Shown here one piece after another: positions 1-64,000 of a DNA stretch of 64,000 bases. The stretch lies in the NCBI RefSeq assembly GCF_002159945.1, contig NZ_NFJQ01000008.1, positions 62,001-126,000 of the forward strand, in the 5' to 3' direction. The stretch is from Cloacibacillus sp. An23 (GTDB lineage: Bacteria > Synergistota > Synergistia > Synergistales > Synergistaceae). The position numbers and the translations under genes were made by a program. The notes under the pieces were generated by a model. It saw only the letters and a program-made list of their open reading frames with translations. It did no database searches and was not told where the DNA came from. Position 1 is the first letter of the stretch, and the number at the start of each line of letters is the position of its first letter.

Positions 1-78
1 GATGGCGTGTTGAAAGAAATTAAGGTCAATCCCGGAGAACGTGTGTCTGCCGGAAAAGTATTAGCAATCGTTGAATAA
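1..78 (+). CDS. Biotin/lipoyl carrier domain protein, C-terminal end (partial)
   Basis: The window opens inside this gene; 25 codons and a TAA remain in frame 1. The peptide (DGVLKEIKVNPG, then AGKVLAIVE) matches the last beta strands of a biotinyl/lipoyl attachment domain, the part that follows the AMKM-type lysine. In anaerobes of this kind such a domain usually ends the gamma subunit of a sodium-pumping decarboxylase or an acyl-CoA carboxylase carrier. Which one cannot be told without the upstream sequence. A strong hairpin terminator about 90 bases downstream closes the transcript. Confidence 0.75.
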   Translation, partial: DGVLKEIKVNPGERVSAGKVLAIVE

Positions 79-169
79 ACATTTATTGTATATTATGTAG
101 AAAATTTCAATATAATATTGCTATGTTATTTCTTAATAGCGAACGCTAATTTTTAGCATGGCGATTTGT

Positions 170-200
170 AGAGAGCTTTTATGTAAAGCTCTCTTTTTTA
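170..200 (+). terminator. Rho-independent terminator after carrier-protein gene
   Basis: AGAGAGCTTT and AAAGCTCTCT form a perfect 10-bp stem with a 5-base loop (TATGT), followed directly by a run of T. It lies between the partial carrier gene and the AbrB-family gene. Confidence 0.9.
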
Positions 201-325
201 TAAAAAAAGAGAGTAAATTTACCATATAATGCTTAAATTTCCATTGGCGTGGCTATATAATGTAAATAGTTGCCGTTAAGGTAAGCAAGGCTACATTTTT
301 AGAAATTAAATGGTATTGGTTTATT

Positions 326-1372
326 ATGATAAATATATTTCTGACATTTTGCGCGGGGGGTGCCGCCGCGCTGCTGTTTTTCAAGATGAAGGTCCCCGGC
401 GGGATGCTTATAGGCGCGGTCTGCGGCACTGTCGCTCTTTCGCTTGCCACGGGGCGCGCGGAGATGCCCTTCGCGGCTAAGTTCGTCGCGCAGGTTTCGG
501 CAGGGGCCTTCATCGGGTGCTCCGTGAGCGTTCGCGACATCATGGCGCTGAAGCGTATGCGCGCGCCCGCCGCCGTAGTGATTTTGTCCTTCCTCGCGCT
601 CGATATGATCCTCGGCCTCGCGCTCTACTCCTTCACCTCGCTCGACGCGATAACGGCGCTGCTCAGCGCCGTCCCCGGCGGCATGAGCGACGTGCCGCTG
701 ATAGCCTTCGACATGCACGCGGACGTGGCCGAAGTCGTCGTGCTTCAGTTCGTGCGGCTCTGTATGGGAATAGGCTTTTTCCCGGCGTGGATAGCGTGGA
801 TGTATTCGAGGAAGCGCGGCGGAGCGGCTGAGGCCGCGGCAGAGCCCGATGCGCAGCCGGAGGAAAAGGCCACGCTCACGCCGCTGTCCGTAGCGGCGGC
901 GTTTTTTACGGCGGCGGCCTGCGGCTTCGCGGGGCTGAAGCTCCATGTCCCGGCAGGGGCGTTGGTGTTTTCTATCGCGGGAACGCTCGCGCTGAAGCTG
1001 CTCGGTATTCCAGCCGCTCTGCCGAAGCGGTTCAAGCGTTTCGCGCAGGTGCTCTCCGGCACCTATATCGGATGCTCGATCGGCGCGGAGGCGCTGCGTG
1101 ACATTCCGCAGCTTGTCGTCCCTGCCGTTATCATCGTCGCGGCGTATATGCTGAACGCCTACGCCGCCGGCAATCTGCTTTGCAAGAAATTCGGGATACC
1201 CTTCAAGGAGGCGATGCTGATGGTGCCCCCAGCCGGAGCGAGCGATATGGCGCTCATCTCGGCTGACATAGGCGTTCACAGCCCGTCGCTGGTCGTCATG
1301 CAGATATTCAGGATGCTAATGGCGGCTTCCGTTTTTCCGCAGATTTGCTATCAGATAACCAAGCTGTTTTGA
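326..1372 (+). CDS. AbrB-family (COG3180) integral membrane protein
   Basis: A 348-residue protein made of two homologous membrane halves, about 10 hydrophobic segments in total. Each half carries the family signature: GGMSDVPLIA near residue 112 and GASDMALISA near residue 305, each followed by a VV-x2-Q-x2-R stretch. Members are annotated as AbrB-family transporters or putative ammonia monooxygenases; the true substrate is not established. The ATG at 326 has no clear Shine-Dalgarno sequence. A TATAAT box at 256-261 may be its -10 element. It stands alone between a terminator and a convergent gene. Confidence 0.8.
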   Translation: MINIFLTFCAGGAAALLFFKMKVPGGMLIGAVCGTVALSLATGRAEMPFAAKFVAQVSAGAFIGCSVSVRDIMALKRMRAPAAVVILSFLALDMILGLALYSFTSLDAITALLSAVPGGMSDVPLIAFDMHADVAEVVVLQFVRLCMGIGFFPAWIAWMYSRKRGGAAEAAAEPDAQPEEKATLTPLSVAAAFFTAAACGFAGLKLHVPAGALVFSIAGTLALKLLGIPAALPKRFKRFAQVLSGTYIGCSIGAEALRDIPQLVVPAVIIVAAYMLNAYAAGNLLCKKFGIPFKEAMLMVPPAGASDMALISADIGVHSPSLVVMQIFRMLMAASVFPQICYQITKLF

Positions 1373-1390
1373 TTCGCGCCTCGGCGCTAT

Positions 1391-1975
1391 TCAGCGGGGC
1401 ACCAGCACGGTCAGCGGCGTCTTGTGCAGCCCGTCGGCCTTTATCGCGATTACGTCGAAGGGGACGGGGCATTTTCTTTCGTGGGGGAAGGTAAATGTCA
1501 GCCGCTTCGCGTCTTCGCGGCCGTCGTACGACGCCGAGGCCAGGAAGGCCTTCGCCATGCCGTTTTTAGGGAAGTCCGTGCCGGAGGCGGTTTTTTTCAG
1601 CGCGAACTCTGCTTTCTGCGGGCTGCGCGAGTTCCAGTTGGTCTCGGCGCGGGCGAGCACGGAGAAGCCGTCGCCCTCAGGCGAGAGCGTCACAGAGACG
1701 ACGTTGTGCCCCGGCATCTTCATGTGGTCTATGACGAAGACGGTCTCGCCGTTCTCGCGGATGTAGGCCGCGAGCGGCGGCTCGTCGAGCGCCACGCATG
1801 CCGCGAAAGCGGCGCTCACGGCGAGCGCCTCGCACTGCGCGAGCTCGCGCCGCTCGTATTCTCCTTTAGTGACTATGCGCCAGCCTATGAATACGAACGA
1901 GGCCAGCACTCCGGCGAATATCAGGTATTTTGCGATTTTCTGGGCTATTTCAGACGCGCGTTCTCTCATGCGCAT
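1391..1975 (-). CDS. Hypothetical protein with one N-terminal membrane anchor
   Basis: Not recognised. The 194-residue product has a short basic start, one hydrophobic segment at about residues 17-33 (YLIFAGVLASFVFIGW), and a mainly polar remainder of about 150 residues with no visible motif, so it is probably a membrane-anchored extracytoplasmic protein. It converges on the AbrB gene and diverges from the ClC gene. A perfect TATAAT (1976-1981) touches the first ATG; the second in-frame ATG (codon at 1967-1969) sits where transcription would begin, so the mRNA may be leaderless and the protein two residues shorter. Confidence 0.6.
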   Translation of the reverse strand: MRMRERASEIAQKIAKYLIFAGVLASFVFIGWRIVTKGEYERRELAQCEALAVSAAFAACVALDEPPLAAYIRENGETVFVIDHMKMPGHNVVSVTLSPEGDGFSVLARAETNWNSRSPQKAEFALKKTASGTDFPKNGMAKAFLASASYDGREDAKRLTFTFPHERKCPVPFDVIAIKADGLHKTPLTVLVPR

Positions 1976-2028
1976 ATTATACAGTATTTAATGGCCGGAT
2001 ATGCTAGAATAAAATCCGGTGATGAAGA

Positions 2029-3456
2029 ATGGACGGGACGGGAAATAAAGAAAACGGGGAGGCGGTGCGCATAGACGTGGAGCAGCCGGACGGCGCGGAC
2101 ATCGTGCGCGACGAGGTGTGGCTCATCTGCGCCGTCGCGAAATGGGTGATAATCGCGATAGTCACCGGGCTCGCCGTCGGCCTGGTCGCGGGCGGCTTTC
2201 TGCTCGCGCTGCGCTGGAGCATGGACAAGGCCGCGGCGCTCGGACGCTTCCGCCATCTTCTGCTCTTTCCTGGGCTGTTTGTCAGCTATTTCCTCGTGCG
2301 GCTGCTCGCGCCGCAGTCCGCGGGGCACGGTACCGAGGCCGTCATAGACGCTATACACAACAGACGGCGCACCGTGATAGACGTGAAGGCCGTGCCGGTC
2401 AAGATAGCCGCTACGATAGCGACTATCGCGTCGGGCGGCTCCGTAGGCATCGAGGGGCCATGCGCGCAGATCGGCTCCGGCGTCTCATACGTCCTCGGCA
2501 AAATCTTCGATCTCGACGAATCCGACCTGAAAAAAATTATAATCTGCGGCATCGCGGCGGGCTTTTGCGCCGTCTTCAGCACTCCAGTCACAGGCGCGAT
2601 ATTCGCCGTCGAGGTGCTCTTCGTCGGACAGATATTCTACGACGTTCTTTTTCCGTCGCTGATAAGCGGCATCGTCGGCTATTTCACGGCCGCCGCGATG
2701 GGCGCGGGCCACGCGTCCGGCGTGACCGTCACGGTGCCCGAGCTCGGCCCGTGGGCCCTCGCCTCTTCGCTCGCCGCAGGGATATTCTTCGGCGTTATTG
2801 CGATAGCGGACATCGAGGGCATCCACCTGGCTAAAAAAGCGTTCGCGCGCTTCGGCGTTACGGGGTGGAAGCGTCCGCTCGCGGGCGCGGTCCTGCTGCT
2901 CGCCATAGGGATGCTGTTCGGCGGCGATTTCCTCGGCCTCGGCAGCGACGCTATATGGGCGATGGTGGCGGGGGACGAAAGCCTGCCTCTCGGCTTCGCC
3001 GTCAAAATAGCCGCGATGGGCATAACGCTGGCTGCGGGAGGCTGCGGCGGCGAAATTACTCCGACATTCTTCATCGGCGCCTCCGCCGGCCTGCTCTTCG
3101 CCGCCGTCTTCGGCCTCGACCCGTCCTTCTGCGCCGCGCTCGGCGTCTGCTCCGTCCTCGCCGCATCGACGAACACGCCGATATCCGGCACGCTCTTCGC
3201 AATGGAGCTCTTCGGCGCGCAGATAGCCGCCTTCGCTGGCGTCGCCTGCGCCGTATCATACCTAGTGGTCGGACACAGAAGCCTCTACCCGACTCAGGTG
3301 CTGCTTTCTCCTAAATCCCGAGCATTCTCCATAAGGCGCACGGAGCGCGGCGAACGCCTCGTAAGGCGTTTCGACAGCATATCGCTGCGCCGCATCGCCA
3401 AATTCTACGCGGAACGCATAATAAGCGGAATAATCGAAAGGAGGCGCGCGAAATAA
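2029..3456 (+). CDS. ClC-type chloride channel/transporter
   Basis: A 475-residue polytopic protein of the voltage-gated chloride channel family. The filter and gate motif GSVGIEGP is present with the gating glutamate (near residue 145). The late filter motif reads GGEITP in place of the usual GxFxP, and the early GSGIP loop is replaced by AGHGTE, a variant seen in distant bacterial ClCs. Whether it is a channel or a proton antiporter cannot be told. The C-terminal 60 residues are basic and cytoplasmic, with no CBS domains. The stop is 1 base from the start of the next gene, so the two are probably co-transcribed. Confidence 0.88.
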   Translation: MDGTGNKENGEAVRIDVEQPDGADIVRDEVWLICAVAKWVIIAIVTGLAVGLVAGGFLLALRWSMDKAAALGRFRHLLLFPGLFVSYFLVRLLAPQSAGHGTEAVIDAIHNRRRTVIDVKAVPVKIAATIATIASGGSVGIEGPCAQIGSGVSYVLGKIFDLDESDLKKIIICGIAAGFCAVFSTPVTGAIFAVEVLFVGQIFYDVLFPSLISGIVGYFTAAAMGAGHASGVTVTVPELGPWALASSLAAGIFFGVIAIADIEGIHLAKKAFARFGVTGWKRPLAGAVLLLAIGMLFGGDFLGLGSDAIWAMVAGDESLPLGFAVKIAAMGITLAAGGCGGEITPTFFIGASAGLLFAAVFGLDPSFCAALGVCSVLAASTNTPISGTLFAMELFGAQIAAFAGVACAVSYLVVGHRSLYPTQVLLSPKSRAFSIRRTERGERLVRRFDSISLRRIAKFYAERIISGIIERRRAK

Positions 3457-3457
3457 G

Positions 3458-3718
3458 ATGCGCAAAACTCTGAACATGATCCTTACGGCGCTCGCGGCGG
3501 CCGTAATGATGGCGTGGATATGGAAATTCTTCGGCCCGGGCGGAGCGGAGGCGCGGCGCGCGGGAGGCGCGCTGCTCGGCGGCGCGGGCACGAGCTTCGG
3601 CGGGCTGCTCTGGATATCCGTCTCGGTCGTCTGCCTCGGTTACCTGCTATGGCGGTTCATGAGCTGGTTCTTCTGGCACAAATACTTCCGCGAAGACCCG
3701 CCCGACAGGGAAGATTAA
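3458..3718 (+). CDS. Small two-helix membrane protein
   Basis: Not recognised. The 86-residue product has one hydrophobic helix at about residues 5-24 and another at about 49-70 (LLWISVSVVCLGYLLWRFMSWF), separated by a Gly/Ala-rich stretch, and a charged C-terminus (EDPPDRED). Its ATG lies 1 base after the ClC stop, which implies translational coupling and a possible accessory role for that transporter (inference). Confidence 0.6.
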   Translation: MRKTLNMILTALAAAVMMAWIWKFFGPGGAEARRAGGALLGGAGTSFGGLLWISVSVVCLGYLLWRFMSWFFWHKYFREDPPDRED

Positions 3719-3745
3719 AAAAGCCCGCCCCGTTAGGAGGCGAGC
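3717..3745 (-). terminator. Terminator of DUF3343 gene, overlapping its 3' end
   Basis: On the minus strand GCTCGCC and GGCGGGC form a 7-bp stem (one G-T pair) followed by TTTTTT. The left arm lies inside the last codons of the DUF3343 gene. Confidence 0.7.
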
Positions 3746-3954
3746 TCGTGGTACTCCGCGACCTCTATAGCCTTGTCCGCGACGACGGCCTCCACCTTCC
3801 CGCGGTCGCCGCACGGATAACTGCACGCCAGCCCGCAGCTCGCGGAAATCTGGCGCGGCACCGGGATTATCTTCACGTTGAGCCCGGCGGCGCGGCAGGC
3901 CTTCTCGAAGAAAAGCGCCATGTGCGTCGTGTCGAAAGTTGCGAGACATTCCAT
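3733..3954 (-). CDS. DUF3343 protein (putative Se/S carrier-like)
   Basis: A 73-residue protein. The start MECLATFDTTHMAL and the cysteine pair in SCGLACSYPCG match the DUF3343 family, small proteins proposed to carry selenium or sulfur and often found in selenium-using anaerobes. I chose the ATG at 3954 over the upstream one at 4002 because GGAGGG precedes it at good spacing and the family starts there. The presence of two UGA-encoded selenoproteins in the same window fits a selenium link, but the function is not proven for the family. Confidence 0.75.
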   Translation of the reverse strand: MECLATFDTTHMALFFEKACRAAGLNVKIIPVPRQISASCGLACSYPCGDRGKVEAVVADKAIEVAEYHELAS

Positions 3955-4185
3955 TCCTGCATCCCTCCGCGTAAAAAACTCGCATCTACATATTTTTACC
4001 ACATCTTTCCGTTATTATAAACAACGGGGAGACGCTATTGTGCAGGAATACAAAGCGCGGCGGCGTCCGCGCGCCCCGCTCCGCGTTCGGCACGTGGACG
4101 TAAAGACGAAAACGGGGTAAAATACTCGGGTCAGTCAGAGAGGGGATAGCGGATTTATCCTCAAACTCAAGAGGAGGAAACTTGA

Positions 4186-4617
4186 ATGGCATTGAAAAAA
4201 ACGCTTACGGTAATGTTAGCCGCTCTGTCGGCTCTCGTCCTCGCCGGTTCCGCCTTCGCGGCGGACGTAGTCGGCACCATCGACACACAGCAGGTAATGT
4301 TCCAGCATCCTAAGTTCCAGCAGGTGCAGCGCCAGGTGCGCGACGTGACCGACAAGCTCCAGAAGGAAGCGCAGACCGCCATCGACAAAGAATCGGACAA
4401 CAAGAAAAAAGCCGACATCTACCAGGCGAAGCGCCAGGAGCTCGCACAGGAAGAGAGAAAGCTCATGGAGCCGCTCTTCAAGGAAATCAACCTCGCCATG
4501 CGCACGGTCGCCAATCAGAAGAAACTCACCGTCGTCATGGACAAGGGCGTAGTCTTCTACGGCGGAGTGGACATCACCAACGACGTCATAACCGAGCTCA
4601 AAAAGAGCGCGAAGTAA
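4186..4617 (+). CDS. OmpH/Skp-family periplasmic chaperone
   Basis: A 143-residue exported protein with a clear Sec signal peptide: KK near the start, a hydrophobic core (LTVMLAALSALVLAG) and an AFA-AD cleavage site near residue 25. The mature part begins with the family strand VVGTIDTQQVMFQHP, continues as a long charged helix (about residues 45-110), and ends in a beta segment (LTVVMDKGVVFYGGVDITNDV). Skp/OmpH proteins hold unfolded outer-membrane proteins in the periplasm, so this supports a diderm envelope. A GAGGAGG ribosome site precedes the ATG and a terminator follows. Confidence 0.88.
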   Translation: MALKKTLTVMLAALSALVLAGSAFAADVVGTIDTQQVMFQHPKFQQVQRQVRDVTDKLQKEAQTAIDKESDNKKKADIYQAKRQELAQEERKLMEPLFKEINLAMRTVANQKKLTVVMDKGVVFYGGVDITNDVITELKKSAK

Positions 4618-4638
4618 CGCGCCGGAAAGAAGATAAAA

Positions 4639-4668
4639 AACGGCGGTCCGCAGGGGCCGCCGTTTTGC
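4639..4668 (+). terminator. Terminator after ompH
   Basis: AACGGCGG and CCGCCGTT pair across a 10-base loop and are followed by TTTTG. Confidence 0.8.
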
Positions 4669-4710
4669 TATACTAAGGCCGGACGCAAAAACAACAACGG
4701 AGGTGCCGCA

Positions 4711-5208
4711 ATGGCAGAAAACATCAACATAAGCGCAGTACAGATAGACATACCCGAAGAGGCCAACGTCATAGTGGGGCAGAGCCACTTCATCAAAACA
4801 GTCGAAGACATATACGAGGCGATGGCGACAGCCGCGCCCTGCATAGAATTCGGCGTCGCATTCTGCGAGGCGTCGGGCGACTGCCTCATACGCCACGACG
4901 GCAACAACGCGGAAATGGAAAAATGCGCGATAGAAAACGCGCAGAAAATGAACGCGGGGCATACATTCATCATCGTCATGCGCAAAGGCTACCCCATCAA
5001 CGTGCTGGGCAGAATAAAAGACGTGCAGGAAGTCTGCCGCATATTCGCCGCCACCGCCAACCCGCTTCAGGTACTCGTCGCCGAAAGCGCGCAGGGCCGC
5101 GGCGTCATAGGCGTCATCGACGGCTTCCCCACCAAGGGCGTCGAAGACGAAAAAGGCGCGGAGTGGCGCGTGTCGCTGCTGCGCGACATAATCGGGTACA
5201 AGAGATAA
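4711..5208 (+). CDS. Adenosine-specific kinase family protein (COG1839)
   Basis: A 165-residue protein that matches the small, cytosolic adenosine-specific kinase family (former DUF355) along its length, with conserved stretches [35 protein letters not shown] and [17 protein letters not shown]. Structural members bind adenosine or AMP, and the family is common in archaea and anaerobic bacteria; the cellular role is not settled. A GGAGG site lies 8 bases before the ATG. It is monocistronic, set off by a terminator upstream and a long intergenic stretch downstream. Confidence 0.85.
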
Positions 5209-5862
5209 AGCTTCCGCGCTCCGCGTTTGAAAAGCGCGGCGCGCCTCCTTTCCGTAATTACATTAAATCTGCAATCCAGACGACGCAGCGTCCCTTCGCG
5301 GCCCCCGCGCCAGGCTTCGTCAGAAATACCCACATGACGATGAATATCCCGCCGCGCAAAACATGAAAGGCCACGAAATCTATAACAGGAGCAGCACGTT
5401 GCCCATAATGCACAGGGATGCCGCCGCTTTTCTCGTCATTCCGCGCTTGACGCGAAATCTGGCGGCTTTATAGTCATTTAACTTTTTATAAGAACTATGT
5501 CGTCCCCCCCAACGCCCGTGTGCCCGATGAAGCGGGGCAGACTCTGCGGACCATCAGCGACGTACTACGTAATCTAAAATATTATGGCTATATCGCTTCT
5601 GCTTTAGCCTCGGTGCTTAAGACTGAGGTTCCGCGCAGAAGATTCGCGGAACGACGGTATTTTTATGTAAAAGTTAAAATACTACGAGCTTCCGAGACTT
5701 CACGTGTCCGAAGCCTTCAGTCCTTGCGTACATCGCGAGGTGACGGAAGGTGTACGAGCCCTTCCTTACATTGGTGAATATGCCGCTGCGCAAAGTAATA
5801 GAGAGCCAATTCGGAATCCCCGGCGTGAGCACGCCGCGCTAGCCGTCGGAGCGCTTTGCAGT
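5209..5862. other. Intergenic region, no gene seen
   Basis: About 650 bases between convergent genes. The short frames here have no recognisable product or ribosome site. The one feature I can support is a repeat at about 5479-5675 that recurs at 55607-55796 (listed separately). Confidence 0.6.
5479..5675 (+). repeat. Dispersed intergenic repeat, copy A
   Basis: About 190 bases that align with 55607-55796 in the same orientation. Shared blocks in order are: ACTTTTTATAA, a GCCCG-TGAA-CGGGGC block, CGTA..CGTAA, ATATCGCTTC-TTTAG, and the best conserved tail AGAAGATTC-CGGAACGACGG followed by TTTTTATG-AAAAG. Both copies are intergenic and diverged. No transposase is present. It may be a non-autonomous element or a structured RNA. 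Confidence 0.6.
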
Positions 5863-7296
5863 TCACCGCTGCTTCGCCGGGACGTGTCTTTTTGCCGAGA
5901 GCAGGCCGCAGAAGGCGAAGGCCGCCGATACGGCGAGGCCGGCGAAGAGCGGGTCGCCGGGCATACGTGCGAAGGCCCACGCGAGCATCGCGGTGAGGCC
6001 GCCGCAGCAGGAGCCGAGCGCCCATTTCGGCGGGAGCGCGCCGGGCCTGAGCACGGCGAGGACGAACGGGATGAAGCTGCCCGCGCCGCGGAGTCCCATG
6101 CTGAGGAAGCTCCATTCGAGTATCATCGTGCCGGTCGTCGCCGCGCCTATGAGCGCGGCGATTACGGCCATGACGGCGACGAGGCGCTTTTCCGTAAGCG
6201 ATGCGGCTGCGCGCGCGAGCGACGGTGCGAGCCCTTTCCCACCGGTTTTCTCAAGATAGCGGGCCAGCCTCTCGCGCGGCAGGAGGTTTTTCACTATATT
6301 GGTGGCGATGCCGAGCGTCAGCCCCGCCGCGCAGCCGACGACTGTTATGACTATAGCGCCCCACAGCAGGCCGCCGAGCAGAGGCGGAAAAGAGTCCATG
6401 ATGAACCACGAGAGCGCCTGGTCGGGGCGCACCTCAACGCCGCGCGCGCGGACGGAGAGGCCGACCGCCGTGCCGAGCAGCCCCATCGGCGGCATGAGCA
6501 GCGCCGAGGCGAACGCGCCGCGTCTCGCCGCGTGCAGGTTTTTAGCTGCGGCGAAGGATTGTATGTATATCTGCGTAGTGAATACCCCGACTATCATCGA
6601 GGCGAGATATCCGGCCTCAGGGACGAAGCCGCGCCCGAAGGGGTTGAACCACGGCTGGAAGGGCAGGCTCCGCCTTATCTCCGCCATCCCTCCGCCGCCT
6701 AGTGCGGCGAAAGCGCAGAGTGTGAGCGCCGCGTAGAGCACGGCTATCTTCGCCTCTCCGAGCTTAGAGAAGCTTTTCATGCCGCCGAAGGCTATGAAGC
6801 CTCCTATAGAGAGGGCCGCGACCAGCGCCGCCGATGGTGCGGAAAGCGGCAGAACGCCTCTGATCAGCGCGATGCAGGATAAGAACTGCGCGCATATTGA
6901 GATGAAGGTGCCGAGCGAGGAGGCCGCGGTCGCGGCGAATTCTATCGCTCCGCCGCAGCGTCCGCCTCCGTAGCTCGCGCCGAGGTAGTCGGCTATCGTC
7001 GTTATGCGCGCCCTCCGCAGCGGGACGGCGAAACGCAGGCCGAGCAGCAGGCAGCCTATGCCGCCGCCGAGGGTGAACCACCACGCCGTCATGCCGTAGC
7101 TGTAGGCCATCTGGACTGTGCCTACCGTGGATGCACCGCCGACAAGCGCGCCGAGCAGTATGCCGGTCACACCGGCGGCTCCGGCCTTCCTTCCGCCGAG
7201 GCTGTAATCTTTTTTCGGGCCTCGTCCGCTTATCGCCACACCGGCGGCGAAGAAGAGCGCGAGCAGAGCGCAGGCCGATATGCAGAACGACGTCAT
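5863..7296 (-). CDS. Sodium:solute symporter (SSF) family transporter
   Basis: A 477-residue polytopic protein with about 13 hydrophobic segments. Near the N-terminus it has DYSLGGRKAGAAGVTGILLGALVGGASTVG, the SSF hallmark (helix 1 with the Gly/Ser-rich sodium-site region), then TTIADYLGASYGG and SKLGEAKIAVLYA. This family imports solutes with sodium: sugars, proline, pantothenate or carboxylates; the substrate cannot be read from sequence. The ATG at 7296 has a modest GGGAAGTGG upstream. It stands alone and diverges from the sensory module that starts at 7461. Confidence 0.85.
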   Translation of the reverse strand: MTSFCISACALLALFFAAGVAISGRGPKKDYSLGGRKAGAAGVTGILLGALVGGASTVGTVQMAYSYGMTAWWFTLGGGIGCLLLGLRFAVPLRRARITTIADYLGASYGGGRCGGAIEFAATAASSLGTFISICAQFLSCIALIRGVLPLSAPSAALVAALSIGGFIAFGGMKSFSKLGEAKIAVLYAALTLCAFAALGGGGMAEIRRSLPFQPWFNPFGRGFVPEAGYLASMIVGVFTTQIYIQSFAAAKNLHAARRGAFASALLMPPMGLLGTAVGLSVRARGVEVRPDQALSWFIMDSFPPLLGGLLWGAIVITVVGCAAGLTLGIATNIVKNLLPRERLARYLEKTGGKGLAPSLARAAASLTEKRLVAVMAVIAALIGAATTGTMILEWSFLSMGLRGAGSFIPFVLAVLRPGALPPKWALGSCCGGLTAMLAWAFARMPGDPLFAGLAVSAAFAFCGLLSAKRHVPAKQR

Positions 7297-7367
7297 TGAC
7301 GACCACTTCCCGCGATGATTTTCTTAATATATTATACCCTCGCGCCTCTTATGAGCGGCATCCGCAC

Positions 7368-7395
7368 TTGTTTTTCTCACTTCTCTTTGTTATTC
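7368..7395 (+). promoter_or_regulatory. Probable promoter of the DRTGG/hydrogenase-like module
   Basis: TTGTTT (7368-7373) and TTATTC (7390-7395) with a 16-base spacer lie about 65 bases before the first gene. The match to consensus is moderate. Confidence 0.4.
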
Positions 7396-7460
7396 TTTAC
7401 ACAATGAGTTTGAACTCTGGGGTCAGCATATACGACAAGCTTTCAGGAGGCAGGATTAAG

Positions 7461-7823
7461 ATGACTTTGCAAGAGCTGGCATCTTTGCTGGATGCCAAAA
7501 ACGTCTCTACGTCGGATGATCTTAACAGCATTATTGTCAACAACGCCTATGCGTGCGACCTGATGAGCGACGTACTGGCGTTCTGCACGCCGGGGTCGCT
7601 GCTTCTCACGGGGCTGACGAACGTCCAGATCGTGCGCACGGCGCAGATGCTGGACATTCCCGCCATAGTCTTCGTGCGCGGCAAGAGGCCGCTCGAGGAG
7701 ACGATTCAGCTCGCCGGTGAGAACGGCATCCCGATACTTCTGACGCGGTACAGTATGTTCGAAGCCTGCGGCATTTTGTTCGCGAAGGGCATGAAGCCCT
7801 GCCACGACATTCAGGAGATTTAG
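7461..7823 (+). CDS. DRTGG-domain protein 1
   Basis: A 120-residue protein with the DRTGG-type fold: TLQELASLLDAKNVS at the start, a central VVNNAYACDLMSDVLAF-like segment, then GLTNVQIVRTAQMLDIPAIVFVRGK and a GIPILLTRYSMFE end. DRTGG domains are small presumed ligand- or nucleotide-sensing modules, also found next to CBS domains. I chose the ATG at 7461, preceded by AGGAGG, over longer upstream frames. It is first of five closely spaced genes (7461-10699); in Thermotoga a similar group sits beside hydrogenase genes. Confidence 0.8.
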   Translation: MTLQELASLLDAKNVSTSDDLNSIIVNNAYACDLMSDVLAFCTPGSLLLTGLTNVQIVRTAQMLDIPAIVFVRGKRPLEETIQLAGENGIPILLTRYSMFEACGILFAKGMKPCHDIQEI

Positions 7824-7826
7824 GCC

Positions 7827-8258
7827 ATGGGAGCCCCTGTCTGTCTCGAATACAGAATTGAGGGCAACGATTTTATGGTCGCGGGCGCGGCCTCGAACAA
7901 TATAAAAAACACCCTCAAAATGCTCGGCATAAACTCCGGTATCTGCCGCAGGGTTGCGATAATCACCTACGAGGCGGAGATAAATCTCGTCATACACGCG
8001 GGAGGGGGAGTGCTGAAAGCGGATATTTTCGAAGACCACGTCGTGCTTATCGCGGAGGACGAAGGCCCCGGGATAGCGGACATAGATAAAGCGATGACGG
8101 AAGGCTTCACGACGGCGAGCGACCAGGCCAGAGAGATGGGCTTCGGTGCCGGTATGGGGCTGCCGAATATAAAACGCAACAGCGACGTTTTCAATATAGA
8201 ATCCGAGGTCGGGAAAGGTACGACTCTGACCTGTACCGTCTTTTTCAATAAAAATTAG
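7827..8258 (+). CDS. RsbW-like ATP-binding regulatory protein (anti-sigma-type kinase fold)
   Basis: A 143-residue GHKL ATPase of the RsbW/SpoIIAB group. The N box is EAEINLVIHAGGG, the G1 box DEGPGIADIDKAM, the G2 region GFGAGMGLPNIKR and the end GKGTTLTCTVFF. RsbW-type proteins phosphorylate an anti-sigma antagonist or bind a sigma factor; no partner (STAS protein or sigma factor) is encoded nearby, so the partner may be one of the module's own DRTGG or Fe-S proteins (inference). It starts 3 bases after the DRTGG protein ends. Confidence 0.82.
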   Translation: MGAPVCLEYRIEGNDFMVAGAASNNIKNTLKMLGINSGICRRVAIITYEAEINLVIHAGGGVLKADIFEDHVVLIAEDEGPGIADIDKAMTEGFTTASDQAREMGFGAGMGLPNIKRNSDVFNIESEVGKGTTLTCTVFFNKN

Positions 8259-8278
8259 ACGCGGGAGGAGGGAGTCAC

Positions 8279-9595
8279 ATGCTCCACAGCGTTAAGATCT
8301 CAAGAGCGGCCTGCCAGGGATGCGTGAACTGTATCCGCGTATGCCCGACCGAGGCCATCCGCATCGTAGACGGAGAGATAAGCATTATGGAGGAGCTCTG
8401 CATCGACTGCGGCGAATGTCTGCGTTCGTGCCACAGGCAGGCGCTCGGCATAGAGGAGGACGACTGGAACTCCGTCAAGGAGGCCGAGTGCGTCCCGCTT
8501 GTCACTGACCCAGTTTTTTTCTCACAGTTCAGCCATTACACCGACCCGCCGATGCTCGAGGCCGTCCTCCTGTCTATGGGGCTGACGCCGCTTATAGACG
8601 AGATCGAAGAGGCTTTCGACCTGGCCGCCGCCGCTACCGCTCAGATGATAGCGCGCACGGCGCGTTCGTCTCTGCCGCTGATATCCTGCTACTGCCCGTC
8701 GGCGCTGCGGCTTATCCAGGCTCGCTTCCCCGAGCTTCTGTCGCGCGTCGTCCCAGTCTGCTCTCCGCTCGAGATAGCGGCCGACTTATGGAAGATGCGC
8801 ACGAGCAGCTCTGTTCCGGTGACTCTGCTCGCGCCCTGCTCGTCTAAAATATCGATGGTTCGCGAGCCGCTGGGCCGCGAACATTCGCCGCTTGACGCGG
8901 CCGTCACGGTGCGCCGCGTCGCGCGCAGCATAATGGCTAGCAACGTATCCGCCTCGCACGACCACCCGAGGAAGGAGCGCGCGAGCCGCTGGGTGCAGTG
9001 GGCGCGCAGGGGCGGAGAGTCGAAGCACATACAGGCGTTTTCCGATAAGAAGCTGACGATGCTCGCCGTCTCCGGCATGAGGAACACGATAGACGTGCTG
9101 CAGGAGCTGGAGCTCGGGCGGCTGCGCTCCGTGGACTTCATCGAGTGCCGCACATGCGACACGGGCTGCGTAGGCGGCGTCGGCACCGCGGATTCGCGCT
9201 TCCTCGCGAGCCTAAGGCTCAACAGCATACAGACGGACTGGAACATCACGCCGCAGAACCTGCGCCGCGCCGAAGAGCTGAACGCGATGGACTTCTGGGC
9301 CACTACGAAGGAATACTCGCCGAGGCCGAGGCTGCCGCTCTCCAACAACGTCGCCGAGGCGATGGTGAAGCTCCAGCAGATGAAAGAAATATATTCCGGG
9401 CTGCCGCACATCGACTGCGGATCGTGCGGACGCCCGTCGTGCCAGGCTATGGCGGAAGAAATAGTGAGAGGGCACGGCTCTGTGACGGACTGCATCTTCA
9501 AGCTGCGCGAGGGGATAGCCTCGCTCGCGAACAAGATAGTAGTCCTCTCCGAGTCGCAGCCTCAGACTCTTAAAAGAAGGAGTGGAACGAAATGA
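8279..9595 (+). CDS. Hydrogenase-like Fe-S sensor protein (HydS-like, probably non-catalytic)
   Basis: A 438-residue multidomain protein. Residues 1-60 hold two [4Fe-4S] motifs (CQGCVNCIRVCP and CIDCGECLRSC). The middle is an iron-hydrogenase large-subunit C-terminal domain. The end has a further cluster motif, CGSCGRPSCQAM. All four H-cluster cysteine positions appear kept: C139 in SCYCPS, C187 in APCSSK, and C293/C297 in CDTGC. The proton-relay cysteine of true hydrogenases (first C of TSCCP) is Tyr138 here, which suggests sensing and not turnover, as proposed for Thermotoga HydS-type proteins. The gene overlaps the next one by 4 bases (ATGA). Confidence 0.82.
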   Translation: MLHSVKISRAACQGCVNCIRVCPTEAIRIVDGEISIMEELCIDCGECLRSCHRQALGIEEDDWNSVKEAECVPLVTDPVFFSQFSHYTDPPMLEAVLLSMGLTPLIDEIEEAFDLAAAATAQMIARTARSSLPLISCYCPSALRLIQARFPELLSRVVPVCSPLEIAADLWKMRTSSSVPVTLLAPCSSKISMVREPLGREHSPLDAAVTVRRVARSIMASNVSASHDHPRKERASRWVQWARRGGESKHIQAFSDKKLTMLAVSGMRNTIDVLQELELGRLRSVDFIECRTCDTGCVGGVGTADSRFLASLRLNSIQTDWNITPQNLRRAEELNAMDFWATTKEYSPRPRLPLSNNVAEAMVKLQQMKEIYSGLPHIDCGSCGRPSCQAMAEEIVRGHGSVTDCIFKLREGIASLANKIVVLSESQPQTLKRRSGTK

Positions 9596-9927
9596 CCGTA
9601 AAGGAAGTATGCGAGGCGCTCGGCGGCGAGATACAGTGCGAGGGCGACGGCGCGCGTGAGATAACCGGAGCTACGGCGGGCGACCTGCTGAGCTTCGTGA
9701 TGGGGACGGCCCTCGAGGGGGCCGCGTGGGTGACGGTGCAGGCGCACCTCAACGTCGCCGCCGTCGCCGTGTTGAAAGACCTCCCGCTCATAATCATAGC
9801 TGCGGGGCGCAAAGCTCCCGACGACCTCATAGAGCGCTGCAAGACGGAGAACATCACGATAATTTCCGTGCCGGATACACTTTACGGGACGTGCGTGAAG
9901 CTCGCGGGGCTGGGACTGAAGGGATAA
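9592..9927 (+). CDS. DRTGG-domain protein 2
   Basis: A 111-residue protein of the same DRTGG type as the first gene of the module: TVKEVCEALGGEIQCEG, then EITGATAGDLLSFVMG, then LPLIIIAAGRKAPDDLIERC and NITIISVPDTLYG. Its ATG overlaps the stop of the hydrogenase-like gene (ATGA), a sign of translational coupling and a fixed ratio of the two products. The pairing of a DRTGG protein with each sensor component suggests that these small domains read the state of the Fe-S protein or bind a nucleotide; neither is shown. Confidence 0.8.
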   Translation: MTVKEVCEALGGEIQCEGDGAREITGATAGDLLSFVMGTALEGAAWVTVQAHLNVAAVAVLKDLPLIIIAAGRKAPDDLIERCKTENITIISVPDTLYGTCVKLAGLGLKG

Positions 9928-9934
9928 CCGCGTC

Positions 9935-10699
9935 TTGCTGAAGCCCTTCTGGGTAGACCTCCACATACACACGCTGCTTTCGCCGTGCGGCGAGCTCGAG
10001 ATGGGCGCGCCGGAAATCGTCGAGCAGGCGCGCGGGGCCGGCCTCGACGTGATAGGCGTAGCCGACCACAACACATGCGAGAACTATCCGGGAATAGCCG
10101 GGGCGGCGCAGAACGGCGAGCGCCCCGGCTGTCCCGTCGTGCTTCCGTGCATCGAGGCGCAGAGCGCGGAGGACATACACACGCTCTGCGTTTTCCCGGA
10201 GTATCCGCTCGCGCTCGAATTTAAGAACTGGCTGTGGAAACGCGTACGCCCGATAAAAAACGACGTCGAGCACTTCGGCTATCAGATAGTCGTCGATGCC
10301 GGGAACGGCATCGTCAAAGAAGAAGAAATACTGCTGATACAGGGCGCGGGCTACGAGGTAGACCAGATAGTGGAGAAGGCGCAGTCGCTAGGCGGCCTAG
10401 CGATACTCGCGCACGTAGACCGTCCGGCCTTCTCGTACACAGCGGCGCTCGGCCCGATGCCCGAGGACTATCCCGCGGACGGGTTCGAACTCTCGCGCCG
10501 CCTCAACTCCGACGAGGCGCGCCTTTGGCGCGAGCGTTACCCAGGGCGCGCCTTCATACGCTCGTCGGACTCTCACACGCTCGACACCATGACGCGCGGC
10601 AACTGCACCAAAATGATGCTCGAAGCGCCGACCTTCGACGAAATACGCATGGCGCTCCGCGGCGAAGGCGGGCGGCGCATATCGTGGCCCTGGGGGTAA
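9935..10699 (+). CDS. PHP-domain metal-dependent phosphoesterase
   Basis: A 254-residue PHP-family protein starting at TTG (9935), preceded by AAGGGA. Metal-binding motifs are WVDLHIHTLLSPCG (motif I), GVADHN (II), LPCIEAQ with E instead of the usual H/E cluster (III), AHVDRP and SSDSHTLD at the end. PHP phosphoesterases cleave small phosphate esters such as histidinol phosphate or 3'-phosphoadenosine compounds. As the last member of the sensory module it could remove a phosphate added by the RsbW-like kinase or act on a nucleotide signal (inference). radA follows after 8 bases. Confidence 0.82.
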   Translation: MLKPFWVDLHIHTLLSPCGELEMGAPEIVEQARGAGLDVIGVADHNTCENYPGIAGAAQNGERPGCPVVLPCIEAQSAEDIHTLCVFPEYPLALEFKNWLWKRVRPIKNDVEHFGYQIVVDAGNGIVKEEEILLIQGAGYEVDQIVEKAQSLGGLAILAHVDRPAFSYTAALGPMPEDYPADGFELSRRLNSDEARLWRERYPGRAFIRSSDSHTLDTMTRGNCTKMMLEAPTFDEIRMALRGEGGRRISWPWG

Positions 10700-10707
10700 A
10701 GGCTTAA

Positions 10708-12060
10708 ATGGCGAAGAAAGAAATACGGCTTTATAAATGTTCCGAATGCGGCTACCAGAGCCAGACCTTCATGGGAAAATGCCCTAAATGCGGCTCGTGG
10801 GGCACGCTGGAGCAGGAGACGCAGCCCGCCGCCGCGCATGGCCCGATTAGCGGGCCCGTCAGGGCCGCGGTGCCTATCTCGGGCCTCGATGTGGAGGAGC
10901 AGGAGCGCATCCCGTCCGGCATAGACGAGCTCGACCGTGTACTAGGCGGCGGCTGGGTGCGCGGCGGAGTGACGCTCTTGGGCGGCGAGCCGGGCGTAGG
11001 GAAATCCACGCTGCTGCTCCAGGTATGCGCCGAAATGGCGAAGCGCGGAACCCGCGTAATCTACATATCGGGCGAAGAATCATCGGGACAGCTCGCGCTG
11101 CGCGGGCGGCGCCTCGGCCTCATGACGCCTGGGCTTGACCTGCTCTGCGAGAGCGACCTCCCGTCGTCGCTCGCAGCCGCCGAAAAATACGGCTACGGCT
11201 TCATGGTGATAGACAGCGTGCAGGCCTTCCGCGCCGACAGCGAAAGCGGCTGGGCCGGTTCTCCGAACCAGGTCAAAGGCGTCGCGGCCATGGCCGTGGA
11301 CGCCGCCAAGCGATGCTCTATACCGACCGTTCTCGTCGGACACATCACCAAACAGGGACAGATAGCGGGGCCGAAGCTGCTCGAGCACCTCGTGGACGTC
11401 GTCCTGCTTTTCTCCGGCGAGCAGAACTCTCCGAACCGCCTGCTGCGGGCGGAGAAAAACCGCTACGGCAGCACCGAAGAACTCGGGATATTCGAAATGT
11501 CCGACAAAGGCCTCTCCGCGGTAAACGACCCGAGCCGCCTCTATTGGAACGGCACCGACCTCGGAAGCTCCGGCGTCTCGATAGCGATGACGCTCGAGGG
11601 CTCGCGCGCGCTCGCCGCCGAAATACAGGCGCTCGCCTGCCCGACGCCCTTCCCGTACCCCAAGCGCACCGCGCGCGGCGTCGACGTGAACCGCCTGCAA
11701 TTACTGCTCGCCGTGCTCGAACGCAGGTGCGGCATAAGTTCGCGCGCGAGCGACGTATACCTCAACGTCGCGGGAGGCCTCACACTCAAGGACCCCGCGG
11801 CGGACCTCGGCATATGCGCCTCGCTCGCCTCCGCCGCCGCGGACGTGGAACTTCCCGCCGACGTCTGCTTCATCGGCGAAGTCGGCCTGGCCGGCGAAGT
11901 GCGCCCCTGCGCGCGCACGCCGCTGCGCATAAAAGAAGCGGCGCGCCTCGGCTTCAGGCGAGCCGTAATAAGCCGGCGCACCCCGAAAGAAACCTACCCT
12001 ATAGAAACCCTTAAAATCTCCGCCCTGCGAGAAATAATCGACCTGTTCCTGAAACGCTGA
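10708..12060 (+). CDS. radA: DNA repair protein RadA/Sms
   Basis: A 450-residue protein with the full RadA layout. The N-terminal C4 zinc finger is CSECGYQSQTFMGKCPKCGSW. The RecA-like ATPase has Walker A GGEPGVGKST near residue 93 and the RadA motif KNRYGSTEELG (usually KNRFG). A Lon-protease-like C-terminal domain begins near residue 290. RadA drives branch migration during recombinational repair. Length is typical (450-460). It follows the PHP gene by 8 bases and is probably co-transcribed with the module, although it has no functional link to it that I can see. Confidence 0.96.
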   Translation: MAKKEIRLYKCSECGYQSQTFMGKCPKCGSWGTLEQETQPAAAHGPISGPVRAAVPISGLDVEEQERIPSGIDELDRVLGGGWVRGGVTLLGGEPGVGKSTLLLQVCAEMAKRGTRVIYISGEESSGQLALRGRRLGLMTPGLDLLCESDLPSSLAAAEKYGYGFMVIDSVQAFRADSESGWAGSPNQVKGVAAMAVDAAKRCSIPTVLVGHITKQGQIAGPKLLEHLVDVVLLFSGEQNSPNRLLRAEKNRYGSTEELGIFEMSDKGLSAVNDPSRLYWNGTDLGSSGVSIAMTLEGSRALAAEIQALACPTPFPYPKRTARGVDVNRLQLLLAVLERRCGISSRASDVYLNVAGGLTLKDPAADLGICASLASAAADVELPADVCFIGEVGLAGEVRPCARTPLRIKEAARLGFRRAVISRRTPKETYPIETLKISALREIIDLFLKR

Positions 12061-12171
12061 ACCGCCTCTTCGCCATTCATCGCGGCGCCGGCAGCTCCGC
12101 GCGCATTCCGAAGCGCGCCGCCTTTTGTGCCGGGTGCGCATACTTTTCGTACAAACTACGTAACGAAAGAC

Positions 12172-12200
12172 TTGAAAATAATTTTTACGTATTATATAAT
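12172..12200 (+). promoter_or_regulatory. Sigma-70-type promoter of locus 1
   Basis: TTGAAA (12172-12177), a 17-base spacer and a perfect TATAAT (12195-12200). The -35 box lies inside a 16-base element repeated at 12344. Confidence 0.75.
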
Positions 12201-12284
12201 CCGAATCGTAAGAGACAGAAGGACAGTTGGAAAAAGCAATAGATTTTTGCCTCGTATCGGATAAAATTTAGTGCTGAGGAATAT

Positions 12285-12320
12285 AAAAAGCGGTGAATTA
12301 TATGTAAAGAGCGCTTTTTT
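12285..12320 (+). terminator. Possible attenuator hairpin in the locus 1 leader
   Basis: AAAAAGCG (12285-12292) and CGCTTTTT (12312-12319) can pair across a 19-base loop, with the right arm forming a T run. It lies between the promoter and the first gene, where a conditional terminator would act. Confidence 0.45.
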
Positions 12321-12453
12321 GTTCTATTGTGGTGTCGATAGTATTGAAAATAATTTTTATGAAGTAACGGCATCCGCAAAGGCAGCGAGCCGCGCGGGCG
12401 TCCGCGAAAAAATAAAAGGGAGGCAGAGTGCCAATGATGTGTACTCGAAAGTC

Positions 12454-13560
12454 ATGCTGAGTTCGGCGACGAGAGCGTTCGGAAGCCCGCTGCGCTATAT
12501 ACAGGGGGCGGGCGAGTTCGACCGTCTGCCGGTATATACCGCGCCTTACGGAAACGCCTGCGTTCTGATAGACGGATTCCTTTATCCGGACCTCAACGCG
12601 CGTCTTGAAAAGGCCTACGGCGAGAGCGGACAGAAGTTCGTATCCATCTCTTTCAACGGCGAGTGCTGCAGCGAAGAGGCGGCGAGGATCGCCGCCATAG
12701 CGAAGGAGCACGGCGCCGCCGTCATCGTCGGAGTAGGCGGAGGAAAGACGATGGACACGGCCAAGATCTGCGCAGACGAGATGGGGCTCCCGGTCGTGAT
12801 CGCGCCATCCTCGGCCTCGACAGACGCCCCCGTCAGCGAGATCGCCGTCGTCTACACGCCGGACGGAGAATATATAGGCTCGCGCAAGATGAAGAAAAAC
12901 GCCGACCTCGTGCTCGTAGACAGCGAAATCATCGTCAAGGCCCCGCGCCGCCTCTTCGTCGCCGGCATGGGCGACGCTCTCGCGACGTGGCTTGAGGCGC
13001 AGGCCTGCGAATATTCCGACTCGCCGAACTACATCGCTTCGGGAATGCGCCGCTGCAAGGCCGGCATGGCGATAGCCAAGGCGAGCTGGGACATCCTCTT
13101 CGAGGACGGAGAGAAGGCGCTTATGGCGCTCGACGGCGGAGTGGTGACGGAGGCCTTTGAAAACGTCGTCGAGGCCAACACGCTGCTTTCCGGCCTCGGC
13201 TTCCTCAACACCGGCCTTGCTACGGCGCACGGCATACACTCGGGCCTTACGGTACTGCCTGAGACGCACAAGTATCTCCACGGCGAAAAGGTCGCGTTCG
13301 GCATCGTCTGCCAGATGGTGCTGGAAAACACTCCCTCCGAGACCGTCGATAAAGTGATGCGCTTCATGGTCTCCATCGGCCTGCCTGTGACGCTGGCCGA
13401 CCTCGGCGTTGAGACGGTGCCGGACAAGGTCATGGCGATAGCCGAAAAGACGGCCGGCGGTCCGCTCGTCCATCAGGAGCATTTCGCCGTGACGAAAGAG
13501 AGCGTCTACAACGCGATCATAGCCGCTGACGCTCTCGGCAGGAAATATAAAGGGCTGTAG
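12454..13560 (+). CDS. Glycerol dehydrogenase-like (GldA family) polyol dehydrogenase
   Basis: A 368-residue iron/zinc-type alcohol dehydrogenase of the GldA branch. The N-terminal FGSPLRYIQGAG matches the family start (SPxKYIQG), the NAD loop reads GVGGGKTMDTAK, and SSASTDAPVS follows. Metal ligands are likely Asp in GMGDALATW, His in ATAHGIHSG and His in VLPETHKYLHGEK. The ATG at 12454 is chosen by family alignment; a GTG at 12439 with GGGAGG 15 bases upstream is an alternative. It is the first gene of locus 1, next to an SDR and TRAP transporter, so it probably oxidises a hydroxylated substrate. Confidence 0.85.
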   Translation: MLSSATRAFGSPLRYIQGAGEFDRLPVYTAPYGNACVLIDGFLYPDLNARLEKAYGESGQKFVSISFNGECCSEEAARIAAIAKEHGAAVIVGVGGGKTMDTAKICADEMGLPVVIAPSSASTDAPVSEIAVVYTPDGEYIGSRKMKKNADLVLVDSEIIVKAPRRLFVAGMGDALATWLEAQACEYSDSPNYIASGMRRCKAGMAIAKASWDILFEDGEKALMALDGGVVTEAFENVVEANTLLSGLGFLNTGLATAHGIHSGLTVLPETHKYLHGEKVAFGIVCQMVLENTPSETVDKVMRFMVSIGLPVTLADLGVETVPDKVMAIAEKTAGGPLVHQEHFAVTKESVYNAIIAADALGRKYKGL

Positions 13561-13601
13561 TTGTTGATTTTTTTCATAAAAATTAAAGGAGGTTGTGCCA
13601 A

Positions 13602-14399
13602 ATGAAACATTTGGAGCGTTTTGGAGCTCTCTTTGATTTAAGCGGTCGTGTCGCAGTTGTAACAGGAGCTGCTCAAGGGAATGGTATGGGGATTGCAAAT
13701 GCGTTAAGCGACGCGGGAGCAACTGTAATTGCGACCGACTTGAAATTTACAGACGATGAATGCTCAGACAAAAAACTTTATAAATCTATAGATCGCATGA
13801 TAATGGATGTAACAGACGAAGAGAATGTTAAAGAAATATTTGCGGGCATAGTAACCCAATATGGACATTTAGATATACTTTGCAATAACGCAGGCATAAT
13901 TTATAAAGACCTTGTGAATAATCTCGACTTGGAAAAGTTTAAGAAAGTAATGGACGTCAACGTAGACGGTGTCGTTATCTGCACGAAAAACGCTGTCCCA
14001 TATATGAAAAACAATAAATGGGGGCGCATTGTAAATATATCTTCTTCACAGGCGTTTTTAACAACGGAAACATACAGCGCTTATGCCGCGTCTAAGGCTG
14101 CTGTTTCTCATCTCACGCGTATCTGGGGAAATGAACTCGCTAAAGACAATATATTGGTCAACGCACTTTGCCCGTGCTTTGTGCAAACTCCAATGATGGT
14201 CAATTCTATTGCCAGAATTGCGGAAGAACTTGGTACTGATACGGAAGGAGGATATAACTATTTTGCTGATTTAATTCCTTTGCATCGTCTTTTAGAGATT
14301 GAAGAAATTGGTAATTGGGCTGTAATGCTGTGCGGAGAGCTTGGCAACGCGACTACCGGCAGCAATATTTCTATCACATGTGGTCAAGTACGACTTTAG
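13602..14399 (+). CDS. Short-chain dehydrogenase/reductase
   Basis: A 265-residue classical SDR. The cofactor motif is TGAAQGNGMG, with NNAG near residue 94. The catalytic set is Ser in ISSSQAF and Tyr/Lys in YSAYAASK. D42 after the second beta strand (IATDLKF) favours NAD. A strong AAAGGAGG site is placed for the ATG at 13602. The gene is clearly AT-rich against its GC-rich upstream neighbour and shares that composition with the three TRAP genes downstream, so the four probably arrived together. Substrate unknown; a polyol or sugar acid fits the locus. Confidence 0.88.
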   Translation: MKHLERFGALFDLSGRVAVVTGAAQGNGMGIANALSDAGATVIATDLKFTDDECSDKKLYKSIDRMIMDVTDEENVKEIFAGIVTQYGHLDILCNNAGIIYKDLVNNLDLEKFKKVMDVNVDGVVICTKNAVPYMKNNKWGRIVNISSSQAFLTTETYSAYAASKAAVSHLTRIWGNELAKDNILVNALCPCFVQTPMMVNSIARIAEELGTDTEGGYNYFADLIPLHRLLEIEEIGNWAVMLCGELGNATTGSNISITCGQVRL

Positions 14400-14437
14400 T
14401 GCGTTTCTTTTAAAACTAAGATAGGGAGATGTTATTT

Positions 14438-15445
14438 ATGAAGCGAAACAAACGTCATCTGACTTTCATAATTTGCTTGTTGTTGGTAGTTTTCTTCGCT
14501 GTTCCATCATATTCTGCGGATAAACCTATTGCGCTTGAGTTTGGCCACATTCAGAATCCCGGGCATGCTCTTTATATTGCCCCAGAACAGTTTAAAAAAC
14601 TGGTAGAAGAGCGCAGCGGCGGGCGTGTAGTCGTTAATATTTATCCGGCGAGCCAGCTAGGCTCAGCGCGCGAAATGATGGAACAGGTCTCTATGGGGAC
14701 GCTCGACATGACTTTGGCTGATGCCTCTGATTGGGCTTCTGCTCTTAATATTCCAAAGCTCGGTGTTTTCAACCTTCCTTTCCTTACAGACAGCCTTGCT
14801 TCACAGGGAAAGATAATTGAAGAAATCATTCCTGCTGAAGCTCCGGCTATGCTTGAAGGGTCAGGGTTACGCCTGCTCATGACGTATTCAAACGGTTTAC
14901 GTCACCCGCTGATAAAGAGCAAACCAATAACGCGTCTGGAAGATATACAAGGGTTAAAAATAAGGACGCCGGAAACAAAATTATATGTTGATATTTGGAA
15001 CTGCTTAGGCGCGAACACCGTCACATCAGCGTGGAGCGAAGCATACACGATTCTTCAGCAGGGGGTCGCTGATGCGGTTGAAGCCGACGATGTCGGCCTT
15101 GTCAGCATGAATTTTCAGGAAGTCGGCCGTTATATGTCGAAATTGGGGTATCTTCCGCAGGCTTATATGGTGCTGATAAATGAGAATAAATGGAATTCTA
15201 TCCCGGAAGATTTGCAGAAAATTATAACGGAATGTGCTCTTGAAAATCAGAAACAGCAGATTGCTGACAGAGACGCAATGGGGCGAGATGCTGAAAAAAC
15301 GATTGAGGCCGCCGGCGTGACGATAAATGAGATTGCACCTGAAGAGCGTGAGCGAATGAGAGCAGCATGCCAGTCCATATATGACGAATATAGCAAGACT
15401 TATGGACTCGGAGAACTTATAGCCAAAATGGAAGCAATAAAGTAA
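14438..15445 (+). CDS. dctP: TRAP transporter solute-binding protein DctP (locus 1)
   Basis: A 335-residue periplasmic binding protein. The signal peptide has KRNKRH, a hydrophobic core (LTFIICLLLVVFFAV) and a YSA-DK cleavage site. Family motifs are GHIQNPGHALYIAPEQFKKLVEE, IYPASQLG, and LEDIQGLKIRTPET with the arginine that grips the substrate carboxylate. TRAP binding proteins take organic acids such as C4-dicarboxylates, sialic acid or keto acids. I chose the second ATG (14438) since GGGAG lies at the right distance. A strong hairpin follows before dctQ. Confidence 0.92.
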   Translation: MKRNKRHLTFIICLLLVVFFAVPSYSADKPIALEFGHIQNPGHALYIAPEQFKKLVEERSGGRVVVNIYPASQLGSAREMMEQVSMGTLDMTLADASDWASALNIPKLGVFNLPFLTDSLASQGKIIEEIIPAEAPAMLEGSGLRLLMTYSNGLRHPLIKSKPITRLEDIQGLKIRTPETKLYVDIWNCLGANTVTSAWSEAYTILQQGVADAVEADDVGLVSMNFQEVGRYMSKLGYLPQAYMVLINENKWNSIPEDLQKIITECALENQKQQIADRDAMGRDAEKTIEAAGVTINEIAPEERERMRAACQSIYDEYSKTYGLGELIAKMEAIK

Positions 15446-15464
15446 ATAGGCGCTAGCGCATTGC

Positions 15465-15526
15465 GTGAAAATGCGTATGCACTAGACTAGGCTGAAACAT
15501 ACGCATTTTCACTTTATTTAATTTTG
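15465..15526 (+). terminator. Hairpin between dctP and dctQ, locus 1
   Basis: GTGAAAATGCGTATG (15465-15479) and CATACGCATTTTCAC (15498-15512) form a perfect 15-bp stem with an 18-base loop, followed by a T-rich tail. It probably terminates part of the transcripts or protects the dctP mRNA, giving more binding protein than membrane subunits. Confidence 0.75.
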
Positions 15527-15552
15527 TAATGTCAACAAAAGGAGGAACTTTT

Positions 15553-16044
15553 TTGAAAACATTACTAAAAATAGACCGCTATATAGAATGTATACAAACG
15601 TATGTGTGTATGGCGTTGTTTATCGTAATTTTAGCTTTAGGCAGCGTCCAGGTTTTCGGGCGTTTTATTTTCCATACCGCGCCTGCATGGACGGAAGAAG
15701 CGATGCGTTTTTGCTGCATTTACCTGACTTTCATTGGTTCGGCACTCACCATCAGAGTTGATGGGCACGTTTCTGTTGATATTTTGATTAGTTTCTTAAA
15801 AGACAATAAGCTTAGAGCCTGGCTGTTTATTATAGGCAGAGTGCTATGTGTGATTTTTCTCATTATGTTCTTTCCAGCAGCAATCGAACTTGTGTCAAGG
15901 AGCGGCAGGTCACTCGGTGCGGCGATTCGAATACCTTATTCGTATATTTACGCGGCAGTGCCTATCGGTATAGCAATGATGCTTTGCTCTTACGCAAGCG
16001 CAATTCCTAAATTAGCGAAAGAATATGAAAAAGGGGAAAGATAG
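15553..16044 (+). CDS. dctQ: TRAP transporter small membrane subunit DctQ (locus 1)
   Basis: A 163-residue protein with four membrane segments, typical for DctQ: one at about residues 13-32, then the conserved FTAPAWTEEAMRF-like loop (HTAPAWTEEAMRFCCIYL), then RVDGHVSVDIL and a final pair. I place the start at TTG 15553, not the upstream ATG 15529, because AAAGGAGG (15538-15545) lies 7 bases before the TTG. The stop meets the dctM start codon with no gap (16044/16045), as in most TRAP operons. Confidence 0.9.
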   Translation: MKTLLKIDRYIECIQTYVCMALFIVILALGSVQVFGRFIFHTAPAWTEEAMRFCCIYLTFIGSALTIRVDGHVSVDILISFLKDNKLRAWLFIIGRVLCVIFLIMFFPAAIELVSRSGRSLGAAIRIPYSYIYAAVPIGIAMMLCSYASAIPKLAKEYEKGER

Positions 16045-17328
16045 ATGGTCGTCATTGCTTTAGTCACGCTTTTAATTTTTTTAGCCCTTGGCGTGCCGTG
16101 CTGCTTTGCTATAGGTTTGTCTGGACTCTTAGCGATTATATTAGGAAGCGACATCCCGACATTTATGGCCGTCCAGCAAGCAATACGCGGTATGAACTCT
16201 TTCTCTCTTATGGCAGGCCCGTTTTTTATATTGGCTGGAGAAATACTTGGTGCAGCGCACTTATCTAAAAGAATATTAAGTTTTTGCCGCGCGTGTATTG
16301 CCTCTGTTCGTGGCGGCATGGGGATGGTTTCAGTCCTTGCGAATATGATTTTTGCTGGGATTTCTGGTTCCGGAGCGGCAACTATGACGGCTGTCGGCAC
16401 ATTGACGGTGCCGGAACTGAAAAGAGCTGGGTACAAACGTTCTTTTATAGCTGCACTGATTGCCGGTTCCGGCGCGCTTGGCCCCATTATTCCGCCTAGC
16501 ACTAACATGATAGTGTTTGCGTCATTAACCGGATTCTCTATCGGCAAGCTTTTTCTTGGCGGATTGATTCCTGGTGTAGTTATTGGTGTGTGCCTAATGG
16601 CGATGTGTTATTGGTACGCTCGCAAGCACAATGTTGATGCAGGTGCGGATAAATTTAATCTGCGTGAAGTGTGGCGTACATTTAGAGAAGCATTTTTTGC
16701 ACTGATTACTCCGCTTATCATCCTGGGAGGAGTCATATCCGGAGTATTTACTGCAACTGAATCAGGAATTATCGCATGTCTTTATGGCCTAGTATGTGGA
16801 TTCTTCATATATAGGACTTTAAAGCTTAGCGATCTTGTCGGTATTTTTAAGAGAGCGTCTGCTTCGTCAGCCATGCTCATGATGCTTATGGGAATTTCGA
16901 ATATTTACTCATATATTTTTGCGCGTGAAAATATGGCTGGAACGATAAAGACATTTATGCTTTCACTTACACATGACCCGGCGGTGGTAGTGTTCATCAT
17001 TATTGTTGTGATGCTTATAATTGGATGCTTTATGGAGACATTAGCCGCAACAGCTGTTATTCTGCCTATAGTTTATCCAATTATAACGGGACTAGGCGTT
17101 GACCCGCTCCTGTTCGGTGTCATTTTCTCTGTTGCGACTGTTGTCGGAGGGCTGACACCGCCTGTCGGGCTTTACTTATTCTTGTCTATGAGTATCGCGG
17201 AAGCGCCGTTTAAAGAAGCGGTACGATATGCCGGTCATGTCGTTGCAATCATCCTGGCGGTAATGCTCCTTATGTGGTTCTTCCCGCCGATAGTCACTTT
17301 CGTTCCTAATCTTCTGATGGGAGCATAA
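16045..17328 (+). CDS. dctM: TRAP transporter large membrane subunit DctM (locus 1)
   Basis: A 427-residue protein with about 12 membrane segments, the size of DctM. Signature stretches are FFILAGEILGAAHLSKRI, GMGMVSVLANMIFAGISGSGAATMTAVG, GPIIPPSTNMIVFA (the GPxIPPS motif), and VGGLTPPVGLYLF near the end. DctM forms the sodium-driven transport channel and works with DctQ and the periplasmic DctP. Base composition matches the AT-rich block that ends here; the next gene, 15 bases on, is GC-rich. Confidence 0.93.
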   Translation: MVVIALVTLLIFLALGVPCCFAIGLSGLLAIILGSDIPTFMAVQQAIRGMNSFSLMAGPFFILAGEILGAAHLSKRILSFCRACIASVRGGMGMVSVLANMIFAGISGSGAATMTAVGTLTVPELKRAGYKRSFIAALIAGSGALGPIIPPSTNMIVFASLTGFSIGKLFLGGLIPGVVIGVCLMAMCYWYARKHNVDAGADKFNLREVWRTFREAFFALITPLIILGGVISGVFTATESGIIACLYGLVCGFFIYRTLKLSDLVGIFKRASASSAMLMMLMGISNIYSYIFARENMAGTIKTFMLSLTHDPAVVVFIIIVVMLIIGCFMETLAATAVILPIVYPIITGLGVDPLLFGVIFSVATVVGGLTPPVGLYLFLSMSIAEAPFKEAVRYAGHVVAIILAVMLLMWFFPPIVTFVPNLLMGA

Positions 17329-17343
17329 AGAGGAGTAATTTGC

Positions 17344-18648
17344 ATGAAGTTAACTGTGGAAACGGTGCGCGTGAAGGATATGCGTTTCGGCAAGAGGACA
17401 TGTCTTGAGGACGGCGTGCTTTACGTCAATAAGGCGGATATTCTCGCGTTCGCGGAGCCGGAGAGCTGCTTTGAAACTCTGAAGATAGACATTGCCTATC
17501 CCGGCGATTCCACGCGCATCATCAACGTCGTCGACGTGGTCCAGCCGCGCTGCAAGGCGTCCGACAACATAGACTGGCCCGGCGTGCTGACCGACGACTA
17601 TGAAATAGCCGGAAGCGGCGTCACGCGCGCCGTCGAGGGAGCCGGCATAGTGCTTTGCCAGAACGATACGTACTGGTCGAGGAAGTGGGGCTCGTTCGAC
17701 ATGAGCGGCGAGTGCGCCGCGATAAACCCGTACGCGAAGATGCCGGAGCTGGTCATCGAGCCTATGGCGCACGAAGGCGCCGACTTCCGCGAGTACCGTG
17801 AGGCGGTGCGCAGGATAGGCTTCAAGACGAGCGTGCTGCTCGCCAAGGTCACGCTGGACCACCCGGCGGAGTCGGTGGAGACCTTCGACAACGAGACTCA
17901 GTATCCCGGCCTTCCTAGCATAGCCTATTCGTATCAGATATACTCGAAGCAGTACGACACGCAGAACTACCGCGAGCCTATGCTATACGGCAACGCCGTG
18001 CCGGACACCTTCCCGCTCGTCATGCAGCCGACCGAGATACTCGACGGCGCTATATCGCCGTGCGGCGGCTTCCGCTGCGTCACGACCTACGAGATACAAA
18101 ACCACCCCGTGATAGTGGAGCTAATGCGCCGCCACGGCAAAGACCTGAACTTCGCCGGAGTGATAATAACCGTCACCTCTGTCGAGGCGAAGCACAGGAA
18201 CCTCGTCTCGAAGATGGCGGCGAGTCTGCTTAAGAATGTGTTCCACGCGGACGGCGTAATTGTTACAAAAGGCGTCGGCGGCGCTTCGACTCTGTGCGTC
18301 GGCGCGATAGCGAGCGAGGCGGAAAAGCTCGGCATCAAGGCCGTGCCGATAATCCAGATACTCAACGGCAAGAGCAACCTCGGCGTCGAATGTATGATAA
18401 GCGAGCCGAACGTGGATTCGATAGTCTGCTCAGGCACCTATTACCACAACTTCACGCTCCCGCCCGTCAAGACTCTGCTCGGCGGGCCGAAAGACGCGCT
18501 CTATTTGAGCGGAGACGACGGCGTTATCGGCGGGCACAAGATAGCCACCGGCGACCCCGCGATAGGGCAGGTGCGCTCGACCTATATGAAACAGGTCGGC
18601 CTAATGAGCCAGGTCGGCTATTCCTACGGCAAGGCCGTGGATTATTAA
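17344..18648 (+). CDS. Glycine/sarcosine/betaine reductase component B, GrdE-type subunit (locus 1)
   Basis: A 434-residue protein of the GrdE/GrdG/GrdI family, the pro-protein half of the substrate-specific component B (protein B). It has the family landmarks VVQPRCKA, MQPTEILDGA and RHGKDLNFAG. Known GrdE proteins cut themselves at a cysteine near residue 242 to make a pyruvoyl group that binds the amine substrate; here Cys240 and Cys245 lie in that segment. It pairs with the selenoprotein 15 bases downstream. Glycine, sarcosine or betaine are known family substrates, but the sugar-type neighbours (polyol dehydrogenase, SDR, FGGY kinase) suggest another substrate. Confidence 0.88.
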   Translation: MKLTVETVRVKDMRFGKRTCLEDGVLYVNKADILAFAEPESCFETLKIDIAYPGDSTRIINVVDVVQPRCKASDNIDWPGVLTDDYEIAGSGVTRAVEGAGIVLCQNDTYWSRKWGSFDMSGECAAINPYAKMPELVIEPMAHEGADFREYREAVRRIGFKTSVLLAKVTLDHPAESVETFDNETQYPGLPSIAYSYQIYSKQYDTQNYREPMLYGNAVPDTFPLVMQPTEILDGAISPCGGFRCVTTYEIQNHPVIVELMRRHGKDLNFAGVIITVTSVEAKHRNLVSKMAASLLKNVFHADGVIVTKGVGGASTLCVGAIASEAEKLGIKAVPIIQILNGKSNLGVECMISEPNVDSIVCSGTYYHNFTLPPVKTLLGGPKDALYLSGDDGVIGGHKIATGDPAIGQVRSTYMKQVGLMSQVGYSYGKAVDY

Positions 18649-18663
18649 AGGATGTGTAACGCA

Positions 18664-19974
18664 ATGGAACAGAAGAAATGGCGCGTCGTCTGCTATATAA
18701 ACCAGTTCTTCGGGCAGATAGGCGGGGAGGATATGGCTCACGTCGGCTTCTCGGTGAAGCATGAGGCCGTCGGCCCCGCGAAGCTCTTCCAGAATCTGCT
18801 GAAAGACTGCTGCGAGGTCGTCGCTACCGTGATATGCGGAGACAACTACTTCGCGGACGACACGGCGCGTTCGACCGCGGAAGGGCTCGCCATAGTGAGG
18901 GAGCTGAAGCCCGACCTGTTCATCGCAGGCCCGGCGTTCAACGCGGGACGCTACGGCATAAGCTGCGGCAGTATGGCATCGGCCGTCGGACGCGAACTGC
19001 ACATCCCGACCGTTACCGGGATGTACCCGGAGAACCCGGCCGTGGACCTCTTCAGGAAGGACACGTACATAGTCAAGACGGGCATAATGTCCTCGCAGCT
19101 CCGCAGCGTCGCGCCCGTCATGGCCGGCATCGGCCTTCGGCTGTTGACCGGAGAACATATAGGAAGCGCCGCCTCTGAAGGCTACATTATACGCGACGTC
19201 ATCCTCAACGAGGAACAGCCGCAGAACGCCGCGCAGCGCGCCATAGAAATGCTGATGAAGAAGATCAAGGGCGAGCCGTTTGAGAGCGAACTGCTCCCTC
19301 CGAAATTCGACATAGTCGAGCCGGCGCCGCCCGTCGCGGACATTACGCGCGCGAAACTCGCGCTCGTAACGGACGGCGGACTTATCCCGGAGAGCAATCC
19401 CGACAAGCTGAAACCGAACGGCAGCACGACATGGGGGCATTACGACTGGGACAAACTTATCTCCGAGCCTCACTTCGTCATACACAGCGGCTACGACGGC
19501 ACATGGGTCATGGAAAATCCGTATCGCCTATTCCCGGTCGACGTACTTCGCGAGGAAGTCGCCGAAGGCCGTCTCGGCTCGCTCGAGCCCGAAGTCTACG
19601 TCGCCACCGGCAACTGCGCCTCCGTAGCCGCCTCTAAGGAAAAAGGCCGTCAGATCGCGCAGGCGCTCCTCGCAAAAGGTGTGGACGCCGCCATACTGAC
19701 CTCTACCTGAGGCACGAGCACTCGTTGCGGGTCAACGATAGTAAAGGAAATAGAGCGCGCCGGCATACCGGTGACACAGATATGCGCCGTCGTGGACATT
19801 GCGGGCTCAGTAGGAGCGTCGCGCATACTGCGCGGATTTGCGATAACGTGCCCTGTCGGCAACCCGAACCTCAGCCCCGAGGATGAAAAGTCGTGCCGCA
19901 GACGCTACGTGGACAAAGCGCTCGAAATGCTCGCGGCCCCGGGCGAAAGAGGGCGTGTGGTAGACCTGATATAG
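18664..19974 (+). CDS. GrdB-type selenoprotein, substrate-specific reductase component B (locus 1)
   Basis: A 436-residue protein that includes selenocysteine encoded by an in-frame TGA at 19708-19710 (residue 349). Translation through it gives ILTST-U-GTSTRCG-STIVKEIERAGIP, the GrdB active-site signature, and runs on to a stop at 19972-19974. Homology on both sides of the TGA and the usual length (about 436) support readthrough. The ATG at 18664, with AAAGGA at good spacing, is preferred to the ATG at 18652. A stem-loop 11 bases after the TGA is the likely SECIS. The Sec attacks the substrate bound to the pyruvoyl subunit and passes the product to GrdA/GrdC/GrdD, which are not in this window. 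Confidence 0.93.
19722..19738 (+). promoter_or_regulatory. Candidate bacterial SECIS hairpin (locus 1)
   Basis: TCGTTG (19722-19727) and CAACGA (19733-19738) form a perfect 6-bp stem with the loop CGGGT, starting 12 bases after the last base of the TGA. The second selenoprotein gene has a stem of the same size and distance with a paired base change, which supports a conserved RNA structure for SelB. Confidence 0.75.
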
Positions 19975-20068
19975 CGGAAAACCTAACGCGGCTGTACGGA
20001 AAATAAGTTTGCTCGAGAGCCGCCGGATATGTAAAATAGATAAAACCGACCAACAGGAGCGAACTTAC

Positions 20069-20929
20069 ATGAGCGAAGATATATCGAGCAAAGCATTTTT
20101 CAGCCGCATACAGGAAAAATTGGAATCCCTTTCCAAGATGGAGCGCAAGACGGCGGAATGTATGATGGAAAACCGCGACAAGCTGATCTACTCCTCCATC
20201 ACGGAACTGGCCGAGCTTGCCGGGACGAGCGAGGCGACCGTCACGCGGGTCTGCGCCAAGCTCGGCTACTCAGGGTTCCAGGCGCTTAAAGTCAGCGTCG
20301 CGCGCGAGCTTGTGAGCCAGCAGGACAAGATACACGAAGACCTGACGGCAGGCTCGCCGCCCGAAATGATAATAGACAAGATATTCTCGAGCGCCATCCA
20401 CACTCTCACGATGACGAGGAAGGCGCTCGACGGAAAAGCCGTCGCTGGCAGCATAGACGCTATTTGCAGAGCCCGGCGCATAGTCGTGATAGGCAACGGG
20501 AACTCAGGCGCCATCGCGCTCGACGCGCAGCACAAATTCCTGCGCATCGGGCTCAACGTCAGCGCCTACACCGACGACCACATGCAGATGATAGCGGTCG
20601 TCTCCATGACGAAAGAGGACGTGCTGCTCGCCATATCGCACTCCGGAAGCTCGCGCGACGTCGCCGAGGCGATGAAGCTGGCGAAGGAAAGAGGCGTTAC
20701 CGTCATATCCATTACGGACAACGGCATATCGCCCGTTTCGAAACTGGCGGACATACGACTCTACACATATTCGCAGGAGACGAAGTACAGGACATACGCC
20801 ATATCGTCGCGCATTGCGGAGCTGACCATCATCGACACACTGTACACCGGCGTGTCGCTGAAGCTCGGCGATAAGGCCATACAAAATTTCGAAGCTCTGG
20901 AGAAGGCGCTCGTCGTCAAGAAATATTAA
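20069..20929 (+). CDS. RpiR/MurR-family transcriptional regulator
   Basis: A 286-residue regulator. Residues 1-80 are the RpiR helix-turn-helix domain (FFSRIQEKLESLSKMERKTAECMMEN, then ELAELAGTSEATVTRVCAKLGYSGFQ). Residues about 125-265 form a SIS sugar-phosphate-binding domain (RRIVVIGNGNSGAIALDAQHKFLRIG, LLAISHSGSSRDVAEAM). RpiR regulators sense phosphosugars, so the effector here may be the product of the FGGY kinase just downstream. The ATG at 20069 follows CAGGAG. It is likely the local regulator of locus 1. Confidence 0.92.
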   Translation: MSEDISSKAFFSRIQEKLESLSKMERKTAECMMENRDKLIYSSITELAELAGTSEATVTRVCAKLGYSGFQALKVSVARELVSQQDKIHEDLTAGSPPEMIIDKIFSSAIHTLTMTRKALDGKAVAGSIDAICRARRIVVIGNGNSGAIALDAQHKFLRIGLNVSAYTDDHMQMIAVVSMTKEDVLLAISHSGSSRDVAEAMKLAKERGVTVISITDNGISPVSKLADIRLYTYSQETKYRTYAISSRIAELTIIDTLYTGVSLKLGDKAIQNFEALEKALVVKKY

Positions 20930-20994
20930 AAACTGTGCCGGTTCTTTTCGGCGCGGCGCTTCCTCCCGGCGTACATACATTGGGGGAATAAATC

Positions 20995-22518
20995 GTGACG
21001 GAAAAACTTTTCGGCGTTGATTTCGGAACCGGCGGCTGCAAAGCCACCGTTATAGACAAAGAGGGAAACATCCTGGCCTCCGCCTTTGAGGAATACCCCT
21101 CCGAACACAAGCATCCCGGATGGTCCGAGCAGGCCCCGTCCCTCTGGATAGAAGCTTTCATCAAAACTGTAAAATCCTGCCGCGGACAGATGAGCGACGG
21201 CTTCGCCGGAATGCTCGCGCTCGCCGTCACCGCCTCGACGCACAACGCGGTGCTGATGGACGAAGCGGGAAAAGTCATACGCCCCTGCATCATGTGGAAC
21301 GACCAGCGCAGCGGCGGCCAATGTAATCGCCTCAAAGAAAAATACGGCGAAGAGATATTCCGCATAGGAATGCAGATGCCGACGCCGACGTGGACCCTGC
21401 CGCAGCTTCTCTGGCTGAAAGAGAACGAGCCGGAAAACTACGGAAAAATAAAGCGCCTCATGTTCACAAAAGACTACGTGCGCTCATGGGTGACGGGAGA
21501 CTTCTGCACCGACATCGTAGACGCGCAGGGGAGCCTGCTCTACGACGCGCGCAAAAACGCCTGGTCTCCCGAGCTCTGCGGAATGATAGAGCTGCCGCTA
21601 TCCGTCCTTCCAGAAATACGCGGAACAAAGGAAATCGTCGGAAAAGTCCGCGCCGAAGCGGCCGCGCTTACCGGACTTCCCGAAAGGCTCCCGGTAATAG
21701 CCGGATGCTCCGACACTGCCGCGGAAGACTTCAGCGCCGGAGCGGTCAACGCCGGACAGATAATAGTAAAGCTTGCGACCGCGGGCAACGTCAACCTCAT
21801 CACAGACAACGCCGTCCCCCACGCAAAATCATTCACGTACCCATACTCCGTAGAGGGCAAGTGGTACACCGTGACGGCGACCAACAGCTGCGCCTCTGCC
21901 TACAGATGGATGCGCGACGCGCTGTACCCCGCGGAAAAAGAACTCTGCGAAGCGAAGGGCGAAGACGTCTACATGCTAATGGACGAACAGGCGTCGAAAG
22001 CCGAACTCGGCGCGCGCGGCCTGATATTCCATCCGTACCTGCTGGGCGAACGCTGCCCGTACTTCAACCCCAACGCGCGCGGAGACTTCTTCGGCGTCAG
22101 CATGGTACACAACAAAGGCGACTTCGCCCGCGCGCTGCTCGAAGGCGTCGCATTCAGCCTTTACGACTGCCTCCAGGTACTCAAAGACTTCACCGGCAAC
22201 ATGGAAGACATCGTCATAATAGGCGGCGGTGCGAAAAGTCCGCTGTGGAGCCAGATCGTATGCGACGTATTCGGCCTCGAAGTAAAAATGCCCGAGCACG
22301 CGGAATCCTCCTTCGGCGGAGCGCTCCTCGCCGGAGTTGGCGTAGGCGCGTTCTCCGACGAAATCGAAGCCGCGCGCAAATGCGTAAGAATGAAACGCAC
22401 ATACAAACCGGCTTCGGAAAACCACGCGAAATACGAAAAAATATTCGCCATCTACAAAGAAATAGTAGAAGCCTCCGCACCGATATGGGACAAGCTCGCG
22501 CACATAGCGAATGAGTGA
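20995..22518 (+). CDS. FGGY-family carbohydrate kinase (xylulokinase-like)
   Basis: A 507-residue sugar/polyol kinase starting at GTG 20995 after GGGGGAA. The N-terminal phosphate loop is GVDFGTGGCKATVID; the catalytic Asp is likely in IMWNDQRS; the C-terminal ATP motif is IIGGGAKSPLWSQIVCDVFG. Its best match in feel is the XylB group, but FGGY kinases accept many sugars and polyols (xylulose, glycerol, ribulose, erythritol). With the GldA-like and SDR dehydrogenases of this locus it suggests that a polyol or ketose moiety is oxidised and phosphorylated. An imperfect hairpin follows the stop. Confidence 0.88.
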   Translation: MTEKLFGVDFGTGGCKATVIDKEGNILASAFEEYPSEHKHPGWSEQAPSLWIEAFIKTVKSCRGQMSDGFAGMLALAVTASTHNAVLMDEAGKVIRPCIMWNDQRSGGQCNRLKEKYGEEIFRIGMQMPTPTWTLPQLLWLKENEPENYGKIKRLMFTKDYVRSWVTGDFCTDIVDAQGSLLYDARKNAWSPELCGMIELPLSVLPEIRGTKEIVGKVRAEAAALTGLPERLPVIAGCSDTAAEDFSAGAVNAGQIIVKLATAGNVNLITDNAVPHAKSFTYPYSVEGKWYTVTATNSCASAYRWMRDALYPAEKELCEAKGEDVYMLMDEQASKAELGARGLIFHPYLLGERCPYFNPNARGDFFGVSMVHNKGDFARALLEGVAFSLYDCLQVLKDFTGNMEDIVIIGGGAKSPLWSQIVCDVFGLEVKMPEHAESSFGGALLAGVGVGAFSDEIEAARKCVRMKRTYKPASENHAKYEKIFAIYKEIVEASAPIWDKLAHIANE

Positions 22519-23089
22519 TAGTGGAAAATACCAATAGAATCGCCGGAAAATAAGCGTGCCGCATACAAGCGGCGCGCTTTCGGCATACTCCGCGGACGGC
22601 GCGGTTATATAATTTGCGGGCAAGAACGCTGAAATAGCCGTAATATAGTGAATTGACTAAAACGGCAAACATTTATGTCATTCCGGCAATCTTCCGGATA
22701 GCCTGCCACTAAAACGGCCCTGTCAGTCCGGTGGAATCTCCATCCTTAACACTTAGGACCGAGGCTGAATTAAACGGAATAGCCGCGATGGATGATGCTA
22801 TTGAGTATGGAATGGGCGCCACGCATCACACAAAAGATTTGCGAGGCGACATACATTTTTTAAAGAAGTTGATCGAGGATAATAAAGCCGGTACGACAGG
22901 TTGAATATCAATATCCAGATCATACTGCTCAGCCATTTCGCCATATATAATGTTCGGAACTCTCACGTATTTGAGAATATACTATGCCGTATGCCGAACG
23001 GGCGCGGCGTCTGTTTATGGAAAAGCCCGCGCACTCAGCAGCACGATACGGATATACGTATGAATAACGGAACGATATGGAGCCTAATA
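22519..23089. other. Intergenic region with possible gene remnant
   Basis: About 570 bases. An imperfect 10-bp hairpin at 22553-22578 may end the kinase transcript. A short AT-rich open stretch at 22713-22904 is described separately. The rest shows nothing I can support, and the base composition is lower in GC than the flanking genes. Confidence 0.5.
22731..22904 (+). pseudogene. Small orphan reading frame or gene remnant
   Basis: A frame open from 22713 to the TGA at 22902 encodes about 57 residues from GTG 22731, ending HTKDLRGDIHFLKKLIEDNKAG. The C-terminal part looks protein-like (amphipathic, charged), but no ribosome site precedes it and I recognise no family. It may be the 3' scrap of a degraded gene. 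Confidence 0.25.
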
Positions 23090-23123
23090 CAAAAACAGAG
23101 CCGCTCATTCCGAACGGCTCTGT
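23090..23123 (-). terminator. Terminator of tRNA-Pro gene
   Basis: On the minus strand ACAGAGCCG and CGGCTCTGT form a 9-bp stem followed by TTTTTG. Confidence 0.85.
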
Positions 23124-23130
23124 CTCAAAC

Positions 23131-23208
23131 TGGTCGGGGCGAGAAGATTCGAACTTCCGACCTCTTGGTCCCGAACCAAGCGCGCTAACCAGACTGCGCT
23201 ACGCCCCG
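23131..23208 (-). tRNA. tRNA-Pro (CGG)
   Basis: The minus strand folds as a cloverleaf: acceptor CGGGGCG/CGCCCCG, discriminator A and an encoded CCA. The anticodon stem is CTTGG/CCAAG around the loop TTCGGGA, giving anticodon CGG. GTTCGAATC forms the T-loop. Confidence 0.93.
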
Positions 23209-23214
23209 AAAAAC

Positions 23215-23244
23215 TTTATAAAAGCCTCTCATCGCTGAGAGGCT
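23215..23244 (-). terminator. Terminator after the Leu-fMet-Met tRNA run
   Basis: AGCCTCTC and GAGAGGCT form an 8-bp stem with a 6-base loop, followed on the minus strand by TTTTATAAAG. It separates tRNA-Met from tRNA-Pro. Confidence 0.8.
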
Positions 23245-23253
23245 GGTATTTAC

Positions 23254-23330
23254 TGGTGGCGCTAACTGGACTTGAACCAGTGACCTGTCGGGTATGAACC
23301 GAATGCTCTAGCCAACTGAGCTACAGCGCC
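23254..23330 (-). tRNA. tRNA-Met (CAT), elongator type
   Basis: The minus strand gives GGCGCTG/TAGCGCC acceptor pairing (one G-T), an encoded CCA, D-arm GTAGCTCAGTTGGCTAGAGC, anticodon loop TTCATAC (CAT) and T-loop GTTCAAGTC. A CAT anticodon could also belong to a lysidine-modified Ile tRNA; the lack of initiator features argues for elongator Met or Ile2. Confidence 0.88.
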
Positions 23331-23336
23331 ATAAAT

Positions 23337-23413
23337 TGGTTGCGGGGATAGGATTTGAACCTATGACCTTCGGGTTATGAGCCCGACGAGCTTCCGAACT
23401 GCTCCACCCCGCG
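23337..23413 (-). tRNA. tRNA-fMet (CAT), initiator
   Basis: The minus strand starts CGCGGGG and ends CCCCGCA, leaving the C1-A72 mismatch that marks initiators. The anticodon stem TCGGG/CCCGA has the three G-C pairs of initiator tRNA around CTCATAA (CAT). CCA is encoded. Confidence 0.93.
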
Positions 23414-23426
23414 ATACCAGGCTGGT

Positions 23427-23512
23427 TGGTGCCGAGAGCGGGATTCGAACCCGCACGAGCTTGCGCCCGCAGGATTTTAAGTCCCGTGCGTCTACCATTC
23501 CGCCACCCCGGC
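23427..23512 (-). tRNA. tRNA-Leu (TAA)
   Basis: An 86-base class II tRNA on the minus strand: acceptor GCCGGGG/CTCGGC region, anticodon loop CTTAAAA (TAA), a long variable arm (TGCGGGCGCAAGCTCGT region), T-loop GTTCGAATC and an encoded CCA. Confidence 0.93.
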
Positions 23513-23672
23513 CAACGGAGAGTATTATACCAACTTTCGCCGCCGCGTCAATAGCTTTTTGAAAATATCGCGAGGCCTTTTTGTAACGTCTCGAGCCTCT
23601 TTTGTTATAATAATCGGCGGCGGCCTGTCAGCGTGCCGGGCCGCCGCAGTTTGCTGCGCGAAAGGTGAGCGT

Positions 23673-25568
23673 ATGAATCTGTCGTATTTGTTCCGGGCGA
23701 TGCCTTTGCCCGTTATTGCCATTACACTTCCGTTCGCAGGCGTTTTATTGATGGCCTGCGTCATGCTTTACGGACGCTTAGCGGCGCGTGGGCGCGGCAG
23801 GGGTATCCCTAAGATTTTGTATAAGCTTCCGTTCCTCGTCATATTGATCGCCGAGCTCGTCGTTTCATACCGTGTGTGGGCCGGCGCGGAGATGTCGGCC
23901 GCTCCGTTTTATTTTCTTTCTGACGGCGGCTGGCGGTCGGCCGCCGGTGGAAATTTTGACGGCGCGCGAGCCGCGCTTACGGTAGACGCTTTCGGCGCCG
24001 TCTCTTCGATGCTTATGAGCTTCGTCGCTTTCGTCGCGGGGCTGCGCGCGCTGTCCGACAAGCGCAATATTATCACGCCGCGCAAGGCTGCCTTTTTCCT
24101 GCTGACGTGCGCCGGGATACAGGGGATGTTTTACGCGAGCGGGCTTTCGGCCCTTTTCGTGTTCATGTTGGCGACGCAGGCCGGGGTGACCGGGCTTTAC
24201 AGCAATTTCGCGGTCGGCGAGCGAAGGCCGGGCGGCAAGCACGCGCTTTATTACGTCTCGCGCGTCCTGCTGCTCGTGATGTTTCTCGCGGGTGCGCTGA
24301 TGCTCAGGTCTGAGTACGGCACGGACAATATCTCCGCATTGGCGTCGCTAGTGAAGGGGACGCCTTCGTCGCTCGCGGCTTTCGTGCTGATGACTGTGCC
24401 GCTTTTGTATATTTTTTTCAAGCCGTCGCCCTATCTTCCCGACGCCTCCAAGATATGCTTTTTCGGCATCAGGACGCAGGCGTCGCTGTTCGCGGCTTTC
24501 CGCGTGATTTTCTCGCTTTACGGGCCGCTCGACGGCCTTCAGAAGGTCCCCGCGCTTTTTATAATGCTCGGCTTCGCGGCTATGCTGTCCGCGATAGTGT
24601 TTCAGAGCGCGGGCAGGTCTCCTGTTCATTTCATGGATTCGATGATTATGTACGTTAAAGGTATGGTCGTCGTAACGACCGGCATCGCCGTGAGCGGGAC
24701 GTTCAGCGCCGAGCGCGCCGCCCTTTACGGCGTGAGCGCGATGGAGTCGATGATAGCGCTGTGGCTGATTTTCCTTCCAGTGACGGCGGCTCTTTCCGTC
24801 GTTACGGTTTATCTGAAGCAGGAGTACGAGGGTTGTGAGCTGTGGCAGGAGGGGATGATGGCCGAGCGCGCTCCGCTTTCGCTTTTCGCACTTTTTGTAG
24901 TCGTCATGTCTCTCGCCGGGCTTCCGCCTTTTATCGGCTATACCTCTAAGCAGCTTTTGTTCCGTTCTGCAAATTTCCTGAATCCGCTGGTCGCTGTGGC
25001 TCTTTTCATGTTTACGGTGTTTATGCTGATGATCGGGCTGCGTTTCCTCGCGTCGCTTGCGCTTGTCCGAAAGCCACTGAAGAGCGAGTTCCATTTCGCG
25101 GGGGAGTCTACGGTGGCTTTTCCTCTGTTTTTCCTGCTTATGCTCTTCGCTGCGGCTTCCGCCGTCCCCGGATATGTTTTTGAAAAAATGGTCTCTCCGG
25201 CCGCCGCTGCTCTGATAAACCGTACCGTACCGGCCGGAGCCGCCATGCCGGACGCCGGCCGGTACGCGATGATGCTGCGTATATCGACTGGTTTTTTCAC
25301 GTGGGACGTGTATAAATGGCTTCTGGTCTTTTTGATGGCGGCGGCTTGCGGCGCCGCGGCAGTGAGTCTGTGCGTCCGCCGCTCAGGCGGCGTCGTCTCT
25401 CCGGCGCGAGGCGAGAGGGCCGTCGCTTTTCCGATGTTTCCTTCGGAGCGGTTTATCGCCGAGGTCGCCGCGTCGTGTTTCCGTCCATGGCGCCGGGCTG
25501 CCGCCTCCGGGCTGTGCGGCATCGCGGCTCTTGTTCTGCTTTTCGCCGCGGCTGTGTTCGTAAGGTGA
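23673..25568 (+). CDS. NuoL/HyfB/MrpD-like proton-conducting membrane subunit
   Basis: A 631-residue protein with about 14-16 membrane segments. It belongs to the complex I antiporter-like family (PF00361): AAFFLLTCAGIQGMFYASGLSALFVFML matches the conserved helix with its polar residues, and AGLPPFIGYTSKQLL matches the late GLPPxxGFxxK motif including the key lysine. The ATG at 23673 follows AAAGGTGA. The next gene is NuoH-like, but no hydrophilic complex I or hydrogenase subunit lies beside them. It could serve a membrane-bound hydrogenase, an Mrp antiporter or an Rnf-like machine (unknown). Confidence 0.78.
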   Translation: MNLSYLFRAMPLPVIAITLPFAGVLLMACVMLYGRLAARGRGRGIPKILYKLPFLVILIAELVVSYRVWAGAEMSAAPFYFLSDGGWRSAAGGNFDGARAALTVDAFGAVSSMLMSFVAFVAGLRALSDKRNIITPRKAAFFLLTCAGIQGMFYASGLSALFVFMLATQAGVTGLYSNFAVGERRPGGKHALYYVSRVLLLVMFLAGALMLRSEYGTDNISALASLVKGTPSSLAAFVLMTVPLLYIFFKPSPYLPDASKICFFGIRTQASLFAAFRVIFSLYGPLDGLQKVPALFIMLGFAAMLSAIVFQSAGRSPVHFMDSMIMYVKGMVVVTTGIAVSGTFSAERAALYGVSAMESMIALWLIFLPVTAALSVVTVYLKQEYEGCELWQEGMMAERAPLSLFALFVVVMSLAGLPPFIGYTSKQLLFRSANFLNPLVAVALFMFTVFMLMIGLRFLASLALVRKPLKSEFHFAGESTVAFPLFFLLMLFAAASAVPGYVFEKMVSPAAAALINRTVPAGAAMPDAGRYAMMLRISTGFFTWDVYKWLLVFLMAAACGAAAVSLCVRRSGGVVSPARGERAVAFPMFPSERFIAEVAASCFRPWRRAAASGLCGIAALVLLFAAAVFVR

Positions 25569-25574
25569 TTTGAT

Positions 25575-26591
25575 ATGACTGCAGATATTTTCTCTTCGCT
25601 TTTCCGTTATTTCAACGCGTGGCTGCTGATTTGTTTCGCCGTTGCAGCCGCCGTCGTCTCCGAAAAGATATATTTCAGATTCTTTGCGGCTTTAGCTAAA
25701 AGGAGCGGTGCGGCGGACGTTCCGTCCGTGAGTTTCGCGGGATTTTTCAGGAGGCCGGCGGTTCTTCCGGGCGGCGCGCGCTCGAACGCTCCGCTGTACT
25801 GCCCGGTCCCGGCTTTCGCGGCGCTGATGACCGTATGGGCCTGTCTGCCGGTCTGCACGTATATACCGATAATCGACAACGGTGCGGATATGGTGCAGCT
25901 GGCGCAGTTCATGCTGCTTTCAGAGGTATTCGTGCTTATATCGCTGTATTCGACCGGATCGGGCGAGGCCCTTGAGACGGTGCGGGCCGAGATGAAGAAT
26001 ATGATCCGGTTTCTCCTGCCTTTTATGGCGGCCTGCGCGTCTATAGCGGCATACCTCATAAAGAACGGGCTCGACAGCGATCCGTTCAGCTTCAACTCTT
26101 TCTCTCTGTTTGGACAGATGCGCTCGATGTCGTGGCCTGGCGTCGCCGGCGTAGTCATTTTCGTAATCGCCGTGCTGAGCCAGACGCCGCAGCGCGGCGC
26201 GGAGTCGGGGACTCTGCTGCTTAAAGAGGACGAGCTTCCTGATTACGACGGCGCGCCGCGCGGTATTCTCCAGGTTTGGTCCGTGCTGCGGGCCTTTATA
26301 GTCATAGCCGCTGTAACGTACATCGTCTTCCCGAGCGACCTTATGGGAACCTTCGGCGAGTCTGCCGCGATCTCATGGCGAGGGCAGGCCGTCAATTTCG
26401 TCGTCTTCTGGATTTCCGTCGGCCTCATGAGGATTTGCGCAGTCCCTCTGTGCAGGCTGATATTGTCGCTGCTCGAGCGCCCGCTGCCGGCATACGCGCG
26501 CGGCTGCGTCGTTTATCTGCTTTCCGTCTGCGCCGTGCTGCTGCTTTGGTACGAGGGGATACTGCTTTCGATGGAGGCGGCGGCGTTTTAG
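25575..26591 (+). CDS. Membrane protein resembling NuoH/HyfC (complex I subunit 1-like)
   Basis: A 338-residue protein with about 8 hydrophobic segments, starting 7 bases after the NuoL-like gene, so surely in the same operon. The order of helices, the acidic cytoplasmic loop (LLLKEDELPDYDGAPRGILQ) and the segment STGSGEALETVRAEMKNMIRFLLPFMA recall HyfC/EchB (NuoH-type) proteins, which anchor peripheral hydrogenase arms. The similarity is distant and I would not insist on it; an unrelated membrane partner remains possible. Confidence 0.55.
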   Translation: MTADIFSSLFRYFNAWLLICFAVAAAVVSEKIYFRFFAALAKRSGAADVPSVSFAGFFRRPAVLPGGARSNAPLYCPVPAFAALMTVWACLPVCTYIPIIDNGADMVQLAQFMLLSEVFVLISLYSTGSGEALETVRAEMKNMIRFLLPFMAACASIAAYLIKNGLDSDPFSFNSFSLFGQMRSMSWPGVAGVVIFVIAVLSQTPQRGAESGTLLLKEDELPDYDGAPRGILQVWSVLRAFIVIAAVTYIVFPSDLMGTFGESAAISWRGQAVNFVVFWISVGLMRICAVPLCRLILSLLERPLPAYARGCVVYLLSVCAVLLLWYEGILLSMEAAAF

Positions 26592-26630
26592 CGTCTGGTT
26601 CGTCCGCTTCGGGTAAAGGAGGGCAAAGCT

Positions 26631-27578
26631 ATGGAAAAGGTCATGGTCGTATCGACCGGCGGCACGATAGTCTCGGTCGATAATGGCGGCGGCGCCGTGC
26701 CGGACGCCGGGGCCGCTGGCGCCGCCGTCGCCCGGGCGCTCGATTATCTGCGCGGCCGCGGCTTCGAGTGCGTGACCGCCTGGGCTTTCGGCGAGGCCGG
26801 CATCGACAGCTCGGACATGTCGCCGGACGAGTGGCTTGCGCTTTCGCGCGTCATAGTTGAAGGGCGTGACGCAGGGATAAAAAAATTCCTAGTCGTCCAC
26901 GGTACTGACACGATGGCATACAGCGCCGCGTGGCTTTCGCTTACCGTTTCCGGCGCGGCGGTCGTGCTGACCGGCAGCCAGAGAGTGCCGGCCGAGGATG
27001 GGTTCGACGGCGCGGACAATCTGCTCGGGGCGGCGAAGCTGCTCTGCGACACGGAACGCGGCGTCTTTATTTATTTTGCCTGCGAGAGCTTTCCGGGCGC
27101 TTACGTGCATAAAGAGGACTCGTCCGCGCTTTGCGCCTACGTCCGTACCGGCGGCGGAGTTTCGCCGTTTTTCGGATTGCCGCGTAATGCCGCGGACGCG
27201 TTGGAGACCGCGCGCAGGCTTGCCGTCGTTTACCTGCACCCAGCTTATTCAGGCGGCTTCCCGAAAAATGTGAAAATCATCATACTCTGCGGCTACGGCG
27301 CTGGGAATATGGCGCAGCGGCTGCACGGTGAGATCGAAGCGGCATACGGCGGAGCGGAGCGCCCGGTAATAATAGCGGCCAGCTCATGCGCGAAAGGCGA
27401 GAAAAATCCGGCGCGCTACGGCGGCGTCGGGATGGCGGCGCTCGCGGGGAAAAAATTCACGGTTTTCGGTCAGGGGAGCTATTCCCTTGAATTCTTAATT
27501 ACATTATCATATCTAGCGTTATTGAGCGACGCGGACGCGCCCGAAAAAATTCTGGCGCGCTGTCTTGAAAAATTTTAA
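26631..27578 (+). CDS. L-asparaginase
   Basis: A 315-residue type I/II asparaginase. The first threonine motif is VSTGGTIVS near residue 9 and the second [11 protein letters not shown] near residue 89, with [21 protein letters not shown] just after; these are the asparaginase signatures 1 and 2. No signal peptide, so cytosolic. It hydrolyses asparagine to aspartate and ammonia, in line with amino-acid fermentation. AAAGGAGG lies 7-8 bases before the ATG. glnS starts 22 bases after its stop. Confidence 0.9.
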
Positions 27579-27600
27579 CGAACGGGTGGAGGCTGGATTT

Positions 27601-29280
27601 ATGGCTTCGGAAAACAAGAATCAGAACTTTATCGAAGAAATCATCTCTGCGGATCTGGAAAGCGGGCGCGTCAAGGAAGTAGTCACGCGCTTCCCTCCCG
27701 AACCGAACGGATACCTTCATATAGGTCATGCAAAGTCGATATGCCTTAACTTCGGAACGGCTAAGGAATTCGGCGGGCGCTGCAACCTGCGCTTCGACGA
27801 CACGAACCCGGCGAAAGAGGATACGGAGTACGTCGAGGCGATAATGGAGGACGTCCGCTGGCTCGGCTTCGAGTGGGCGGAGCTTCGCTACGCCTCCGAC
27901 TATTTCGGCCAATTCCACAAATGGGCGATAGACCTCATAAAAGCAGGCAAAGCCTACGTCGACGACCAGAGCGCCGAAGAGATACGCGCCAACCGAGGGA
28001 CTCTGACGAAGCCAGGCGTCGATTCCCCTTACAGGAACCGCAGCGTCGAGGAGAACCTCGACCTCTTCGCGCGCATGACGGCGGGCGAGTTCGAAGAGGG
28101 CAGCCACGTCCTCCGCGCGAAGATAGACATGTCGAGCAGCAACCTCAACATGCGCGACCCGGTCATCTATCGCATCCTGAAAAGGGAACATCACCGCACC
28201 GGCTCGAAGTGGTGCGTCTATCCCATGTACGACTTCGCCCACGGCTACGAGGACGCGATAGAGGGCGTCACGCATTCGATATGCACGCTCGAGTTCCAGG
28301 ACCACCGGCCGCTCTACGACTGGTTCATCGCGAATGCGGACGTGCCGAGCGTGCCTCACCAGTACGAGTTCGCGCGCCTCAACCTCACCTATACCGTCAT
28401 GAGCAAGCGCAAGCTGCTCGAGCTCGTGACGCTCGGCATCGTCGACGGATGGGACGACCCGCGCATGCCCACGGTCTGCGGCTTCCGCCGCCGCGGCTAC
28501 ACGGCTTCGTCGATACGCCGCTTCTGCCGCGAGATAGGCGTCGCGAAGGCCGACAGCCTCGTAGAGATAGAGCTGATGCAGCACTGCCTGCGCGAGGAGC
28601 TCAACAAGACGGCGCTCCGCGGCATGGCGGTGCTAGACCCCGTGAAGGCCGTCATCGAGAACTGGCCCGAGGGCTTCGTAGACGAGCTCGACGCGGAGAA
28701 CAACCCCGAGGACGCGTCGGCGGGCAGCCGCAAAATCAAAATAGGCAGAGAAATCTACATCGAGCGCGGCGACTTCATGGAGGAGCCGGTCAAGGGCTTC
28801 TTCCGCCTCTCGCCCGGCAAGGAGGTGCGCCTCAAGCACGCCTATCTGATAACATGCACCGGCTTTGAAAAAGACGCGGACGGCAGAATAACCGAAATAC
28901 GCTGCACCGCGGACATGGACAGCCGCGGCGGCGACGCGCCCGACGGACGCAGGGTCAAAGGCACGCTGCACTGGGTGTGGGCCGGAGACGCGGTGCCCGC
29001 GAAGGTCAACCTCTACGGCAACCTCTTCACGCTGCGCAACATGAACGACATGGAAGATGGCAAAGACTACAAGGACTACCTCAACCCAGACTCGCTGCGC
29101 GTCGCGGAAGGCGCTCTCGTCGAGCCGTCGCTCGCGAAGGCCGCGCCGCTCGACAAGTTCCAGTTCCTGCGCCACGGCTATTTCTGTGCCGACACCACGA
29201 CGACGCCGGAAAAGCCGGTTTTCAACCTCACAGTCTCGCTCAAGGACTCATGGGGCAAGGAGCAGAAGAAGCAGGGATAA
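27601..29280 (+). CDS. glnS: Glutaminyl-tRNA synthetase
   Basis: A 559-residue class I synthetase. The HIGH motif is in [16 protein letters not shown] near residue 35 and the KMSKS equivalent is VMSKRKLL near residue 265. The block [17 protein letters not shown] and the anticodon-binding beta-barrel domain after residue 335 are typical. The ATG at 27601 is preceded by GGTGGAGG; the longer upstream frame has no support. It charges tRNA-Gln directly. Confidence 0.96.
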
Positions 29281-29456
29281 TTTTGTAACTTCGCATAAAA
29301 GCGCAGCGCGCCCGTTACGCATGGGAGCGCCGCGCTTTTTGTATGATTTCCGCATTTTTATGAAAAGAGGCCGAAGCCGTGCCGTCCTTATGCGCGGCGG
29401 GCTGCCGGGATGCGCTGCGGCGCTCGGGCGTGCCCCATGGGATTTTTATAAAATAA

Positions 29457-29487
29457 CGGCGCGTCCGTCGGCTTCACGGACGCGCCG
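29457..29487 (-). terminator. Terminator downstream of glutaminase
   Basis: CGGCGCGTCCGT (29457-29468) and ACGGACGCGCCG (29476-29487) form a perfect 12-bp stem with a 7-base loop. On the minus strand a T-rich stretch (TTATTTTATAAAAA) follows, so it should end the glutaminase transcript. Confidence 0.8.
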
Positions 29488-29514
29488 CCGCTTTATATCC
29501 CTTCGGCGGTTTTC

Positions 29515-30444
29515 CTAAAATCCGCGCAGGTTCAGCCTTTCCGACAGAAGTTCGAGCGCCCTCATGCCCGCGAGGGAATTCCCTTTCGCGTCGAGCGCGG
29601 GCGAGAAAACGCCGATCCCCATGCGTCCCGGCACGACGGCGAGGATTCCTCCCGAGACGCCGCTCTTGCCGGGAAGTCCTACGCGCACGGCGAACTCTCC
29701 CGAGCCGTTGTAAAGTCCGCAGGCGCTCATGAGCCCAGTGACCGTGTGTACGGTCTCGCGCTTCACGAGCCTGCGCCCCGTAGCCTGCGAAACGCCGCCC
29801 GACGCGAGCATCGCGCCGATCATCGCGAGGCCGCCGCTCGTGCAGCGGATGCTGCACAGCTTGAAGTAGAAGTCCAGTATTGCTTCGACGTCTCCGTGGA
29901 GCAGTCCGACGCTCTTCATGAAGTAGGCGAGCGCGCGGTTGCGGTCGGCGCTGCGCTTTTCGGAAGCGCAGACCTTTTCGTCGAAGCCGTCCTCGCGTCC
30001 CGTAATGTCCCTGAAAAACGCGAGCAGCCTGTCCGCCGAGCCGTCGCGGTAGGCTGTGTGGATGAGCGAGCAGACCGCGATGGCTCCGGCGTTCATGAAC
30101 GGGTTCGACGGCTTTGACGAGGTCATCTCTATGCGCATGAGCGAGTTGAACGAGTCGGCGCTCGGCTCCATGCCGACGTGGCGGAATACGTTGTCCGCGC
30201 CGAAGTGTTCGACCGCGAAGGCGAGCGCTAGGATCTTCGAGACCGACTGCATCGTGAAGAAACGCTCCGTGTCGCCCGTCTCAACCGCGTTGCCGCCTAC
30301 CGGCAGGCAGCTCAGCGCGAAGAGCTCCGCCGGCATGAGCGCCAGCTCCGGTATGTAGTCCGCGGGCTTTCCGTCCGCGGACATCACGCGCGCAACGTCC
30401 ATGATATTGTCGAGAAGTTCCCTGTTCAAAGCGTGCTCTTCCAT
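29515..30444 (-). CDS. glsA: Glutaminase (GlsA family)
   Basis: A 309-residue serine-dependent glutaminase, the usual length. The catalytic S-x-x-K is MQSVSKI near residue 65, with [23 protein letters not shown] and [17 protein letters not shown] as further family blocks. It converts glutamine to glutamate and ammonia in the cytosol. I chose the ATG at 30444, with GAGAAAGGGG upstream; a longer frame reaches 30720 but lies outside the family. It diverges from gyrA. Confidence 0.94.
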
Positions 30445-30550
30445 CGCCGAAGCGCCCCTTTCTCCGTATCGCGTTTTGTTCGTGAAACGCCAATATTGTA
30501 GCAGAGACGCGGCGCGCCGTTCAAATCCGGCGCTCATGCGTAAGCGCCGC

Positions 30551-30565
30551 CTTTTTGGTATAATA
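30551..30565 (+). promoter_or_regulatory. Extended -10 promoter of gyrA
   Basis: TGGTATAAT is an extended -10 element (TATAAT at 30559-30564), about 80 bases before the gyrA start. No good -35 box is seen. Confidence 0.5.
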
Positions 30566-30643
30566 AGAAGGTGGAATAAAACGCGGCGTATAAGCCGCTT
30601 TATTTTTGAAATGTTCCGCTTATCTGCGCTCGGAGGTAAATAT

Positions 30644-33097
30644 ATGGACCACAATTCAAAGCAGAGCAACTTGTTTGAGATAAACAAAGTCATTACGCTC
30701 CCGCTCGAAGAGGAAATCAAACAAAGCTATCTGAACTACGCGATGAGCGTCATTGTCGGTCGTGCGCTGCCAGACGCGCGCGACGGGCTGAAGCCCGTGC
30801 AGCGCCGCATACTCTACGCGATGATGGAGCTCGGCGTGCGCCACAACCAGCCCTTCAAGAAGTCGGCGCGTATCGTCGGAGAGACGATGGGTAAGTACCA
30901 TCCGCACGGCGACGCGGCGATATACGACACGATGGCGCGCCTTTCGCAGGATTTCAGCATGCGCTACACGCTCGTGGACGGTCAGGGAAACTTCGGCTCT
31001 ATCGACGGAGACCCGCCGGCGGCCATGCGTTACACCGAGGCGAGGCTTCACGCGCTCGGCGAGGAGATGCTCGCCGACATCAACGAAGACACCATAGACT
31101 GGGGGCCGAACTTCGACGAGTCGCTGCAGGAGCCGCTCGTGCTCCCGTCGCGCATTCCTAATCTGCTCGTCAACGGCAGCACCGGCATCGCCGTCGGAAT
31201 GGCGACGAACATGCCGCCGCACAACCTCGGCGAGGCGATAGACGTCTGCTGCGCGGTGCTCGACGACCCGGACGTCGAACTTGGCGAGCTGATGAACCTC
31301 ATGCCGGGGCCCGACTTCCCGACCGGCGGAGTCATCCTCGGGCGCGACGGCATAATAGACGCCTACCGCACCGGCCGCGGAAAGATAATAGTACGCGGGC
31401 GTGTCGAGATAGAGGAGCCCAAGAAGGGCAAGCGCGCGATAATAATCACCGAGATACCTTATATGGTCAACAAGACCAACTTTATAGAGACGATAGCGAA
31501 GGGCGCGCAGACCGGCATAATCGACGGGATTTCCGACCTGCGCGACGAATCCGACAGGAACGGGATGCGCATAGTCGTCGAGCTCCAGCGCGACGCGGAC
31601 CCGAACCTCGTGCTGCGCCAGCTCTATTCGCGCACGCAGCTCCAGACGACCTTCGGCGTTATAAACCTCGCCATTGTAGACGGCGGCACGAAAGAGCTGC
31701 CGCTCAAGGAGATGGTGCTGATATTCCTCAACCACCGCCGCGAGGTGGTGCGCCGGAGGACGGAGTTCCGTCTGCGCAAGGCCGAGGACAGGCGTCATAT
31801 CGTCGAAGGGCTGCTCCGCGCGCTCGACGCGATAGACCGCGTAATAGCGATAATCAGGGGCTCCGACACGGCGCAGACGGCGCGCGAGAGACTCATGTCA
31901 GAACTTGAATTCAGCGAGATACAGGCGCAGGCCATACTCGACATGAGGCTCCAGCGCCTGACGGGCCTCGAACGCGAAAAGCTCGACGCCGAGCTGGCCC
32001 AGCTCCTGATGGACATCGAACGCTACCACAGCATACTTTCGAGCCGCGTCGTGCTTGACTCGGTCGTGAAGAGCGAGCTGCTTGAAGTCAAGACTGCATA
32101 TAACGACAAGCGCCGCACCGACATAGAGAACAGCGTCGAAGAGGTCGCCGCCGAGGACCTGATTCCCGAAGAGGACATAGTCGTCGCCCTTACGCGCGAC
32201 GGCTACATCCGCCGTATGCCGCTCCAGGACTACCGCGTTCAGCAGCGCGGCGGCAAGGGCGTAAAGGGCGTCGCGACGAAGGCCGAGGACGAGATAGCGA
32301 TAATCGCGACCACGACGACGCACAAGACGCTTTACCTGTTCACAAACCGTGGGCGCGTCTTCGGCGTGCGCGGCTTCTCCCTGCCGGAGCCTAAGACCGG
32401 CAAGGGCAAGCTCATAGGCACTATAGTCACGCTCGAAAAGGACGAGCGCGTCGTCGCGATGAAGGACAGCGCGCTCGAGGGCGCGAAGTTCGTATTCTTC
32501 GTTACGAAACTCGGCACGGCGAAGCGGCTTCCCGTGACGGAGCTCGACGGACTGACGAGGGCGGGCCGCCGCGTGCTCGGCATAGCGGACGACGACGACA
32601 TAGCGCGCGTGCGCGTGACGAGCGGCAGCGACGACCTTCTGCTCACGACCGCGATGGGGCAGACTCTTCGCGTCAACGAGGACGAATTCCGCCCGCTGGG
32701 CCGCCAGGCGCAGGGCGTGCGCGGCATAAGGCTCGACGACGGCGACACCGTGGTCGGCTGCGACGTGGTGTCCGACGGCCGCGAGGTGCTCTTCATCAGC
32801 GAACGCGGCATCGGAAAACGCACCGCCTACGACGAATTCACGCAGCACCACCGCGCCGGATACGGAGTCCGCGCGATGAAGCTGTCGGAAAAAACCGGCA
32901 ACCTAGTCGGCGCGTGGGGCGTGCAGGAGGACGAGGACATCATCGTCATAACCAGCCGAGGGCGCATGGTGCGTATCGTGGCCAAGGAAATATCGACGCT
33001 GAGCCGCTCCGCGACCGGCTACACGATAGTGAGCCTCGACGAAGGCGACACCGTCGCCGACATCAGCATCGTCCGCAAGGACGAGAGCGGAGACTAA
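30644..33097 (+). CDS. gyrA: DNA gyrase subunit A
   Basis: An 817-residue GyrA. The N-terminal block is [33 protein letters not shown]; the catalytic tyrosine is Tyr130 in RYTEARL; six C-terminal beta-pinwheel repeats follow residue 500. The GyrA-box appears as QRGGKGVKG near residue 535, which separates it from ParC. The start at 30644 follows CGGAGG. At the position of E. coli Ser83 it has Ala91 (GDAAIYD), with Asp95 kept. psd begins 1 base after the stop. Confidence 0.96.
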
Positions 33098-33098
33098 A

Positions 33099-33728
33099 GT
33101 GAAGATCGCGCGCGACGGCTGGCCGACGATAGCCGCGCTTGTGCTCATGACGGCCGCGGGGTGGTACGTATCGCCGTGGATAAGCCTGTGCCTCTGCGTA
33201 TTGCTCGCCTTCGTCTGCTGGTTTTTCCGAGACCCGGAGCGCGAGCCGGAGCGCCCGCTGAACGACGGCGACTTTTTAAGCCCGGCGGACGGCGCCGTCG
33301 TCGAGATTGAGGACTCCGAGCACGAGTACACCGGCAAGGCCGTTAAGATAGGCATATTTATGAACGGCTTCAACGTCCACGTCAACCGTTTCCCCGTGAC
33401 GGGCACGGTCGGCTACGCGAAGTACGTTCCGGGGAAAAAATGGTTCGCGATAGCGCCCAAGGCTTCGGAGATAAACGAACGCTTCTACGTCGGAGCGGAG
33501 TCCGAATACGGGCGCTTCGTGCTTACGCAGATCGCAGGCATAATGGCGCGCCGCATAGCTCCGCGCGTGAAAGTGGGCGACGTTGTGCGCGGCGGCGAAA
33601 GATATGGTATGATAAAGCTTGGATCAAAGGTGGATATCTATCTTCCGCCTGCGATAATTCCCAACGTAAAACTCGGAGACAAGGTATTCGCCGGACGTAC
33701 CATAATAGGAGTGAAAAAAAATGCGTAA
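33099..33728 (+). CDS. psd: Phosphatidylserine decarboxylase (short, PSD-A type)
   Basis: A 209-residue proenzyme starting at GTG 33099. Two hydrophobic stretches anchor the N-terminus (LVLMTAAGWYV, LCLCVLLAFVCWFF). FLSPADGAVVEIED and FMNGFNVHVNRFPVTG are family blocks, and the self-cleavage site is the Gly-Ser pair in IKLGSKVDIYLP (Ser near residue 177), which would yield the pyruvoyl subunit. It makes phosphatidylethanolamine from the product of pssA, whose start overlaps its last 8 bases. Confidence 0.93.
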   Translation: MKIARDGWPTIAALVLMTAAGWYVSPWISLCLCVLLAFVCWFFRDPEREPERPLNDGDFLSPADGAVVEIEDSEHEYTGKAVKIGIFMNGFNVHVNRFPVTGTVGYAKYVPGKKWFAIAPKASEINERFYVGAESEYGRFVLTQIAGIMARRIAPRVKVGDVVRGGERYGMIKLGSKVDIYLPPAIIPNVKLGDKVFAGRTIIGVKKNA

Positions 33729-34461
33729 GCACAGGCAAGTCAGAAATATACCGTTCAGGATGATAATCCCGAACATGATAACAAGCGGCAGCGTATTCTG
33801 CGGCGTTTCCGCGATAATACTCACGTCGCACGGACGTCTCGTCCCGGCCGCTCTGCTTATATGCTTCGCGGCCTTCTTCGACGTTATGGACGGCCGCGTC
33901 GCGCGCAGCCTCGGCGGCGGCAGCCATTTCGGTGAGGAGCTCGACAGCCTGGCCGACGCTATAAGCTTCGGCGTCGCTCCGGCTTTTCTCGTCTACACCG
34001 CATATATAGGCCCGGAAAGCGGGGTATGGGGCCCGCTCTCCGCCTCCTTCTTCGCGCTCTGCGGCGTGCTGCGCCTCGCGCGTTTCAACGTCGCGCACGT
34101 GCCGACGGGCCCGTTCCAGGGGCTTCCGATACCGGCGGGCGGCCTTTCGCTCGCCTCGCTCGTCATGGCCGGCGCGCCGGTGACTCCGCTCGCCGCGATG
34201 TGCGCCATGTGCTTCGTCGGCGCGCTGATGGTCAGCTCCGTCCCCTACTGTAACACGAAGCGCCTCAGCAAACACAACGTCAACAAGGTCAAGCTTTACG
34301 GCATGACGACCTTCATCGTCCTCTGCTTCGTAGTTTTGCGTGAAAAGGCTTTCCTCGCCGTCGCTTTAATGTATATAATAAGCGGGTTGGTAAGATTCGA
34401 CGGCGCCGCGTGGATAATGCTCGACGCCGGAGACGAGCGTTCCGCCGAAGACAAAGAATAA
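33721..34461 (+). CDS. pssA: CDP-diacylglycerol-serine O-phosphatidyltransferase
   Basis: A 246-residue membrane enzyme of the CDP-alcohol phosphatidyltransferase family. The motif D-G-x2-A-R-x8-G-x3-D-x3-D is visible as DGRVARSLGGGSHFGEELDSLAD near residue 57. About seven hydrophobic segments follow. It makes phosphatidylserine, which the overlapping psd gene product decarboxylates. A terminator follows. Confidence 0.93.
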   Translation: MRKHRQVRNIPFRMIIPNMITSGSVFCGVSAIILTSHGRLVPAALLICFAAFFDVMDGRVARSLGGGSHFGEELDSLADAISFGVAPAFLVYTAYIGPESGVWGPLSASFFALCGVLRLARFNVAHVPTGPFQGLPIPAGGLSLASLVMAGAPVTPLAAMCAMCFVGALMVSSVPYCNTKRLSKHNVNKVKLYGMTTFIVLCFVVLREKAFLAVALMYIISGLVRFDGAAWIMLDAGDERSAEDKE

Positions 34462-34487
34462 CGGCAACAAGGCAAGGAGTTTTATAT

Positions 34488-34519
34488 CCCGGCTTCGCTC
34501 GCGAAGGCCGGGTTTTTTA
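34488..34519 (+). terminator. Terminator after psd-pssA
   Basis: CCCGGCTTCGC and GCGAAGGCCGGG pair with one bulge and a 2-base loop region, followed by TTTTTT. Confidence 0.85.
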
Positions 34520-34538
34520 TTTACAAGGAGGAGATTGA

Positions 34539-36305
34539 ATGAGGAAGATAATGACCGGAAACGAGGCGACGGCCCGAGGCGCGTGGGAAGCCGGGCTGCA
34601 CTTCGCCGCCGCGTATCCCGGGACGCCCTCGACGGAGATTCTTGAAAACCTCGCGCTCTACAAGGACAAAGGGGTTTACTCCGAGTGGGCGACGAACGAA
34701 AAAGTCGCGGTGGAGGCCGCGGCGGGCGCTTCGATAGCGGGAGCGCGCGCCCTCGCCGCGATGAAGCACGTCGGTCTCAACGTAGCGGCAGACCCGTTCT
34801 TTACTCTCGCCTACACCGGCGTCAACGGCGGCCTCGTGATAGTGTCCGCCGACGACCCCGGCCTCTTCAGCTCGCAGAACGAGCAGGACAACCGCTTCTA
34901 TGCCTCGCACGCTAAGATAGCGATGGTGGAGCCATCCGACAGCCAGGAATGCCTCGACTACGTAAAGGAAGCTTTCGAGATTTCCGAGAAATACGACACG
35001 CCTGTGCTCTTCCGCGTCACGACGCGCATATGCCACAGCAAGACGCTCGTCGAGACCGGCGACAGGGTCGAGCGCGAAGTGCGCCCGTACAAGAAGGACG
35101 TGACGAAATACGTCATGGCCCCAGCGAACGCGAAGCGCCGCAAGCAGATACTGACCGAGCGCATCGCTGCGCTCAAAGAATACAGCGAGACGACCCCGCT
35201 CAACCGCGTCGAGCGCGGAAGCGGGACCGTAGGCATCATCACGAGCGGGATCTCCTACAACCACGCGAAGGAAGTCTTCGGCGACGAAGCGTCATACCTC
35301 AAGCTCGGCTTCACATGGCCGCTGCCCGAGAAGAAAATCCGCGATTTCGCCGCTTCGGTCGAAACGCTTTACGTCATAGAGGAAAACGAGCCGTATCTTG
35401 AAAACTACGTCAAAGCGCTCGGCATCGCCTGCACCGGACGCGAGAAGCTGCCGTGGATAGACGAGCTCACGCCCGAGCGCGTGCGCCGCGCCTTCTTCCC
35501 CGACTCTGAGGAGAGCGGCGGCTACTCGATAGACGCCGAGATACCGCCGCGCCCGCCGGTGCTCTGCGCAGGCTGCACGCACCGCGGGTTCTTCTACGAA
35601 GTCGGCAAATATAAAGATATCGTCGTGACGGGAGACATCGGCTGCTACACGCTCGGCATCGTTCCGCCGCTCTCCGTCACCGACACGGTCATCTGCATGG
35701 GCGCGAGCGTCTCGGGCGGCGTCGGCTTCCGCAAAGCCGTCGAACGCGCGGGCCGCAAGGAAAAAGTGTTCGCGGTCATAGGCGACTCGACATTCTTCCA
35801 CTCGGGCATAACCGGCCTCATCGACGCGATAGTCAACAAGGCCCCGATAGTCGTCAACATACTCGACAACCGCATAACCGCCATGACCGGACATCAGGAA
35901 AACCCGGGCACTGGCCGCACGCTCATGGGCGAGCCGACGCACCAGGTGGACCTCAAGGCGCTCTGCATGGCCTGCGGAGTGAAGGAAGAAAACATCCGCC
36001 TCATCGACCCGTACGACCTCACGGCGACGAGAGACGCGGTCCGCGCCGGATACGAGGCGACGGAGCCCTTCGTCATCATCACGACCTCGCCCTGCGCGCT
36101 GATCAAAGAAGTCGTAAGGCGCCGCGCGAATATGAAATGCTTCGTAGACGAGGAGAAGTGCGTGAAATGCAAGCTCTGCCTCAAGGCCGGATGCCCGGCG
36201 GTCAACTTCCGCGACGGGCGCGTCTACATCGACCGTGCTTCATGCAACGGCTGCACCGTCTGTATGCAGATATGCCCGAAGCACGCGATAGTCAGGGAGG
36301 GTTAG
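34539..36305 (+). CDS. iorA: Indolepyruvate:ferredoxin oxidoreductase, alpha subunit
   Basis: A 588-residue thiamine-diphosphate enzyme. The N-terminal pyrimidine domain starts with GNEATARGAWEAGLHFAAAYPGTPSTEI; the C-terminal ThDP domain has GDIGCYTLG and DSTFFHSGITGL and the metal-binding stretch near ILDNRITAMTGHQENPG. The last 50 residues carry two [4Fe-4S] motifs (CVKCKLCLKAGCP and CNGCTVCMQICP). It oxidises aryl-pyruvates from aromatic amino acids to acyl-CoA and reduces ferredoxin. A strong AAGGAGGAG precedes the ATG. Confidence 0.95.
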   Translation: MRKIMTGNEATARGAWEAGLHFAAAYPGTPSTEILENLALYKDKGVYSEWATNEKVAVEAAAGASIAGARALAAMKHVGLNVAADPFFTLAYTGVNGGLVIVSADDPGLFSSQNEQDNRFYASHAKIAMVEPSDSQECLDYVKEAFEISEKYDTPVLFRVTTRICHSKTLVETGDRVEREVRPYKKDVTKYVMAPANAKRRKQILTERIAALKEYSETTPLNRVERGSGTVGIITSGISYNHAKEVFGDEASYLKLGFTWPLPEKKIRDFAASVETLYVIEENEPYLENYVKALGIACTGREKLPWIDELTPERVRRAFFPDSEESGGYSIDAEIPPRPPVLCAGCTHRGFFYEVGKYKDIVVTGDIGCYTLGIVPPLSVTDTVICMGASVSGGVGFRKAVERAGRKEKVFAVIGDSTFFHSGITGLIDAIVNKAPIVVNILDNRITAMTGHQENPGTGRTLMGEPTHQVDLKALCMACGVKEENIRLIDPYDLTATRDAVRAGYEATEPFVIITTSPCALIKEVVRRRANMKCFVDEEKCVKCKLCLKAGCPAVNFRDGRVYIDRASCNGCTVCMQICPKHAIVREG

Positions 36306-36308
36306 GCC

Positions 36309-36890
36309 ATGAAGAAAAACGATACTAAAAGCATTCTCCTCGTCGGAGTCGGCGGACAGGGCACGATACTCGCCTCGAAGATACTCTCCGAAGGGCTCGT
36401 GCGCAAAGGCTACGACGTCAAGATGTCCGAGATACACGGCATGAGCCAGCGCGGAGGCAGCGTAACGACGCACGTGCGCTACGGCTCTAAGGTAGCTTCG
36501 CCCGTCGTGCCCGAGGGCGAGGCCGACGTGCTCGTCGCCTTTGAGAAGGTCGAAGCCGCGCGCTGGCTGCAGTATCTTAAAAAGGGCGGCACGCTCGTCG
36601 TCAACGACTTCGAAATATATTCCCTGCCGGTGCTCACCGGAGCCGCCAAATATCCCGAAGGCGTGACCGAGAAGCTCCGCGCCGCGGTGCCGAACACGAA
36701 GGTCTTCAACGCCGGAGAGATAGCGAGCAGCCTCGGCAACATCAAGGCTCAGAACATAGTGCTCCTCGGCGCGCTCGTCAAGGCGATGGGCCTTGAGGAC
36801 CTCGACTGGGAGGACGTGCTCAAAGAGCTGATCCCAGAGAAACTTCTCGACCTCAACCTCAAAGCCTTCAGAGCCGGCTTAGAGCAGTAA
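36309..36890 (+). CDS. iorB: Indolepyruvate:ferredoxin oxidoreductase, beta subunit
   Basis: A 193-residue gamma-type subunit of 2-oxoacid oxidoreductases. The start SILLVGVGGQGTILASKILSEGL is the family hallmark, followed by SEIHGMSQRGGSVTTHVRYG. It completes the IorAB enzyme with the gene 3 bases upstream. The reduced ferredoxin it makes is a plausible donor for the HydABC hydrogenase at 59.4-63.4 kb. A terminator follows at 36907-36936. Confidence 0.95.
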   Translation: MKKNDTKSILLVGVGGQGTILASKILSEGLVRKGYDVKMSEIHGMSQRGGSVTTHVRYGSKVASPVVPEGEADVLVAFEKVEAARWLQYLKKGGTLVVNDFEIYSLPVLTGAAKYPEGVTEKLRAAVPNTKVFNAGEIASSLGNIKAQNIVLLGALVKAMGLEDLDWEDVLKELIPEKLLDLNLKAFRAGLEQ

Positions 36891-36906
36891 CATTACGAAA
36901 CGTCAC

Positions 36907-36936
36907 GGGCGCGGCGGCTGGGCCGCGCCCTTTTCT
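36907..36936 (+). terminator. Terminator after iorAB
   Basis: GGGCGCGGC and GCCGCGCCC pair across a short loop, followed by TTTTCTT. Confidence 0.85.
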
Positions 36937-36963
36937 TATGTTCCCGCGAAAGAGAAAAATCAG

Positions 36964-37701
36964 ATGAAAGAGAACAAATACGACGACGAGATATTTTTTG
37001 AGAAATACGCGCAGATGGCGCGCTCAAAGTACGGCCTCGCGGCGGCCGGCGAGTGGGAGACTCTGCGTCCGATGCTGCCGGACTTCCGCGGAAAGCGCGT
37101 GCTCGACCTCGGATGCGGCTACGGCTGGCACTGCGTCTACGCGGCGGAAAACGGCGCGGCCTCCGTCGTCGGAATAGACATTTCCGAAAAAATGCTCGCC
37201 GCGGCGCGCGCTCGGACGAAGGCTGCGAACGTGCGCTACGTCCGAGAGGCGATAGAAGACGCGGACTTTCCGCCGGAAAGTTTCGACGTCGTGCTGAGCT
37301 CGCTCGCGCTTCACTACGTCGGGGACTTCGGCGCGGTCGTGAAAAAAGTGCGCCGTTTCCTCGCGGCCGGCGGAACGTTCGTATTCTCCGCCGAGCACCC
37401 CGTCTTCACCGCGCAGGGGCCGCAGGACTGGCACTATAATGCGGACGGCTCGATAGCCCACTTCCCGGTCGATAATTATTATTACGAAGGCCGCCGCGAC
37501 GCCGTATTCCTCGGCGAACGCGTCGTCAAATACCACCGCACGCTCGACGCCTACATCAACGCGCTGCTCTCGAACGGCTTTGCGCTGACCGGCTTCGCCG
37601 AGCCGCGCCCTACGGCGATGATGCTCGCGGAGATTCCCGGAATGCGCGACGAGATGCGCCGCCCGATGATGTTTATAGTATCCGCGGCGAAGCGCGGCTG
37701 A
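36964..37701 (+). CDS. Class I SAM-dependent methyltransferase
   Basis: A 245-residue cytosolic methyltransferase. SAM-binding motif I is VLDLGCGYGWHCVYAAENGA near residue 44, motif II VVGIDISEKMLAAAR, and motif IV FDVVLSSLALHYVGDF. The layout (SDR-like head, C-terminal lid) matches the UbiE/SmtA-like small-molecule group. The substrate is unknown, and neither neighbour gives a hint. AAAGAGAAA precedes the ATG. Confidence 0.85.
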   Translation: MKENKYDDEIFFEKYAQMARSKYGLAAAGEWETLRPMLPDFRGKRVLDLGCGYGWHCVYAAENGAASVVGIDISEKMLAAARARTKAANVRYVREAIEDADFPPESFDVVLSSLALHYVGDFGAVVKKVRRFLAAGGTFVFSAEHPVFTAQGPQDWHYNADGSIAHFPVDNYYYEGRRDAVFLGERVVKYHRTLDAYINALLSNGFALTGFAEPRPTAMMLAEIPGMRDEMRRPMMFIVSAAKRG

Positions 37702-37863
37702 TACAAGCGGATCCGCGGGCGAGCTGAGTCCTTCAAAATGCTGAATTTTGCTTAATTTTCATATGAAGTGTGTTTAATATGTTATACTTCTGGCAGATAC
37801 GAAAAAGCGGCATGAACGTATCTAAAATGCGCGCGGATGCGGAGGAGGGCTGTCCACGGCAAA

Positions 37864-39921
37864 ATGGGCGCGTCTTACCTGAATGAATCTGTCATAAGCG
37901 CAGTCTCGCGCGCCGTGGGCCATTCGCTCGACGTTCCGGCCTGCGTGCTGGACTTGGAGCTGAAGCAGCGGCTCGTTCTCGGCGGTGGCGGAGAGCGGTT
38001 CGCGGCGGATCTGTCGCGTCTGCTTGAGAGCGCCTCCGGCCCGGATGAGGCCGCGCGTATCGCGGACGCCGCGTCCGTCTATTGGACGCCGTGCGAGGCT
38101 GACGGCAGGACGGTCTGCTATATCGCCGCGCCGGCGGAGCGAGGCGAGCTCGCTGCGGCCTATCTGAAAGTCCTGATACAGGCCGAGTGCCGCATGGACG
38201 CGGAGGGCGGGGCCGAGGAGGAGGGGCGCAAGCGCTCGATGCTCGTCAGCCAGCTCGCCGGCTCCGGACGCATAGACTCGGAGGCGGAGTCATACCTCGG
38301 CGCTCTCGGCTATGAACGCGACATACTTCGCTGCGCGGTGCTCTGCGTCGTGGAGACCGCGTCGGGACATCACGACGGCGAGGTGCCGTTCATTTCTCTC
38401 GAACGCTGGGCCGCCGGGGCCGGGATACTGTCTCGCGAGGATATCTACGGCTACGCCGACGCCGGGCAGATGATAGTGTTCAAGGCCGTCCCTGGCGCCG
38501 ACTATACCTCTTACGCCGGAGAGATAAAAAGCATGGCGGCCTCTATGTCGGAGTACATATCGGAGCGTTCCTCCGGGCTCGCCGAGCTTTCGGTATACGC
38601 CGGAAGCGCCTATCAGGGAGTCTCGCTGCTTCATAAGAGCTACGCCGAGGCGGCGTATCTCTATTCACGGCACGGCGGAACGGGCGGATCGTGCCTCTTC
38701 ATCAACGACTTTATATTCGAATGGCTTTACTCCAATCTTGACGGCGCGGCGCGAAGGAACCTCGCGCGCGATATATCGTCGGCGCTGGACGAGAACCAGG
38801 AAATATCCGCCACGGCGGTGCGCCTGTCGCTGTCGGACTGCAGCCCGATAAAATGCGCGGAAGCTCTTGGCGTCCACCGCAACACGGTACTCCAGCGCAT
38901 AAGAAAAATAAAAGAGAGGACCGCGCTCGACCCGCTGCACAGCGTGCGCGACCGCGTAGCTCTGCGCGCCTGCGTCATAAACAGGACGCGGCGCACGGTG
39001 TGGAACGGCGGCGTAATCGTGCAGCCGGGCAGCGTGCTCAGCCTCGGGCTGCGCCATCTTTCGGAGCTGCTTTACGAGAAGAGCGGCGGCGGATTCCAGC
39101 TCAACATCCACACGGTATCGACCTCCGGCGACAATTACAAGCTATTCGGCATGCTGATGTCCGGCGCGCTGAACGTAGTCGTCGGCTCGACGATAGCGCT
39201 CTGCCCGTACACCGACAACAAAGCGCTCACACTTCATCTGCCTTTCCTCTTCAAGTCGCCGGACGAGGCGGAGTACGTCGTCCGCACCACGGTCCTCCCG
39301 GAGCTGCGCGACAGCCTCGACGAGGCCGGGATAATATGCTGCGGCCTATGGTCGATGGGCTGGCGCTGCCTCACCTCGCGCGGCACGCCCATCCGCGTCC
39401 CGTCCGACCTGAAGGGACGGCGGATAAGGATACTCGCGTCGGCCTCGATACGCGACTACTTCGCCGGCCTCGGCGCGGTGCCGCTCCAGATTTACTATAA
39501 CAACATCAAAGACGCGCTCGCCTCGAATATAATCAACTGCCAGGAGAATCCCTACAAGAACATCCTCGACATGGAATTCTACAAATACCAGGACTATGTG
39601 ACGGAGCTGCCTATATGGTACAGCATGGAGGCGCTCTGCATCTCTAAGAAATCGTGGCTCGAACTCGACGTGGAACGCCAGGAAATGTTCCGACAGGCGG
39701 CGGAGGAGAGCGGGGCGTGGGTGCGCCGCCGCCAGGTCGAGACGAACCGCGCCGCGAAGGAGGAGCTCGTGCGCCTCGGCATGAAGGTAATTGTCCCGAC
39801 CGACGACGAGATGGCTGTATGGCGCAGGAGCGTCAGGCCTCTTTACGAGGCGGAATCTCGGCGCGAATTCCTCACCAAGATAATGAAGGCGAAGAGACGC
39901 TATGCAAAGAGCAGACGCTGA
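37864..39921 (+). CDS. CdaR/PucR-type regulator fused to a TRAP solute-binding (DctP) domain
   Basis: A 685-residue cytosolic one-component regulator with an unusual architecture. Residues 1-130: a CdaR-like sensor region. About 130-300: a degenerate GGDEF-like region as in CdaR/PucR proteins. About 300-360: the PucR-type DNA-binding domain (ALGVHRNTVLQRIRKIKERT, with V337 in the recognition region). Residues 379-680: a complete TRAP DctP domain without signal peptide, keeping SDLKGRRIRI (R522 equals the carboxylate-binding arginine) and QENPYKNI (Q560-I567). It resembles the binding protein at 41279 over this part. The start at 37864 is uncertain (ATG 37837 is possible). It overlaps the next regulator by 20 bases. 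Confidence 0.85.
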   Translation: MGASYLNESVISAVSRAVGHSLDVPACVLDLELKQRLVLGGGGERFAADLSRLLESASGPDEAARIADAASVYWTPCEADGRTVCYIAAPAERGELAAAYLKVLIQAECRMDAEGGAEEEGRKRSMLVSQLAGSGRIDSEAESYLGALGYERDILRCAVLCVVETASGHHDGEVPFISLERWAAGAGILSREDIYGYADAGQMIVFKAVPGADYTSYAGEIKSMAASMSEYISERSSGLAELSVYAGSAYQGVSLLHKSYAEAAYLYSRHGGTGGSCLFINDFIFEWLYSNLDGAARRNLARDISSALDENQEISATAVRLSLSDCSPIKCAEALGVHRNTVLQRIRKIKERTALDPLHSVRDRVALRACVINRTRRTVWNGGVIVQPGSVLSLGLRHLSELLYEKSGGGFQLNIHTVSTSGDNYKLFGMLMSGALNVVVGSTIALCPYTDNKALTLHLPFLFKSPDEAEYVVRTTVLPELRDSLDEAGIICCGLWSMGWRCLTSRGTPIRVPSDLKGRRIRILASASIRDYFAGLGAVPLQIYYNNIKDALASNIINCQENPYKNILDMEFYKYQDYVTELPIWYSMEALCISKKSWLELDVERQEMFRQAAEESGAWVRRRQVETNRAAKEELVRLGMKVIVPTDDEMAVWRRSVRPLYEAESRREFLTKIMKAKRRYAKSRR

Positions 39922-41005
39922 ACGGCTCTTTCAGATGGCCTGCGCCGCGTTCCCGCGCGGCGGCGTCGCGCTCTTCGACGGCGGCGTCAGGCTGATGTGC
40001 CGCGAGGACGCCGAATGCGGCGTTCCGCCCGCACGCTTTGATATGAGGAAAGAGGCGTCGGTCTTTTCGCGCGGCGGACGGCTTTACTATCTCGTGCAGC
40101 TCCCGCTGCCTCCGTCCTTTCAGATATTCCTGTGCCTGCGCGCCGAAGATTATTCGAGCGCCGCTGTTCCAGTACGAATGCTCGACGTGCTCGCATCCGA
40201 GGCGCGCCGCTGCGGCGGCGAAAGCGCGCCGGATGATGCGCGCGCCGCCCGTCCGGGGGAGAACCGCCTTCTCGACAGCCTGCTCTATACGGACACGCTC
40301 GAGATGAAAGTCTACACCTTTCTGCTCGCCGAGGAATACGGCAAAGACCTCGGCATACCGCGCGCCGTCTGCGTCGTGAACGGCGGGGCCGAAGAACTGC
40401 GCGAGGCCGCGCGCGTCGCGTCGCGCTTTCGCGAGGCCGACGCGCAGGACATATGCGGCCTGACCGGCGAGGGACGGCTGGTGATATGCCGCTGCCTCGG
40501 CGAGACGCGGCGCTCGGTGAAGAGCAGGCTCGACGGATACCTCCGCGCCCTCTCCGAACGGATAAGCGCGCGCTGCGGGTTTGCGCCGGAGATATTCGTT
40601 GGTACGTACGCCGCCCAGCCCGAAGAATACCGCCTCAGCCTCGAGGCCGCGCTTATCGCGGGCGAATGGGCGCGCGCGGAAGGAAAGCGCGGCGGGATAT
40701 ACTACGCCTCGGAATATATTCTTGAATACACATTCCAGAAGACCGAGCCGTCGCAGCTCCGCCACTTCCTTGCGCCGTACGCGGAGCGGCTGCGCGGCGA
40801 GCCGGAGCTGCTCGCTACGGCAGAGGCACTTATCGAATGCGATATGAACGTGATCCTCACGGCGGAGAAGCTGTTTGTGCACAGAAACACCGTGACGATG
40901 AGGGTGTCGCGGCTGCGCGAGCTCCTCGGCGTCGACCCGCTGCACAGGGACACGGATAAATTCCTCCTTATGCTGATATGCGCATATTATAGGCGATATT
41001 GCTGA
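39902..41005 (+). CDS. CdaR/PucR-type transcriptional regulator
   Basis: A 367-residue regulator whose gene overlaps the end of the fusion regulator by 20 bases. The N-terminal half is a divergent sensor region; residues about 160-290 look like the GGDEF-like linker (PRAVCVVNGGAEELREAARV to EIFVGTYAAQPEEYRLS); the C-terminus is the PucR HTH domain (FVHRNTVTMRVSRLRELLGVDPL, V326 onward). It lacks the DctP domain of its neighbour. The coupled pair suggests a hetero-oligomer or a sensor/effector split for control of the TRAP operon that starts at 41279 (inference). Confidence 0.82.
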   Translation: MQRADAERLFQMACAAFPRGGVALFDGGVRLMCREDAECGVPPARFDMRKEASVFSRGGRLYYLVQLPLPPSFQIFLCLRAEDYSSAAVPVRMLDVLASEARRCGGESAPDDARAARPGENRLLDSLLYTDTLEMKVYTFLLAEEYGKDLGIPRAVCVVNGGAEELREAARVASRFREADAQDICGLTGEGRLVICRCLGETRRSVKSRLDGYLRALSERISARCGFAPEIFVGTYAAQPEEYRLSLEAALIAGEWARAEGKRGGIYYASEYILEYTFQKTEPSQLRHFLAPYAERLRGEPELLATAEALIECDMNVILTAEKLFVHRNTVTMRVSRLRELLGVDPLHRDTDKFLLMLICAYYRRYC

Positions 41006-41278
41006 TTACACGCCGCGCCGCCCGTTCATAGCCGGAAAACGACGCGAAGCTGTGCTCCGTGCACATTTTGTTTGCCGTTTTGTTAGAAATAGGAAATATA
41101 GAAAAATATGCGTGAAAGAATAAAATAAGTATAGTGAAAAAAGGTATATGTGACGGAGAGAATTGCCGGGAAAAGGCAGTTTCAAGACGGACGAGCGTAC
41201 GACGTCCGGCTTGATGGACTTTTGGGCTAAGCCCTAAAAGTTTCATAAAAACAAAAGCACAGAAGGGACGTTGAAATT

Positions 41279-42280
41279 ATGAGAAAAAGCATTATGTCCG
41301 CAGTGATGGCCCTTATGGTCGCGGCCGCCGCGTTCGCGGGGCAGGCCGAGGCCGCCACGACGCTGAGGCTCGGCCACGTCGTAGCCGACAACAGCAGCCT
41401 CGACAAGGGGCTCGACTACTTCGCCAAGCTCGTCTCCGACAAGTCCGGCGGAGAGCTCAAGATCCAGGTCTTCCCGAACTCCTCGCTCGGCGACAACACC
41501 GCTATGATGGAGCAGCTCCAGTTCGGCTCGCTCGACATGATGGCCCCGTCGGTCGCCGCGCTCTCCGGCTTCACGCCGAGCACCGCGATATTCGACCTGC
41601 CCTACCTCTTTAAGAACGAAGCCGCCGCTGAGGAAGTCCTCGACGGCCCGCTCGGCGACTCCGTGGGCAAAGCGCTCGAGCCGCAGGGATTCTACCTTCT
41701 CGGCTGGATGACCCAGAGCTGGCGCCACCTCACATGCAACAAAGAAGTGACGAAGCCCGCCGACGTCGCAGGCATAAAGATCCGCACGATGGACAGCAAG
41801 TACCACATGGCGCACTTCAACACGCTCGGCGCTTCCGCGATACCGATGGCGATGTCCGAGCTCTACACCGCGCTGCAGCAGGGAACCATCGACGCGCAGG
41901 AGAACCCCTACACGAACATAGTCAACTCGCGCTTCTATGAAGTCCAGAAGTACGTCGTCGAGACGGGCCACATCTACGACGCCTGCCCGCTCATCATCTC
42001 CACCATCACCTGGAACAGGCTCAACGACGACCAGAAGAAGATAATCAAGGAAGCCGCAGCCGAAGCGGTCAACTGGGAGCGCGCCGAGGTCAAGAAGGAC
42101 GACGATATCTTCCGCGAGCAGGTCAAGAAGAGCGGCACGACGGTCATCGTGCTGACGCCGGAGCAGCGCATGGAGTTCCGTAAAGCCGCCCAGCCCGTCT
42201 ACGACGAGTTCGTGAAGGAGCAGGGGCAGAGCGGAGCCGACGCAGTGAAGGCCGTCGAGGCGATCAACGCAAAGCACTAG
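41279..42280 (+). CDS. dctP: TRAP transporter solute-binding protein DctP (locus 2)
   Basis: A 333-residue periplasmic binding protein with a signal peptide (MRKSIMSAVMALMVAAAAFAG, cut near AEA-AT). DctP motifs are LRLGHVVADNSSLDKGLDYFAKLV, FPNSSLGDN, KPADVAGIKIRTMDSK (carboxylate arginine) and IDAQENPYTNIVNSRFYEVQKYV. It is the likely periplasmic counterpart of the cytoplasmic DctP domain in the regulator upstream, so the two may bind the same or related acids. The 270 bases before it are AT-rich and hold a hairpin at 41219-41243 just ahead of the ribosome site. Confidence 0.94.
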   Translation: MRKSIMSAVMALMVAAAAFAGQAEAATTLRLGHVVADNSSLDKGLDYFAKLVSDKSGGELKIQVFPNSSLGDNTAMMEQLQFGSLDMMAPSVAALSGFTPSTAIFDLPYLFKNEAAAEEVLDGPLGDSVGKALEPQGFYLLGWMTQSWRHLTCNKEVTKPADVAGIKIRTMDSKYHMAHFNTLGASAIPMAMSELYTALQQGTIDAQENPYTNIVNSRFYEVQKYVVETGHIYDACPLIISTITWNRLNDDQKKIIKEAAAEAVNWERAEVKKDDDIFREQVKKSGTTVIVLTPEQRMEFRKAAQPVYDEFVKEQGQSGADAVKAVEAINAKH

Positions 42281-42324
42281 GGTTTTAAGCGAACGATAAA
42301 CCTCAGATAGGTTTTTGAAGTCGC

Positions 42325-42360
42325 GGGGAGAGTGTGGGCTTCCCATGCTCTCCCCTTTGT
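42325..42360 (+). terminator. Hairpin between dctP and dctQ, locus 2
   Basis: GGGGAGAG (42325-42332) and CTCTCCCC (42348-42355) pair, with TGGG/CCCA extending the stem past a small mismatch, followed by TTTGTTG. Its place matches the hairpin between dctP and dctQ of locus 1. Confidence 0.7.
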
Positions 42361-42383
42361 TGTCTCAAAAAAAGGAGAATTTC

Positions 42384-42878
42384 ATGTTAATCGATAAAAA
42401 AGCACCGTGGTACGATAAAATCGAGATAGCGATGATAATCGTGCTCTTCAGCATCCTCACGGTCATACTTTTCGTAAACGTCGTCACGCGCTTCTGCTTC
42501 CACTACACGGCGACTTGGTCGGAGCAGGCCGCGCGCTATCTCTTCGTTTGGATGACCTTCGCCGGCGTCAGCCTCGCCGGCAAGACGAGCTCGCATCTGC
42601 AGGTCACGGTAGCGAACATGGTCTTCGGCGAGGAGCGCGCGAAGACTGTATTCCTCATCGGCGATATAATAGTCGTCCTCTTCGGCTGCCTGCTCACCTA
42701 TAAAATTTTCGGCGTCATGATGCGCGTCATGTCCACGGGACAGGTGTTCCCGGCCATGACGTGGCTGCCGTCGTGGACTCTCTACCTCGCCGGCGTGCTC
42801 GGCATGGCGGGCTTCACGCTCAGGGTCATACAGCGCCGCTGCAGGACCGCAGCTGCGGCTAAGCACAAGGAGGCTTAA
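42384..42878 (+). CDS. dctQ: TRAP transporter small membrane subunit DctQ (locus 2)
   Basis: A 164-residue protein with four hydrophobic segments and the DctQ landmark FHYTATWSEQAARYLFVWMTFAGVSLAGKTSSHLQV. The ATG at 42384 follows AAAGGAGAA; the longer frame from 42315 reads through the intergenic hairpin and is not used. dctM starts 6 bases later. DctQ holds the large subunit and contacts the periplasmic binding protein. Confidence 0.92.
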   Translation: MLIDKKAPWYDKIEIAMIIVLFSILTVILFVNVVTRFCFHYTATWSEQAARYLFVWMTFAGVSLAGKTSSHLQVTVANMVFGEERAKTVFLIGDIIVVLFGCLLTYKIFGVMMRVMSTGQVFPAMTWLPSWTLYLAGVLGMAGFTLRVIQRRCRTAAAAKHKEA

Positions 42879-42883
42879 CTGAT

Positions 42884-44170
42884 ATGATAGCTTTACTTAT
42901 CGGCACCCTTCTGGTGCTTCTTTTCCTCACCGTTCCTATCTTCGCCGGACTCGCCATATCGACGCTCGCCGTCTTCATGGCCTACTTCCCGGGACAGATG
43001 ATGGACATGATGCTCGCGCAGTCTATGGTCAAGAGCTGCGACTCCTTCGCACTGATGGCGATACCGTTCTTCATGCTCGTCGGATCGCTGATGTCCACCT
43101 CGGGGCTCGCGCAGAAGCTCGTCAAGGTCGCCGAATCGGTGACCGGCGACTCGGCGGGCGGCCTCGGCACCTCGGCTATGATAGCGAGCATGCTCTTCGC
43201 CGCCATCTCAGGTTCCGGCCCCGCGACCGCGGCGGCCATCGGAGGCATAATGATCCCCGCTATGATGAAGCAGGGCTACGCTCCAGAATACTCGGCTACG
43301 CTGCTCGCCTCCGGCTCGACGATAGGCCCGGTCATCCCGCCGAGCATTCCTATGATAATGTTCGCAGTCACGATAGGCTGCTCGACGACGACGCTGTTCA
43401 TGGGCGGAGTCGTCCCCGGAATCATGATGGGCATCGGCCTCATCATCTACAACAAGCTCTACTCGAAGAAGCATAACTACCGTGGCAAGCCCTCCTCCGG
43501 CGGCACGATGAAGGCCGTGCGCGAAGGCATCGGCGCTCTGCTCATGCCCGTCATCGTCCTCGGCGGTATCTACACCGGCATATTCACTCCGACAGAGTCC
43601 GCGGTCGTCGGCGTCGTCTACTCGATGGCGGTCAGCACCTTCATCTATAAGACTCTGACATGGGACGGCCTCAAGGAAGCTTTCGTTGACGCGGCTATAA
43701 CCTCCGCGACCATAATGATCCTCTTCGGCGGAGCCAACACCTTCGGGCGCATACTGACGCTCGCCGACATACCGAACCAGATCAGCAGCGCGATACTTTC
43801 CTTCACGGACAGCAAGGTGCTTATCATGCTGATACTGAACTTCATACTGCTCATCGTCGGCATGTTCATAGATACGAACTCCGGCGTCATACTCTTCGCG
43901 CCGATCATCGTCCCGATACTCAAGGCGCTCGGCTATCACGAGATATTCATCGGCGTAATGATGGTTGTCAACCTCTGCATAGGAATGCTGACGCCTCCTA
44001 TGGGGCCGAACCTCTTCATAACGATGAAGATCGCTGGCGTTTCGCTCGAGCAGGCGATGAAGCAGGTCGTGGTTCAGGTCATAATCCTCTACATAGTGCT
44101 CGCGATCATGATACTGATACCGGACACGGTGCTCATTCTCCCGAAGCTTTTCGGAATGATCCCTTGGTAA
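42884..44170 (+). CDS. dctM: TRAP transporter large membrane subunit DctM (locus 2)
   Basis: A 428-residue, about 12-helix protein closely parallel to the locus 1 DctM. Signatures are MAIPFFMLVGSLMSTSGLAQKLVKVAES, GGLGTSAMIASMLFAAISGSGPATAAAIG, GPVIPPSIPMIMFA and IGMLTPPMGPNLFI. Unlike locus 1, its composition is as GC-rich as the surrounding genes, so the two transporters are not a recent duplication. The enzymes of locus 2 follow on the same strand. Confidence 0.94.
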   Translation: MIALLIGTLLVLLFLTVPIFAGLAISTLAVFMAYFPGQMMDMMLAQSMVKSCDSFALMAIPFFMLVGSLMSTSGLAQKLVKVAESVTGDSAGGLGTSAMIASMLFAAISGSGPATAAAIGGIMIPAMMKQGYAPEYSATLLASGSTIGPVIPPSIPMIMFAVTIGCSTTTLFMGGVVPGIMMGIGLIIYNKLYSKKHNYRGKPSSGGTMKAVREGIGALLMPVIVLGGIYTGIFTPTESAVVGVVYSMAVSTFIYKTLTWDGLKEAFVDAAITSATIMILFGGANTFGRILTLADIPNQISSAILSFTDSKVLIMLILNFILLIVGMFIDTNSGVILFAPIIVPILKALGYHEIFIGVMMVVNLCIGMLTPPMGPNLFITMKIAGVSLEQAMKQVVVQVIILYIVLAIMILIPDTVLILPKLFGMIPW

Positions 44171-44213
44171 CGGATTTTCGGCAGTTAAGATATAGTTAAG
44201 GAGATATAGTAAA

Positions 44214-44966
44214 ATGTATTTGGCTAATGAGTTGGACGTAAACGGACGTCTTCTGCGCGGAAACGTGCGCATGCCGGACTCGGGCGGTCCTTTCCCGACG
44301 ATAGTCTTCCTCCACGGCTTCACTGTGTGGAAGACGGGGCCGCAGAGGCTTTACGAAGAGTTCGTCCGTATGGCCGTGAAGGAAGGCTTCTGCGTCGTGC
44401 GCTACGACTTCTACGGCACGGGCGAGAGCGAGGGCGAGTTCTATGAAATGACGATAGGCAGCGAAATGAACGAGACCGCCGCCATCTTCGAGTGGGCCGC
44501 CAAGCAGCCGTACGTCGATGTAAACAACATGTTCCTCGGCGGACACAGCCTCGGCGCTCTGCTCGCGCTCGTCGAAGCGCCTCATATACAGCCTAAGGCG
44601 GCCTTCGGATGGTCTACGGCTCTCACGATGCTCTTCCAGGCGGGACAGCGCACGCGCACGATGCGCGGGCCGACTGAGCGCGGATGGGACATCGACGGCC
44701 TCGAGCTCTCGCGCGAATTCATGGACGAGTGCGCCGGCATGGACTTCCTCGAGATGGTGAAGGGCTACGACAAGCCGGTACTTCTCATCCACGGCACTGG
44801 CGACGTGGACATCCCCGTCGAGAGCGCCTACGCGCTTAAGAAGGTCTACGGGGACAACTGCGAGCTCGACATCGTGGAAGGGGCGAACCACCGCTTCCTT
44901 TCGCTTCCGTGGAAGAAGCACGCTTACGAGAAGACTCTGGAGTTCCTGAAGAAACAGCTTGGCTGA
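44214..44966 (+). CDS. Alpha/beta-fold hydrolase
   Basis: A 250-residue cytosolic serine hydrolase. The oxyanion stretch is VFLHGFTVWKTGP, the nucleophile elbow GGHSLGA (Ser near residue 111), the acid in HGTGDVDIP and the histidine in GANHRFLSL. This is the complete triad of the family that includes feruloyl esterases and dienelactone-type hydrolases. AAGGAG precedes the ATG. Set between a TRAP transporter and a LarA-like protein, it probably splits an ester, amide or thioester bond of the imported compound or its product (inference). Confidence 0.88.
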   Translation: MYLANELDVNGRLLRGNVRMPDSGGPFPTIVFLHGFTVWKTGPQRLYEEFVRMAVKEGFCVVRYDFYGTGESEGEFYEMTIGSEMNETAAIFEWAAKQPYVDVNNMFLGGHSLGALLALVEAPHIQPKAAFGWSTALTMLFQAGQRTRTMRGPTERGWDIDGLELSREFMDECAGMDFLEMVKGYDKPVLLIHGTGDVDIPVESAYALKKVYGDNCELDIVEGANHRFLSLPWKKHAYEKTLEFLKKQLG

Positions 44967-44978
44967 GAGGTGGAAGCA

Positions 44979-46247
44979 ATGGAGATAAAGATCCCTTACG
45001 GGAAGACTTATCAGACGCTTGACATCAAAGAGGAATATCAGCTCGTCGAATCGAAGATACAGGAGCTCGGCGGCGGCGCGGACGGCGACAGGATCGTCCT
45101 TGAGGCTATGGCTTCGCCCATAGCTTCACCGAAGCTCAGCGAGCTTGCGGCGGGGAAGAAGAACGCGGTGGTCATAATCAGCGACCACACGCGCCCCGTG
45201 CCGAGCAAACAGATAATCCCGCACATGCTGGCGGAGCTGCGCGCCGGGAATCCCGACATCGACATAACCCTGCTCGTCGCGACCGGCTGCCACAGGGGCA
45301 CCACTCCCGAGGAGCTCGTGCATAAGCTCGGCGAGGAAATCGCGTCGCGCGAGCGCATAGTCGTCCACGACTGCGACAGTTCCCCGCTGACGGAGCTCGG
45401 CGTCCTTCCTTCCGGAGCGCGCCTCGTCGTCAACTCGCTCGTCGCGAACGCGGAGCTTGTTGTATCCGAAGGCTTCATCGAGCCTCACTTCTTCGCCGGC
45501 TTCTCCGGCGGCCGCAAGAGCATACTTCCCGGCGTATGCAGCCGCGTGACGGTGCTAGGCAATCACTGCGCGGATTTCATCGACGATCCGAAGTCGCGCA
45601 TGGGCGTGATTGATGGCAACCCGATAAACCGCGACATGGAATGCGCCGCTCGCATGGCGAAGCTCGCATACATCGTCAACGTCGTGGTCAACGAGGCTCA
45701 CGAGGTCGTAGCGGCCTTCGCCGGCGACGCGATAGAGGCCCATCACGCGGGATGCGCCTATCTCGCAAAGTACTGCGAGGCCGACCCTGCGTACAAGGCG
45801 GACATCGTAATAACGTCCAACGGCGGCGCCCCGCTCGACCAGAACGTCTATCAGGCGGTCAAGGGACTTACGACCGCTGCGGACGCGGCCGGCGAAGACG
45901 GCGCTCTGATAATATGCGCCGAGTGCGCGGACGGAATCGGAGGCGACAGCTTCTACAAGGCGCTCAGCGAGTGTTCGACCCCCGAGGAGCTGCTCGAGGA
46001 GATACGCCGCGTGCCGATGGACGAAACTGTGCCAGACCAGTGGCAGTATCAGATACTCGCCCGGATACTCGAGAAGCATCACGTCTACTTCGTCACACGC
46101 CCCGAGCTCGAAAAAGAGATAACGGCGATGAAGATGGAATACGCGCCCTCGCTCGAGGAGGCCTACGCGCGCGCCCGCGCGCTCAGGGGCGCTTCCGCGC
46201 GCGTGACGGTCATCCCCAACGGGGTTTCCCTGATAATCAAACAGTAA
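44979..46247 (+). CDS. LarA-family protein (nickel-pincer 2-hydroxyacid racemase/epimerase)
   Basis: A 422-residue member of the LarA family (former DUF2088). The residues that bind the nickel-pincer nucleotide in Lactobacillus LarA have clear counterparts: His in TGCHRGT, His and Lys in PHFFAGFSGGRKSILPG, and a further His in LGNHCAD. LarA homologs racemise lactate, malate, phenyllactate and other 2-hydroxyacids. A LarC2 protein, needed to make the cofactor, is encoded at 50605, which supports activity in this cell. GAGAGG places the start at 44979, 12 bases after the hydrolase stop. Confidence 0.88.
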   Translation: MEIKIPYGKTYQTLDIKEEYQLVESKIQELGGGADGDRIVLEAMASPIASPKLSELAAGKKNAVVIISDHTRPVPSKQIIPHMLAELRAGNPDIDITLLVATGCHRGTTPEELVHKLGEEIASRERIVVHDCDSSPLTELGVLPSGARLVVNSLVANAELVVSEGFIEPHFFAGFSGGRKSILPGVCSRVTVLGNHCADFIDDPKSRMGVIDGNPINRDMECAARMAKLAYIVNVVVNEAHEVVAAFAGDAIEAHHAGCAYLAKYCEADPAYKADIVITSNGGAPLDQNVYQAVKGLTTAADAAGEDGALIICAECADGIGGDSFYKALSECSTPEELLEEIRRVPMDETVPDQWQYQILARILEKHHVYFVTRPELEKEITAMKMEYAPSLEEAYARARALRGASARVTVIPNGVSLIIKQ

Positions 46248-46276
46248 CCCAGCAGCAATAACATAAGCCGCTCCCT

Positions 46277-46310
46277 CAGCCTTCCGCCTTTGCCGTTGCG
46301 CGGAAGGCCG
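46277..46310 (+). other. Intercistronic hairpin before GrdE-like gene
   Basis: CCTTCCGC (46280-46287) and GCGGAAGG (46300-46307) form an 8-bp stem in the 94-base gap after the LarA-like gene. There is no T run, so it may be a processing or stability element and not a terminator. Confidence 0.45.
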
Positions 46311-46341
46311 GGGGCGGCGTGTCACAAAAAGGAGTGAAAAC

Positions 46342-47607
46342 ATGGCAAAACCTTTTGAAATAGATTATATCTACGTGCGCTCGGTGCGCTTCGGAGAGAA
46401 GTCGTCGCTCGAGGACGGCGTGCTGACGATAAACCGCGACGAGCTGCGCGAGCTTTGCTCGAGCGACCTGTTTTCGCGGCTCGAGATAGAGCTCGCGGCT
46501 CCGGGCGAAAGCTGCCGCATACTCGCGATACACGACGTCATGCAGCCGCGCTGCAAGGTCGAGAACCCCGACGAGACTTATCCCGGCATTCTCGGCAAAC
46601 TCGCGCCGGCCGGCGAGGGGAAGACGCTGGCGCTCAAGGGCGTCGTCGTCTCCGACATCTATTACGCTAAATGCAACATCAAGTATTACCTCGATATGGG
46701 CGGCCCCGCGGCGCGCTACTCGCATTTCTCGAAGCACTTCCACGTCTGCATAGACGCGGAGCCCGCCGATGGCGTGAGCGACGCCAGCTACGCCGAGGCG
46801 CTGAAGCTCGCATCGCTCAAGGCGAACGTCTACCTCGCGAAGCTCGGCCTCGGACATAAAATCGACTACTCGGAGCGCTTCGAGTGGAACCCCATCGAGT
46901 ACAAGCCCGGCGAGAAGCGTCTGCCGCGCGTCGCATACTTCGCGACGCACCTCGCATCGCACGACACGTGGAACTTCCTCTTCTACGGACAGAGCGCTCT
47001 CGGCTTCCTGCCGATGGTGGTGCAGCCGACTGAGATACTCGACGGCGCGATGGTCTGGCGCTACTGGGAGCCGAACTACTATCTCCAGAACGAGATGTAT
47101 ATCAAAGAGCTGCTCAACCGCCACGGCAAGGATCTCGAATTCGTCGGATGCGTCTTCGCGAACAACGTCATGAAGCTCGACGGCAAAGAGACGATGGGCA
47201 TGATAGGCGCGCGCCTCTGCCGCGACACCCTGCACGCGGACTGCGTGGTAGTCAACAAATCCGGCATGGGACACGCGCAGCTCGACTCGGCCCTCGCCTT
47301 CAACTGGATGGAGAAGCTCGGTATGCCGGCGATAAGCAACCAGGCCGCCGTCTCTAACTACGAGCCGGGGGACATGCTCGTAATAGCAGACCCGCGCGTG
47401 GACGCGGTCATAAGCAGCGGGCGCAACTGGGACGTGGAACACCCGAAGGTCGACCGCCTCATAGGCGAACACGCGAACGTGCCGTGCCTGCTCGGCTACA
47501 ATCCGTGGGGGCCTTTCACGCACACGACGAACTACGCGCTGTGCGGCTGCTGGTCTCAGATAGGCGATTATTTCCAGACGGCGGATGCCGACCTGGAGTG
47601 GAAGTAA
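46342..47607 (+). CDS. GrdE-type subunit, divergent, lacking the pyruvoyl cysteine (locus 2)
   Basis: A 421-residue member of the GrdE/GrdG/GrdI family, aligned with the locus 1 protein through DIYVRSVRFGEKSSLEDGVL-like start, HDVMQPRCKVENPDETYPGILG, VVQPTEILDGA and RHGKDLEFVG. In the segment where GrdE is cut at a cysteine to form the pyruvoyl group (residues 234-265 here) there is no Cys, Ser or Thr at all, and the segment is 3 residues shorter than in locus 1. The subunit therefore probably stays uncut or uses other chemistry. It is paired with a Sec-containing GrdB-type protein 13 bases downstream. Confidence 0.85.
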   Translation: MAKPFEIDYIYVRSVRFGEKSSLEDGVLTINRDELRELCSSDLFSRLEIELAAPGESCRILAIHDVMQPRCKVENPDETYPGILGKLAPAGEGKTLALKGVVVSDIYYAKCNIKYYLDMGGPAARYSHFSKHFHVCIDAEPADGVSDASYAEALKLASLKANVYLAKLGLGHKIDYSERFEWNPIEYKPGEKRLPRVAYFATHLASHDTWNFLFYGQSALGFLPMVVQPTEILDGAMVWRYWEPNYYLQNEMYIKELLNRHGKDLEFVGCVFANNVMKLDGKETMGMIGARLCRDTLHADCVVVNKSGMGHAQLDSALAFNWMEKLGMPAISNQAAVSNYEPGDMLVIADPRVDAVISSGRNWDVEHPKVDRLIGEHANVPCLLGYNPWGPFTHTTNYALCGCWSQIGDYFQTADADLEWK

Positions 47608-47620
47608 GGAGGTATGCGCC

Positions 47621-48940
47621 ATGTCTGATAAATTAAGGATACTTCATTACATAAACCAGTTCTACGGAGGTATAGGCGGCGAGGATCAGGCGAGCGTCGG
47701 ACTCTCGACAAAAGACGGCCCCGTCGGCCCCGGTATGCTTATGAAGGCCGTGCTCGCGGGACGCGGCGAGATCGTCAAGACGGTCATCTGCGGCGACAAC
47801 TATATATCCGAGCACCAGGCCGAGGTGATACCGCAGATACTCGATATAATCCGCGAGGTGAAGCCCGACCTTGTGCTCGCGGGCCCAGGCTTCAACGCCG
47901 GACGCTACGGCATAGCCTGCGCGGCGCTGACTGCGGCCGTGCAGGAGCAGCTCAAGATCCCCTGCGCTACGGCGCTGTTCTCGGAGAACCCGGGCACAGA
48001 CCTTTATAAGAACCGCTGCTACATCGTGCAGACCGACAACAACGCGAAGAACATGAAGGACGCGATGACGCGCCTCGTCGAGTTCGGCCTCAAGCTCGCC
48101 TCGGGCGAAACGATACGCGACGGCAAGCAGGAGGGCTACCACGGCAGCGGCCCCGCGATAGAGGTGGACTACTCGACGCCGGCCTGCAAGCGCGGCGTGG
48201 ACATGCTTCTCAACAAATATTACGGCAGGCCCTTCCGCACAGAGGTCGTCATGCCGAACCACGAGGAGATACCGGTGCCGGTGCTGTCGAAGCCGCTTTC
48301 AGAATGCCTCGTAGCGGTCGTGACCGACGGCGGACTCGTGCCGCGCGGCAACCCTGACAGGATGCCGCCGACGAACTCTAAGAACTGGCGCTGCTACTCG
48401 TTCGCAGGGCAGGACTACCTGAAAGCCGAGGATTACGAGGTCAGCCATCAGGGCTACAACAACGCCTTCGTACTTCAGGACCCGAACCGCCTAGTGCCTG
48501 TCGACTGCCTGCGCGAGGAGGTAAAGAAAGGGCGCATAGGCGCGCTGCTCGACCACTACTACATGACCGCGGGCGTCATGACTCCGCTCGACATGAGCAA
48601 GAAGCTCGGCGAAGGCATAGCGCAGGCGCTGCTCGCGGACCATGTCGACGCCGTGATCCTCACATCCACCTGAGGAACGAGCTCTCGCTGCGGCGCAGTG
48701 ATGACAAAAGAAATACAGCGCGCCGGCATACCGGTCGTGCATGTCACGAACCTTACGAAGATATCGGAGGGCATAGGCGCGAACAGGATACTTCGCGGCA
48801 ACAGCGTCCTCCACGTATTCGGCAACCCGTCGCTTCCTCACGACAAGGAAGTAGACTACCGCCGCGAGATGGTCGAGAAGGCTCTCGCCCTTCTCGAGGA
48901 AACTCCGCAGAACGGAGCCCACGCGGTAGTCTCCGAGTAA
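47621..48940 (+). CDS. GrdB-type selenoprotein (locus 2)
   Basis: A 439-residue protein including selenocysteine encoded by TGA at 48671-48673 (residue 351). Readthrough gives ILTST-U-GTSSRCG-AVMTKEIQRAGIP, the GrdB signature, and continues as normal coding sequence to TAA at 48938-48940. Start ATG 47621 follows AAGGAGG. The N-terminal ILHYINQFYGGIGGEDQA and NAGRYGIACAAL are family blocks shared with the locus 1 protein. The Sec and nearby Cys (U-x5-C) likely form the redox-active selenide-sulfide pair. The general partners GrdA, GrdC and GrdD are not in the window. Confidence 0.93.
48685..48701 (+). promoter_or_regulatory. Candidate bacterial SECIS hairpin (locus 2)
   Basis: TCGCTG (48685-48690) and CAGTGA (48696-48701) form a 6-bp stem (one G-U pair) with loop CGGCG, starting 12 bases after the last base of the TGA, as in locus 1. 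Confidence 0.75.
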
Positions 48941-48969
48941 CCGCCGGAACATAGCAGAATATACGCAAT

Positions 48970-49010
48970 TAAGCTCCGCGTGACTGTACTGTCCGCGGAG
49001 CTTATTTTAT
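48970..49010 (+). terminator. Terminator after locus 2 selenoprotein gene
   Basis: AAGCTCCGCG (48971-48980) and CGCGGAGCTT (48994-49003) form a perfect 10-bp stem followed by ATTTTAT. It marks the end of the operon that starts at dctP (41279). Confidence 0.85.
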
Positions 49011-49135
49011 CGCGCATCTCCGGCGGAGACCGCTCTTGCAATTTTGCGGTATATATATTAGAGTTGGTCTAGTTGTATTAGCGTAACGCAACCTACGGTG
49101 TGCGGAAGTTTTATAGAAAGCTGGGAGGCTGGCGT

Positions 49136-49576
49136 ATGATAGACGAAACGCAGGCTTTGGAGGGATTCGGCTCGGGCGTGATCTGCTCGATGCTGGTGTT
49201 CGGCGAGCTGGCGACCGAGCTCGGGCTGGACGAAAAGACGGCGCGGCGCATAGCGTCCTGCTTCGGCTCCGGCATGGAGCACGCGGGCGTCTGCGGCTGC
49301 GTGACCGGCGCGTATATGGCGCTCGGCCTGAAATACGGCGTCGGAGGCCCGGGCGAGGCCGAACGCGCAGCGAAGCTGAAAGAAAAGAAAGACGAGTTCG
49401 ACCGCCGCTTTATTAAAAAATACGGAAGCGTCAACTGCAAAGAGCTGCTCGGCGGCCTTGACCCCGCGGTGCAGTCGGAGCTGAACGCGGCGGCCGGAGC
49501 CGGGCTTTTCAAAAGCGTCTGCGCGCCAGCGGTGTGCTACGCGTGCGCGGCGGCGAGGGAGCTTTTGTCCGAGTGA
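49136..49576 (+). CDS. C_GCAxxG_C_C family redox protein
   Basis: A 146-residue protein of the C_GCAxxG_C_C family (DVU_1555-like). The conserved cysteine pattern appears as SCFGSGMEHAGVCGCVTGAYMALG near residue 38, with NCKELLG and a late VCYACAAAREL. Family members are small putative redox or metal-binding proteins of anaerobes, often near Fe-S or selenium enzymes; no activity is known. I chose ATG 49136 after GGGAGG. It lies just downstream of the Grd operon, past a terminator, so a functional tie is only suggested by position. Confidence 0.82.
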   Translation: MIDETQALEGFGSGVICSMLVFGELATELGLDEKTARRIASCFGSGMEHAGVCGCVTGAYMALGLKYGVGGPGEAERAAKLKEKKDEFDRRFIKKYGSVNCKELLGGLDPAVQSELNAAAGAGLFKSVCAPAVCYACAAARELLSE

Positions 49577-49755
49577 CGGCTCCCGGCGGCGCGGCCCCGC
49601 GAGCCTTTTCTCTTTTATCGGCAAAGCGCCGGATATTGTGCCGGCGGGGCGGACGCCGTAATATATAACTGCGCCGTACTCCGGCGGGGCGCGCGCCGGG
49701 CCGGAAAAGTCCGGGACAATGAGACGCACGGTTTTTGTCAAAGGGGAGATCACAG

Positions 49756-50538
49756 ATGAAATTTCAGCAAATCAGGGGAGCGACGACGAAAATAACCTAC
49801 GCGGGGAAATGTTTCCTCGTAGACCCGTTCTTCGCTGAGAAGGACGCCTTCCCTCCGTTCGAGAGCTGCTTCCATCCGGAGCTGCGCTGGCCCACGTCGC
49901 CGCTGCCGTTTCCGCCCGAGGAAGCGATGCGCGGCATAGACGCCGTGATAATGACGCACTTCCATCCTGACCATTTCGACGAGTATGCGGCGAAGGCTCT
50001 GCCGAAGGATATAAAGTTCTTCACTCAGGACGAATGGGACGCGGATATAGTAAAGAAGCTCGGCTTCACGAACGTTGAGACGCTTGAGTACTCCGGCTCG
50101 AAATTCGGAGAGGCGGAGCTTTGCAAGACGGACTGCGTGCACGGAGACCCGGAAAAAACTAAGAGCTTTTACGACGCTTTCGGCATCCGCGGCAAAGCCT
50201 CCGGCGTCGTGTTCAAAAATCCCGGGGAGAAGACTTTCTATCTCGCCGGCGACACGATATGGGCGGACTGCGTGCGCCGCGCGCTCGGCAGATATTCGCC
50301 GGACGTTGTGGCGGTGAACGCGGCGGGCGCGCAGTTCCTGACGGGAGGCCTCATCATCATGGGGACGGACGACGTGCTGAAAGTGCGCGAGGCCGCGCCG
50401 GAGGCGCTGATCATAGTCTCGCACATGGACGCGGTGCCGCACGCCTCCGTGAGCCGCGCGGACATGAGAAGGTTCATAGAAGCCGAACATCTGGAAAATA
50501 TCGCAGTGCCGGAGGACGGGGAAATTTTGACCTTGTAG
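49756..50538 (+). CDS. Metallo-beta-lactamase-fold hydrolase (UlaG-like)
   Basis: A 260-residue MBL-fold enzyme. The metal motif HxHxDH reads MTHFHPDHFDEYA near residue 73; further ligands are in FYLAGDTIWAD and SHMDAVPHA. The start KFQQIRGATTKITYAGKCFLVDP is typical of the UlaG/L-ascorbate-6-phosphate lactonase-like group and of related metal-dependent hydrolases. Cytosolic. Substrate unknown; a lactone or phosphodiester is plausible. AAGGGGAGAT precedes the ATG. Confidence 0.85.
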   Translation: MKFQQIRGATTKITYAGKCFLVDPFFAEKDAFPPFESCFHPELRWPTSPLPFPPEEAMRGIDAVIMTHFHPDHFDEYAAKALPKDIKFFTQDEWDADIVKKLGFTNVETLEYSGSKFGEAELCKTDCVHGDPEKTKSFYDAFGIRGKASGVVFKNPGEKTFYLAGDTIWADCVRRALGRYSPDVVAVNAAGAQFLTGGLIIMGTDDVLKVREAAPEALIIVSHMDAVPHASVSRADMRRFIEAEHLENIAVPEDGEILTL

Positions 50539-50604
50539 CGCGCGCCGTCCGCCGGGTATTTTCCGCCGCTTTGAGCTAAAATAAAGCCGAAAGGCGGTGC
50601 TGAG

Positions 50605-51078
50605 ATGGCTGAAGGAGAATCCGGCGGCCTCATAAGAGGACGCGCCATAGAGATAAGCGCGAACATCGACGACATGACTGGCGAGGACCTCGGCGCTGCG
50701 ATGGAGCTGCTGCTCGCTGCCGGGGCGCTGGACGTTTGGTTCGAGCATATACAGATGAAAAAGAACCGTCCGGCGGTGAAGCTCTGCGTTCTGGCCGCGC
50801 CGGAGGAAACGGAGCGCTTCGCGGAGCTTATGCTGCGCCATACGACGACGCTAGGCGTGCGTATGCGCGAGGTCGAGCGGCTGATGCTCGCGCGGGAGAT
50901 CCGTAAAGTCGGGACGCGCTACGGCGAAGTGCGCTTCAAGCGCGGCATGCTCGGCGGCGAAACGCTGAAAGAGACGCCCGAGTACGAGGACATAAGAAGG
51001 ATAGCGCACGACACCGGGCTTCCGATGGCCCGCGTGCGCGCGGAGGCCGCCGTGGATGCGGAAATTCAGGCACTTTAA
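50605..51078 (+). CDS. larC2: LarC2-like nickel-insertion protein for the nickel-pincer cofactor
   Basis: A 157-residue protein equal to the C-terminal half of LarC (former DUF111). The diagnostic stretch is ISANIDDMTGEDLGAAMELLLAAGALDVWFEHIQMKKNRPAVKL, followed by TTTLGVRMREVERLML. LarC inserts nickel into the pincer nucleotide used by LarA, and in many bacteria it is made as LarC1 plus LarC2. LarC1, LarB and LarE are not in this window. It supports a functional cofactor for the LarA-like protein 4.4 kb upstream. It overlaps the next gene by 23 bases. Confidence 0.85.
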   Translation: MAEGESGGLIRGRAIEISANIDDMTGEDLGAAMELLLAAGALDVWFEHIQMKKNRPAVKLCVLAAPEETERFAELMLRHTTTLGVRMREVERLMLAREIRKVGTRYGEVRFKRGMLGGETLKETPEYEDIRRIAHDTGLPMARVRAEAAVDAEIQAL

Positions 51079-51277
51079 GGGCGGCGAATACGAGTTCGTC
51101 GGAATAGCGCGCCACTCGGAGACGGAAGAAGAGTACGTCGTCTACCGCCCGCTTTATAACGACGGCGGACTATGGATAAGGCCGAAGAAAATGTTTTTTG
51201 AAAACGTGACTGTGAACGGGGAAAGCGTTCCGCGTTTCCGGGAAATTGAAGAAAACGGAGGAGCTGGCAATGAGTGA
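51056..51277 (+). CDS. DUF1653 domain protein
   Basis: A 73-residue protein that matches the compact DUF1653 fold: RHFKGGEYEFVGIARHSETEEEYVVYRPLY, then GGLWIRPKKMFFENV. The family (about 65-75 residues) has no settled function, although it resembles RNA-binding beta barrels. It overlaps larC2 upstream by 23 bases and the sirtuin downstream by 8, so the three are translated from one message. Confidence 0.82.
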   Translation: MRKFRHFKGGEYEFVGIARHSETEEEYVVYRPLYNDGGLWIRPKKMFFENVTVNGESVPRFREIEENGGAGNE

Positions 51278-52001
51278 GGAAATGGCGAAAAAGGTCGCCG
51301 CGCTCATACGCGGCGGAGGCGTTGTCATATTCAGCGGAGCCGGGCTCAGCACGGAGTCCGGACTCCAGGATTTCCGCTCGAAGGACGGTATATGGGCGCA
51401 CGCCGACCCTGCGCGTCTCGCCTCCGTGGGCGTACTCGAAAACAACTACGACGAATTTCTCGAATTTTACAAAGCGCGCCTCTTCGTCCCCGACGAGGTG
51501 CAGCCCAACGTGGGGCATAAGCTCATAGCCGAATGGGAAAAGCGCGGCCTCGTAGACGGCGTCGTCACGCAGAACGTAGACCGGCTGCACCAGAAGGCCG
51601 GCTCTGTCAACGTGTTGGAGCTGCACGGCAGCCTCGAGCCCGTCTACTGCCACAGATGCGGCAAGACGGGGGACAGGGAGGCCTTCCTCGCGGGGCGTCC
51701 GTGCGAGTTCTGCGGCGGGCACCTGCGCCCGAGCGTCGTGCTCTTCGGAGAAATGCTGCCGCAGAAGGCGCTCGCCGTAGCCGACAGGCTCAGCGGGCGC
51801 TGCCGCACGTTCATAGTGCTCGGCTCGTCTCTTGTCGTCTCTCCAGCCAACTACTTCCCGCAGCAGGCTAAGATGAACGGCGCGAACCTCGTGATAATCA
51901 ACCGCGAACCTACTCCGCTCGACAGGATGGCCGACGTCGTCGTCCACGAGGGGATAGGCGCTTTCCTGACGGAAGTGGAGAAGTACGTGGAACTTCCGTA
52001 A
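51270..52001 (+). CDS. NAD-dependent protein deacylase (sirtuin, Sir2 family)
   Basis: A 243-residue sirtuin. The NAD-binding motif is GAGLSTESGLQDFRS near residue 21; the catalytic histidine lies in TQNVDRLHQKAGSVNVLELHG; the zinc ligands are CHRCG and CEFCGG; and VLGSSLVVSPAN and IINREPTPLD follow. It removes acyl groups from lysines with NAD. I chose ATG 51270 after GGAGGAG; the longer frame from 51246 is not needed. Confidence 0.93.
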   Translation: MSEEMAKKVAALIRGGGVVIFSGAGLSTESGLQDFRSKDGIWAHADPARLASVGVLENNYDEFLEFYKARLFVPDEVQPNVGHKLIAEWEKRGLVDGVVTQNVDRLHQKAGSVNVLELHGSLEPVYCHRCGKTGDREAFLAGRPCEFCGGHLRPSVVLFGEMLPQKALAVADRLSGRCRTFIVLGSSLVVSPANYFPQQAKMNGANLVIINREPTPLDRMADVVVHEGIGAFLTEVEKYVELP

Positions 52002-52211
52002 AAAACGCCGCAAACCACAGAAATACGAACAAAATCAACGAGCCGCCGGACGAACGAAAGGCGGCCCGTTCCGTATAGCGCAGCGAGGCGGCAAAAAACG
52101 GAAGCCGAGTCCGGCTGGCGAGACGAGGACTTTTGCGGATCTTGCTCCGGCGCGTTCTATTATGGGCGGAGCCGGGTAGTTGGCGAAGCCGCTCCGCGTC
52201 CACGGCGCGCG

Positions 52212-53531
52212 CTACGTGGACGCCGGCGGGAGCTGCGATATGCGCGCGGCCAGGCGCCCTGCGGCTGCGGTCAGCATGCTGCTGGTTTCATCAATTCCGT
52301 ATTTGTCGGACTTTACAGACAGGTCGTAATTTTCGGCCTTCCCCCATTCCGTGTGTGTGAAATACAGGCAATGCGCTGCGCGCTCCTTTTCCACCTTCGA
52401 TATCTGCGCACGGGCCGCCCCCCTTGTAAGGCCGTCCCTCGCCATCACGCGCCTGATCTTCGCCTCCGCGCCGGCTGTTATAAAGACGTGCAGCACGTTC
52501 TTATGCCCGCGCAGGATATGGCCGGCGAGCCTTCCCACTATGACGCAGGAGCCGCGTGACGCAATCTCGTTGATGACCCTTTCTTCAATATGGAACAGAC
52601 GCTCGGCCTTCGGTTTGTCGCGATCTGGCAATGCCGGAACGTACCACGAATAGAGTTTATACTGCGAGGGCGTCATTTTTTCGTCGAACTCGCGCACGAA
52701 ATCCTCCGTATAGCCGCCCTCCTGGGCGAACATGCGGATCAGCTCCGCGTCGTAATACGGCACGCCCAGGGCTTCCGCGATTTTTTTACCGATATTTCGC
52801 CCGCCGCTGCCGTACTCGCGCGAAATCGCGATTATCAGATTGCCTGAAGGAATGCCGGCCGGTTTTGCCGCCTCTTCCGTCCGCGGGAAAATCCTGTTCG
52901 CAGCGCCGGAGAACAGACGCGCGTAGATCTTCACGATAGAGCCGACAAGCAGCGCAGAGGCCGCCGTGCCCTCGCGCACGCCCGCGAGCCCGCCGAGAAA
53001 GATCAGACAGAGAGCCGCGGCCGCAGCAGACATAGTTACGTCCAGGAACACTCGGAGCGTCACATACTCCTTCTTCAGCGCCCGAGACAAGGCGCGCACA
53101 AAACCGTCGTATGGCAGCATCGCCACGTCGGCTATCACCTCTAGATAAGCGCCAAGCGATATGACGCAGCATCCGGCAAGCAGCGCCGCGGCCTTTGCTG
53201 CGTAGCTCGCCGGATTGAGCGCCCACAGGAGGGACATCGCGGCGTCCACGGAATAGCCGAAGAGAAAAGTCAGCGCGGCCTCGATCATAATCTGAGCCTT
53301 GACGCATTTCCTGCCCTCTATCGCGGCCTGAGACGCGACGAGCGTGAGATTGAAAATCACTATCCATATACCGAGCGTCAGTCTTCCGCTGATCAGCGAC
53401 AGACTGTATGGAATCGCCGCTATAGGCGAAGTTCCGAGCGCCGCCTTCGTTATCAGCGCGACCCCGAAGGCTGTGAGAACCAGCCCTATAAGAAAAACAA
53501 AATAACGTTTTATCGTCTCTAATGTAATCAT
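52212..53531 (-). CDS. YczE-like membrane protein fused to a cytidylate kinase-like domain
   Basis: A 439-residue fusion. Residues 1-205 are a YczE/DUF6198-type membrane domain with about six hydrophobic segments (FVFLIGLVLTAFGVALITKAALGTSPIAAIPYSLS is the family start). Residues 225-430 are a cytidylate kinase-like P-loop domain (IAISREYGSGGRNIGKKIAEALGVPYYDAELI as Walker A region, then VIVGRLAGHILRG). The result is a membrane-tethered nucleoside/nucleotide kinase or P-loop sensor of unknown role. ATG 53531 follows GGGGGCAG. Confidence 0.82.
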   Translation of the reverse strand: MITLETIKRYFVFLIGLVLTAFGVALITKAALGTSPIAAIPYSLSLISGRLTLGIWIVIFNLTLVASQAAIEGRKCVKAQIMIEAALTFLFGYSVDAAMSLLWALNPASYAAKAAALLAGCCVISLGAYLEVIADVAMLPYDGFVRALSRALKKEYVTLRVFLDVTMSAAAAALCLIFLGGLAGVREGTAASALLVGSIVKIYARLFSGAANRIFPRTEEAAKPAGIPSGNLIIAISREYGSGGRNIGKKIAEALGVPYYDAELIRMFAQEGGYTEDFVREFDEKMTPSQYKLYSWYVPALPDRDKPKAERLFHIEERVINEIASRGSCVIVGRLAGHILRGHKNVLHVFITAGAEAKIRRVMARDGLTRGAARAQISKVEKERAAHCLYFTHTEWGKAENYDLSVKSDKYGIDETSSMLTAAAGRLAARISQLPPAST

Positions 53532-53841
53532 TTCTGCCCCCTTATAAATAATACCGCTGCTGAATTTCAAAAGAGAAACAGGCGCACATTCTGTAACGCC
53601 GCGCTCCGGCGCGCCGCCGGTTTTGCGCGCGTCAGTCTGCTCATGTCTGTCCGCCGCGCTTTACGGCGGACGCGGAACGCCGCGTCTTTTCACTTCGATA
53701 CCGGCGTTACTGCCGGAAAAATTTGTAAAAGGCTCCGCTCCGCATGCCGAAGCGCACGTGAGGCGGACGGCGCGCGAAAACAGGCGGGGCTGAACCGAAC
53801 GCTACGCTTAACGCAGTTTCGTGGCTGCCTTCCGCCTGCTT
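53532..53841. other. Intergenic region, no gene seen
   Basis: About 310 bases between two minus-strand genes. GTCCGCCG and CGGCGGAC can form an 8-bp hairpin (53647-53669) without a T run. No other feature is supported. Confidence 0.5.
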
Positions 53842-54273
53842 TTACGTTTTTTGCTCTTCGATATTTTTTATAATTTTATCAAGAGTGAAATACAAAGCCT
53901 TTTTCTCTTCGTCCGATAAACCGGACAGAAGGCCTGCGCCGAGAGCGCTTCCCTTTTTCTTTAATTCTGAGCAGAGCTTCCGCCCCTTCTCGGTAAGATA
54001 AGTCCGCTTTCCCCTCGCGTCATCGCCGACGACGGCGTAAAGCAGCCCCTTCTCCTTCATGCGCTCCACGATGCCGCGCGCCGCTTGATGGCTGACTGAG
54101 AGATAATCCTTCAAATCGGCGGCGAGCGCCCCGGCGTGCCTGTCGAAAAACAGAAGCGTCTCCGACTGCACCGTCGTCAGTCCGAAACGCTTCAAATCGG
54201 CGTCGCGCGTCGCCAGCACCATATTGCCGATTCTCAGAATCCTGCGCTCGATTATAAAATCCTCTTCCGTCAT
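53842..54273 (-). CDS. MarR-family transcriptional regulator
   Basis: A 143-residue winged-helix regulator. Family elements are FGLTTVQSETLLFFDRH, LKDYLSVSHQAARGIVERMKEKGLL (recognition helix) and the wing GDDARGKRTYLTEKGRKL. ATG 54273 follows AGGAGGAGCA. Its promoter carries a palindrome just after the -10 box, so it probably represses itself. Neighbours give no clear target; gpsA upstream has its own terminator. Confidence 0.92.
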   Translation of the reverse strand: MTEEDFIIERRILRIGNMVLATRDADLKRFGLTTVQSETLLFFDRHAGALAADLKDYLSVSHQAARGIVERMKEKGLLYAVVGDDARGKRTYLTEKGRKLCSELKKKGSALGAGLLSGLSDEEKKALYFTLDKIIKNIEEQKT

Positions 54274-54294
54274 TGCTCCTCCTGAAAAAGCAAA

Positions 54295-54339
54295 ATACAA
54301 TATGTTGTATATTAAAAAACCGCCACACTGCAATGTCAA
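54295..54339 (-). promoter_or_regulatory. Promoter and operator of the MarR-family gene
   Basis: On the minus strand TTGACA (54339-54334), 17 bases and TTTAAT (54316-54311) form a promoter. The palindrome ATACAA-TATG-TTGTAT (54295-54310) lies directly after it, a position fit for repression. Confidence 0.7.
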
Positions 54340-54384
54340 GCAAAAAACTGCCGCCGCGCGTCTCTTATAAAATATCGGGGCGCG

Positions 54385-54420
54385 ATAAAAAAGCGCCGCG
54401 GCGTTAAGCCTGCGGCGCTT
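54385..54420 (-). terminator. Terminator of gpsA
   Basis: AAGCGCCGC (54391-54399) and GCGGCGCTT (54412-54420) form a 9-bp stem; on the minus strand a run of T follows. Confidence 0.85.
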
Positions 54421-54465
54421 GCGCGTTTCTTGCTTTCTCGGCGCGCTGGAGACGCTGCGCGGAAA

Positions 54466-55461
54466 TTACAGTCTCATCTCGGGCTTCAGCGGACGCGCGA
54501 ATAGCTCCTCGATAAGCTTCTGAGGACGTTCCCCCTTATAGAGCACACGGTAGACGGCCTCGGCTATCGGCATCTCGACTCCGAACTGCTTGCTGTTCTC
54601 GACGACGGCCCGCACCGTGTAGGCGCCCTCCGCTACCTGCCCGAGCGAGCCGGCGGCCTCCTCGAAGCTCATGCCGCTGCCTATCGCGAGGCCGAGGCGG
54701 AAGTTGCGCGAGTACATGCTGTAGCATGTGACGATGAGGTCGCCGACTCCGGCGAGCCCCGAGAGGGTGAGAGGCGAAGCGCCGAGCTTAGCGCCGAAGC
54801 GCATTATCTCGGCGAGTCCGCGCGAGGCGAGCGCCGCCATTGCGTTGTCTCCGAGGTCGAGCGCCTTCGCTATGCCCGCCGCTATCGCGTATATGTTCTT
54901 CGTCGCGCCGCCGACCTCGAGGCCGACGACGTCCGTCCCGGTGTAGACGCGGAAGTTGTTGCCGCTGACGATTTGCTGCCAGCCCTTCGCCTCTTCTTCG
55001 TCTGCTGAGGCGAGCGCGACGGTCGTCGGGCGGCCTATCAGGACCTCTTCCGCGTGGCTGGGGCCGGAGAGGGCGGAATATTTGAGGAACGGGCAGCATT
55101 CAGCGTAGACCTTGTGAAGCAGGTCGCCGGTCGAGATCTCTATGCCCTTCGCCAGATTGAGGATATGCCCTTCGCGTTCTCCGCGCGCGGCTATCTTCTC
55201 GCAGACCTCGCGCACGAACTGCGTCGGTATCGCCATTATGTAACGGTCGGAGAAAGCGAGCGCGGCGTCTAAGTCGGTCGTGCAGTTGACGGCGCGCGGC
55301 AGCTCTGTGTCGCGGAAGCAGAAGTTGTTGCGCCGCGTCTCCGTTATCGCCTTCGCCTGGCTTTCGTCTATCGTCCACATCAGAGCTTCGTTGCCGAGCG
55401 ACGCGAGGTGTACGGCCATCGCCGTTCCGAAGCTTCCCGCGCCGAGGATCGTTATATTCAT
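54466..55461 (-). CDS. gpsA: Glycerol-3-phosphate dehydrogenase [NAD(P)+]
   Basis: A 331-residue GpsA. The nucleotide fold opens with ITILGAGSFGTAMAVHLASLG; the catalytic lysine is in EVGGATKNIYAIAAGI; and LSGLAGVGDLIVTCYS is the conserved late block. It reduces dihydroxyacetone phosphate to glycerol-3-phosphate for phospholipid synthesis, fitting with psd-pssA elsewhere in the window. I placed the start at ATG 55461 (GGGGGAACAA upstream), not at the longer frame. Confidence 0.96.
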   Translation of the reverse strand: MNITILGAGSFGTAMAVHLASLGNEALMWTIDESQAKAITETRRNNFCFRDTELPRAVNCTTDLDAALAFSDRYIMAIPTQFVREVCEKIAARGEREGHILNLAKGIEISTGDLLHKVYAECCPFLKYSALSGPSHAEEVLIGRPTTVALASADEEEAKGWQQIVSGNNFRVYTGTDVVGLEVGGATKNIYAIAAGIAKALDLGDNAMAALASRGLAEIMRFGAKLGASPLTLSGLAGVGDLIVTCYSMYSRNFRLGLAIGSGMSFEEAAGSLGQVAEGAYTVRAVVENSKQFGVEMPIAEAVYRVLYKGERPQKLIEELFARPLKPEMRL

Positions 55462-56000
55462 GTTTGTTCCCCCGTTCACCATTGTTCGCCGCGCGGAGGC
55501 GCGGTCTAGGACTTTTTTCATTATAGCACAGAGCTCTTGGCGCACGCCGCGCGGCGCGCCTGGCCTTGCGTGGCGCCTGCGACGGGGCGTTGCTTATATA
55601 TTGTATGAACTTTTATAAAAATTACATGTCGCCATGCAAATCTTTTGCGCCCGGTGAAACGGGGCGGGCCCTGCCTGGCCTCCGCTCCGTATCGCGTAAC
55701 CTCATATTGCGGCATATCGCTTCGTTTAGTCTTGGTATTTAAGGCGGATGTCCCGCATAGAAGATTCACGGAACGACGGCGTTTTTATGAAAAAGCAAGT
55801 AAATATAAACGGGCGCAAAGCGAAGCGGAACGGCAGAACTTCGCCGTCCCGCCTTTTATTACGAGCCGCCGCGTACCCCTGGCAGAATCGCGGCGGCGCG
55901 CAAAGCGTTTTTGCTCGGCGTAGGCGTTTCAACTCTCGCGCCCGCGCCGGCGCGGATTAGAGACCGGAGCGGAGAGCAGCCGCTCCTGCCTCTGTTTTCG
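55462..56000. other. Intergenic region, no gene seen
   Basis: About 540 bases between gpsA and the adhesin gene, both on the minus strand. It holds the second copy of the dispersed repeat (55607-55796). Short frames here look random and lack ribosome sites. Confidence 0.55.
55607..55796 (+). repeat. Dispersed intergenic repeat, copy B
   Basis: Aligns with 5479-5675 in the same orientation. The most similar part is the tail AGAAGATTCACGGAACGACGG with TTTTTATGAAAAAG, and the middle block GCATATCGCTTCGTTTAG. Confidence 0.6.
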
Positions 56001-57638
56001 TCAGTTCTTTGCTTCAAGCTGCGACGTGAGCTCGATGATGGTCTGCTTGTTCTGTTCGTTTTCCTCCATCAGCTTCGTGAGCATCGCTTCCATCTCGTCC
56101 ATGCGCTTCTGCATCGAGGCGGCGTCTTTCGCGCGCTTCTTTGACTTCTCGCCGCCCTTGCCGACCGCGAAGCTCACGCCCGCGCGCCCCATAAGGTCGC
56201 CGTCCGAGCATATCGAAGCGCCGAGGTTGAACATCACCGTCTCGCGCGTGTAGTGGAAAACGCCGACCGCGACCGCGTACTCGTCGCGGTACGTGCCGAC
56301 GGCGGCCGAGAGTGTCGTCGGCATATCGGGGTCGTACTGGATCGGGTGAAGCCCAGAGAGAGCCGCGGCGTGCGCGCCGACGATGTTGATGTCCTCGCGC
56401 AGGTTATCCATCTCGCGATAAATATTGTTTTCCATCGTCCCCATACGCTGATAGGCGTCCCAAAGCTGGCCGCCGGTCACGGCGTCGGAGCTTCCGCTGT
56501 AGACGCCGCCGTCTGCGACGTTGGTGAGTTGGCGCTTGATCGTGTCGCTGCCGAACGATACTATGTTGTCGCCCGCCGCCACGGATCCGCTGCCTATCGC
56601 GACGGAATTAGCGCCCAGTGCGTTCGCGTTGCTGCCGATTGCGGTGCTGTTCCTGTTGGATGCCGCAGAGCTGTTCCCGACGGCGGTGCTGTAGTCGCCT
56701 GCGGCCGATGCGCTGTTTCCGATAGCTGTGCTGCTGGTACCGGAAGCCGCGGCGCTGTTTCCGGTGGCAGTGCTTTTATTGCCGGAAGCCAAAGCGCCGC
56801 TGCCAGTAGCGGTGCTTTGGGTGTTGGAAGCGGTCGCACCACTTCCAGTAGCGGTGCTGCTGCCGCCGGAGGCGTTAGCGCTGTTTCCGGTGGCGGTGCT
56901 GCCGCCGCCGGAGGCTTTGGCGCTGTTTCCAGTGGCGGTACTGTTGCTTTCGGAAGCCTCGGCGTTGCTTCCGGTAGCGGTGCTGTTGGTTTTGGAAGCG
57001 GTTGCGTTATTTCCGGTAGCGGTGCTGTTGCCGCCGTTGGCCTTAGCGCTGTTTCCAGTGGCAGTGCTGTTGCCGCCGGAGGCCGTAGCGCTGTACCCGC
57101 TGGCGGTGCTGTTGCCGCTGCTAGCCTTAGCGCCGCTTCCGGTAGCGGTACTCTGGCTGCCGCTGGCTTCGGCGTTGTTTCCGGTAGCAGTGCTGCTGGT
57201 GCTGGAAGCCTTAGCGCCGCTTCCTGTTGCTGTGCTGTCGCGTTCGGAAGCCGCAGCGTTGTACCCAGTAGCGGTGCTGTTGTTTTTATCAGCTGTAGCG
57301 CCGTTGCCGGTGGCAGTACTCTGGTTGCCAATAGCTTGAGAGCCGCTTCCGGTAGCTGTGCTGTCGAAACCGGATGCGTTTGCGTTGTTTCCGGCGGCGG
57401 TGCTGTTGCTGTTAGAAGCATTAGCGGCGTTACCTATAGCGGTGGTTTTGTTGCCGGATGCGTTAGCGTTGTTTCCTATAGCAGTTGTGTTCGTCCCCGT
57501 CGCGCTCGCGTTATTGCCATACTGAATATTGTCGGCGAGCGCCGCGCCGCTGAACGCCGACGCGCCGAGCATCAGCGCGGCGGCGAAGACCGCGAGCGGC
57601 TTTATATGGGCCTTTTTATGTTTTGTAAACGAAGTCAT
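56001..57638 (-). CDS. YadA-like trimeric autotransporter adhesin with C-terminal coiled-coil extension
   Basis: A 545-residue surface protein. The signal peptide runs to about residue 36 (FAAALMLGASAFSGAALA). Residues about 40-365 are some two dozen 14-residue head repeats of the type STATGNNAxASGxN, which build the YadA-type left-handed roll. About 365-410: neck and short stalk (VAAGDNIVSFGSDTIKRQLTNVADG). About 410-494: YadA membrane anchor (GAHAAALSGLHPIQYDPD to GRAGVSFAVGK). The anchor normally ends the protein; here a 51-residue charged, heptad-like tail follows (MQKRMDEMEAMLTKLMEENEQNK). Such adhesins bind host or surface ligands and need an outer membrane. Confidence 0.9.
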   Translation of the reverse strand: MTSFTKHKKAHIKPLAVFAAALMLGASAFSGAALADNIQYGNNASATGTNTTAIGNNANASGNKTTAIGNAANASNSNSTAAGNNANASGFDSTATGSGSQAIGNQSTATGNGATADKNNSTATGYNAAASERDSTATGSGAKASSTSSTATGNNAEASGSQSTATGSGAKASSGNSTASGYSATASGGNSTATGNSAKANGGNSTATGNNATASKTNSTATGSNAEASESNSTATGNSAKASGGGSTATGNSANASGGSSTATGSGATASNTQSTATGSGALASGNKSTATGNSAAASGTSSTAIGNSASAAGDYSTAVGNSSAASNRNSTAIGSNANALGANSVAIGSGSVAAGDNIVSFGSDTIKRQLTNVADGGVYSGSSDAVTGGQLWDAYQRMGTMENNIYREMDNLREDINIVGAHAAALSGLHPIQYDPDMPTTLSAAVGTYRDEYAVAVGVFHYTRETVMFNLGASICSDGDLMGRAGVSFAVGKGGEKSKKRAKDAASMQKRMDEMEAMLTKLMEENEQNKQTIIELTSQLEAKN

Positions 57639-58006
57639 CTGTTTGACCTTCCTTTCCTTGATTTATCCGCGTCCGGCTGTTTCTGCGCGAACGCGCAAAT
57701 TTTGTGCTCATGCGTGTTTTCTGCCTGTCTTTCATATTTTCGGCAAAAGGGCAAAATACCAACAGCGGCGGCGCGTTCCTAAATTTTTCGCGCGCCGTGC
57801 GGAGTTCGGTTTTGTACGGAAAGACAGCAAAAGGAGAGAAAGCGTGCGGCGGCTGTGCGCCATCTTCGTGCGCTATGAATCGTCCGCGAACGGCTGGTAT
57901 TGCATCGGCGCGGGGCGCGCGGCGACAGCGGCGTGTGCGCGCCGTATTTTATGGTTTGTTTCTATATATGTATATTGATAGTAGCTATTTAGTCTGGAAT
58001 GCAAAC

Positions 58007-58016
58007 GGGGGGGGGG
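58007..58016 (+). repeat. Homopolymeric G(10) tract
   Basis: Ten consecutive G on the plus strand, the longest homopolymer I noticed in the window. TATAAT lies right beside it on the minus strand (plus-strand ATTATA at 58019-58024). Confidence 0.85.
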
Positions 58017-58551
58017 TAATTATAACATTCATAATCAAGTTGTTACTTACTGTTATCATTTCCGCCTCCCCTTTCATAGTTAAGCTTGAAATGCTGTGCA
58101 GCTGTGCGTTGCATACGCTGCAAAACTGTTGTAATTTACGCTATCGTACCATATAGACGGCAAATTGCAAGAGCGCGCCGCCGCGTTTTACATTTTCCGC
58201 GCCGCCCGCGGCGCGGGGCGGCCGGCGCGGAACGAAGGCGAAGTCAGGCGCGTTCGGAAAAGAGCGCGAGTTTGACGAAAAACCGCTCGCGTGATGAAGA
58301 TTCCGCGCGTTCGGCGAAATTCCCGCAGCGCGTGCGGCTTTTCCGCAAACGCGCGGAGTTTTCCCCGCGACTCGCCGCTTCGCTCGCGCGCGCTGAAGCT
58401 GCGGCGTGTTTACGAAGCTTCGCACGCGCGGCGCTCAGACTGCCGGTTTTTCCTAAAGGGAGCGGATGCCGCGTTTTTCGCCGGAATTGCGTGCGGCGTT
58501 GCCTGCGCCGGGAAATTTAAAAAAAGTGTCCGAAGCGCCGCAGATTGCCAC

Positions 58552-58589
58552 TTGCAGGATTTTGCTATCGATATATAATTATCGATAAT
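58552..58589 (+). promoter_or_regulatory. rex promoter with palindromic ATCGAT sites
   Basis: TTGCAG (58552-58557), 16 bases and TATAAT (58574-58579). The -10 is flanked by ATCGAT at 58567-58572 and 58581-58586; the second is the centre of the 12-base palindrome ATTATCGATAAT (58578-58589). A regulator, perhaps Rex itself, could bind there. Confidence 0.55.
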
Positions 58590-58620
58590 GAAGCAAACAC
58601 GCGACGGGGAGTGAAGGGGT

Positions 58621-59277
58621 ATGACGTCGGGCGAAGCAGCTAAACCTCTTAGTATATCGAGGCAGTCTCTTCAGCGTATGCCGGTCTATCTTGAATTGCT
58701 GAAAAAAATAAAGGCGGATGGCAAAAGCCACGTCTCCGCCGCTTTCATAGCTTCGGAGCTCGGGCTGCATCCCGTGCAGGTGCGGAAGGATCTGGCCTCC
58801 GTCTCGAGCGTTGACGGAAACCCACGCATCGGCTTCGCCCTCGACGGGCTCATAGACGATATGGCGGAGTTCCTCGGCTGCAACAACGCGCACGAGGCGG
58901 TCGTCGCCGGTGTCGGCAATCTCGGGCGCGCTCTGCTTTCGTATAAAAATTTCGACCGCTACGGCTTGGCGGTCATCGCGGGCTTCGACACCTCGCGCGA
59001 CGTAATCGGCACGACGGTGGCGGGCAAGGAGATATTCGACGCGTCGCGCATAGCGGAACTGTGCGCGCGCCTCGGCGTGCATATCGGGATTATAACCGTC
59101 CCGGCGGAGGCGGCGCAGAGCACGTGCGACGCTATGATCGCCGGCGGCGTCCTCGCCGTGTGGAACTTCGCGCCGGTACACCTTTCGGTGCCGGATGGCG
59201 TCATCGTCTCGAATGAGAATCTCGCGGCGTCGTTCGCGGCGCTTTCAAGCCGTCTGAGTCAGGCGAATAAAAAGTAG
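58621..59277 (+). CDS. rex: Redox-sensing transcriptional repressor Rex
   Basis: A 218-residue Rex. The winged-helix N-terminus reads ISRQSLQRMPVYLELLKKIKADGKSHVSAAFIASELGLHPVQVRKDLA; the NADH-binding Rossmann domain has VVAGVGNLGRALLSY and FDTSRDVIG; the C-terminal helix swaps between subunits. It senses the NADH/NAD ratio and usually represses fermentation and hydrogenase genes. It lies directly upstream of hydCBA, its likely target. AGTGAAGGGGT precedes the ATG. Confidence 0.95.
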   Translation: MTSGEAAKPLSISRQSLQRMPVYLELLKKIKADGKSHVSAAFIASELGLHPVQVRKDLASVSSVDGNPRIGFALDGLIDDMAEFLGCNNAHEAVVAGVGNLGRALLSYKNFDRYGLAVIAGFDTSRDVIGTTVAGKEIFDASRIAELCARLGVHIGIITVPAEAAQSTCDAMIAGGVLAVWNFAPVHLSVPDGVIVSNENLAASFAALSSRLSQANKK

Positions 59278-59305
59278 GCGGGCGCGTCAGGCATCCGCCT
59301 TTTTT
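59276..59305 (+). terminator. Terminator after rex
   Basis: AGGCGG (59276-59281) and CCGCCT (59295-59300) pair across a 13-base loop, followed by TTTTT. Confidence 0.7.
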
Positions 59306-59385
59306 GATACTATGTTATAGTCCGGCGCGTTGTGTGGAGGCGCCGCGACTCCGTTCAATCAACCGATTAAGAGAGAGGGATGTGT

Positions 59386-59865
59386 ATGGTGACGGAGAGT
59401 TTTGACTACGCGCCCATCGACAGGATAGTCGAAGAGCACGACGCGCAGGCTACCGCGGTCATTGCGATACTCCAGGATATTCAGGAGCATTACCGCTATC
59501 TGCCGCGTGAGATCTTCCCCTATCTTTCAAAGAAGCTCGGAATGCCGGAGGCGCGCATCTACAGCGTCGCGACCTTCTACGAAAATTTCTCGCTGAATCC
59601 TAAGGGGAAGTTCGTCATCAAGGTCTGCAACGGCACCGCGTGCCACGTCAGGAATTCCATTCCGATACTCGAAAGGCTGCGCTCGGAGCTCGGCCTTTCC
59701 GAGAACAAGGTGACGACGGACGACCTGGGCTTCACCGTCGAGACGGTGTCGTGTCTCGGAGCGTGTGGACTCGCCCCAGTGCTTACCGTCAACGACGAGG
59801 TGCATCCGTCCATGACGCCCGACAAGGCCGCCGAACTCGTGGCGGCTCTCAAGAAGGAGCTTTAG
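59386..59865 (+). CDS. hydC: HydC/NuoE-like [2Fe-2S] subunit of electron-bifurcating hydrogenase
   Basis: A 159-residue thioredoxin-fold [2Fe-2S] protein of the NuoE family. The cluster ligands are the cysteines in KVCNGTACHVR and SCLGACGLAPVL (C-x4-C and C-x3-C). The N-terminal helical part includes QEHYRYLPREIFPYLSKKLGMPEARIYSVATFYENFS. I chose ATG 59386, with GAGGG upstream; ATG 59380 is 6 bases earlier. It is the smallest subunit of the HydABC complex and stands 1 base before hydB. Confidence 0.93.
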   Translation: MVTESFDYAPIDRIVEEHDAQATAVIAILQDIQEHYRYLPREIFPYLSKKLGMPEARIYSVATFYENFSLNPKGKFVIKVCNGTACHVRNSIPILERLRSELGLSENKVTTDDLGFTVETVSCLGACGLAPVLTVNDEVHPSMTPDKAAELVAALKKEL

Positions 59866-59866
59866 C

Positions 59867-61744
59867 ATGATTATAAAGACGCGCGAAGAGCTGCGCGAGC
59901 TCAGGAAGGAATACGCGGAAAGCCTCGCCGGCGAAAAGAAGAAGATCTTGATATGCGCGGGTACCGGCTGCATATCGAGCGGTTCGCTCGTGATTTACGA
60001 CGAGCTTAAAAAAATAATGGAGGAGCGCGGACTCAGGGTCGAGGTCGAGCTCGCCGAGGAGCCGCACGACGGCTCCGTCGGCCTTAAGAAATCCGGCTGC
60101 CACGGGTTCTGCGAGATGGGGCCGCTCGTCCGCATCGAGCCGCAGGGCTGGCTCTACGTCAAGGTGAAGCCAGCCGACTGCGGTGAGATCGTCGAAAAGA
60201 CGATAATCGGCGGCGAACATATTGAGCGCCTGGCCTATTCCAAGCACGGAGAAATTTTCAAAAGGCAGGAAGAGATACCCTTCTACAAGAAACAGACCCG
60301 CCGCGTGCTGGAGCACTGCGGGCATATAGACGCGACCTCGATAAAGGAATATCTCGGCATCGGCGGATACAGCGCCTTTGAAAAAGCGCTCTTCGATATG
60401 AGCGGCGACGAGATCGTGCAGATGATTTCCGACTCGAACCTTCGCGGGCGCGGCGGCGGCGGCTTCCCGACCGGGCGCAAGTGGAGCCAGGTGCGCGCGC
60501 AGAAGGCCGGGCCTAAATATATCGTCTGCAACGGCGACGAGGGAGACCCGGGCGCGTTCATGGACCGCAGCATAATGGAGGGCGACCCGCACAAGATGCT
60601 CGAAGGCATGATGATAGCGGGCGTCGCCTGCGGAGCGTCCGAAGGCTACATCTACGTGCGCGCCGAGTACCCGATGGCGGTCTCGCGTCTGCGAACCGCG
60701 ATAGCCCAGGCGGAGGAGCTGGGACTGCTCGGAGACAACATAATGGGCAGCGGTTTCTCGTTCCGCATACACATCAACCGCGGGGCCGGGGCCTTCGTCT
60801 GCGGCGAGGGCAGCGCGCTGACAGCCTCGATAGAGGGCAAGCGCGGAATGCCGCGCGTGAAGCCGCCGCGCACGGTCGAGCACGGGCTTTTCGACAGCCC
60901 GACTGTGCTGAACAACGTCGAGACCTTCGCCAACGTCCCGCTCATAATCAGCAACGGCGTCGAGTGGTACAAGTCGCTCGGCCCGGACAAGAGCCCGGGC
61001 ACGAAGGCTTTCGCCCTGACCGGCAACATAGAGAACACGGGGCTCATCGAGGTGCCGATGGGCACGACGCTGCGCGAGGTCGTCTTCGACGTCGGCGGCG
61101 GTATGCGCGGCGGCGCCGGCTTCAAGGCCGTGCAGATAGGCGGGCCGTCCGGCGGCTGCCTCACTGAGAAAGACCTGGATCTGCCGCTCGACTTTGACTC
61201 GCTTACAGCCGCGGGCGCGATGATAGGCTCCGGTGGCCTAGTCGTCATGGACTCCAAGACCTGCATGGTCGAGGTGGCGCGCTTCTTCATGAACTTCACG
61301 CAGAACGAGTCCTGCGGAAAATGCGTCCCCTGCCGCGGCGGCACGAAGCAGATGCTCGCGATACTGGAGCGCATCGTCGCGGGCGAGGGGCGCGACGGCG
61401 ACATAGAGCTGCTGCTCGAGCTCGCCGACATGATATCGCACACCGCGCTCTGCGGCCTCGGCAAATCCGCCGCGCTCCCGGTCGTCAGCACGATAAAGAA
61501 CTTCCGCGAGGAATACGAGGCGCACATCTATAAAAAATACTGCCCGGTCGGGGCCTGTTCGAAGCTCAAGAGCTTCTCGATAGACCCGGCGCTCTGCAAG
61601 GGCTGCTCGAAATGCGCTCGCGGATGTCCCGTCGGGGCGATCAGCGGCGAGATAAAGAAGCCCTTCGTCATAGACAGGGACAAATGCATAAAATGCGGCG
61701 CCTGCGTGACGGCCTGCCCGTTCCACGCGGTGAAGGAGGGATAG
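59867..61744 (+). CDS. hydB: HydB/NuoF-like FMN- and NADH-binding subunit
   Basis: A 625-residue protein in three parts. Residues 1-125: thioredoxin-like [2Fe-2S] domain (CAGTGCISSG and KSGCHGFCEMGP). About 150-540: NuoF core with the Gly-rich NADH site RGRGGGGFPTGRKW, the FMN region NGDEGDPGAFMDR and the [4Fe-4S] motif ESCGKCVPCRGG. End: two ferredoxin-type [4Fe-4S] motifs (CKGCSKCARGCPVGAI and CIKCGACVTACPF). In Thermotoga-type HydABC this subunit oxidises or reduces NADH while coupling to ferredoxin. hydA starts 4 bases after its stop. Confidence 0.95.
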   Translation: MIIKTREELRELRKEYAESLAGEKKKILICAGTGCISSGSLVIYDELKKIMEERGLRVEVELAEEPHDGSVGLKKSGCHGFCEMGPLVRIEPQGWLYVKVKPADCGEIVEKTIIGGEHIERLAYSKHGEIFKRQEEIPFYKKQTRRVLEHCGHIDATSIKEYLGIGGYSAFEKALFDMSGDEIVQMISDSNLRGRGGGGFPTGRKWSQVRAQKAGPKYIVCNGDEGDPGAFMDRSIMEGDPHKMLEGMMIAGVACGASEGYIYVRAEYPMAVSRLRTAIAQAEELGLLGDNIMGSGFSFRIHINRGAGAFVCGEGSALTASIEGKRGMPRVKPPRTVEHGLFDSPTVLNNVETFANVPLIISNGVEWYKSLGPDKSPGTKAFALTGNIENTGLIEVPMGTTLREVVFDVGGGMRGGAGFKAVQIGGPSGGCLTEKDLDLPLDFDSLTAAGAMIGSGGLVVMDSKTCMVEVARFFMNFTQNESCGKCVPCRGGTKQMLAILERIVAGEGRDGDIELLLELADMISHTALCGLGKSAALPVVSTIKNFREEYEAHIYKKYCPVGACSKLKSFSIDPALCKGCSKCARGCPVGAISGEIKKPFVIDRDKCIKCGACVTACPFHAVKEG

Positions 61745-61748
61745 CCCG

Positions 61749-63449
61749 ATGGAACAGAAGAAATACATGACGATAGACGGGATACCCGTCGAGATAGACG
61801 GCGAGAAAAACATCCTCGAGGTCATACGCAAAGCCGGCATACAGCTCCCGACCTTCTGCTACTACTCGGAGCTCTCCATCTACGGCGCCTGCCGCATGTG
61901 CATGGTCGAGAACAAATGGGGCGGCCTCGACGCCGCCTGCTCCACGCCGCCGAAAGAGGGCATGGAGATATGGACGAACACCGAGCGGCTGCGCAAGTAC
62001 CGCCGGATGATACTCGAGCTGCTGCTCGCCGACCACTGCCGCGACTGCACGACCTGCCACAACAACGGCAAATGCAAGCTGCAGGACCTCGCGATGCGCT
62101 TCAACATCGAGGGCGTGCGCTTCCCGAACGGCGCTGCGGAGCCGAGGCGAGACGACTCGTCGCTCTGCATCTCGCGCGACCACAACAAGTGCATACTCTG
62201 CGGCGACTGCGTGAGGATGTGCAACGAGATACAGCACGTCGGAGCGATAGACTTCGCGAACCGCGGCTCGAAGATGACGATAAGCACCGTCTTCGACATT
62301 CCGATAGCGGAAAGCTGCTGCGTCGGCTGCGGCCAGTGCGCCGCCGTCTGCCCGACCGGAGCGATAGTCGTCAAGAACGACACTGCGAAGGTCTGGAAGG
62401 CGCTCGACGACAAAAAGGCGCGCGTCTCAGTACAGATAGCGCCCGCCGTGCGCGTCGCGATAGGCGAGGAGTTCGGCATGGGCGGCGGCGAGAACGCGAT
62501 GGGCCGCATCGTCGCGGCGCTGCGCCGCATGGGCTTCAACGAAGTCTTCGACACTTCTACGGGAGCCGACCTCACGGTGCTCGAGGAGTCCGCCGAATTC
62601 CTCGAGAAGCTCGCGAAGGGCGAGACGGACGAAATGCCGCTCTTCACCTCCTGCTGCCCCGCGTGGGTGAGCTACTGCGAGAAGAACGAGCCCGAGTTCG
62701 CTGAGTACCTTTCGACCTGCCGCTCGCCGATGCAGATGTTCGCTTCCGTAATAAAGGAGCACCACAAACATTCGCCGCGCAAGCACTACCACGTCGCCGT
62801 CATGCCCTGCACCGCGAAGAAGGGCGAGGCCGCGCGCGAGGAATTCCGCAGCGAACTCGGCCCCGACACGGACTTCGTGATAACGACGCAGGAGCTGATA
62901 CAGATGATAAAAGAATCCGGCATCGTATTCGACGAACTCGAGCCCGAGGCAGTTGACATGCCGTTCGGCACGATGAGCGGAGCCGGCGTCATCTTCGGCG
63001 TCACGGGCGGCGTCACTGAGGCCGTGCTGCGCCGCATAACCTCCGACAAATCGCCCGCCGCGCTGCGCGCGATAGCCTTCAAGGGCGAGCGCGGAAACGA
63101 GGGCATAAAAGAGGCCGAAGTGGCCTACGGGGACAAAACGCTGAAAATAGCGGTAGTCAGCGGCCTCGGCAACGCGCACAAGCTGCTCGAGCGCATAAAG
63201 GCCGGCGAGCATTACGACTTCGTCGAGGTCATGGCCTGCCCCGGCGGCTGCGTCTGCGGCGCCGGGCAGCCGTTCGCGCTGCGCGGTGAAAAGGAGCTGC
63301 GCGGCAAGGGCCTCTACTCCGCCGACAGGATGTCGAGCATCAAGCGCTCCGAGGAAAACCCGCTCATGATATCGCTCTACAACGGACTGCTCAAGGGCAA
63401 AGTACACGAGCTGCTGCACGTCCGTTACGGCTCGAAGGAGGCTGAGTAG
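61749..63449 (+). CDS. hydA: [FeFe]-hydrogenase catalytic subunit HydA
   Basis: A 566-residue NuoG-like hydrogenase. The N-terminus has a [2Fe-2S] domain (CYYSELSIYGACRMCMVEN) and a His/Cys3 [4Fe-4S] motif (HCRDCTTCHNNGKC), then two ferredoxin clusters (CILCGDCVRMC and CCVGCGQCAAVCP). The H-cluster domain keeps every ligand: C303 in TSCCPAW, C354 in MPCTAKK, C497 and C501 in MACPGGCVCGAGQP; the proton-relay C302 is present. It makes hydrogen from ferredoxin plus NADH in complex with HydB and HydC. The HydEFG maturases are not in this window. Confidence 0.96.
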   Translation: MEQKKYMTIDGIPVEIDGEKNILEVIRKAGIQLPTFCYYSELSIYGACRMCMVENKWGGLDAACSTPPKEGMEIWTNTERLRKYRRMILELLLADHCRDCTTCHNNGKCKLQDLAMRFNIEGVRFPNGAAEPRRDDSSLCISRDHNKCILCGDCVRMCNEIQHVGAIDFANRGSKMTISTVFDIPIAESCCVGCGQCAAVCPTGAIVVKNDTAKVWKALDDKKARVSVQIAPAVRVAIGEEFGMGGGENAMGRIVAALRRMGFNEVFDTSTGADLTVLEESAEFLEKLAKGETDEMPLFTSCCPAWVSYCEKNEPEFAEYLSTCRSPMQMFASVIKEHHKHSPRKHYHVAVMPCTAKKGEAAREEFRSELGPDTDFVITTQELIQMIKESGIVFDELEPEAVDMPFGTMSGAGVIFGVTGGVTEAVLRRITSDKSPAALRAIAFKGERGNEGIKEAEVAYGDKTLKIAVVSGLGNAHKLLERIKAGEHYDFVEVMACPGGCVCGAGQPFALRGEKELRGKGLYSADRMSSIKRSEENPLMISLYNGLLKGKVHELLHVRYGSKEAE

Positions 63450-63695
63450 ATGCTTTCGATAAGAATATGCAACGGGACCTCGTGCTACCTCAAGGGCGCG
63501 TACAACGTCCTGCAGTACTTCCAGCACGAGATAGAGAACAGAAAGCTGCACGACAAGATAGACATATCCGGCTCCTTCTGCCTCGGCAACTGCGAGCACG
63601 GCGTGTCCGTGGAGATAGACGGAAAGATATACAGCGTCTCGCCGGAGAACGCGCACAAATTTTTTGAAGAGACAGTAATGCCGCTCGTGAAGTAA
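63450..63695 (+). CDS. Small thioredoxin-like [2Fe-2S] protein of the hyd operon
   Basis: An 81-residue protein with the NuoE-type cluster ligands only: CNGTSCYLKG near residue 7 and SFCLGNCEHGVSVEIDG near residue 42. Its ATG directly follows the hydA stop. Thermotoga has a similar small ferredoxin-like gene in its hydrogenase cluster. It may be an additional electron carrier for HydABC or for the hydrogenase-like sensor at 8279 (inference). Confidence 0.88.
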   Translation: MLSIRICNGTSCYLKGAYNVLQYFQHEIENRKLHDKIDISGSFCLGNCEHGVSVEIDGKIYSVSPENAHKFFEETVMPLVK

Positions 63696-63721
63696 AAGAT
63701 ATAAGACAGCGTAAAAAGCAG

Positions 63722-63746
63722 CGCCGCCGCGGAAATCGCGGCGGCG
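63722..63746 (-). terminator. Hairpin terminator between hyd operon and convergent gene
   Basis: CGCCGCCGCG (63722-63731) and CGCGGCGGCG (63737-63746) form a perfect 10-bp stem with a 5-base loop. The minus strand then reads CTGCTTTTTACG, so it suits the leftward gene and may serve both. Confidence 0.75.
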
Positions 63747-63776
63747 TTCGCCTATGCGCGGAACGTACGCTCAGGC

Positions 63777-64000
63777 TTAGAAAAATTCGGGATTCATGAA
63801 AGGAATGACGAGCTCCGCGGGGGAGCCGCCGGCGTCGAGCCCCCAGTATGCGCTGTATATCCCGTCGCCGAGCCCGCTGGAGAACATCGTGAGCCTGCTT
63901 CCGCCGGGGACGCGCCAGGCGATGAAATCTCCGTAACCGTTCTGGACGTCCGGACGGGCCGCGGCGCTTTCTGCGAACAGGCGCGCGAAGTAATCATTGT
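63777..64000 (-). CDS. DUF4241-like protein, C-terminal end (partial)
   Basis: The gene runs off the right edge. The visible 74 codons end at TAA (63777-63779). The peptide contains LTMFSSGLGDGIYSAYWGLDAGG and ends ELVIPFMNPEFF, the pattern of the C-terminal part of DUF4241 proteins (SGWGDGxYxxYWG). Function unknown. It converges on the hydrogenase operon. Confidence 0.65.
   Translation of the reverse strand, partial: NDYFARLFAESAAARPDVQNGYGDFIAWRVPGGSRLTMFSSGLGDGIYSAYWGLDAGGSPAELVIPFMNPEFF

Follow-up and report, generated by a model that had tools for sequence, protein, structure and literature searches.

A hydrogenase-like iron–sulphur protein (HLP), which Synergistota carry independently of H-cluster assembly, a conclusion we regard as well supported, belongs to a conserved five-gene operon in Cloacibacillus sp. 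An23. The window analysed here is a stretch of 64,000 nucleotides from this organism, and the other members of the operon are a SpoIIAB/RsbW-like ATPase (KIN), two DRTGG-domain proteins (D1 and D2) and a PHP-type enzyme (PHP; Table 1). The reading that we prefer, to which we would give a probability of roughly 0.4, is that HLP is a descendant of group-D-like HydS proteins with a [4Fe-4S]-only H-domain, which would signal the ferredoxin/NADH state via a SpoIIAB-type switch tied to bifurcating oxidoreductases.

Table 1. Genes of the operon, with positions in the window and the basis of each assignment
Feature	Position	Strand	Basis
D1: DRTGG-domain protein, 120 aa	7461..7823	+	Pfam DRTGG 26.3 bits
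KIN: SpoIIAB/RsbW-like ATPase, 143 aa	7827..8258	+	Pfam HATPase_c 36.1
HLP: hydrogenase-like Fe-S protein, 438 aa	8279..9595	+	Pfam, 16 invariant Cys, AlphaFold, VIA-align
D2: second DRTGG-domain protein, 111 aa	9592..9927	+	DRTGG 20.5 bits (below cut-off), motif, operon place
PHP: PHP-type metal-dependent phosphoesterase, 254 aa, TTG start	9935..10699	+	Metal ligands, profile matches

The five-gene order and the proteins around HLP

The tight gene order described in the initial annotation is confirmed, with all five open reading frames on the plus strand between 7461 and 10699 and the start of D2 overlapping the end of HLP by 4 bp. That these genes form a linked and conserved module is also borne out: the order D1-KIN-HLP-D2-PHP recurs in 41 of the 43 Synergistota loci read, as well as in one Parabacteroides and one Subdoligranulum record, the module sequences from outside the phylum being only those found among plasmid records. 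The two exceptions are a locus without D2 or PHP nearby (L074) and one that ends at a contig edge (L087). Recurrence on this scale, including records from other phyla, rules out chance as the cause of the order. A scan of genome contigs with HLP as the query returned five close Synergistota loci only, and a scan of viral contigs gave no match.

The closest solved chains to KIN are those of the anti-sigma F factor SpoIIAB, and its ATP-binding boxes are kept across 46 sequences (E49, N53, D78, G80, G82, G107, G109 and G111), so that both fold and boxes identify it as a GHKL ATPase. Neither a STAS antagonist nor a sigma factor lies within the five-gene operon. Each DRTGG protein has an invariant motif, DLMSDVLA in D1 (D33-A40, 46 sequences) and GDLLS in D2 (G30-S34, 45 sequences), though D2 reaches only 20.5 bits against the Pfam DRTGG cut-off of 25.2. 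A similar picture emerges for PHP, which scores 17.9 bits against a cut-off of 26.4, while its outgroup orthologue clears that cut-off with 35.3 bits; the weak domain calls for D2 and PHP are thus strengthened by their orthologues. None of the metal-ligand positions of PHP (H10, H12, H45, E74, H82, H160, D212 and H214) varies among 33 sequences, and among proteins with solved structures its profile hits EndoQ and PHP phosphoesterases. With this metal site apparently intact, the placing of a hydrogenase-like protein beside an RsbW/SpoIIAB-type ATPase and a PHP protein, which had drawn attention to the locus, fits a signalling unit, and judged from sequence the module suits a widely conserved bacterial signalling operon. 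Our literature searches found nothing on TM1421, nothing pairing RsbW with an [FeFe] hydrogenase and, among the papers listed, none containing DRTGG.

HLP and the H-cluster maturases

HLP matches the Pfam models for a Fer4 dicluster, Fe_hyd_lg_C (78.1 bits) and FeS (PF04060, 43.4 bits), giving a plan of two N-terminal [4Fe-4S] motifs, an H-domain and a C-terminal Cx2Cx4Cx16C motif, with no PAS domain. The four H-cluster cysteines noted at the outset (139, 187, 293 and 297), and with them Tyr138 at the CpI Cys299 position, prove invariant in all 44 homologues; twelve further cysteines (12/15/18/22/41/44/47/51 and 380/383/388/405) are equally invariant and bring the total to 16. Every Synergistota HLP sequence has Arg291 at the CpI Met497 position, and position 185, that of Met353, is Ala in 23, Ser in 16, Val in 3 and Thr in 2 sequences. 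Among the acidic residues, E247, E289 and E393 are invariant, D379 and D404 are present in 43 of 44, and position 394 is either D or E; E247 was equated with E252 of TamHydS because the Parabacteroides homologue shows the matching GGE motif and spacing. The AlphaFold model of HLP (pLDDT 88.9) matches the [FeFe]-hydrogenase CbA5H by VIA-align with a Z of 32.6 and 3.4 Å over 339 residues, a comparison that spans HLP residues 1-351 and barely includes the C-terminal cluster domain. In a tree with long branches, from which TamHydS is absent, HLP falls together with its homologues from Parabacteroides and Subdoligranulum and stands apart from groups A and C (98/97). An ordinary catalytic hydrogenase was rejected as a candidate, owing to scores of 101 bits for TIGR04105 (group B1, cut-off 450) and 47 bits for TIGR02512 (group A, cut-off 406) and to the missing proton-relay cysteine.

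HLP is carried by 73 of 146 Synergistota genomes, and HydE, HydF and HydG are all absent from 35 of these carriers in searches that recovered the positive controls. Strict thresholds do not explain the absence: a relaxed re-search, with HydF at 1e-28 and HydE at 1e-40, found neither in the 35 genomes and recovered four controls. Nor do assembly gaps, as complete and single-contig genomes are affected too and three independent markers are missing. Most of the 35 also have no other Fe_hyd_lg_C protein, and across genera HLP and HydF occur independently of one another (p=0.40). All 16 cysteines, Y138 and R291 are invariant in 18 HLP sequences from HydEFG-bearing genomes and 26 from HydEFG-free ones, and the H-domain is thus equally constrained without maturation. 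Because around half of the carriers lack the maturases, HLP probably reads electron balance via ordinary Fe-S clusters rather than H2, and in the HydEFG-free species H2 sensing via an H-cluster is excluded. The original proposal of an H-cluster as the sensing site is not supported, given these 35 genomes and an arginine at the Met497 position throughout Synergistota.

It could be argued that, wherever HydEFG exists, HLP does sense H2 through an H-cluster as a group D HydS, and that the HydEFG-free versions have lost the diiron subsite and been re-used, though we think this unlikely. HydE, HydF and HydG are all present in the genome of the window, HLP keeps group D features including Glu247 and Glu289 (PMC10407848), and TamHydS can receive an H-cluster (PMC8163306). 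In addition, Lys190 (the CpI Lys358 position) is unvarying only among HydEFG-bearing genomes, being Lys in 18 of 18 there and Arg or Met in 10 of the 26 HydEFG-free HLPs, a pattern that hints at some maturation-tied constraint on the sequence. This pattern, the two glutamates and the uptake of a diiron mimic by TamHydS also count against a [4Fe-4S]-only H-domain. However, Y138 and R291 are the same in both classes, no residue marking such a shift was found other than Lys190, and that only in some of the HydEFG-free sequences, and HydEFG-bearing genera without HLP are common (genus g30, for instance). The Met497 position, moreover, is Arg in HLP, whereas TamHydS has Leu and TmHydS has Ser there (PMC8163306). 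Loading of HLP with an H-cluster in the window species is unlikely, rather than impossible.

Link to electron-bifurcating oxidoreductases

Across genera HLP is accompanied by HisK, which we take to be a second small ATPase from electron-bifurcating HydABC operons (HisK and HydD are named here by gene position). All 30 HLP genera have it (p=1.7e-10, tallied by genus and uncorrected for kinship above that level). In nine HydEFG-free loci the module lies directly upstream of NuoE-HisK-HydD, followed by NuoF where the stretch reaches far enough, and wherever the reading was carried on beyond this, the genes that come next are for [NiFe] hydrogenase or formate dehydrogenase. Similar examples are found in Subdoligranulum, where a divergent NuoE-HisK-HydD-NuoF-HydA operon lies beside the module, and in the outgroup G001, where a CBS pair fused to KIN replaces HLP and NuoE-HisK-HydD-NuoF adjoins. 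H2 as the signal likewise lacks support, since the module tracks HisK and adjoins bifurcating modules in which something other than an [FeFe] hydrogenase is the third partner. What stands of the earlier interpretation is the conserved signalling-type module and its likeness to HydS; the H-cluster sensing site and the H2 signal are unsupported. In the window genome itself no bifurcating operon lies beside the module and HisK is found alone on another contig, which counts against our preferred reading.

The linkage to HydD, HisK and NuoEF could also mean that HLP is a Nar1-like Fe-S carrier, scaffold or electron-transfer partner of the bifurcating enzymes, with the ATPase, DRTGG and PHP proteins working in assembly rather than signalling. 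Nar1 is indeed a hydrogenase-like Fe-S protein of cluster assembly (PMC12621388), and Feng et al. assume that HydD, HydP and HisK serve maturation and/or regulation (PMC8880783). We nevertheless find this improbable, as many genomes keep HLP and HisK away from any bifurcating operon, and the CBS pair fused to KIN at the place of HLP in G001 suits a sensor input over an assembly factor.

We hold it to be very improbable that the true partner of the module is nucleotide or DNA metabolism, redox being merely a modulator. Several family f1 loci have radA directly downstream, many loci have an adenosine kinase-like gene (PF04008) upstream, and the CBS input of the outgroup would agree with such a role, CBS pairs typically binding adenosine nucleotides. 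However, the radA adjacency is limited to part of the phylum, and both the co-occurrence of HLP with HisK and the linkage to NuoE-HisK-HydD(-NuoF) in the nine Synergistota loci, Subdoligranulum and G001 speak against it.

In the reading we prefer, HLP would descend from group-D HydS-type [FeFe]-hydrogenases, and its H-domain would most likely hold one [4Fe-4S] cluster on C139/C187/C293/C297 and no diiron subsite. With two N-terminal clusters and one C-terminal, it would read the reduction state of ferredoxin/NADH, not H2, and its redox-driven conformation would gate KIN, which in turn probably acts on the small DRTGG proteins by partner switching or phosphorylation, PHP being the likely reversing phosphoesterase. 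We infer these sensing and output steps; from linkage and co-occurrence, the output is expected on bifurcating NuoEF/HisK/HydD oxidoreductases, be they [FeFe], [NiFe] or formate-dehydrogenase linked.

A role in sensing H2 has been proposed for the group D [FeFe]-hydrogenases, and the partners offered for them here are a SpoIIAB-like ATPase, two DRTGG proteins, a PHP enzyme and, genome-wide, HisK. The module is retained where the known route cannot make an H-cluster, and can precede [NiFe] or formate-dehydrogenase bifurcating complexes. If our reading is right, it would be a candidate regulator of ferredoxin/NADH balance in fermenting anaerobes, testable in HydEFG-free species. Going further, and at a somewhat lower probability, the H-domain may have turned family-wide into a [4Fe-4S]-only sensor driving a SpoIIAB-like kinase/DRTGG/PHP relay, a general regulator of flavin-based bifurcating oxidoreductases for H2 and formate alike, and in that event the H2 sensing proposed for group D HydS would be either a misreading or a single special case.

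Comparison with known systems

The suggested likeness to putatively sensory group D HydS is upheld by the shared domain plan and the conserved group-D glutamates (PMC10407848, PMC13104023). TamHydS of Thermoanaerobacter mathranii (group D/M2e) has the same two N-terminal [4Fe-4S] motifs, H-domain and Cx2Cx4Cx16C motif as HLP, and likewise no PAS domain (PMC8163306, PMC10407848, PMC13104023), and its E252, E289, D378, D403, E392 and D393 have counterparts in HLP. E252 has been modelled near the azadithiolate, and TamHydS can take up a synthetic diiron subsite and shows H2 turnover (PMC8163306). The Cys299 position, however, is Ala in TamHydS and Tyr in HLP, which departs from the group D norm of Ala there with Ser/Thr at the Met353 position. 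Unlike TamHydS, the HLP family persists in HydEFG-free genomes, and an H-cluster in HLP is only putative. The group C (M2f) HydS proteins, TmHydS of Thermotoga maritima and R. albus HydS, resemble HLP in their N- and C-terminal clusters and putative sensory role, and in R. albus the adjoining SpoIIE phosphatase provides a similar link to a switch-type protein; HLP has neither their PAS domain nor the SpoIIE partner, and lies apart in the tree.

The same kind of bifurcating operon is found in Acetomicrobium mobile, where HisK-HydD lies between HydC/NuoE and HydB/NuoF of NiFe-HydABCSL; the available portions of the two accounts count HisK and HydD among the accessory genes and do not mention the D1-KIN-HLP-D2-PHP module (PMC8880783, PMC9304861). 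Eukaryotic Nar1 (CIAO3/IOP1) is hydrogenase-like, keeps the cluster cysteines and has no hydrogenase activity, and is thus a precedent for an H-domain without that activity (PMC12621388), though it works in cytosolic Fe-S assembly, whereas HLP is bacterial, has a third, C-terminal cluster motif and belongs to a kinase/DRTGG/PHP operon. Finally, KIN resembles the SpoIIAB/RsbW anti-sigma kinases of partner-switching systems in that SpoIIAB is its nearest solved structure and the ATP-binding boxes are kept, but its operon has only DRTGG proteins and a PHP enzyme, with no sigma factor and no STAS antagonist.

The five-gene module and its conservation

The window comes from contig C8 of a Synergistota genome of 2.9 Mb that is 99% complete. 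The module in it encodes two DRTGG proteins (D1 and D2), a SpoIIAB/RsbW-like ATPase (KIN), a hydrogenase-like Fe-S protein (HLP) and a PHP-type phosphoesterase (PHP), with intergenic gaps of -4 to +20 bp, and radA starts 8 bp past PHP. Of the 146 Synergistota genomes searched, 73 carry an HLP orthologue at an identity of roughly 40% or higher, and all five genes keep the same order and strand in 41 of the 43 Synergistota loci read, the exceptions being L074, where D2 and PHP are not nearby, and L087, which lies at a contig end. Outside the phylum, where our comparison set is a few sequences, two records, one under the name Parabacteroides distasonis and the other under Subdoligranulum variabile, also contain the five genes. 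The Parabacteroides record (L088; NZ_OY725779.1), labelled a plasmid, also carries gyrA and a Clp ATPase gene, and thus looks like a mislabelled piece of chromosome.

HLP has two N-terminal [4Fe-4S] motifs, an Fe_hyd_lg_C domain and, at the C terminus, a Cx2Cx4Cx16C motif; its predicted model (pLDDT 88.9) reaches Z scores as high as 32.6 against [FeFe]-hydrogenases. Across 44 sequences 16 cysteines are invariant, as are Tyr138 and Arg291 (at the positions of CpI Cys299 and Met497), Glu289, and Glu247, which by motif and spacing corresponds to E252 of TamHydS, a group D [FeFe]-hydrogenase of Thermoanaerobacter mathranii. The initial annotation had assigned the H-cluster cysteines and Tyr138 correctly. 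Judged by residue conservation, the ATPase boxes of KIN and the metal site of PHP are intact.

In this locus and in many other HLP loci a PF04008 gene precedes the module, sometimes directly adjoining D1. The window also encodes a Se_S_carrier protein and a glycine-reductase-type subunit, presumably GrdB-like, whose in-frame UGA is likely a selenocysteine codon.

Features located in the window and in related loci
Feature	Location	Strand	Evidence
D1 (DRTGG), KIN, HLP, D2 (DRTGG), PHP, in that order	window 7461-10699	+	ORFs
Se_S_carrier protein	window 3733-4002	-	PF11823, 80.7 bits
Adenosine-specific kinase family gene	window 4711-5208	+	PF04008, 240 bits
Glycine-reductase-type subunit, in-frame UGA	window 18652-about 19970	+	LTST-U-GTSTRCGST
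Rex-type repressor gene, then NuoE, NuoF (625 aa), group A HydA (566 aa)	window 58621-63449	+	
KIN-CBS-domain-pair fusion, module without HLP	L122 (outgroup G001) 9511-10464	-	
Group-C-like HydS, ~580 aa	L135 (G097) 1578-3329	-	
Group-C-like HydS, ~580 aa	L136 (G021) 2118-3857	-	

HLP and the H-cluster maturases

The window genome encodes the maturases HydE, HydF and HydG, together with two strong-scoring Fe_hyd_lg_C proteins and one HydS-like protein. Of the 146 genomes, 83 have HydF and 68 have HydG; 35 of the 73 HLP genomes lack both, and in these 35 a relaxed HydF search and a HydE search found nothing, with four control genomes positive. The majority of them are without any other Fe_hyd_lg_C protein. 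Members of the large genus g30, conversely, mostly carry HydF and HydG along with hydrogenases and are without HLP, and at the genus level HLP and HydF show no association (p=0.40). No tie to the maturases holds across the phylum, and on maturase dependence HLP falls short as an H-cluster enzyme. Since Tyr138 and Arg291 are identical in HydEFG-bearing and HydEFG-free classes, the simplest reading of the sequences is that HLP would use no diiron subsite in either. One contrary sign is the equivalent of CpI Lys358: all 18 HydEFG-bearing sequences have Lys there, and 10 of the 26 HydEFG-free ones, mostly from one clade, have Arg or Met instead.

Several genomes (G028, G087, G099, G129, G132 and others, some near complete) have HydF and lack HydG at the thresholds used, which may mean that their H-cluster assembly is divergent or incomplete, or that the genome assemblies have gaps.

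Linkage to bifurcating NuoEF operons

HisK is the name of a gene in the Acetomicrobium mobile NiFe-HydABCSL operon (PMC8880783, PMC9304861), and we use it for a second small ATPase matched by gene position. HisK occurs in 70 of 73 genomes with HLP versus 6 of 73 without, and in 30/30 HLP genera versus 4/22 others (p=1.7e-10); above the genus level, such co-occurrence is affected by shared ancestry. NuoE-HisK-HydD comes immediately after the module in nine loci, each in a genome free of HydEFG, with NuoF next where the stretch is long enough; further downstream lie a NuoG-like subunit and [NiFe]-hydrogenase small and large subunits (G008, G142, G136) or a formate dehydrogenase (G139). The Subdoligranulum record has NuoE-HisK-HydD-NuoF-HydA as a divergent neighbour. 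The outgroup genome G001 lacks HLP and groups D1, D2, PHP, NuoE, HisK, HydD and NuoF together. This linkage and the co-occurrence of HLP with HisK make the NAD-linked bifurcating NuoEF core, rather than H2 or the H-cluster, the module's common denominator. KIN in G001 is fused to a CBS pair replacing HLP, which suggests that the sensor input of KIN can be exchanged. The fusion adjoins two NuoE/NuoF sets and [NiFe]-hydrogenase genes.

Elsewhere, including in the window genome, HisK stands alone, away from the module. In L079, L104 and L115 (G087, G023, G025) it lies apart from NuoEF and precedes a ~270-aa membrane protein that by eye resembles formate/nitrite transporters. The window's own NAD-linked [FeFe]-hydrogenase operon, with a Rex-type repressor gene immediately before NuoE, has neither HisK nor HydD between its genes.

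The HLP clusters would take their redox state from electrons supplied by ferredoxin or by a NuoEF partner, and HLP conformation would gate KIN. D1 and D2 are its putative targets, with the conserved Ser in the motifs DLMSDVL and GDLLS as candidate site; PHP could undo this action, and the output may be adjustment of bifurcating oxidoreductases. In TamHydS the C-terminal cluster is unresponsive to H2 (PMC13104023), which also makes a simple relay from H2 to that cluster less likely in the HLP family.

HLP among known hydrogenases

No description of the module or of its HydEFG-free carriers was found in the open-licence papers searched, and this limit on the search makes the evidence of novelty weak. 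Group-C-like HydS proteins, with matches also in G018 and G019, adjoin a SpoIIE-type phosphatase in G097 and G021, as does HydS of R. albus. They are also found in genomes without HydE, HydF and HydG, and so give another example, besides HLP, of a sensory H-domain retained without maturases. A tree with long branches, built without TamHydS, places HLP beside its Parabacteroides and Subdoligranulum homologues and separate from groups A and C. Among known proteins HLP comes closest to TamHydS, a group D HydS, whose domain plan it shares and whose group-D glutamates and acidic residues it retains; HLP is best seen as a group-D-like HydS variant that probably has no H-cluster.

Follow-up and report, generated by a model that had tools for sequence, protein, structure and literature searches.

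What does a TRAP solute-binding domain do inside the cell, in one chain with a DNA-binding domain? The question is raised by a gene in a 64,000-nucleotide stretch of the Cloacibacillus sp. An23 genome (the window; contig NZ_NFJQ01000008.1, positions 62,001 to 126,000). To our knowledge, TRAP-type binding proteins are known only as parts of transporters or as sensors outside the membrane. The frame of this gene is open over 685 codons and then reaches a stop; its longest ORF begins nine codons upstream, at 37837. The gene and the domain in question are:

37864..39921, + strand: fusion regulator A, with an N-terminal region, GGDEF_2 (residues 135-264), HTH_30 (324-369) and DctP (385-663)
38986..39918, + strand: DctP domain of fusion A (residues ~375-685), with R501, R522, E561 and N562 kept, N at 547 and I at 584

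The earlier note on this DNA had reported a PucR-type HTH that continues in the same frame into a full DctP domain, and the Pfam matches bear this out. GGDEF_2 (E 1e-05, 26.2 bits against a cut-off of 24.5), HTH_30 (E 1.9e-11, 44 bits, cut-off 27) and DctP (E 5.8e-51, 173.9 bits, cut-off 23.4) follow one another in a single chain, with the HTH segment VHRNTVLQRIRKIKERT, R522 and QENPYKNI all in place. The HTH is not C-terminal, as a DctP domain of ~310 residues comes after it. The NCBIfam model TRAP_S1 was also matched (159 bits, above the cut-off of 50); scores lay below the cut-off for TIGR00787 of NCBIfam (131.2 bits, cut-off 175.05) and for the CdaR equivalog NF008550 (22.6 bits, cut-off 612). 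A whole-chain AlphaFold2 model of fusion A had a mean pLDDT of 88.9 and a pTM of 0.75. In this model the last helix of the HTH part stops at residue 374 and the first DctP strand runs from 378, leaving three residues between them. Residues 377-679 aligned to the TRAP binding protein 4xeq_B (Z 37.7, rmsd 2.0, 298 residues) and residues 376-680 to 7bbr (Z 37.5). The regulator half modelled alone reached a pLDDT of 88.4 and a pTM of 0.66, and the top structure match to the fold of residues 119-375 was the Rv2242 fragment 9f80 (Z 13.6, 223 residues, rmsd 8.0), followed by 3onq (BAD_0249; Z 12.9), both of which we take to be PucR-type. The matches listed by the structure search covered either the DctP part or the regulator half, and none extended across both.

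The domain had been placed in the cytosol by the earlier note because it lacks a signal peptide, and hydropathy agrees. No signal peptide or membrane segment was detected in fusion A (maximum 19-residue Kyte-Doolittle mean 1.67, and 1.14 near the N-terminus) or in any of the 12 fusions described below (maximum 19-residue mean 1.85; the gene at locus L031 lacks its N-terminus there), whereas all eight cognate DctPs, encoded beside fusions, have a hydrophobic N-terminus (15-residue means 2.29-3.02). Pfam found no kinase domain in the fusions. Fusion A thus carries a cytosolic DNA-binding domain and a solute-binding-protein fold within a single chain, and is probably a one-component regulator, cytosolic by hydropathy, with a TRAP solute-binding domain directly behind a PucR-type HTH.

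The same architecture was found in 12 distinct fusion genes, four from Synergistota, seven from Bacillota and one from Sphaerochaeta (a Spirochaete). Most come from MAGs, one of the Bacillota fusions from a bin whose label, Enterocloster bolteae, is unreliable; one comes from a complete genome, that of Petroclostridium sp. X23. HTH_30 was detected in all 11 full-length fusions and GGDEF_2 in 10 of them. The An23 genome itself carries another intact fusion, at L021:6430-8481, which shares 34% identity with fusion A; a TGA that seemed to lie inside this copy precedes its likely GTG start, and the frame is open. Within the family, 2 of 52 genomes have a fusion, An23 and one of the same genus (a contig of Candidatus Caccocola faecipullorum, Synergistaceae). 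In the phylum, 3 of 185 Synergistota genomes have one, with at most six candidates scored per genome; a match in a fourth genome (G173) was a plain DctP. A scan with two short patterns over the contigs of 84,980 species returned 33 loci, 10 of them (L027-L036) with a fusion, including two records already counted. In samples that include the starting genomes, the frequency was 1/391 in the class of Petroclostridium and 1/392 in the phylum of the Spirochaete, both with at most two candidates scored per genome, and 2/46 in the class of L033; all fusion frequencies are lower bounds. Among plasmid records, 688 match the fusion and none covers 80% of the query. L031 and L067 (G191) appear to be one fusion gene split by two contig ends, with H at its R522 position.

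Fusion A had been taken for a lone regulator, and this has to be given up: it is one half of a conserved pair of overlapping genes. A second PucR-type regulator gene on the same strand overlaps the fusion gene in 12 of 12 loci, by 20-179 nt as measured from the first possible start codon, which inflates the largest value. Eleven of the 12 partners have HTH_30; the other one is truncated at the end of its contig. In the window, the partner and the genes that follow are:

39902..41005, + strand: partner regulator B, with HTH_30 found, GGDEF_2 just below the cut-off and a 20-nt overlap with the end of A
41279..42280, + strand: dctP, TRAP solute-binding protein, cognate of the fused domain, with a hydrophobic N-terminus
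42315..42878, + strand: dctQ, small TRAP membrane subunit, from its place between dctP and dctM and its conserved counterparts; 42315 may be upstream of the actual start
42884..44170, + strand: dctM, large TRAP membrane subunit, from sequence, place and conserved counterparts
44214..44966, + strand: alpha/beta hydrolase, with ferulic acid, cinnamoyl and chlorogenic acid esterases among its PDB relatives
44970..46247, + strand: LarA-type nickel-dependent racemase (575.2 bits, cut-off 460)
46342..47607, + strand: FarE-like protein (755.7 bits, cut-off 675 of the model for the fluoroacetate reductase subunit FarE)
47585..48940, + strand: GrdB/FarB-like protein, with an in-frame UGA at 48671-48673

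The dctP gene starts 1.36 kb past the fusion stop, in agreement with the TRAP operon that the earlier note had seen about 1.4 kb downstream, and the association extends to the family: TRAP genes lie within 5 kb of the fusion in all 10 loci with visible flanks. Eight of these 10 have a DctP of the cognate group, which is downstream on the same strand in the window, converges on the regulators in L035 and is divergent from them in L021, L025, L028, L029, L034 and L067 (taken as the other part of the L031 gene). In L033 and L036 a different DctP lies 4.3-4.4 kb from the fusion. A contig end cuts one flank of L009 and of L030, and no TRAP gene was detected in the 9 kb visible behind the regulator pair of L030. 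A hydrolase gene accompanies the cassette in seven loci (the window, L021, L025, L028, L029, L034 and L035); the closest PDB relative of the hydrolase in the window, 7q4h, is not named as an esterase of the kinds listed above. LarA also adjoins the cassette of L035, with a nickel insertion protein close by, and Petroclostridium sp. X23 has a dctPQM-hydrolase-larA operon. The neighbours are an IlvD/EDD dehydratase and a 3-hydroxyacyl-CoA dehydrogenase-like gene in L033, and 3-hydroxyisobutyrate-dehydrogenase-like and GlcNAc-2-epimerase-like genes in L030. These neighbouring genes suggest that the ligands are probably hydroxy acids, sugar acids or esters of acids, and likely several rather than one compound.

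Two of the cassettes deserve separate mention. L021:2349-9586 is a second full cassette in the An23 genome, with hydrolase, dctM, dctQ, dctP and a divergent fusion with its partner regulator. At L033:1497-8485, and likewise in L036, the fusion is transcribed away from a run of DRL, 3HCDH and IlvD/EDD genes, behind which come TRAP genes with a DctP of another clade; no hydrolase gene is present, and the substrate of the cassette may have changed there. The second cassette, the overlapping regulator gene and the shared intergenic motif described below were all absent from the earlier note.

The origin of the fused domain was examined in a tree of 43 DctP domains (12 fused, 8 cognate and 23 other DctPs; the remaining DctPs, mostly actinobacterial, were omitted). 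The 12 fused domains formed one group (100/100). The sister of this group, as read from a midpoint-rooted drawing and not from an inferred root, consisted of the eight cognate DctPs (together 93/86) and three further DctPs (L026, L011 and L012). In a regulator tree that left out the truncated A half of L031, the A halves (11 rows) and the B proteins (12 rows) each formed one group (100/100), with similar branching. The single fused clade and the parallel branching of A and B fit one fusion event followed by spread of the cassette between phyla. Between fusion A and the Caccocola fusion, the DctP half showed dN 0.16, dS 0.94 and 74% identity, and the first 134 residues dN 0.50 and 44% identity: the added DctP domain is under purifying selection and has changed less than the N-terminal region. 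The most likely history is a single recruitment, by which a TRAP binding protein became the sensor, in the cytosol, of a regulator that is made of two genes and acts on organic-acid import.

The residues of the fused domain were compared with those of SiaP. In the accessible part of PMC11550005, R127 and R147 of SiaP hold the ligand carboxylate, and the triad R127-E186-H209 is proposed to signal opening and closing. According to the accessible part of PMC9352664, the HiSiaP variant E172R formed no complex with the membrane domains, with a ligand affinity like that of the wild type. By residue spacing from R147, set equal to R522, E172 corresponds to position 547, E186 to 561 and H209 to 584; R127 corresponds to column 501, with one extra residue between 501 and R522 in fusion A. 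At 501 and 522 all eight cognate DctPs have R, at 547 and 561 E, and at 584 H. All 12 fusions keep R501, and 11 keep R522, L031 having H in its place. Loss of the ligand pocket, which the earlier note had named as a refuting outcome, is not indicated by these arginines or by the whole-domain fold (Z 37.7). E561 is also present in 11 of 12 (D in L035). The docking glutamate E547, present in 31/31 stand-alone DctPs (the 8 cognates and 23 others), is found in none of the 12 fusions (D in eight, N in three, K in one). H584 is kept in 1/12 fusions compared to 19/23 other DctPs, and the lobes may therefore move differently. N562, presumably a functional residue, is invariant in all 12 fusions, and W496, Y545, Y564 and N566 are invariant as well. 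Positions 433 and 435, which we take to be those of HiSiaP D58 and S60, gave no clean contrast, as they vary in stand-alone DctPs too. D58 and S60 are among the docking residues in the accessible part of PMC9352664, and N189, named in that of PMC11550005, would be position 564 by spacing. Keeping the carboxylate arginines and not the docking residue is, at the level of sequence, what a cytosolic sensor would require. The change at the docking position is mild in 8 of the 12 fusions (to D), and E172R is the one variant of this residue tested in HiSiaP in the accessible part of PMC9352664.

Which compound the domain would bind is a separate matter. The earlier note had supposed that a transporter binding protein was recruited to sense the very acid that the TRAP system imports. 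Recruitment is well supported by the single clade, the fold, the kept arginines and absent docking glutamate, the selection on the domain and the TRAP neighbours; identity of the two ligands is a further supposition. Closer resemblance to the own cognate, the expected outcome, was not found: the fused domain is on average 26.8% identical to the cognate of its own locus and 26.8% identical to the cognates of other loci, so that sensing of the imported acid itself is not supported by own-cognate identity. The main alternative is that the fused domain senses a cytosolic metabolite of the imported compound, such as what the esterase, racemase or reductase encoded nearby would produce, and we give it somewhat less than an even chance. 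It would account for the missing resemblance and for the hydrolase gene in seven loci, and it fits the invariant W496 and Y545 of 12/12 fusions, compared to L, M or S and F or M in the eight cognates; both positions fall in the binding-site region, but neither is a proven contact here. Against it, the fused domains and the DctPs diverge together: distances among fusions and among cognates were correlated with r 0.78 (50/40320 permutations), and with r 0.60 (67/5040 permutations) when one near-copy was left out. This would fit a shared ligand but also plain co-inheritance; it is in keeping with inheritance as a cassette and does not settle the ligand. At position 560, both proteins of the genome's second cassette have E and the other seven pairs have Q, which is a single event.

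We consider it unlikely that the fused domain is a scaffold that binds no small molecule and serves, for example, to pair A with B. Loss of H584 in 11/12 fusions and the H at the R522 position of L031 would be in keeping with such a scaffold, but R501 and R522 are otherwise kept, the fold is complete and DctP is the better conserved half. Somewhat less probable still is that the domain reads transport activity through contact with the TRAP membrane subunits at their cytosolic side, and not through a bound acid. The constant TRAP neighbourhood speaks for this, but the face on which periplasmic binding proteins dock is the periplasmic one, and the docking glutamate is absent from all 12 fusions. 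A sequencing frameshift joining two genes, which the earlier note had named as a refuting outcome, is practically excluded, and so are a run-on and an assembly artefact, since the same joint recurs in the 11 further genes, across three phyla and in the complete genome of Petroclostridium sp. X23, and all 11 full-length frames are open.

A site for the regulator pair was sought in the intergenic regions of the cassettes. Shared 9-letter words there were AT-rich words only, near the level of shuffled sequence. A near-palindrome, TGTRY-N5-GCACA, was picked by eye, and its instance in the window is:

41051..41065, no strand assigned: candidate operator TGTGCTCCGTGCACA, between B and dctP, the sole exact TGTRY-N5-GCACA match in the window

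Of 13 intergenic regions, 7 have the pattern exactly and 10 when one mismatch is allowed, in a test that is not independent as the same regions were used for picking it; 100 dinucleotide shuffles gave means of 0.03 regions (maximum 1) and 0.32 regions (maximum 2), respectively. The L030 region, outside those used for picking, has a site with one mismatch, and the two L035 regions have none at up to two mismatches. The genome has seven distinct exact sites, two of them in the two fusion cassettes (C8:103051, which is window 41051, and C10:84204). Neither the genome as a whole nor the window is enriched in the motif: in the genome it has 10 strand matches, against 15 for a reversed control, and in the window it has 8 when up to one mismatch is allowed, where 5.78 are expected and 25/100 shuffles reach as many. 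With a leave-one-out matrix, the cassette region held the best site of its locus in 6 of 12 loci and ranked 2, 2, 3, 5 (the window), 8 and 20 in the others; in the window the matrix favours 37744 (rank 5) over the palindrome. The combined P was 2e-6 over 10 loci, the two near-copies ClostR1 and MI being omitted from the 12, a value uncorrected for the lower G+C of intergenic DNA. Restricted to noncoding positions (8 loci), the cassette region ranked first in 6/8 and second in 2/8. Four loci have TGTAT as their left half-site and others have TGTGC, and the right one is mostly GCACA; this difference between half-sites suggests unequal partners. Rfam gave no match in 37000-50800.

Collectively, the reading that we favour, and consider likely, is a two-gene one-component system with a captured TRAP binding domain as its sensor. 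Fusion A would be made together with the overlapping regulator B of the same type, and the two, as homo- or heterodimers, would bind TGTRY-N5-GCACA close to the genes of the transporter and the regulators. A carboxylate taken up by the cell, or a compound made from it in the cytosol, would bind at R501 and R522, the two DctP lobes would close on it, and the short link would relay the closure to the HTH, whereupon the dctPQM/hydrolase operon would be switched on. Here we infer ligand binding, the type of dimer, the use of the site and activation rather than repression. More tentatively, with the odds somewhat against the full set, the locus may represent an undescribed regulatory cassette passed between phyla, in which a cytosolic TRAP domain without docking residue forms a heterodimer with a sensor-less relative on unequal half-sites, one per partner.

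Fusion A shares features with several known systems. Like the PucR/CdaR-type regulators 9f80 and 3onq, it has HTH_30, GGDEF_2 and the corresponding fold of residues 119-375; unlike them, it has an internal HTH followed by DctP, an overlapping second regulator and no CdaR equivalog score. With TRAP solute-binding proteins (DctP, SBP family 7, HiSiaP) it shares DctP and TRAP_S1 scores above cut-off, the full fold and the twin arginines. In contrast to transport DctPs, it has no signal peptide, is cytosolic by hydropathy and carries a DNA-binding half, and the docking glutamate is missing from the fusions; by its sequence, fusion A therefore lacks the defining features of a transport DctP, namely export and the docking residue. 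Histidine kinases with DctP-type sensor domains exist, which sense outside the membrane and signal via the kinase. Fusion A likewise uses DctP for sensing, but has no kinase domain and no membrane segment. SgrR consists of an HTH and an SBP_bac_5-type domain and Btr of an AraC and a FeuA-like domain; these and the LacI family are cytosolic regulators whose sensor has the fold of a transporter binding protein. The kind of sensor is the same in fusion A, but the families of DNA-binding and binding-protein domains are others. It is best read as working like SgrR or Btr without being a member of those families. We know of no regulator of the SgrR, Btr or LacI type with a TRAP-type sensor or an overlapping partner regulator. 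No description of the fusion architecture was found in the open-access literature, and a literature search on SgrR- and Btr-like regulators gave nothing of use. In the accessible part of PMC13188858, the PucR and DctP genes are separate.

If this reading is correct, TRAP-type binding proteins have also been turned into intracellular sensors. The fusions and their cognates would then offer naturally matched pairs of the same fold, one member for 'transport' and the other for 'sensing', from which to learn what each job requires. The cassette would mark substrate-specific TRAP operons; through its sensors, ligands could become easier to find for organic-acid importers that are uncharacterised, and the fused sensors could serve as biosensor parts.

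In this genome the cassette precedes a LarA and FarEB-like operon, whose true substrate it might reveal. The in-frame UGA in the GrdB/FarB-like gene probably encodes selenocysteine. The published farACEB fluoroacetate reductase operon, in the accessible part of PMC10838667, contains an antiporter and a radical-SAM gene and no TRAP system. FarE- and FarB-like genes are common to both operons; here a TRAP system, a hydrolase, LarA and the regulator pair are present instead, and the substrate may not be fluoroacetate. Behind the farB-like gene, at 49100-51078, three ORFs were recognised by eye: one that looks C_GCAxxG-type, one resembling a metallo-hydrolase and one like the nickel insertion protein LarC. 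Further along, on the reverse strand at 55785-57638, an ORF with repeated TAxGNxAxASG-like units resembles, also by eye, the head repeats of trimeric autotransporter adhesins.

What the first reader, a model, noticed from the sequence alone, without database searches (positions are those of the whole stretch)
41279..48940. TRAP-hydrolase-LarA-Grd selenoenzyme operon: possible new reductive catabolic pathway
Seen: dctP, dctQ, dctM, alpha/beta hydrolase, LarA-like protein, GrdE-like and Sec-containing GrdB-like genes in one direction, closed by a terminator at 48970. Known: Grd components B act on glycine, sarcosine or betaine; LarA acts on 2-hydroxyacids; TRAP systems import carboxylates. I know of no described pathway that combines LarA with a Grd selenoenzyme. 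Inference: an imported acid is hydrolysed and epimerised, then reductively cleaved to yield acetyl-phosphate or a related product through GrdA/C/D.
Basis: partly seen in the sequence, partly recalled or inferred. Interest (0 to 1): 0.8.

Follow-up and report, generated by a model that had tools for sequence, protein, structure and literature searches.

The report
TRAP-fed fluoroacetate-reductase-type operon with LarA
In an anaerobic Synergistota bacterium, the two-part selenium enzyme family linked to fluoroacetate breakdown sits in a gene block with its own importer, an esterase and a lactate-flipping enzyme, and a Clostridia genome carries the same set in a different order, which gives a way to find out what these enzymes normally act on.

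Summary
dctP, dctQ, dctM, an alpha/beta hydrolase, larA, a GrdE-like gene and a selenocysteine GrdB-like gene run in one direction at 41279-48940, and a hairpin terminator follows. The GrdE-like protein scores 756 bits (cut-off 675) on the NCBIfam model for fluoroacetate reductase subunit FarE. Both subunits show the published FarE/FarB marks: Sec in STUG, no CxxC, no pyruvoyl cysteines. Published far operons carry an MFS antiporter and usually a radical-SAM protein. Here a TRAP importer, a serine esterase and a lactate-type LarA take their place. A Clostridia MAG carries all of these genes with FarEB turned round. The two FarE and two FarB sequences form their own clade (support 1.000). No other sampled Synergistota genome has the set. 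Most likely this is a TRAP-fed variant of the far system: Sec351 displaces a leaving group next to a carboxylate and GrdA/C/D yield acetyl phosphate. Substrate and the LarA/esterase role are unproven; lactate released by the esterase as electron donor is my first guess. New variant of a known kind.

The parts
37837..39921 (+). reg1: PucR-type regulator fused to a DctP-like ligand-binding domain with no signal peptide; probably senses the imported ligand in the cytoplasm
   Evidence: Pfam HTH_30 333-378, GGDEF_2 144-273, DctP 394-672; 44% identical counterpart in L006; carboxylate-clamp positions kept
39902..41005 (+). reg2: second PucR-type regulator, overlaps reg1 by 20 nt
   Evidence: Pfam HTH_30; 44% counterpart in L006
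41279..42280 (+). dctP: TRAP solute-binding protein with signal peptide
   Evidence: TIGR00787 269.7 bits, above cut-off; Arg149, Arg169 and Asn209 match the carboxylate clamp of 4P47; 71% in L006
42325..42355 (+). terminator-like hairpin between dctP and dctQ
   Evidence: 14-pair stem and T-rich tail
42384..42878 (+). dctQ: TRAP small permease
   Evidence: Pfam DctQ 2.3e-22
42884..44170 (+). dctM: TRAP large permease
   Evidence: TIGR00786 369 bits, above cut-off 268; 76% in L006
44214..44966 (+). abH: cinnamoyl-esterase-like serine alpha/beta hydrolase, apparent triad Ser112-Asp197-His226 (GHSLG, GTGDVD, GANHRF motifs at residues 110, 194, 223)
   Evidence: 80% in L006; 41% paralogues beside other TRAP systems
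44979..46247 (+). larA: nickel-pincer lactate racemase type
   Evidence: NF033504 575 bits over cut-off 460; catalytic, NPN and lactate-recognition residues kept; 70% in L006
46266..46322 (+). strong hairpin in the larA-farE gap, no T tail; could attenuate or process the transcript
   Evidence: -39.4 kcal/mol, z -3.65
46342..47607 (+). farE: FarE-family subunit of a Grd-type protein B, no pyruvoyl cysteines
   Evidence: NF053623 755.7 bits over cut-off 675; alignment and tree
47621..48940 (+). farB: GrdB-type selenoprotein, UGA/Sec codon 351 at 48671-48673, CxxC lost
   Evidence: Pfam GRDB 428.9 bits, TIGR01918 412.9 bits, read-through, alignment of 12 family members
48970..49005 (+). intrinsic terminator closing the unit
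   Evidence: fold z -3.74
50605..51078 (+). larC2: C-terminal half of the NPN nickel-insertion protein, standing alone
   Evidence: NF052512 154.5 bits; larE-larB-larC1 lie together on another contig

Best explanation
This is a TRAP-fed variant of the far (fluoroacetate reductase) system. DctPQM imports a small carboxylate. FarE and FarB form the substrate-specific 'protein B' of a Grd-type reductase: selenocysteine 351 of FarB displaces a leaving group (fluoride, or another small group) from the carbon next to the carboxylate, giving a carboxymethyl-selenoether. This passes to the cell's single GrdA, and GrdC/D release acetyl phosphate. The esterase goes with the importer and probably cleaves an imported ester. 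LarA equilibrates D- and L-lactate, or a very similar 2-hydroxy acid, most likely so that both forms can be oxidised to provide electrons for the reductive step. Shown here: gene content, Sec codon, FarE/FarB membership, lactate-type LarA, cofactor and GrdA/C/D genes, recurrence in a second phylum. Inferred: the chemistry (from the published family), the ester, the role of lactate, and the substrate.
For: FarE passes the curated cut-off (755.7 vs 675) while the other four GrdE-type proteins of the genome fall far below (next best 193). FarB keeps Sec in STUG and lacks CxxC, FarE lacks pyruvoyl cysteines, as published for farB/farE, whose operon is induced about 5000-fold by fluoroacetate. GrdA with in-frame TGA is present here and in 12 of 13 FarE genomes, and GrdC/GrdD-like genes lie beside grdE-grdB on contig 5. 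In other FarE loci the importer slot is filled by an L-lactate-MFS-like antiporter, a lactate-permease-family protein or DUF5058 proteins, so swapping the importer is normal for this family. Window and L006 FarE/FarB form one clade, support 1.000. LarA has all the lactate-racemase residues; larE, larB, larC1 and larC2 are all present. Two FAD-oxidase_C (GlcD/Dld-type) proteins could oxidise lactate.
Against: Twenty-one FarE positions that never vary among the MFS- and LctP-type FarEs are changed in the TRAP clade (for example C312A, S335A, Y400L, Q401C, I403C), so the substrate may differ. LarA cannot act on achiral fluoroacetate. farC is missing: the best radical-SAM match in the genome is 31% identical. 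No induction or activity data exist for this organism. The L006 genome, a MAG, shows no GrdA. The FAD-oxidase_C proteins were not shown to be lactate dehydrogenases.
Confidence: 0.5

Rival explanations
1. One reading: a 2-hydroxy-acid ester is imported and hydrolysed, LarA makes the one enantiomer that FarEB accepts, and FarEB reductively removes a group from that chiral acid, giving an acyl phosphate. This would parallel D-proline reductase, which is served by proline racemase.
For: larA lies directly between the esterase gene and farE, 12 nt and 94 nt away, and the linkage survives in a second phylum with rearranged order. Other FarE loci use lactate-type importers. TRAP-clade FarE has its own set of substitutions. 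The authors of the far paper doubted that fluoroacetate is the preferred substrate.
Against: No known Grd-type enzyme cleaves C-OH of an unactivated 2-hydroxy acid (general knowledge). In DctP the acidic position that binds a ligand hydroxyl in pantoate/erythronate binders is Asn73, which does not favour direct import of a free 2-hydroxy acid. In L006 FarEB is divergent from larA.
Confidence: 0.2
2. A plain fluoroacetate or haloacetate reductase whose importer happens to be a TRAP module; the esterase and LarA are passengers of that module or serve an unrelated acid.
For: The esterase also accompanies paralogous TRAP plus PucR-DctP modules that have neither LarA nor FarEB. The larA-farE gap holds a strong hairpin, so FarEB may be expressed separately.
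Against: LarA and FarEB are both absent from the paralogous TRAP modules but present together in both known cases. Passengers are not expected to stay linked through a rearrangement across phyla.
Confidence: 0.22
3. Two unrelated operons (TRAP-esterase-LarA and FarEB) that are neighbours by chance.
For: The set is absent from every other sampled Synergistota genome, and an internal hairpin separates the two halves.
Against: Same content in a different gene order in a Clostridia MAG, with a matching FarE/FarB clade.
Confidence: 0.07

Closest known systems
farACEB, fluoroacetate reductase operon of Cloacibacillus porcorum MFA1 (PMC10838667)
   Same: FarE and Sec-containing FarB; loss of CxxC in FarB and of pyruvoyl cysteines in FarE; reliance on GrdA from elsewhere in the genome
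   Different: no MFS antiporter (farA) and no radical-SAM farC beside it; TRAP, esterase, LarA and PucR regulators instead; FarE about 71% identical to the MFS-type Synergistota proteins; substrate untested
Betaine, sarcosine and glycine reductase protein B (GrdHI, GrdFG, GrdBE)
   Same: two-subunit Sec protein-B architecture feeding GrdA
   Different: scores far below the curated cut-offs (192 vs 780 for GrdG, 387 vs 775 for GrdH); CxxC and pyruvoyl site absent
D-proline reductase with proline racemase (Prd)
   Same: a racemase gene beside a Grd-type selenoenzyme (from general knowledge)
   Different: PrdA/PrdB are distant (TIGR04483 80 vs cut-off 300); the racemase here is nickel-dependent and acts on 2-hydroxy acids
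Lactate racemase LarA of Lactobacillus / Thermoanaerobacterium
   Same: NF033504 above cut-off; catalytic, NPN-binding and lactate-recognition residues kept
   Different: sits in a TRAP/FarEB unit; larC is split, with larC2 near larA and larC1 elsewhere

Membership tests
FarEB fluoroacetate reductase | FarE above the curated score of NF053623 | tested here: met
   755.7 vs 675
FarEB fluoroacetate reductase | FarB with in-frame UGA (Sec) in STUG and no CxxC | tested here: met
   LTSTUGTSSRCGA, codon 351; Sec at the same place in 12 family members
FarEB fluoroacetate reductase | FarE without the pyruvoyl-forming cysteines | tested here: met
   canonical GrdE NCVS-CDKN region replaced by VWRYWEPN
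FarEB fluoroacetate reductase | GrdA (and GrdC/D) in the same genome | tested here: met
   one GrdA with TGA; GrdC/D-like genes beside grdEB on contig 5, assigned by position and length only
farACEB operon as published | MFS antiporter farA next to farEB | tested here: not met
   no match to far-type MFS in the window; TRAP instead
farACEB operon as published | radical-SAM farC next to farEB | tested here: not met
   none in the window; best in genome 31% identity; also absent in published C. evryensis and P. piscolens operons
FarEB fluoroacetate reductase | induction by and turnover of fluoroacetate | not testable with these tools
   needs culture or purified enzyme
Glycine/sarcosine/betaine reductase protein B | scores above GrdG/GrdF/GrdH/GrdB cut-offs | tested here: not met
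LarA lactate racemase | curated score plus equivalents of D72, R75, H108, H174, F175, F176, K184, H200, Y294, Q295, V297, K298, W358 | tested here: met
   575 vs 460; residues by alignment
LarA lactate racemase | NPN cofactor genes larB, larC, larE in the genome | tested here: met
   LarC1 and LarC2 by PF01969; larE and larB recognised from sequence and position next to larC1, not by a model search
LarA lactate racemase | racemase activity on lactate | not testable with these tools
   needs assay
Hydrolytic fluoroacetate dehalogenase (alpha/beta hydrolase) | aspartate nucleophile | tested here: not met
   the nucleophile-elbow residue is Ser in GGHSLGA
TRAP transporter | DctP, DctQ, DctM together, SBP with the carboxylate-binding Arg | tested here: met

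The most novel reading that the evidence does not exclude
FarEB of this clade is a stereospecific selenoenzyme that reductively removes a group from a 2-hydroxy acid (or from an acid derived from it), with LarA supplying the right enantiomer, and fluoroacetate is only an accidental substrate of the family. This would be a new kind of anaerobic energy-conserving reaction for hydroxy acids.
Probability: 0.12. Interest if true: 0.85.

Novelty: new variant of a known kind. Interest (0 to 1): 0.5.

Why it matters
Fluoroacetate reductase (FarEB) is a proposed anaerobic, reductive way to break a C-F bond, yet relatives occur in organisms such as Catonella morbi, where fluoroacetate is an unlikely diet (an inference). 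A conserved gene set that adds a dedicated importer, an esterase and a lactate racemase narrows the search for the natural substrate and makes it directly testable. If the reaction is on a 2-hydroxy acid it would open a new branch of Stickland-type metabolism. If it is a haloacid, the TRAP system is a new entry route for anaerobic defluorination.

Tried and rejected
Hydrolytic fluoroacetate dehalogenase for the hydrolase: rejected, serine nucleophile. Canonical glycine, sarcosine or betaine reductase: rejected by scores and missing motifs. farC elsewhere in the genome: only radical-SAM proteins of about 31% identity or less. Solved structures of FarE or FarB: none in the PDB by sequence. The AlphaFold model of FarB (pLDDT 82) gave only weak, non-specific PDB matches with TM about 0.2. 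The FarE model (pLDDT 73) was unreliable in several loops, including 336-351 and 397-412 near some of the clade-specific residues, so no pocket analysis was made. More FarE loci in 394 and 400 genomes drawn from the order and family of the Clostridia MAG: none besides the MAG itself; the two draws overlap. Viral contigs: none. Plasmids: only distant GrdG-type proteins below 35% identity. RNA fold after the UGA: a small hairpin but no better than shuffles (z -0.35), so a SECIS element is not shown by folding.
Full report
Observation. The GrdB-like gene is one reading frame of 439 codons (47621-48940) interrupted by a single TGA at codon 351, in LTST-U-GTSSRCGA. A hairpin with a T-rich tail follows at about 48970-49005. 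Upstream, two PucR-type regulators (37837-41005) point the same way. The first is fused to a DctP-like domain with no signal peptide and is probably an internal sensor of the imported ligand (inference). Intergenic gaps are short except dctP-dctQ and larA-farE, both with strong hairpins, so separate expression levels are possible.

Identity of the selenoenzyme. The GrdE-like protein matches NCBIfam NF053623, fluoroacetate reductase subunit FarE, at 755.7 bits against a curated cut-off of 675; the next family, GrdG, gives 192 against 780. In 185 Synergistota genomes only eight proteins from seven genomes pass the cut-off, one more scores 669, and the next score is 221 bits, so the family is sharply bounded. 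The published farACEB operon of Cloacibacillus porcorum MFA1 is induced about 5000-fold by fluoroacetate; its FarB lacks the CxxC and its FarE lacks the pyruvoyl cysteines. Both losses are seen here and in all family members aligned. The genome has a single GrdA with an in-frame TGA, a grdE-grdB-TrxA-grdA locus, a grdEB locus followed by GrdC/GrdD-like genes, and a betaine-type grdEB with a BCCT-like transporter (names by position and sequence, not by a model search). GrdA is found in 12 of 13 FarE genomes, missing only from the Clostridia MAG G185.

Neighbourhoods. FarE loci fall into four importer types: (a) MFS, closest to an L-lactate or oxalate/formate type and sometimes with the radical-SAM protein (L009, L051, L052, L053); (b) LctP lactate-permease family, usually with a DsbA-like protein (L007, L008, L010 Catonella morbi, L048, L049, L050); (c) FarEB followed by a DUF5058 protein (L054); (d) TRAP with esterase and LarA (window and L006, a Clostridia MAG). 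L055 lies at a contig end and shows no importer. In L006 TetR, radical-SAM, reg1, reg2, dctP, dctQ, dctM, esterase and larA lie on one strand and farE-farB are divergent. Identities between window and L006 are esterase 80, LarA 70, DctM 76, DctP 71, DctQ 65, FarE 81, FarB 76 and regulators 44 percent. Window and L006 FarE, and likewise FarB, form a clade with support 1.000. The high identity across phyla suggests transfer of the block; the changed order with kept content suggests selection for linkage (inference). No other sampled Synergistota genome has the close esterase. Paralogous TRAP plus esterase plus PucR-DctP modules without LarA or FarEB lie on contig 10 of the same genome and in G033, so the esterase belongs to the transporter.

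LarA and cofactor. LarA passes the lactate-racemase model (575 vs 460), not the malate-racemase ones. The positions that PMC7583248 lists for catalysis, NPN binding and lactate recognition are conserved. larE, larB and larC1 lie together on contig 5, larC2 alone at 50605-51078 of the window.

Importer and esterase. The nearest solved DctP relatives belong to a group that, where liganded, was mostly found with pantoate or erythronate (PMC11668362). The carboxylate clamp is kept (Arg149, Arg169, Asn209), but the position of the acidic residue that contacts a ligand hydroxyl aligns with Asn73 and the aromatic lid position with Met192 (by alignment only). So a carboxylate is likely, and a free polyhydroxy acid less so. 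The hydrolase is a cinnamoyl-esterase-like serine enzyme with an apparent Ser-Asp-His triad, not a hydrolytic dehalogenase.

Mechanism. Shown: gene content, Sec codon, family membership, cofactor genes. From the published family: FarB Sec attacks the carbon next to the carboxylate and GrdA/C/D give acetyl phosphate. Inferred: the esterase releases a lactate-like acid, LarA equilibrates it, and its oxidation supplies electrons. Two FAD-oxidase_C proteins are present but were not shown to be lactate dehydrogenases.

Novelty. No paper in the held library combines GrdB with lactate racemase in this sense (one search returned one paper, on iron regulation in C. difficile), and none combines glycine reductase, selenoprotein and TRAP transporter. 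The library holds open-licence papers only. I rate this a new variant of a known kind.

Noticed in passing
window 12271-22518: A second TRAP plus Grd-type selenoprotein cluster: Fe-ADH-like, SDR, dctP, dctQ, dctM, GrdE-like (17344-18648, 193 bits to FarE, not FarE), GrdB-like with in-frame TGA at 19708 (codon 353, STUGTSTRCGS), RpiR regulator, FGGY sugar kinase. Substrate unknown.
   Followed up: partly
window 37837-39921; L067 13430-15481; L068 1375-3426: PucR-type regulators fused to a DctP domain, recurring beside TRAP operons: a binding-protein domain apparently reused as an internal ligand sensor.
   Followed up: partly
L048 9001-9822, L007, L009, L052, L053, L054 near farEB: Short FarB-like proteins (C-terminal half only, Cys in place of Sec, STCGTSTRCGA in most) beside a TetR regulator in most far loci; not part of the published farACEB. 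Absent from the window.
   Followed up: partly
window 50605-51078 and L073: larC is split: larC2 stands alone near larA while larE-larB-larC1 form an operon on another contig.
   Followed up: partly
L051 and L050 (G117): One genome carries two far loci of different importer type (MFS and LctP).
   Followed up: no
G185 (genome of L006): No GrdA found in this MAG although it has FarEB; incompleteness or a different acceptor.
   Followed up: no
window 49100-49576: C_GCAxxG_C_C family redox protein just after the terminator; possible thiol partner, not tested.
   Followed up: no

What the first reader, a model, noticed from the sequence alone, without database searches (positions are those of the whole stretch)
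47043..47137. GrdE-like subunit without any residue able to form the pyruvoyl group
Seen: residues 234-265 of the locus 2 GrdE-like protein, between DGA and RHGKDL, contain no Cys, Ser or Thr; the locus 1 paralogue has Cys240 and Cys245 there and three more residues. Known: GrdE is cut at a Cys near position 242 to make an essential pyruvoyl cofactor that binds the substrate amine. Inference: the locus 2 enzyme does not use a pyruvoyl Schiff base, so its substrate may not be an amine.
Basis: partly seen in the sequence, partly recalled or inferred. Interest (0 to 1): 0.8.

Follow-up and report, generated by a model that had tools for sequence, protein, structure and literature searches.

The report
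FarE-type reductase subunit lacking pyruvoyl cysteine
A gut-type bacterium carries a selenium-dependent reductase whose partner subunit has lost the self-cleavage site used by glycine-reducing enzymes; it belongs to the recently named fluoroacetate reductase family (FarE), in which this loss was already published, but here it sits in an unusual gene cluster with a lactate-racemase-like enzyme and a different acid transporter.

Summary
The window protein (46342-47607, +) has DGA-MVWRYWEPNYYLQ at residue 234, where GrdE/GrdG have DGA-xxSGNC242-VxxC246. The cleavage loop is six residues shorter and Trp242 aligns with the pyruvoyl cysteine. The absence of C/S/T alone is weak evidence; the conserved loop deletion is strong: all 33 homologues fetched lack Cys at 242/246, and Arg240-Tyr241-Trp242 is invariant in the rows aligned.

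It is not a new kind of protein. It passes the NCBIfam equivalog model for fluoroacetate reductase subunit FarE (755.7 bits, cut-off 675). Leong et al. (PMC10838667) already reported that FarE of Cloacibacillus porcorum lacks both cysteines, like betaine GrdI. The partner is a Sec-containing FarB-like GrdB without CxxC.

What is new is the context. No MFS antiporter or radical-SAM gene is adjacent; instead FarEB follows a TRAP transporter, a serine hydrolase and a lactate racemase (LarA). This cluster is conserved (65-81% for all but two regulators) in a MAG labelled Clostridiales. The substrate may be fluoroacetate or another 2-substituted acid; sequence cannot decide.

The parts
46342..47607 (+). 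FarE-type GrdE-like component B subunit (421 aa), no pyruvoyl cysteine
   Evidence: PF09338 264.9 bits; NCBIfam NF053623.1 fluoroacetate reductase subunit FarE 755.7 bits, cut-off 675
47041..47136 (+). Residues 234-265: former cleavage segment, six residues shorter than in GrdE/GrdG, no Cys/Ser/Thr
47059..47067 (+). Arg240-Tyr241-Trp242, invariant in the aligned FarE proteins; Trp242 opposite pyruvoyl Cys242
   Evidence: invariant in A1 (9 rows) and A2 (22 rows)
47621..48940 (+). FarB-type GrdB selenoprotein (439 aa with Sec)
   Evidence: PF07355 428.7 bits up to the in-frame UGA, NCBIfam selenoprotein B models across it; same architecture in the FarB rows
48671..48673 (+). In-frame TGA (Sec) in STUGTSSRCG; canonical UGTCTRC reads UGTSSRC here, so no CxxC
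   Evidence: tRNA-Sec and GrdA with one in-frame TGA present in the genome
44970..46247 (+). LarA-type nickel-dependent lactate racemase
   Evidence: NCBIfam NF033504 575.2 bits, cut-off 460; best solved match 2yjg lactate racemase
44214..44966 (+). Alpha/beta hydrolase with GHSLG nucleophile elbow (Ser), not a haloacid dehalogenase type by motif
   Evidence: Pfam; sequence read; 80% identical in L117
42884..44170 (+). TRAP transporter large permease DctM
   Evidence: TIGR00786; 76% in L117
42315..42878 (+). TRAP transporter small permease DctQ
   Evidence: position between DctP and DctM; 65% to the corresponding ORF in L083/L117
41279..42280 (+). TRAP solute-binding protein DctP
   Evidence: PF03480, TIGR00787; 71-72% in L083
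39902..41005 (+). PucR-type regulator, probable regulator of the cluster
   Evidence: PF13556; 44% in L083
37837..39921 (+). Regulator with a PucR HTH and a DctP-like domain in one open frame
   Evidence: PF13556 + PF03480; 44% over 690 aa in L083
50605..51078 (+). LarC C-terminal half (nickel insertion, LarA cofactor maturation), possibly linked
   Evidence: PF01969 positions 242-374; N-terminal half lies on another contig beside LarE

Best explanation
The protein is a FarE-type component B subunit, an orthologue of the fluoroacetate reductase subunit, working with the FarB-like selenoprotein encoded next to it. It is made and used uncut, without a pyruvoyl group. The Sec selenolate of FarB attacks the alpha carbon of a small 2-substituted carboxylate whose leaving group departs without Schiff-base activation (fluoride in the known case). 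The Se-carboxyalkyl group then passes to the shared GrdA/GrdC system to give an acyl phosphate. FarE supplies part of the complex and possibly of the pocket: the invariant Arg240-Tyr241-Trp242 that replaces the cleavage loop could hold the carboxylate or the leaving group. In this genome the substrate is imported by the TRAP transporter in the same cluster. Shown: site loss, family membership, Sec codon, conserved cluster, GrdA and tRNA-Sec in the genome. Inferred: chemistry, role of RYW, transporter role, substrate.
For: NCBIfam FarE equivalog passed. Same site in C. porcorum-like L066, whose gene order MFS-radical SAM-FarE-FarB matches the published farACEB, and in Pyramidobacter sp. C12-8 (L096), a strain reported to degrade fluoroacetate (PMC12366334) whose only FarE-like copy is this one (G118). 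Tree: FarE clade 100/99. FarB lacks CxxC as published. Whole cluster (FarE 81%, FarB 75%, hydrolase 80%, DctM 76%, DctP 72%, LarA 70%, DctQ 65%) conserved in L083/L117. GrdA with in-frame TGA and tRNA-Sec in the genome.
Against: Gene context differs from farACEB: no MFS antiporter or radical SAM next to it, LarA and TRAP instead. The window's FarB keeps one Cys (SSRCG) that the MFS-linked FarB group replaces with Gly (SSRGG). The published link to fluoroacetate rests on induction and comparative genomics, not on a purified enzyme or a mutant. The AlphaFold model is unreliable exactly at residues 204-250, so no structural support for RYW.
Confidence: 0.77

Rival explanations
1. The complex is FarE-like in mechanism, but the natural substrate of this LarA/TRAP-linked lineage is not a haloacetate; it is a 2-hydroxy- or other 2-substituted acid related to lactate, with LarA interconverting the isomers so that the usable one reaches FarEB, as proline racemase serves D-proline reductase.
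For: LarA passes the lactate racemase cut-off, ends 94 bp before FarE, and the LarA-hydrolase-TRAP-FarEB set is kept in L083/L117. A LarA at 57% also occurs near FarEB in L095 beside a different TRAP. Lactate permease genes lie near FarEB in 15 of the 33 loci compared. Glycerate kinase follows FarB in L083.
Against: Displacing hydroxide with a selenolate is chemically hard without activation and no activating enzyme is apparent. Most far loci have no LarA within the stretch fetched. Lactate permeases and TRAP systems would also fit fluoroacetate uptake. FarE residues invariant in the other two large clades are almost all kept (13 mostly mild differences).
Confidence: 0.25
2. The substrate is an amine that cannot form a Schiff base (quaternary or tertiary), as for betaine reductase, so loss of the cysteines says nothing about non-amines.
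For: The betaine-type subunit of this genome (L003, GSFMPSSSK) also lacks both cysteines; its close homologue sits beside grdH and a BCCT carrier. Leong et al. themselves suggested the preferred substrate of FarE could be another amine.
Against: GrdI keeps the full-length loop while FarE deletes six residues; FarE is a separate clade. Neighbours are acid transporters and LarA, not BCCT or amine carriers.
Confidence: 0.1
3. A carbonyl cofactor is still made, from a residue elsewhere in FarE or on FarB (for example a Ser-derived formylglycine), and does the same job.
For: Leong et al. raised a FarB serine as a candidate, modified by the radical SAM enzyme. FarE keeps other conserved Cys (71 and 301 invariant in A1 and A2).
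Against: No radical SAM gene next to the window locus; no cleavage-like motif at another position was identified; conserved Cys elsewhere are not at the GrdE/PrdA processing site.
Confidence: 0.07
4. The gene is a decaying paralogue without function.
For: None found beyond the loss of the site.
Against: Open frame full length, 57-81% identity across several phyla, 174 FarE and 168 FarB columns invariant in 21 loci, cluster conserved between phylum labels.
Confidence: 0.02

Closest known systems
FarE/FarB, fluoroacetate reductase (farACEB) of Cloacibacillus porcorum MFA1
   Same: FarE 72% and FarB 63% identical to the C. porcorum-like locus L066; both pyruvoyl Cys missing; Sec in STUG; CxxC of GrdB missing; NCBIfam FarE cut-off passed
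   Different: No farA antiporter or farC radical SAM beside it; TRAP transporter, serine hydrolase and LarA instead; FarB keeps one Cys (SSRCG, not SSRGG); no MFA data known for this organism, which could not be named
GrdI/GrdH, betaine reductase component B
   Same: No pyruvoyl Cys (published for GrdI); pairs with a Sec GrdB
   Different: Loop length kept with Phe at 242; separate branch; BCCT transporter context; quaternary amine substrate
GrdE/GrdG, glycine and sarcosine reductase component B
   Same: Same Pfam family PF09338, about 33% identity, DGA and HGKD landmarks
   Different: Asn-Cys242-x3-Cys246 cleavage loop present there, deleted here
PrdA, D-proline reductase proprotein
   Same: Analogous pairing of this kind of subunit with a Sec subunit; a racemase gene in the cluster
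   Different: Window protein gives no hit to TIGR04480 at E 0.001; no pyruvoyl Cys
LarA nickel-pincer lactate racemase
   Same: Window neighbour passes NF033504; LarE and both LarC halves encoded in the genome
   Different: Association with FarEB was not described in the two fluoroacetate papers read

Membership tests
FarE (fluoroacetate reductase subunit) | Passes the curated equivalog model NF053623.1 | tested here: met
   755.7 bits vs 675, residues 1-418 of 421
FarE (fluoroacetate reductase subunit) | Lacks the two conserved cysteines for pyruvoyl formation (Leong et al.) | tested here: met
   definition
FarE (fluoroacetate reductase subunit) | Partner FarB is a selenoprotein without CxxC | tested here: met
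   UGTSSRCG; first Cys of CxxC is Ser, second kept
FarE (fluoroacetate reductase subunit) | Operon farA (MFS antiporter)-farC (radical SAM)-farE-farB (described for C. porcorum; not part of the NCBIfam definition) | tested here: not met
   TRAP, hydrolase and LarA instead; published P. piscolens also lacks farA and farC
FarE (fluoroacetate reductase subunit) | Induced by and active on monofluoroacetate | not testable with these tools
   needs culture or purified protein
GrdE/GrdG pyruvoyl-type component B | Cys242 (and Cys246) in the cleavage loop | tested here: not met
   six-residue deletion, Trp242
GrdI betaine reductase | Groups with betaine-type subunits and keeps the full-length Cys-less loop | tested here: not met
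   separate clade, shorter loop
PrdA | Passes TIGR04480 | tested here: not met
   no hit at E 0.001
LarA lactate racemase (neighbour 44970-46247) | Passes NF033504 and genome encodes cofactor maturation | tested here: met
   575.2 vs 460 bits; LarE and LarC halves; LarB not searched

The most novel reading that the evidence does not exclude
In the LarA/TRAP-linked lineage (window and L083) the pyruvoyl-free selenoenzyme acts on a 2-hydroxy- or 2-acyloxy-acid related to lactate, with LarA supplying the right isomer: a selenocysteine-dependent reductive cleavage of an alpha C-O bond feeding propionyl- or acetyl-phosphate formation through GrdA/GrdC.
Probability: 0.1. Interest if true: 0.85.

Novelty: new member of a known kind. 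Interest (0 to 1): 0.4.

Why it matters
It shows that pyruvoyl-free GrdE-like subunits form a conserved family found in Synergistota, Bacillota and single contigs labelled Actinomycetota and Myxococcota/Deltaproteobacteria, many from animal guts, so reductive cleavage without a Schiff base is probably widespread. Fluoroacetate is unlikely to be common in all those hosts, so the natural substrate of the family is open. The conserved LarA-TRAP-FarEB cluster gives a concrete, testable clue (a 2-substituted or 2-hydroxy acid).

Tried and rejected
Solved-structure search with FarE: no match; with FarB one chance hit at E 0.38. AlphaFold2 of FarE with 22 sequences: mean pLDDT 70, but residues 204-250 (the segment in question) below 50, so the RYW pocket idea could not be tested; PDB fold search gave nothing below E 0.02. 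SECIS folding after the UGA: small hairpin, z -1.2, not decisive. Rfam: only four tRNAs in 16000-52000. The serine hydrolase was considered as a fluoroacetate dehalogenase and rejected on its GHSLG (Ser) motif. The DctP closest solved relatives were considered for ligand inference, but no paper on their ligands was in the library, so no weight is placed on them. Naming the organism was not possible: genome contigs leaves out the window's own genome.

Full report
Observation. The open frame 46342-47607 (+) encodes 421 residues that match Pfam PF09338, the GrdE-type component B subunits, with 264.9 bits. Residues 234-265 are DGAMVWRYWEPNYYLQNEMYIKELLNRHGKDL, window 47041-47136, without Cys, Ser or Thr, and the locus 1 paralogue has Cys240 and Cys245 and three more residues. 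Composition alone would be weak evidence: eight overlapping 32-residue stretches of this same protein are free of C/S/T.

Alignment. Fifty-nine distinct GrdE-like proteins from this genome and other Synergistota were aligned. Glycine- and sarcosine-type subunits read DGA-x-x-S-G-N-C-V-S-A-C-D-K. In P. acidaminophilum GrdG the DGA starts at residue 234, as in the window protein, and the cysteines are 242 and 246; the pyruvoyl peptide of C. difficile GrdE starts at residue 242 (PMC9908766). The window protein is six residues shorter between DGA and HGK and has Trp242 there. So the cleavage loop is deleted, not just substituted. All 33 FarE-clade proteins fetched show this; Arg240-Tyr241-Trp242 is invariant in the 9 and 22 aligned rows. 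Ser, Thr or Cys do occur elsewhere in the segment in some members (Cys244 in L094 and L102, Cys252 in L073, L099 and L101), never at 242/246.

What it is. NCBIfam model NF053623.1, fluoroacetate reductase subunit FarE (equivalog), gives 755.7 bits against a cut-off of 675. Among Synergistota genomes searched, 9 of 188 (10 copies) have a protein at 57% identity or more; the next best is 36%. A scan of 84,980 species genomes found 23 loci, mostly Lachnospiraceae and other Bacillota, plus Pyramidobacter, a contig labelled Olsenella and one labelled Deltaproteobacteria. In a 3.59-Mb genome (G137) the order is MFS transporter, radical SAM, FarE, FarB, which is the published farACEB of C. porcorum; G136 lacks the radical SAM as published for C. 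evryensis. Pyramidobacter sp. C12-8 (L096) is named and is reported to degrade fluoroacetate (PMC12366334).

What was already known. Leong et al. 2023 (PMC10838667) found the far operon about 5,000-fold induced by monofluoroacetate and wrote that farE lacks the two conserved cysteines for pyruvoyl formation and is not a proprotein, like betaine grdI, and that farB lacks CxxC. The betaine-type subunit of the window's own genome (L003) also lacks the cysteines but keeps the loop length; its homologue in Enterococcus gilvus sits beside grdH and a BCCT carrier.

Partner. FarB runs 47621-48940 with an in-frame TGA at 48671-48673 in STUGTSSRCG. Canonical GrdB of this genome reads STUGTCTRCG. Two FarB forms exist: SSRGG in the clade that contains the MFS/radical-SAM operons, and SSRCG or STRCG in the rest, including the window and C12-8. 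In the FarE tree the SSRGG group is a clade (99/97), the C12-8/Lachnospiraceae group another (98/96), and the window plus L083 form a 100/100 pair weakly placed (82/72) beside the first. Because carriers from both large clades are linked to fluoroacetate, fluoroacetate reduction is plausible for the window pair, but its position is not firmly supported.

Context. Upstream on the same strand are a PucR regulator with a DctP-like domain, a PucR regulator, TRAP DctP, DctQ and DctM, a serine hydrolase and LarA. LarA passes the lactate racemase cut-off (575.2 vs 460). In a MAG labelled Clostridiales (L083 with L117, one contig; the label was not verified here and its G+C, 60%, is close to the window's 59%) the same genes occur: FarE 81%, hydrolase 80%, DctM 76%, FarB 75%, DctP 72%, LarA 70%, DctQ 65%, regulators 44%, arranged as two divergent groups with TetR and radical SAM between. 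That such a rearranged cluster stays together argues for a shared function. L095 has LarA (57%) near FarEB with an unrelated TRAP. Lactate permease genes are near FarEB in 15 of the 33 loci compared (some of these are the same genome fetched twice), and several others have esterases or M20 hydrolases. The theme is small carboxylic acids. The genome also encodes GrdA with an in-frame TGA, tRNA-Sec, LarE and LarC in two separated halves.

Mechanism. The best-supported account is that FarE is used uncut, and that Sec of FarB displaces a leaving group from the alpha carbon of a small acid without Schiff-base help, passing the Se-carboxyalkyl group to GrdA. Arg240-Tyr241-Trp242 in place of the loop is a candidate for binding carboxylate or halide; this is inference, and the structure model is too poor there to test it.

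Limits. The organism could not be named. No experiment ties this locus to any substrate. The literature link of far to fluoroacetate is transcriptional and comparative. A paper library of open-licence articles was searched; subscription papers such as the biochemical work on GrdI were not read.

Noticed in passing
window 12271-22518: Locus 1: a second unusual GrdE/GrdB pair (shifted Cys pair SPCGGFRC; Sec GrdB without CxxC, UGTSTRCG) inside a cluster with glycerol-dehydrogenase-like, SDR, TRAP, RpiR and FGGY kinase genes. Apart from the SDR, which was not recovered, the cluster is conserved 66-86% in G137 (L075). No NCBIfam equivalog; possibly a further undescribed reductase type.
   Followed up: partly
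L066:12530-13399, L067:6048-6902, L069:8002-8820, L092:10645-11496 and others: Many far loci carry a shortened GrdB-like protein (C-terminal half, Cys in place of Sec: STCGTSTRCG), often beside a TetR regulator; no Cys copy was found in the window's genome. Possibly a sensor or accessory acceptor.
   Followed up: partly
window 50605-51078 and G000:C5:231159-232025: LarC is split: the C-terminal half lies in the window near LarA, the N-terminal half on another contig beside LarE.
   Followed up: no
L056, L057, L061, L062, L064, L065: Other GrdE-like types in G136/G137 with altered cleavage segments (SFVGSHNTVCSDK, TFLGAHCTVCSDK, NQGGLYGEGYC), some without Cys at 242.
   Followed up: no
window 46248-46341: Inverted repeat CCTTCCGC...GCGGAAGG between LarA and FarE, without a T run; could be an attenuator or processing hairpin (sequence).
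   Followed up: no
window 37837-39921: One open frame joins a PucR-type HTH and a TRAP solute-binding domain, conserved at 44% over 690 residues in L083; possibly a ligand-sensing regulator.
   Followed up: no
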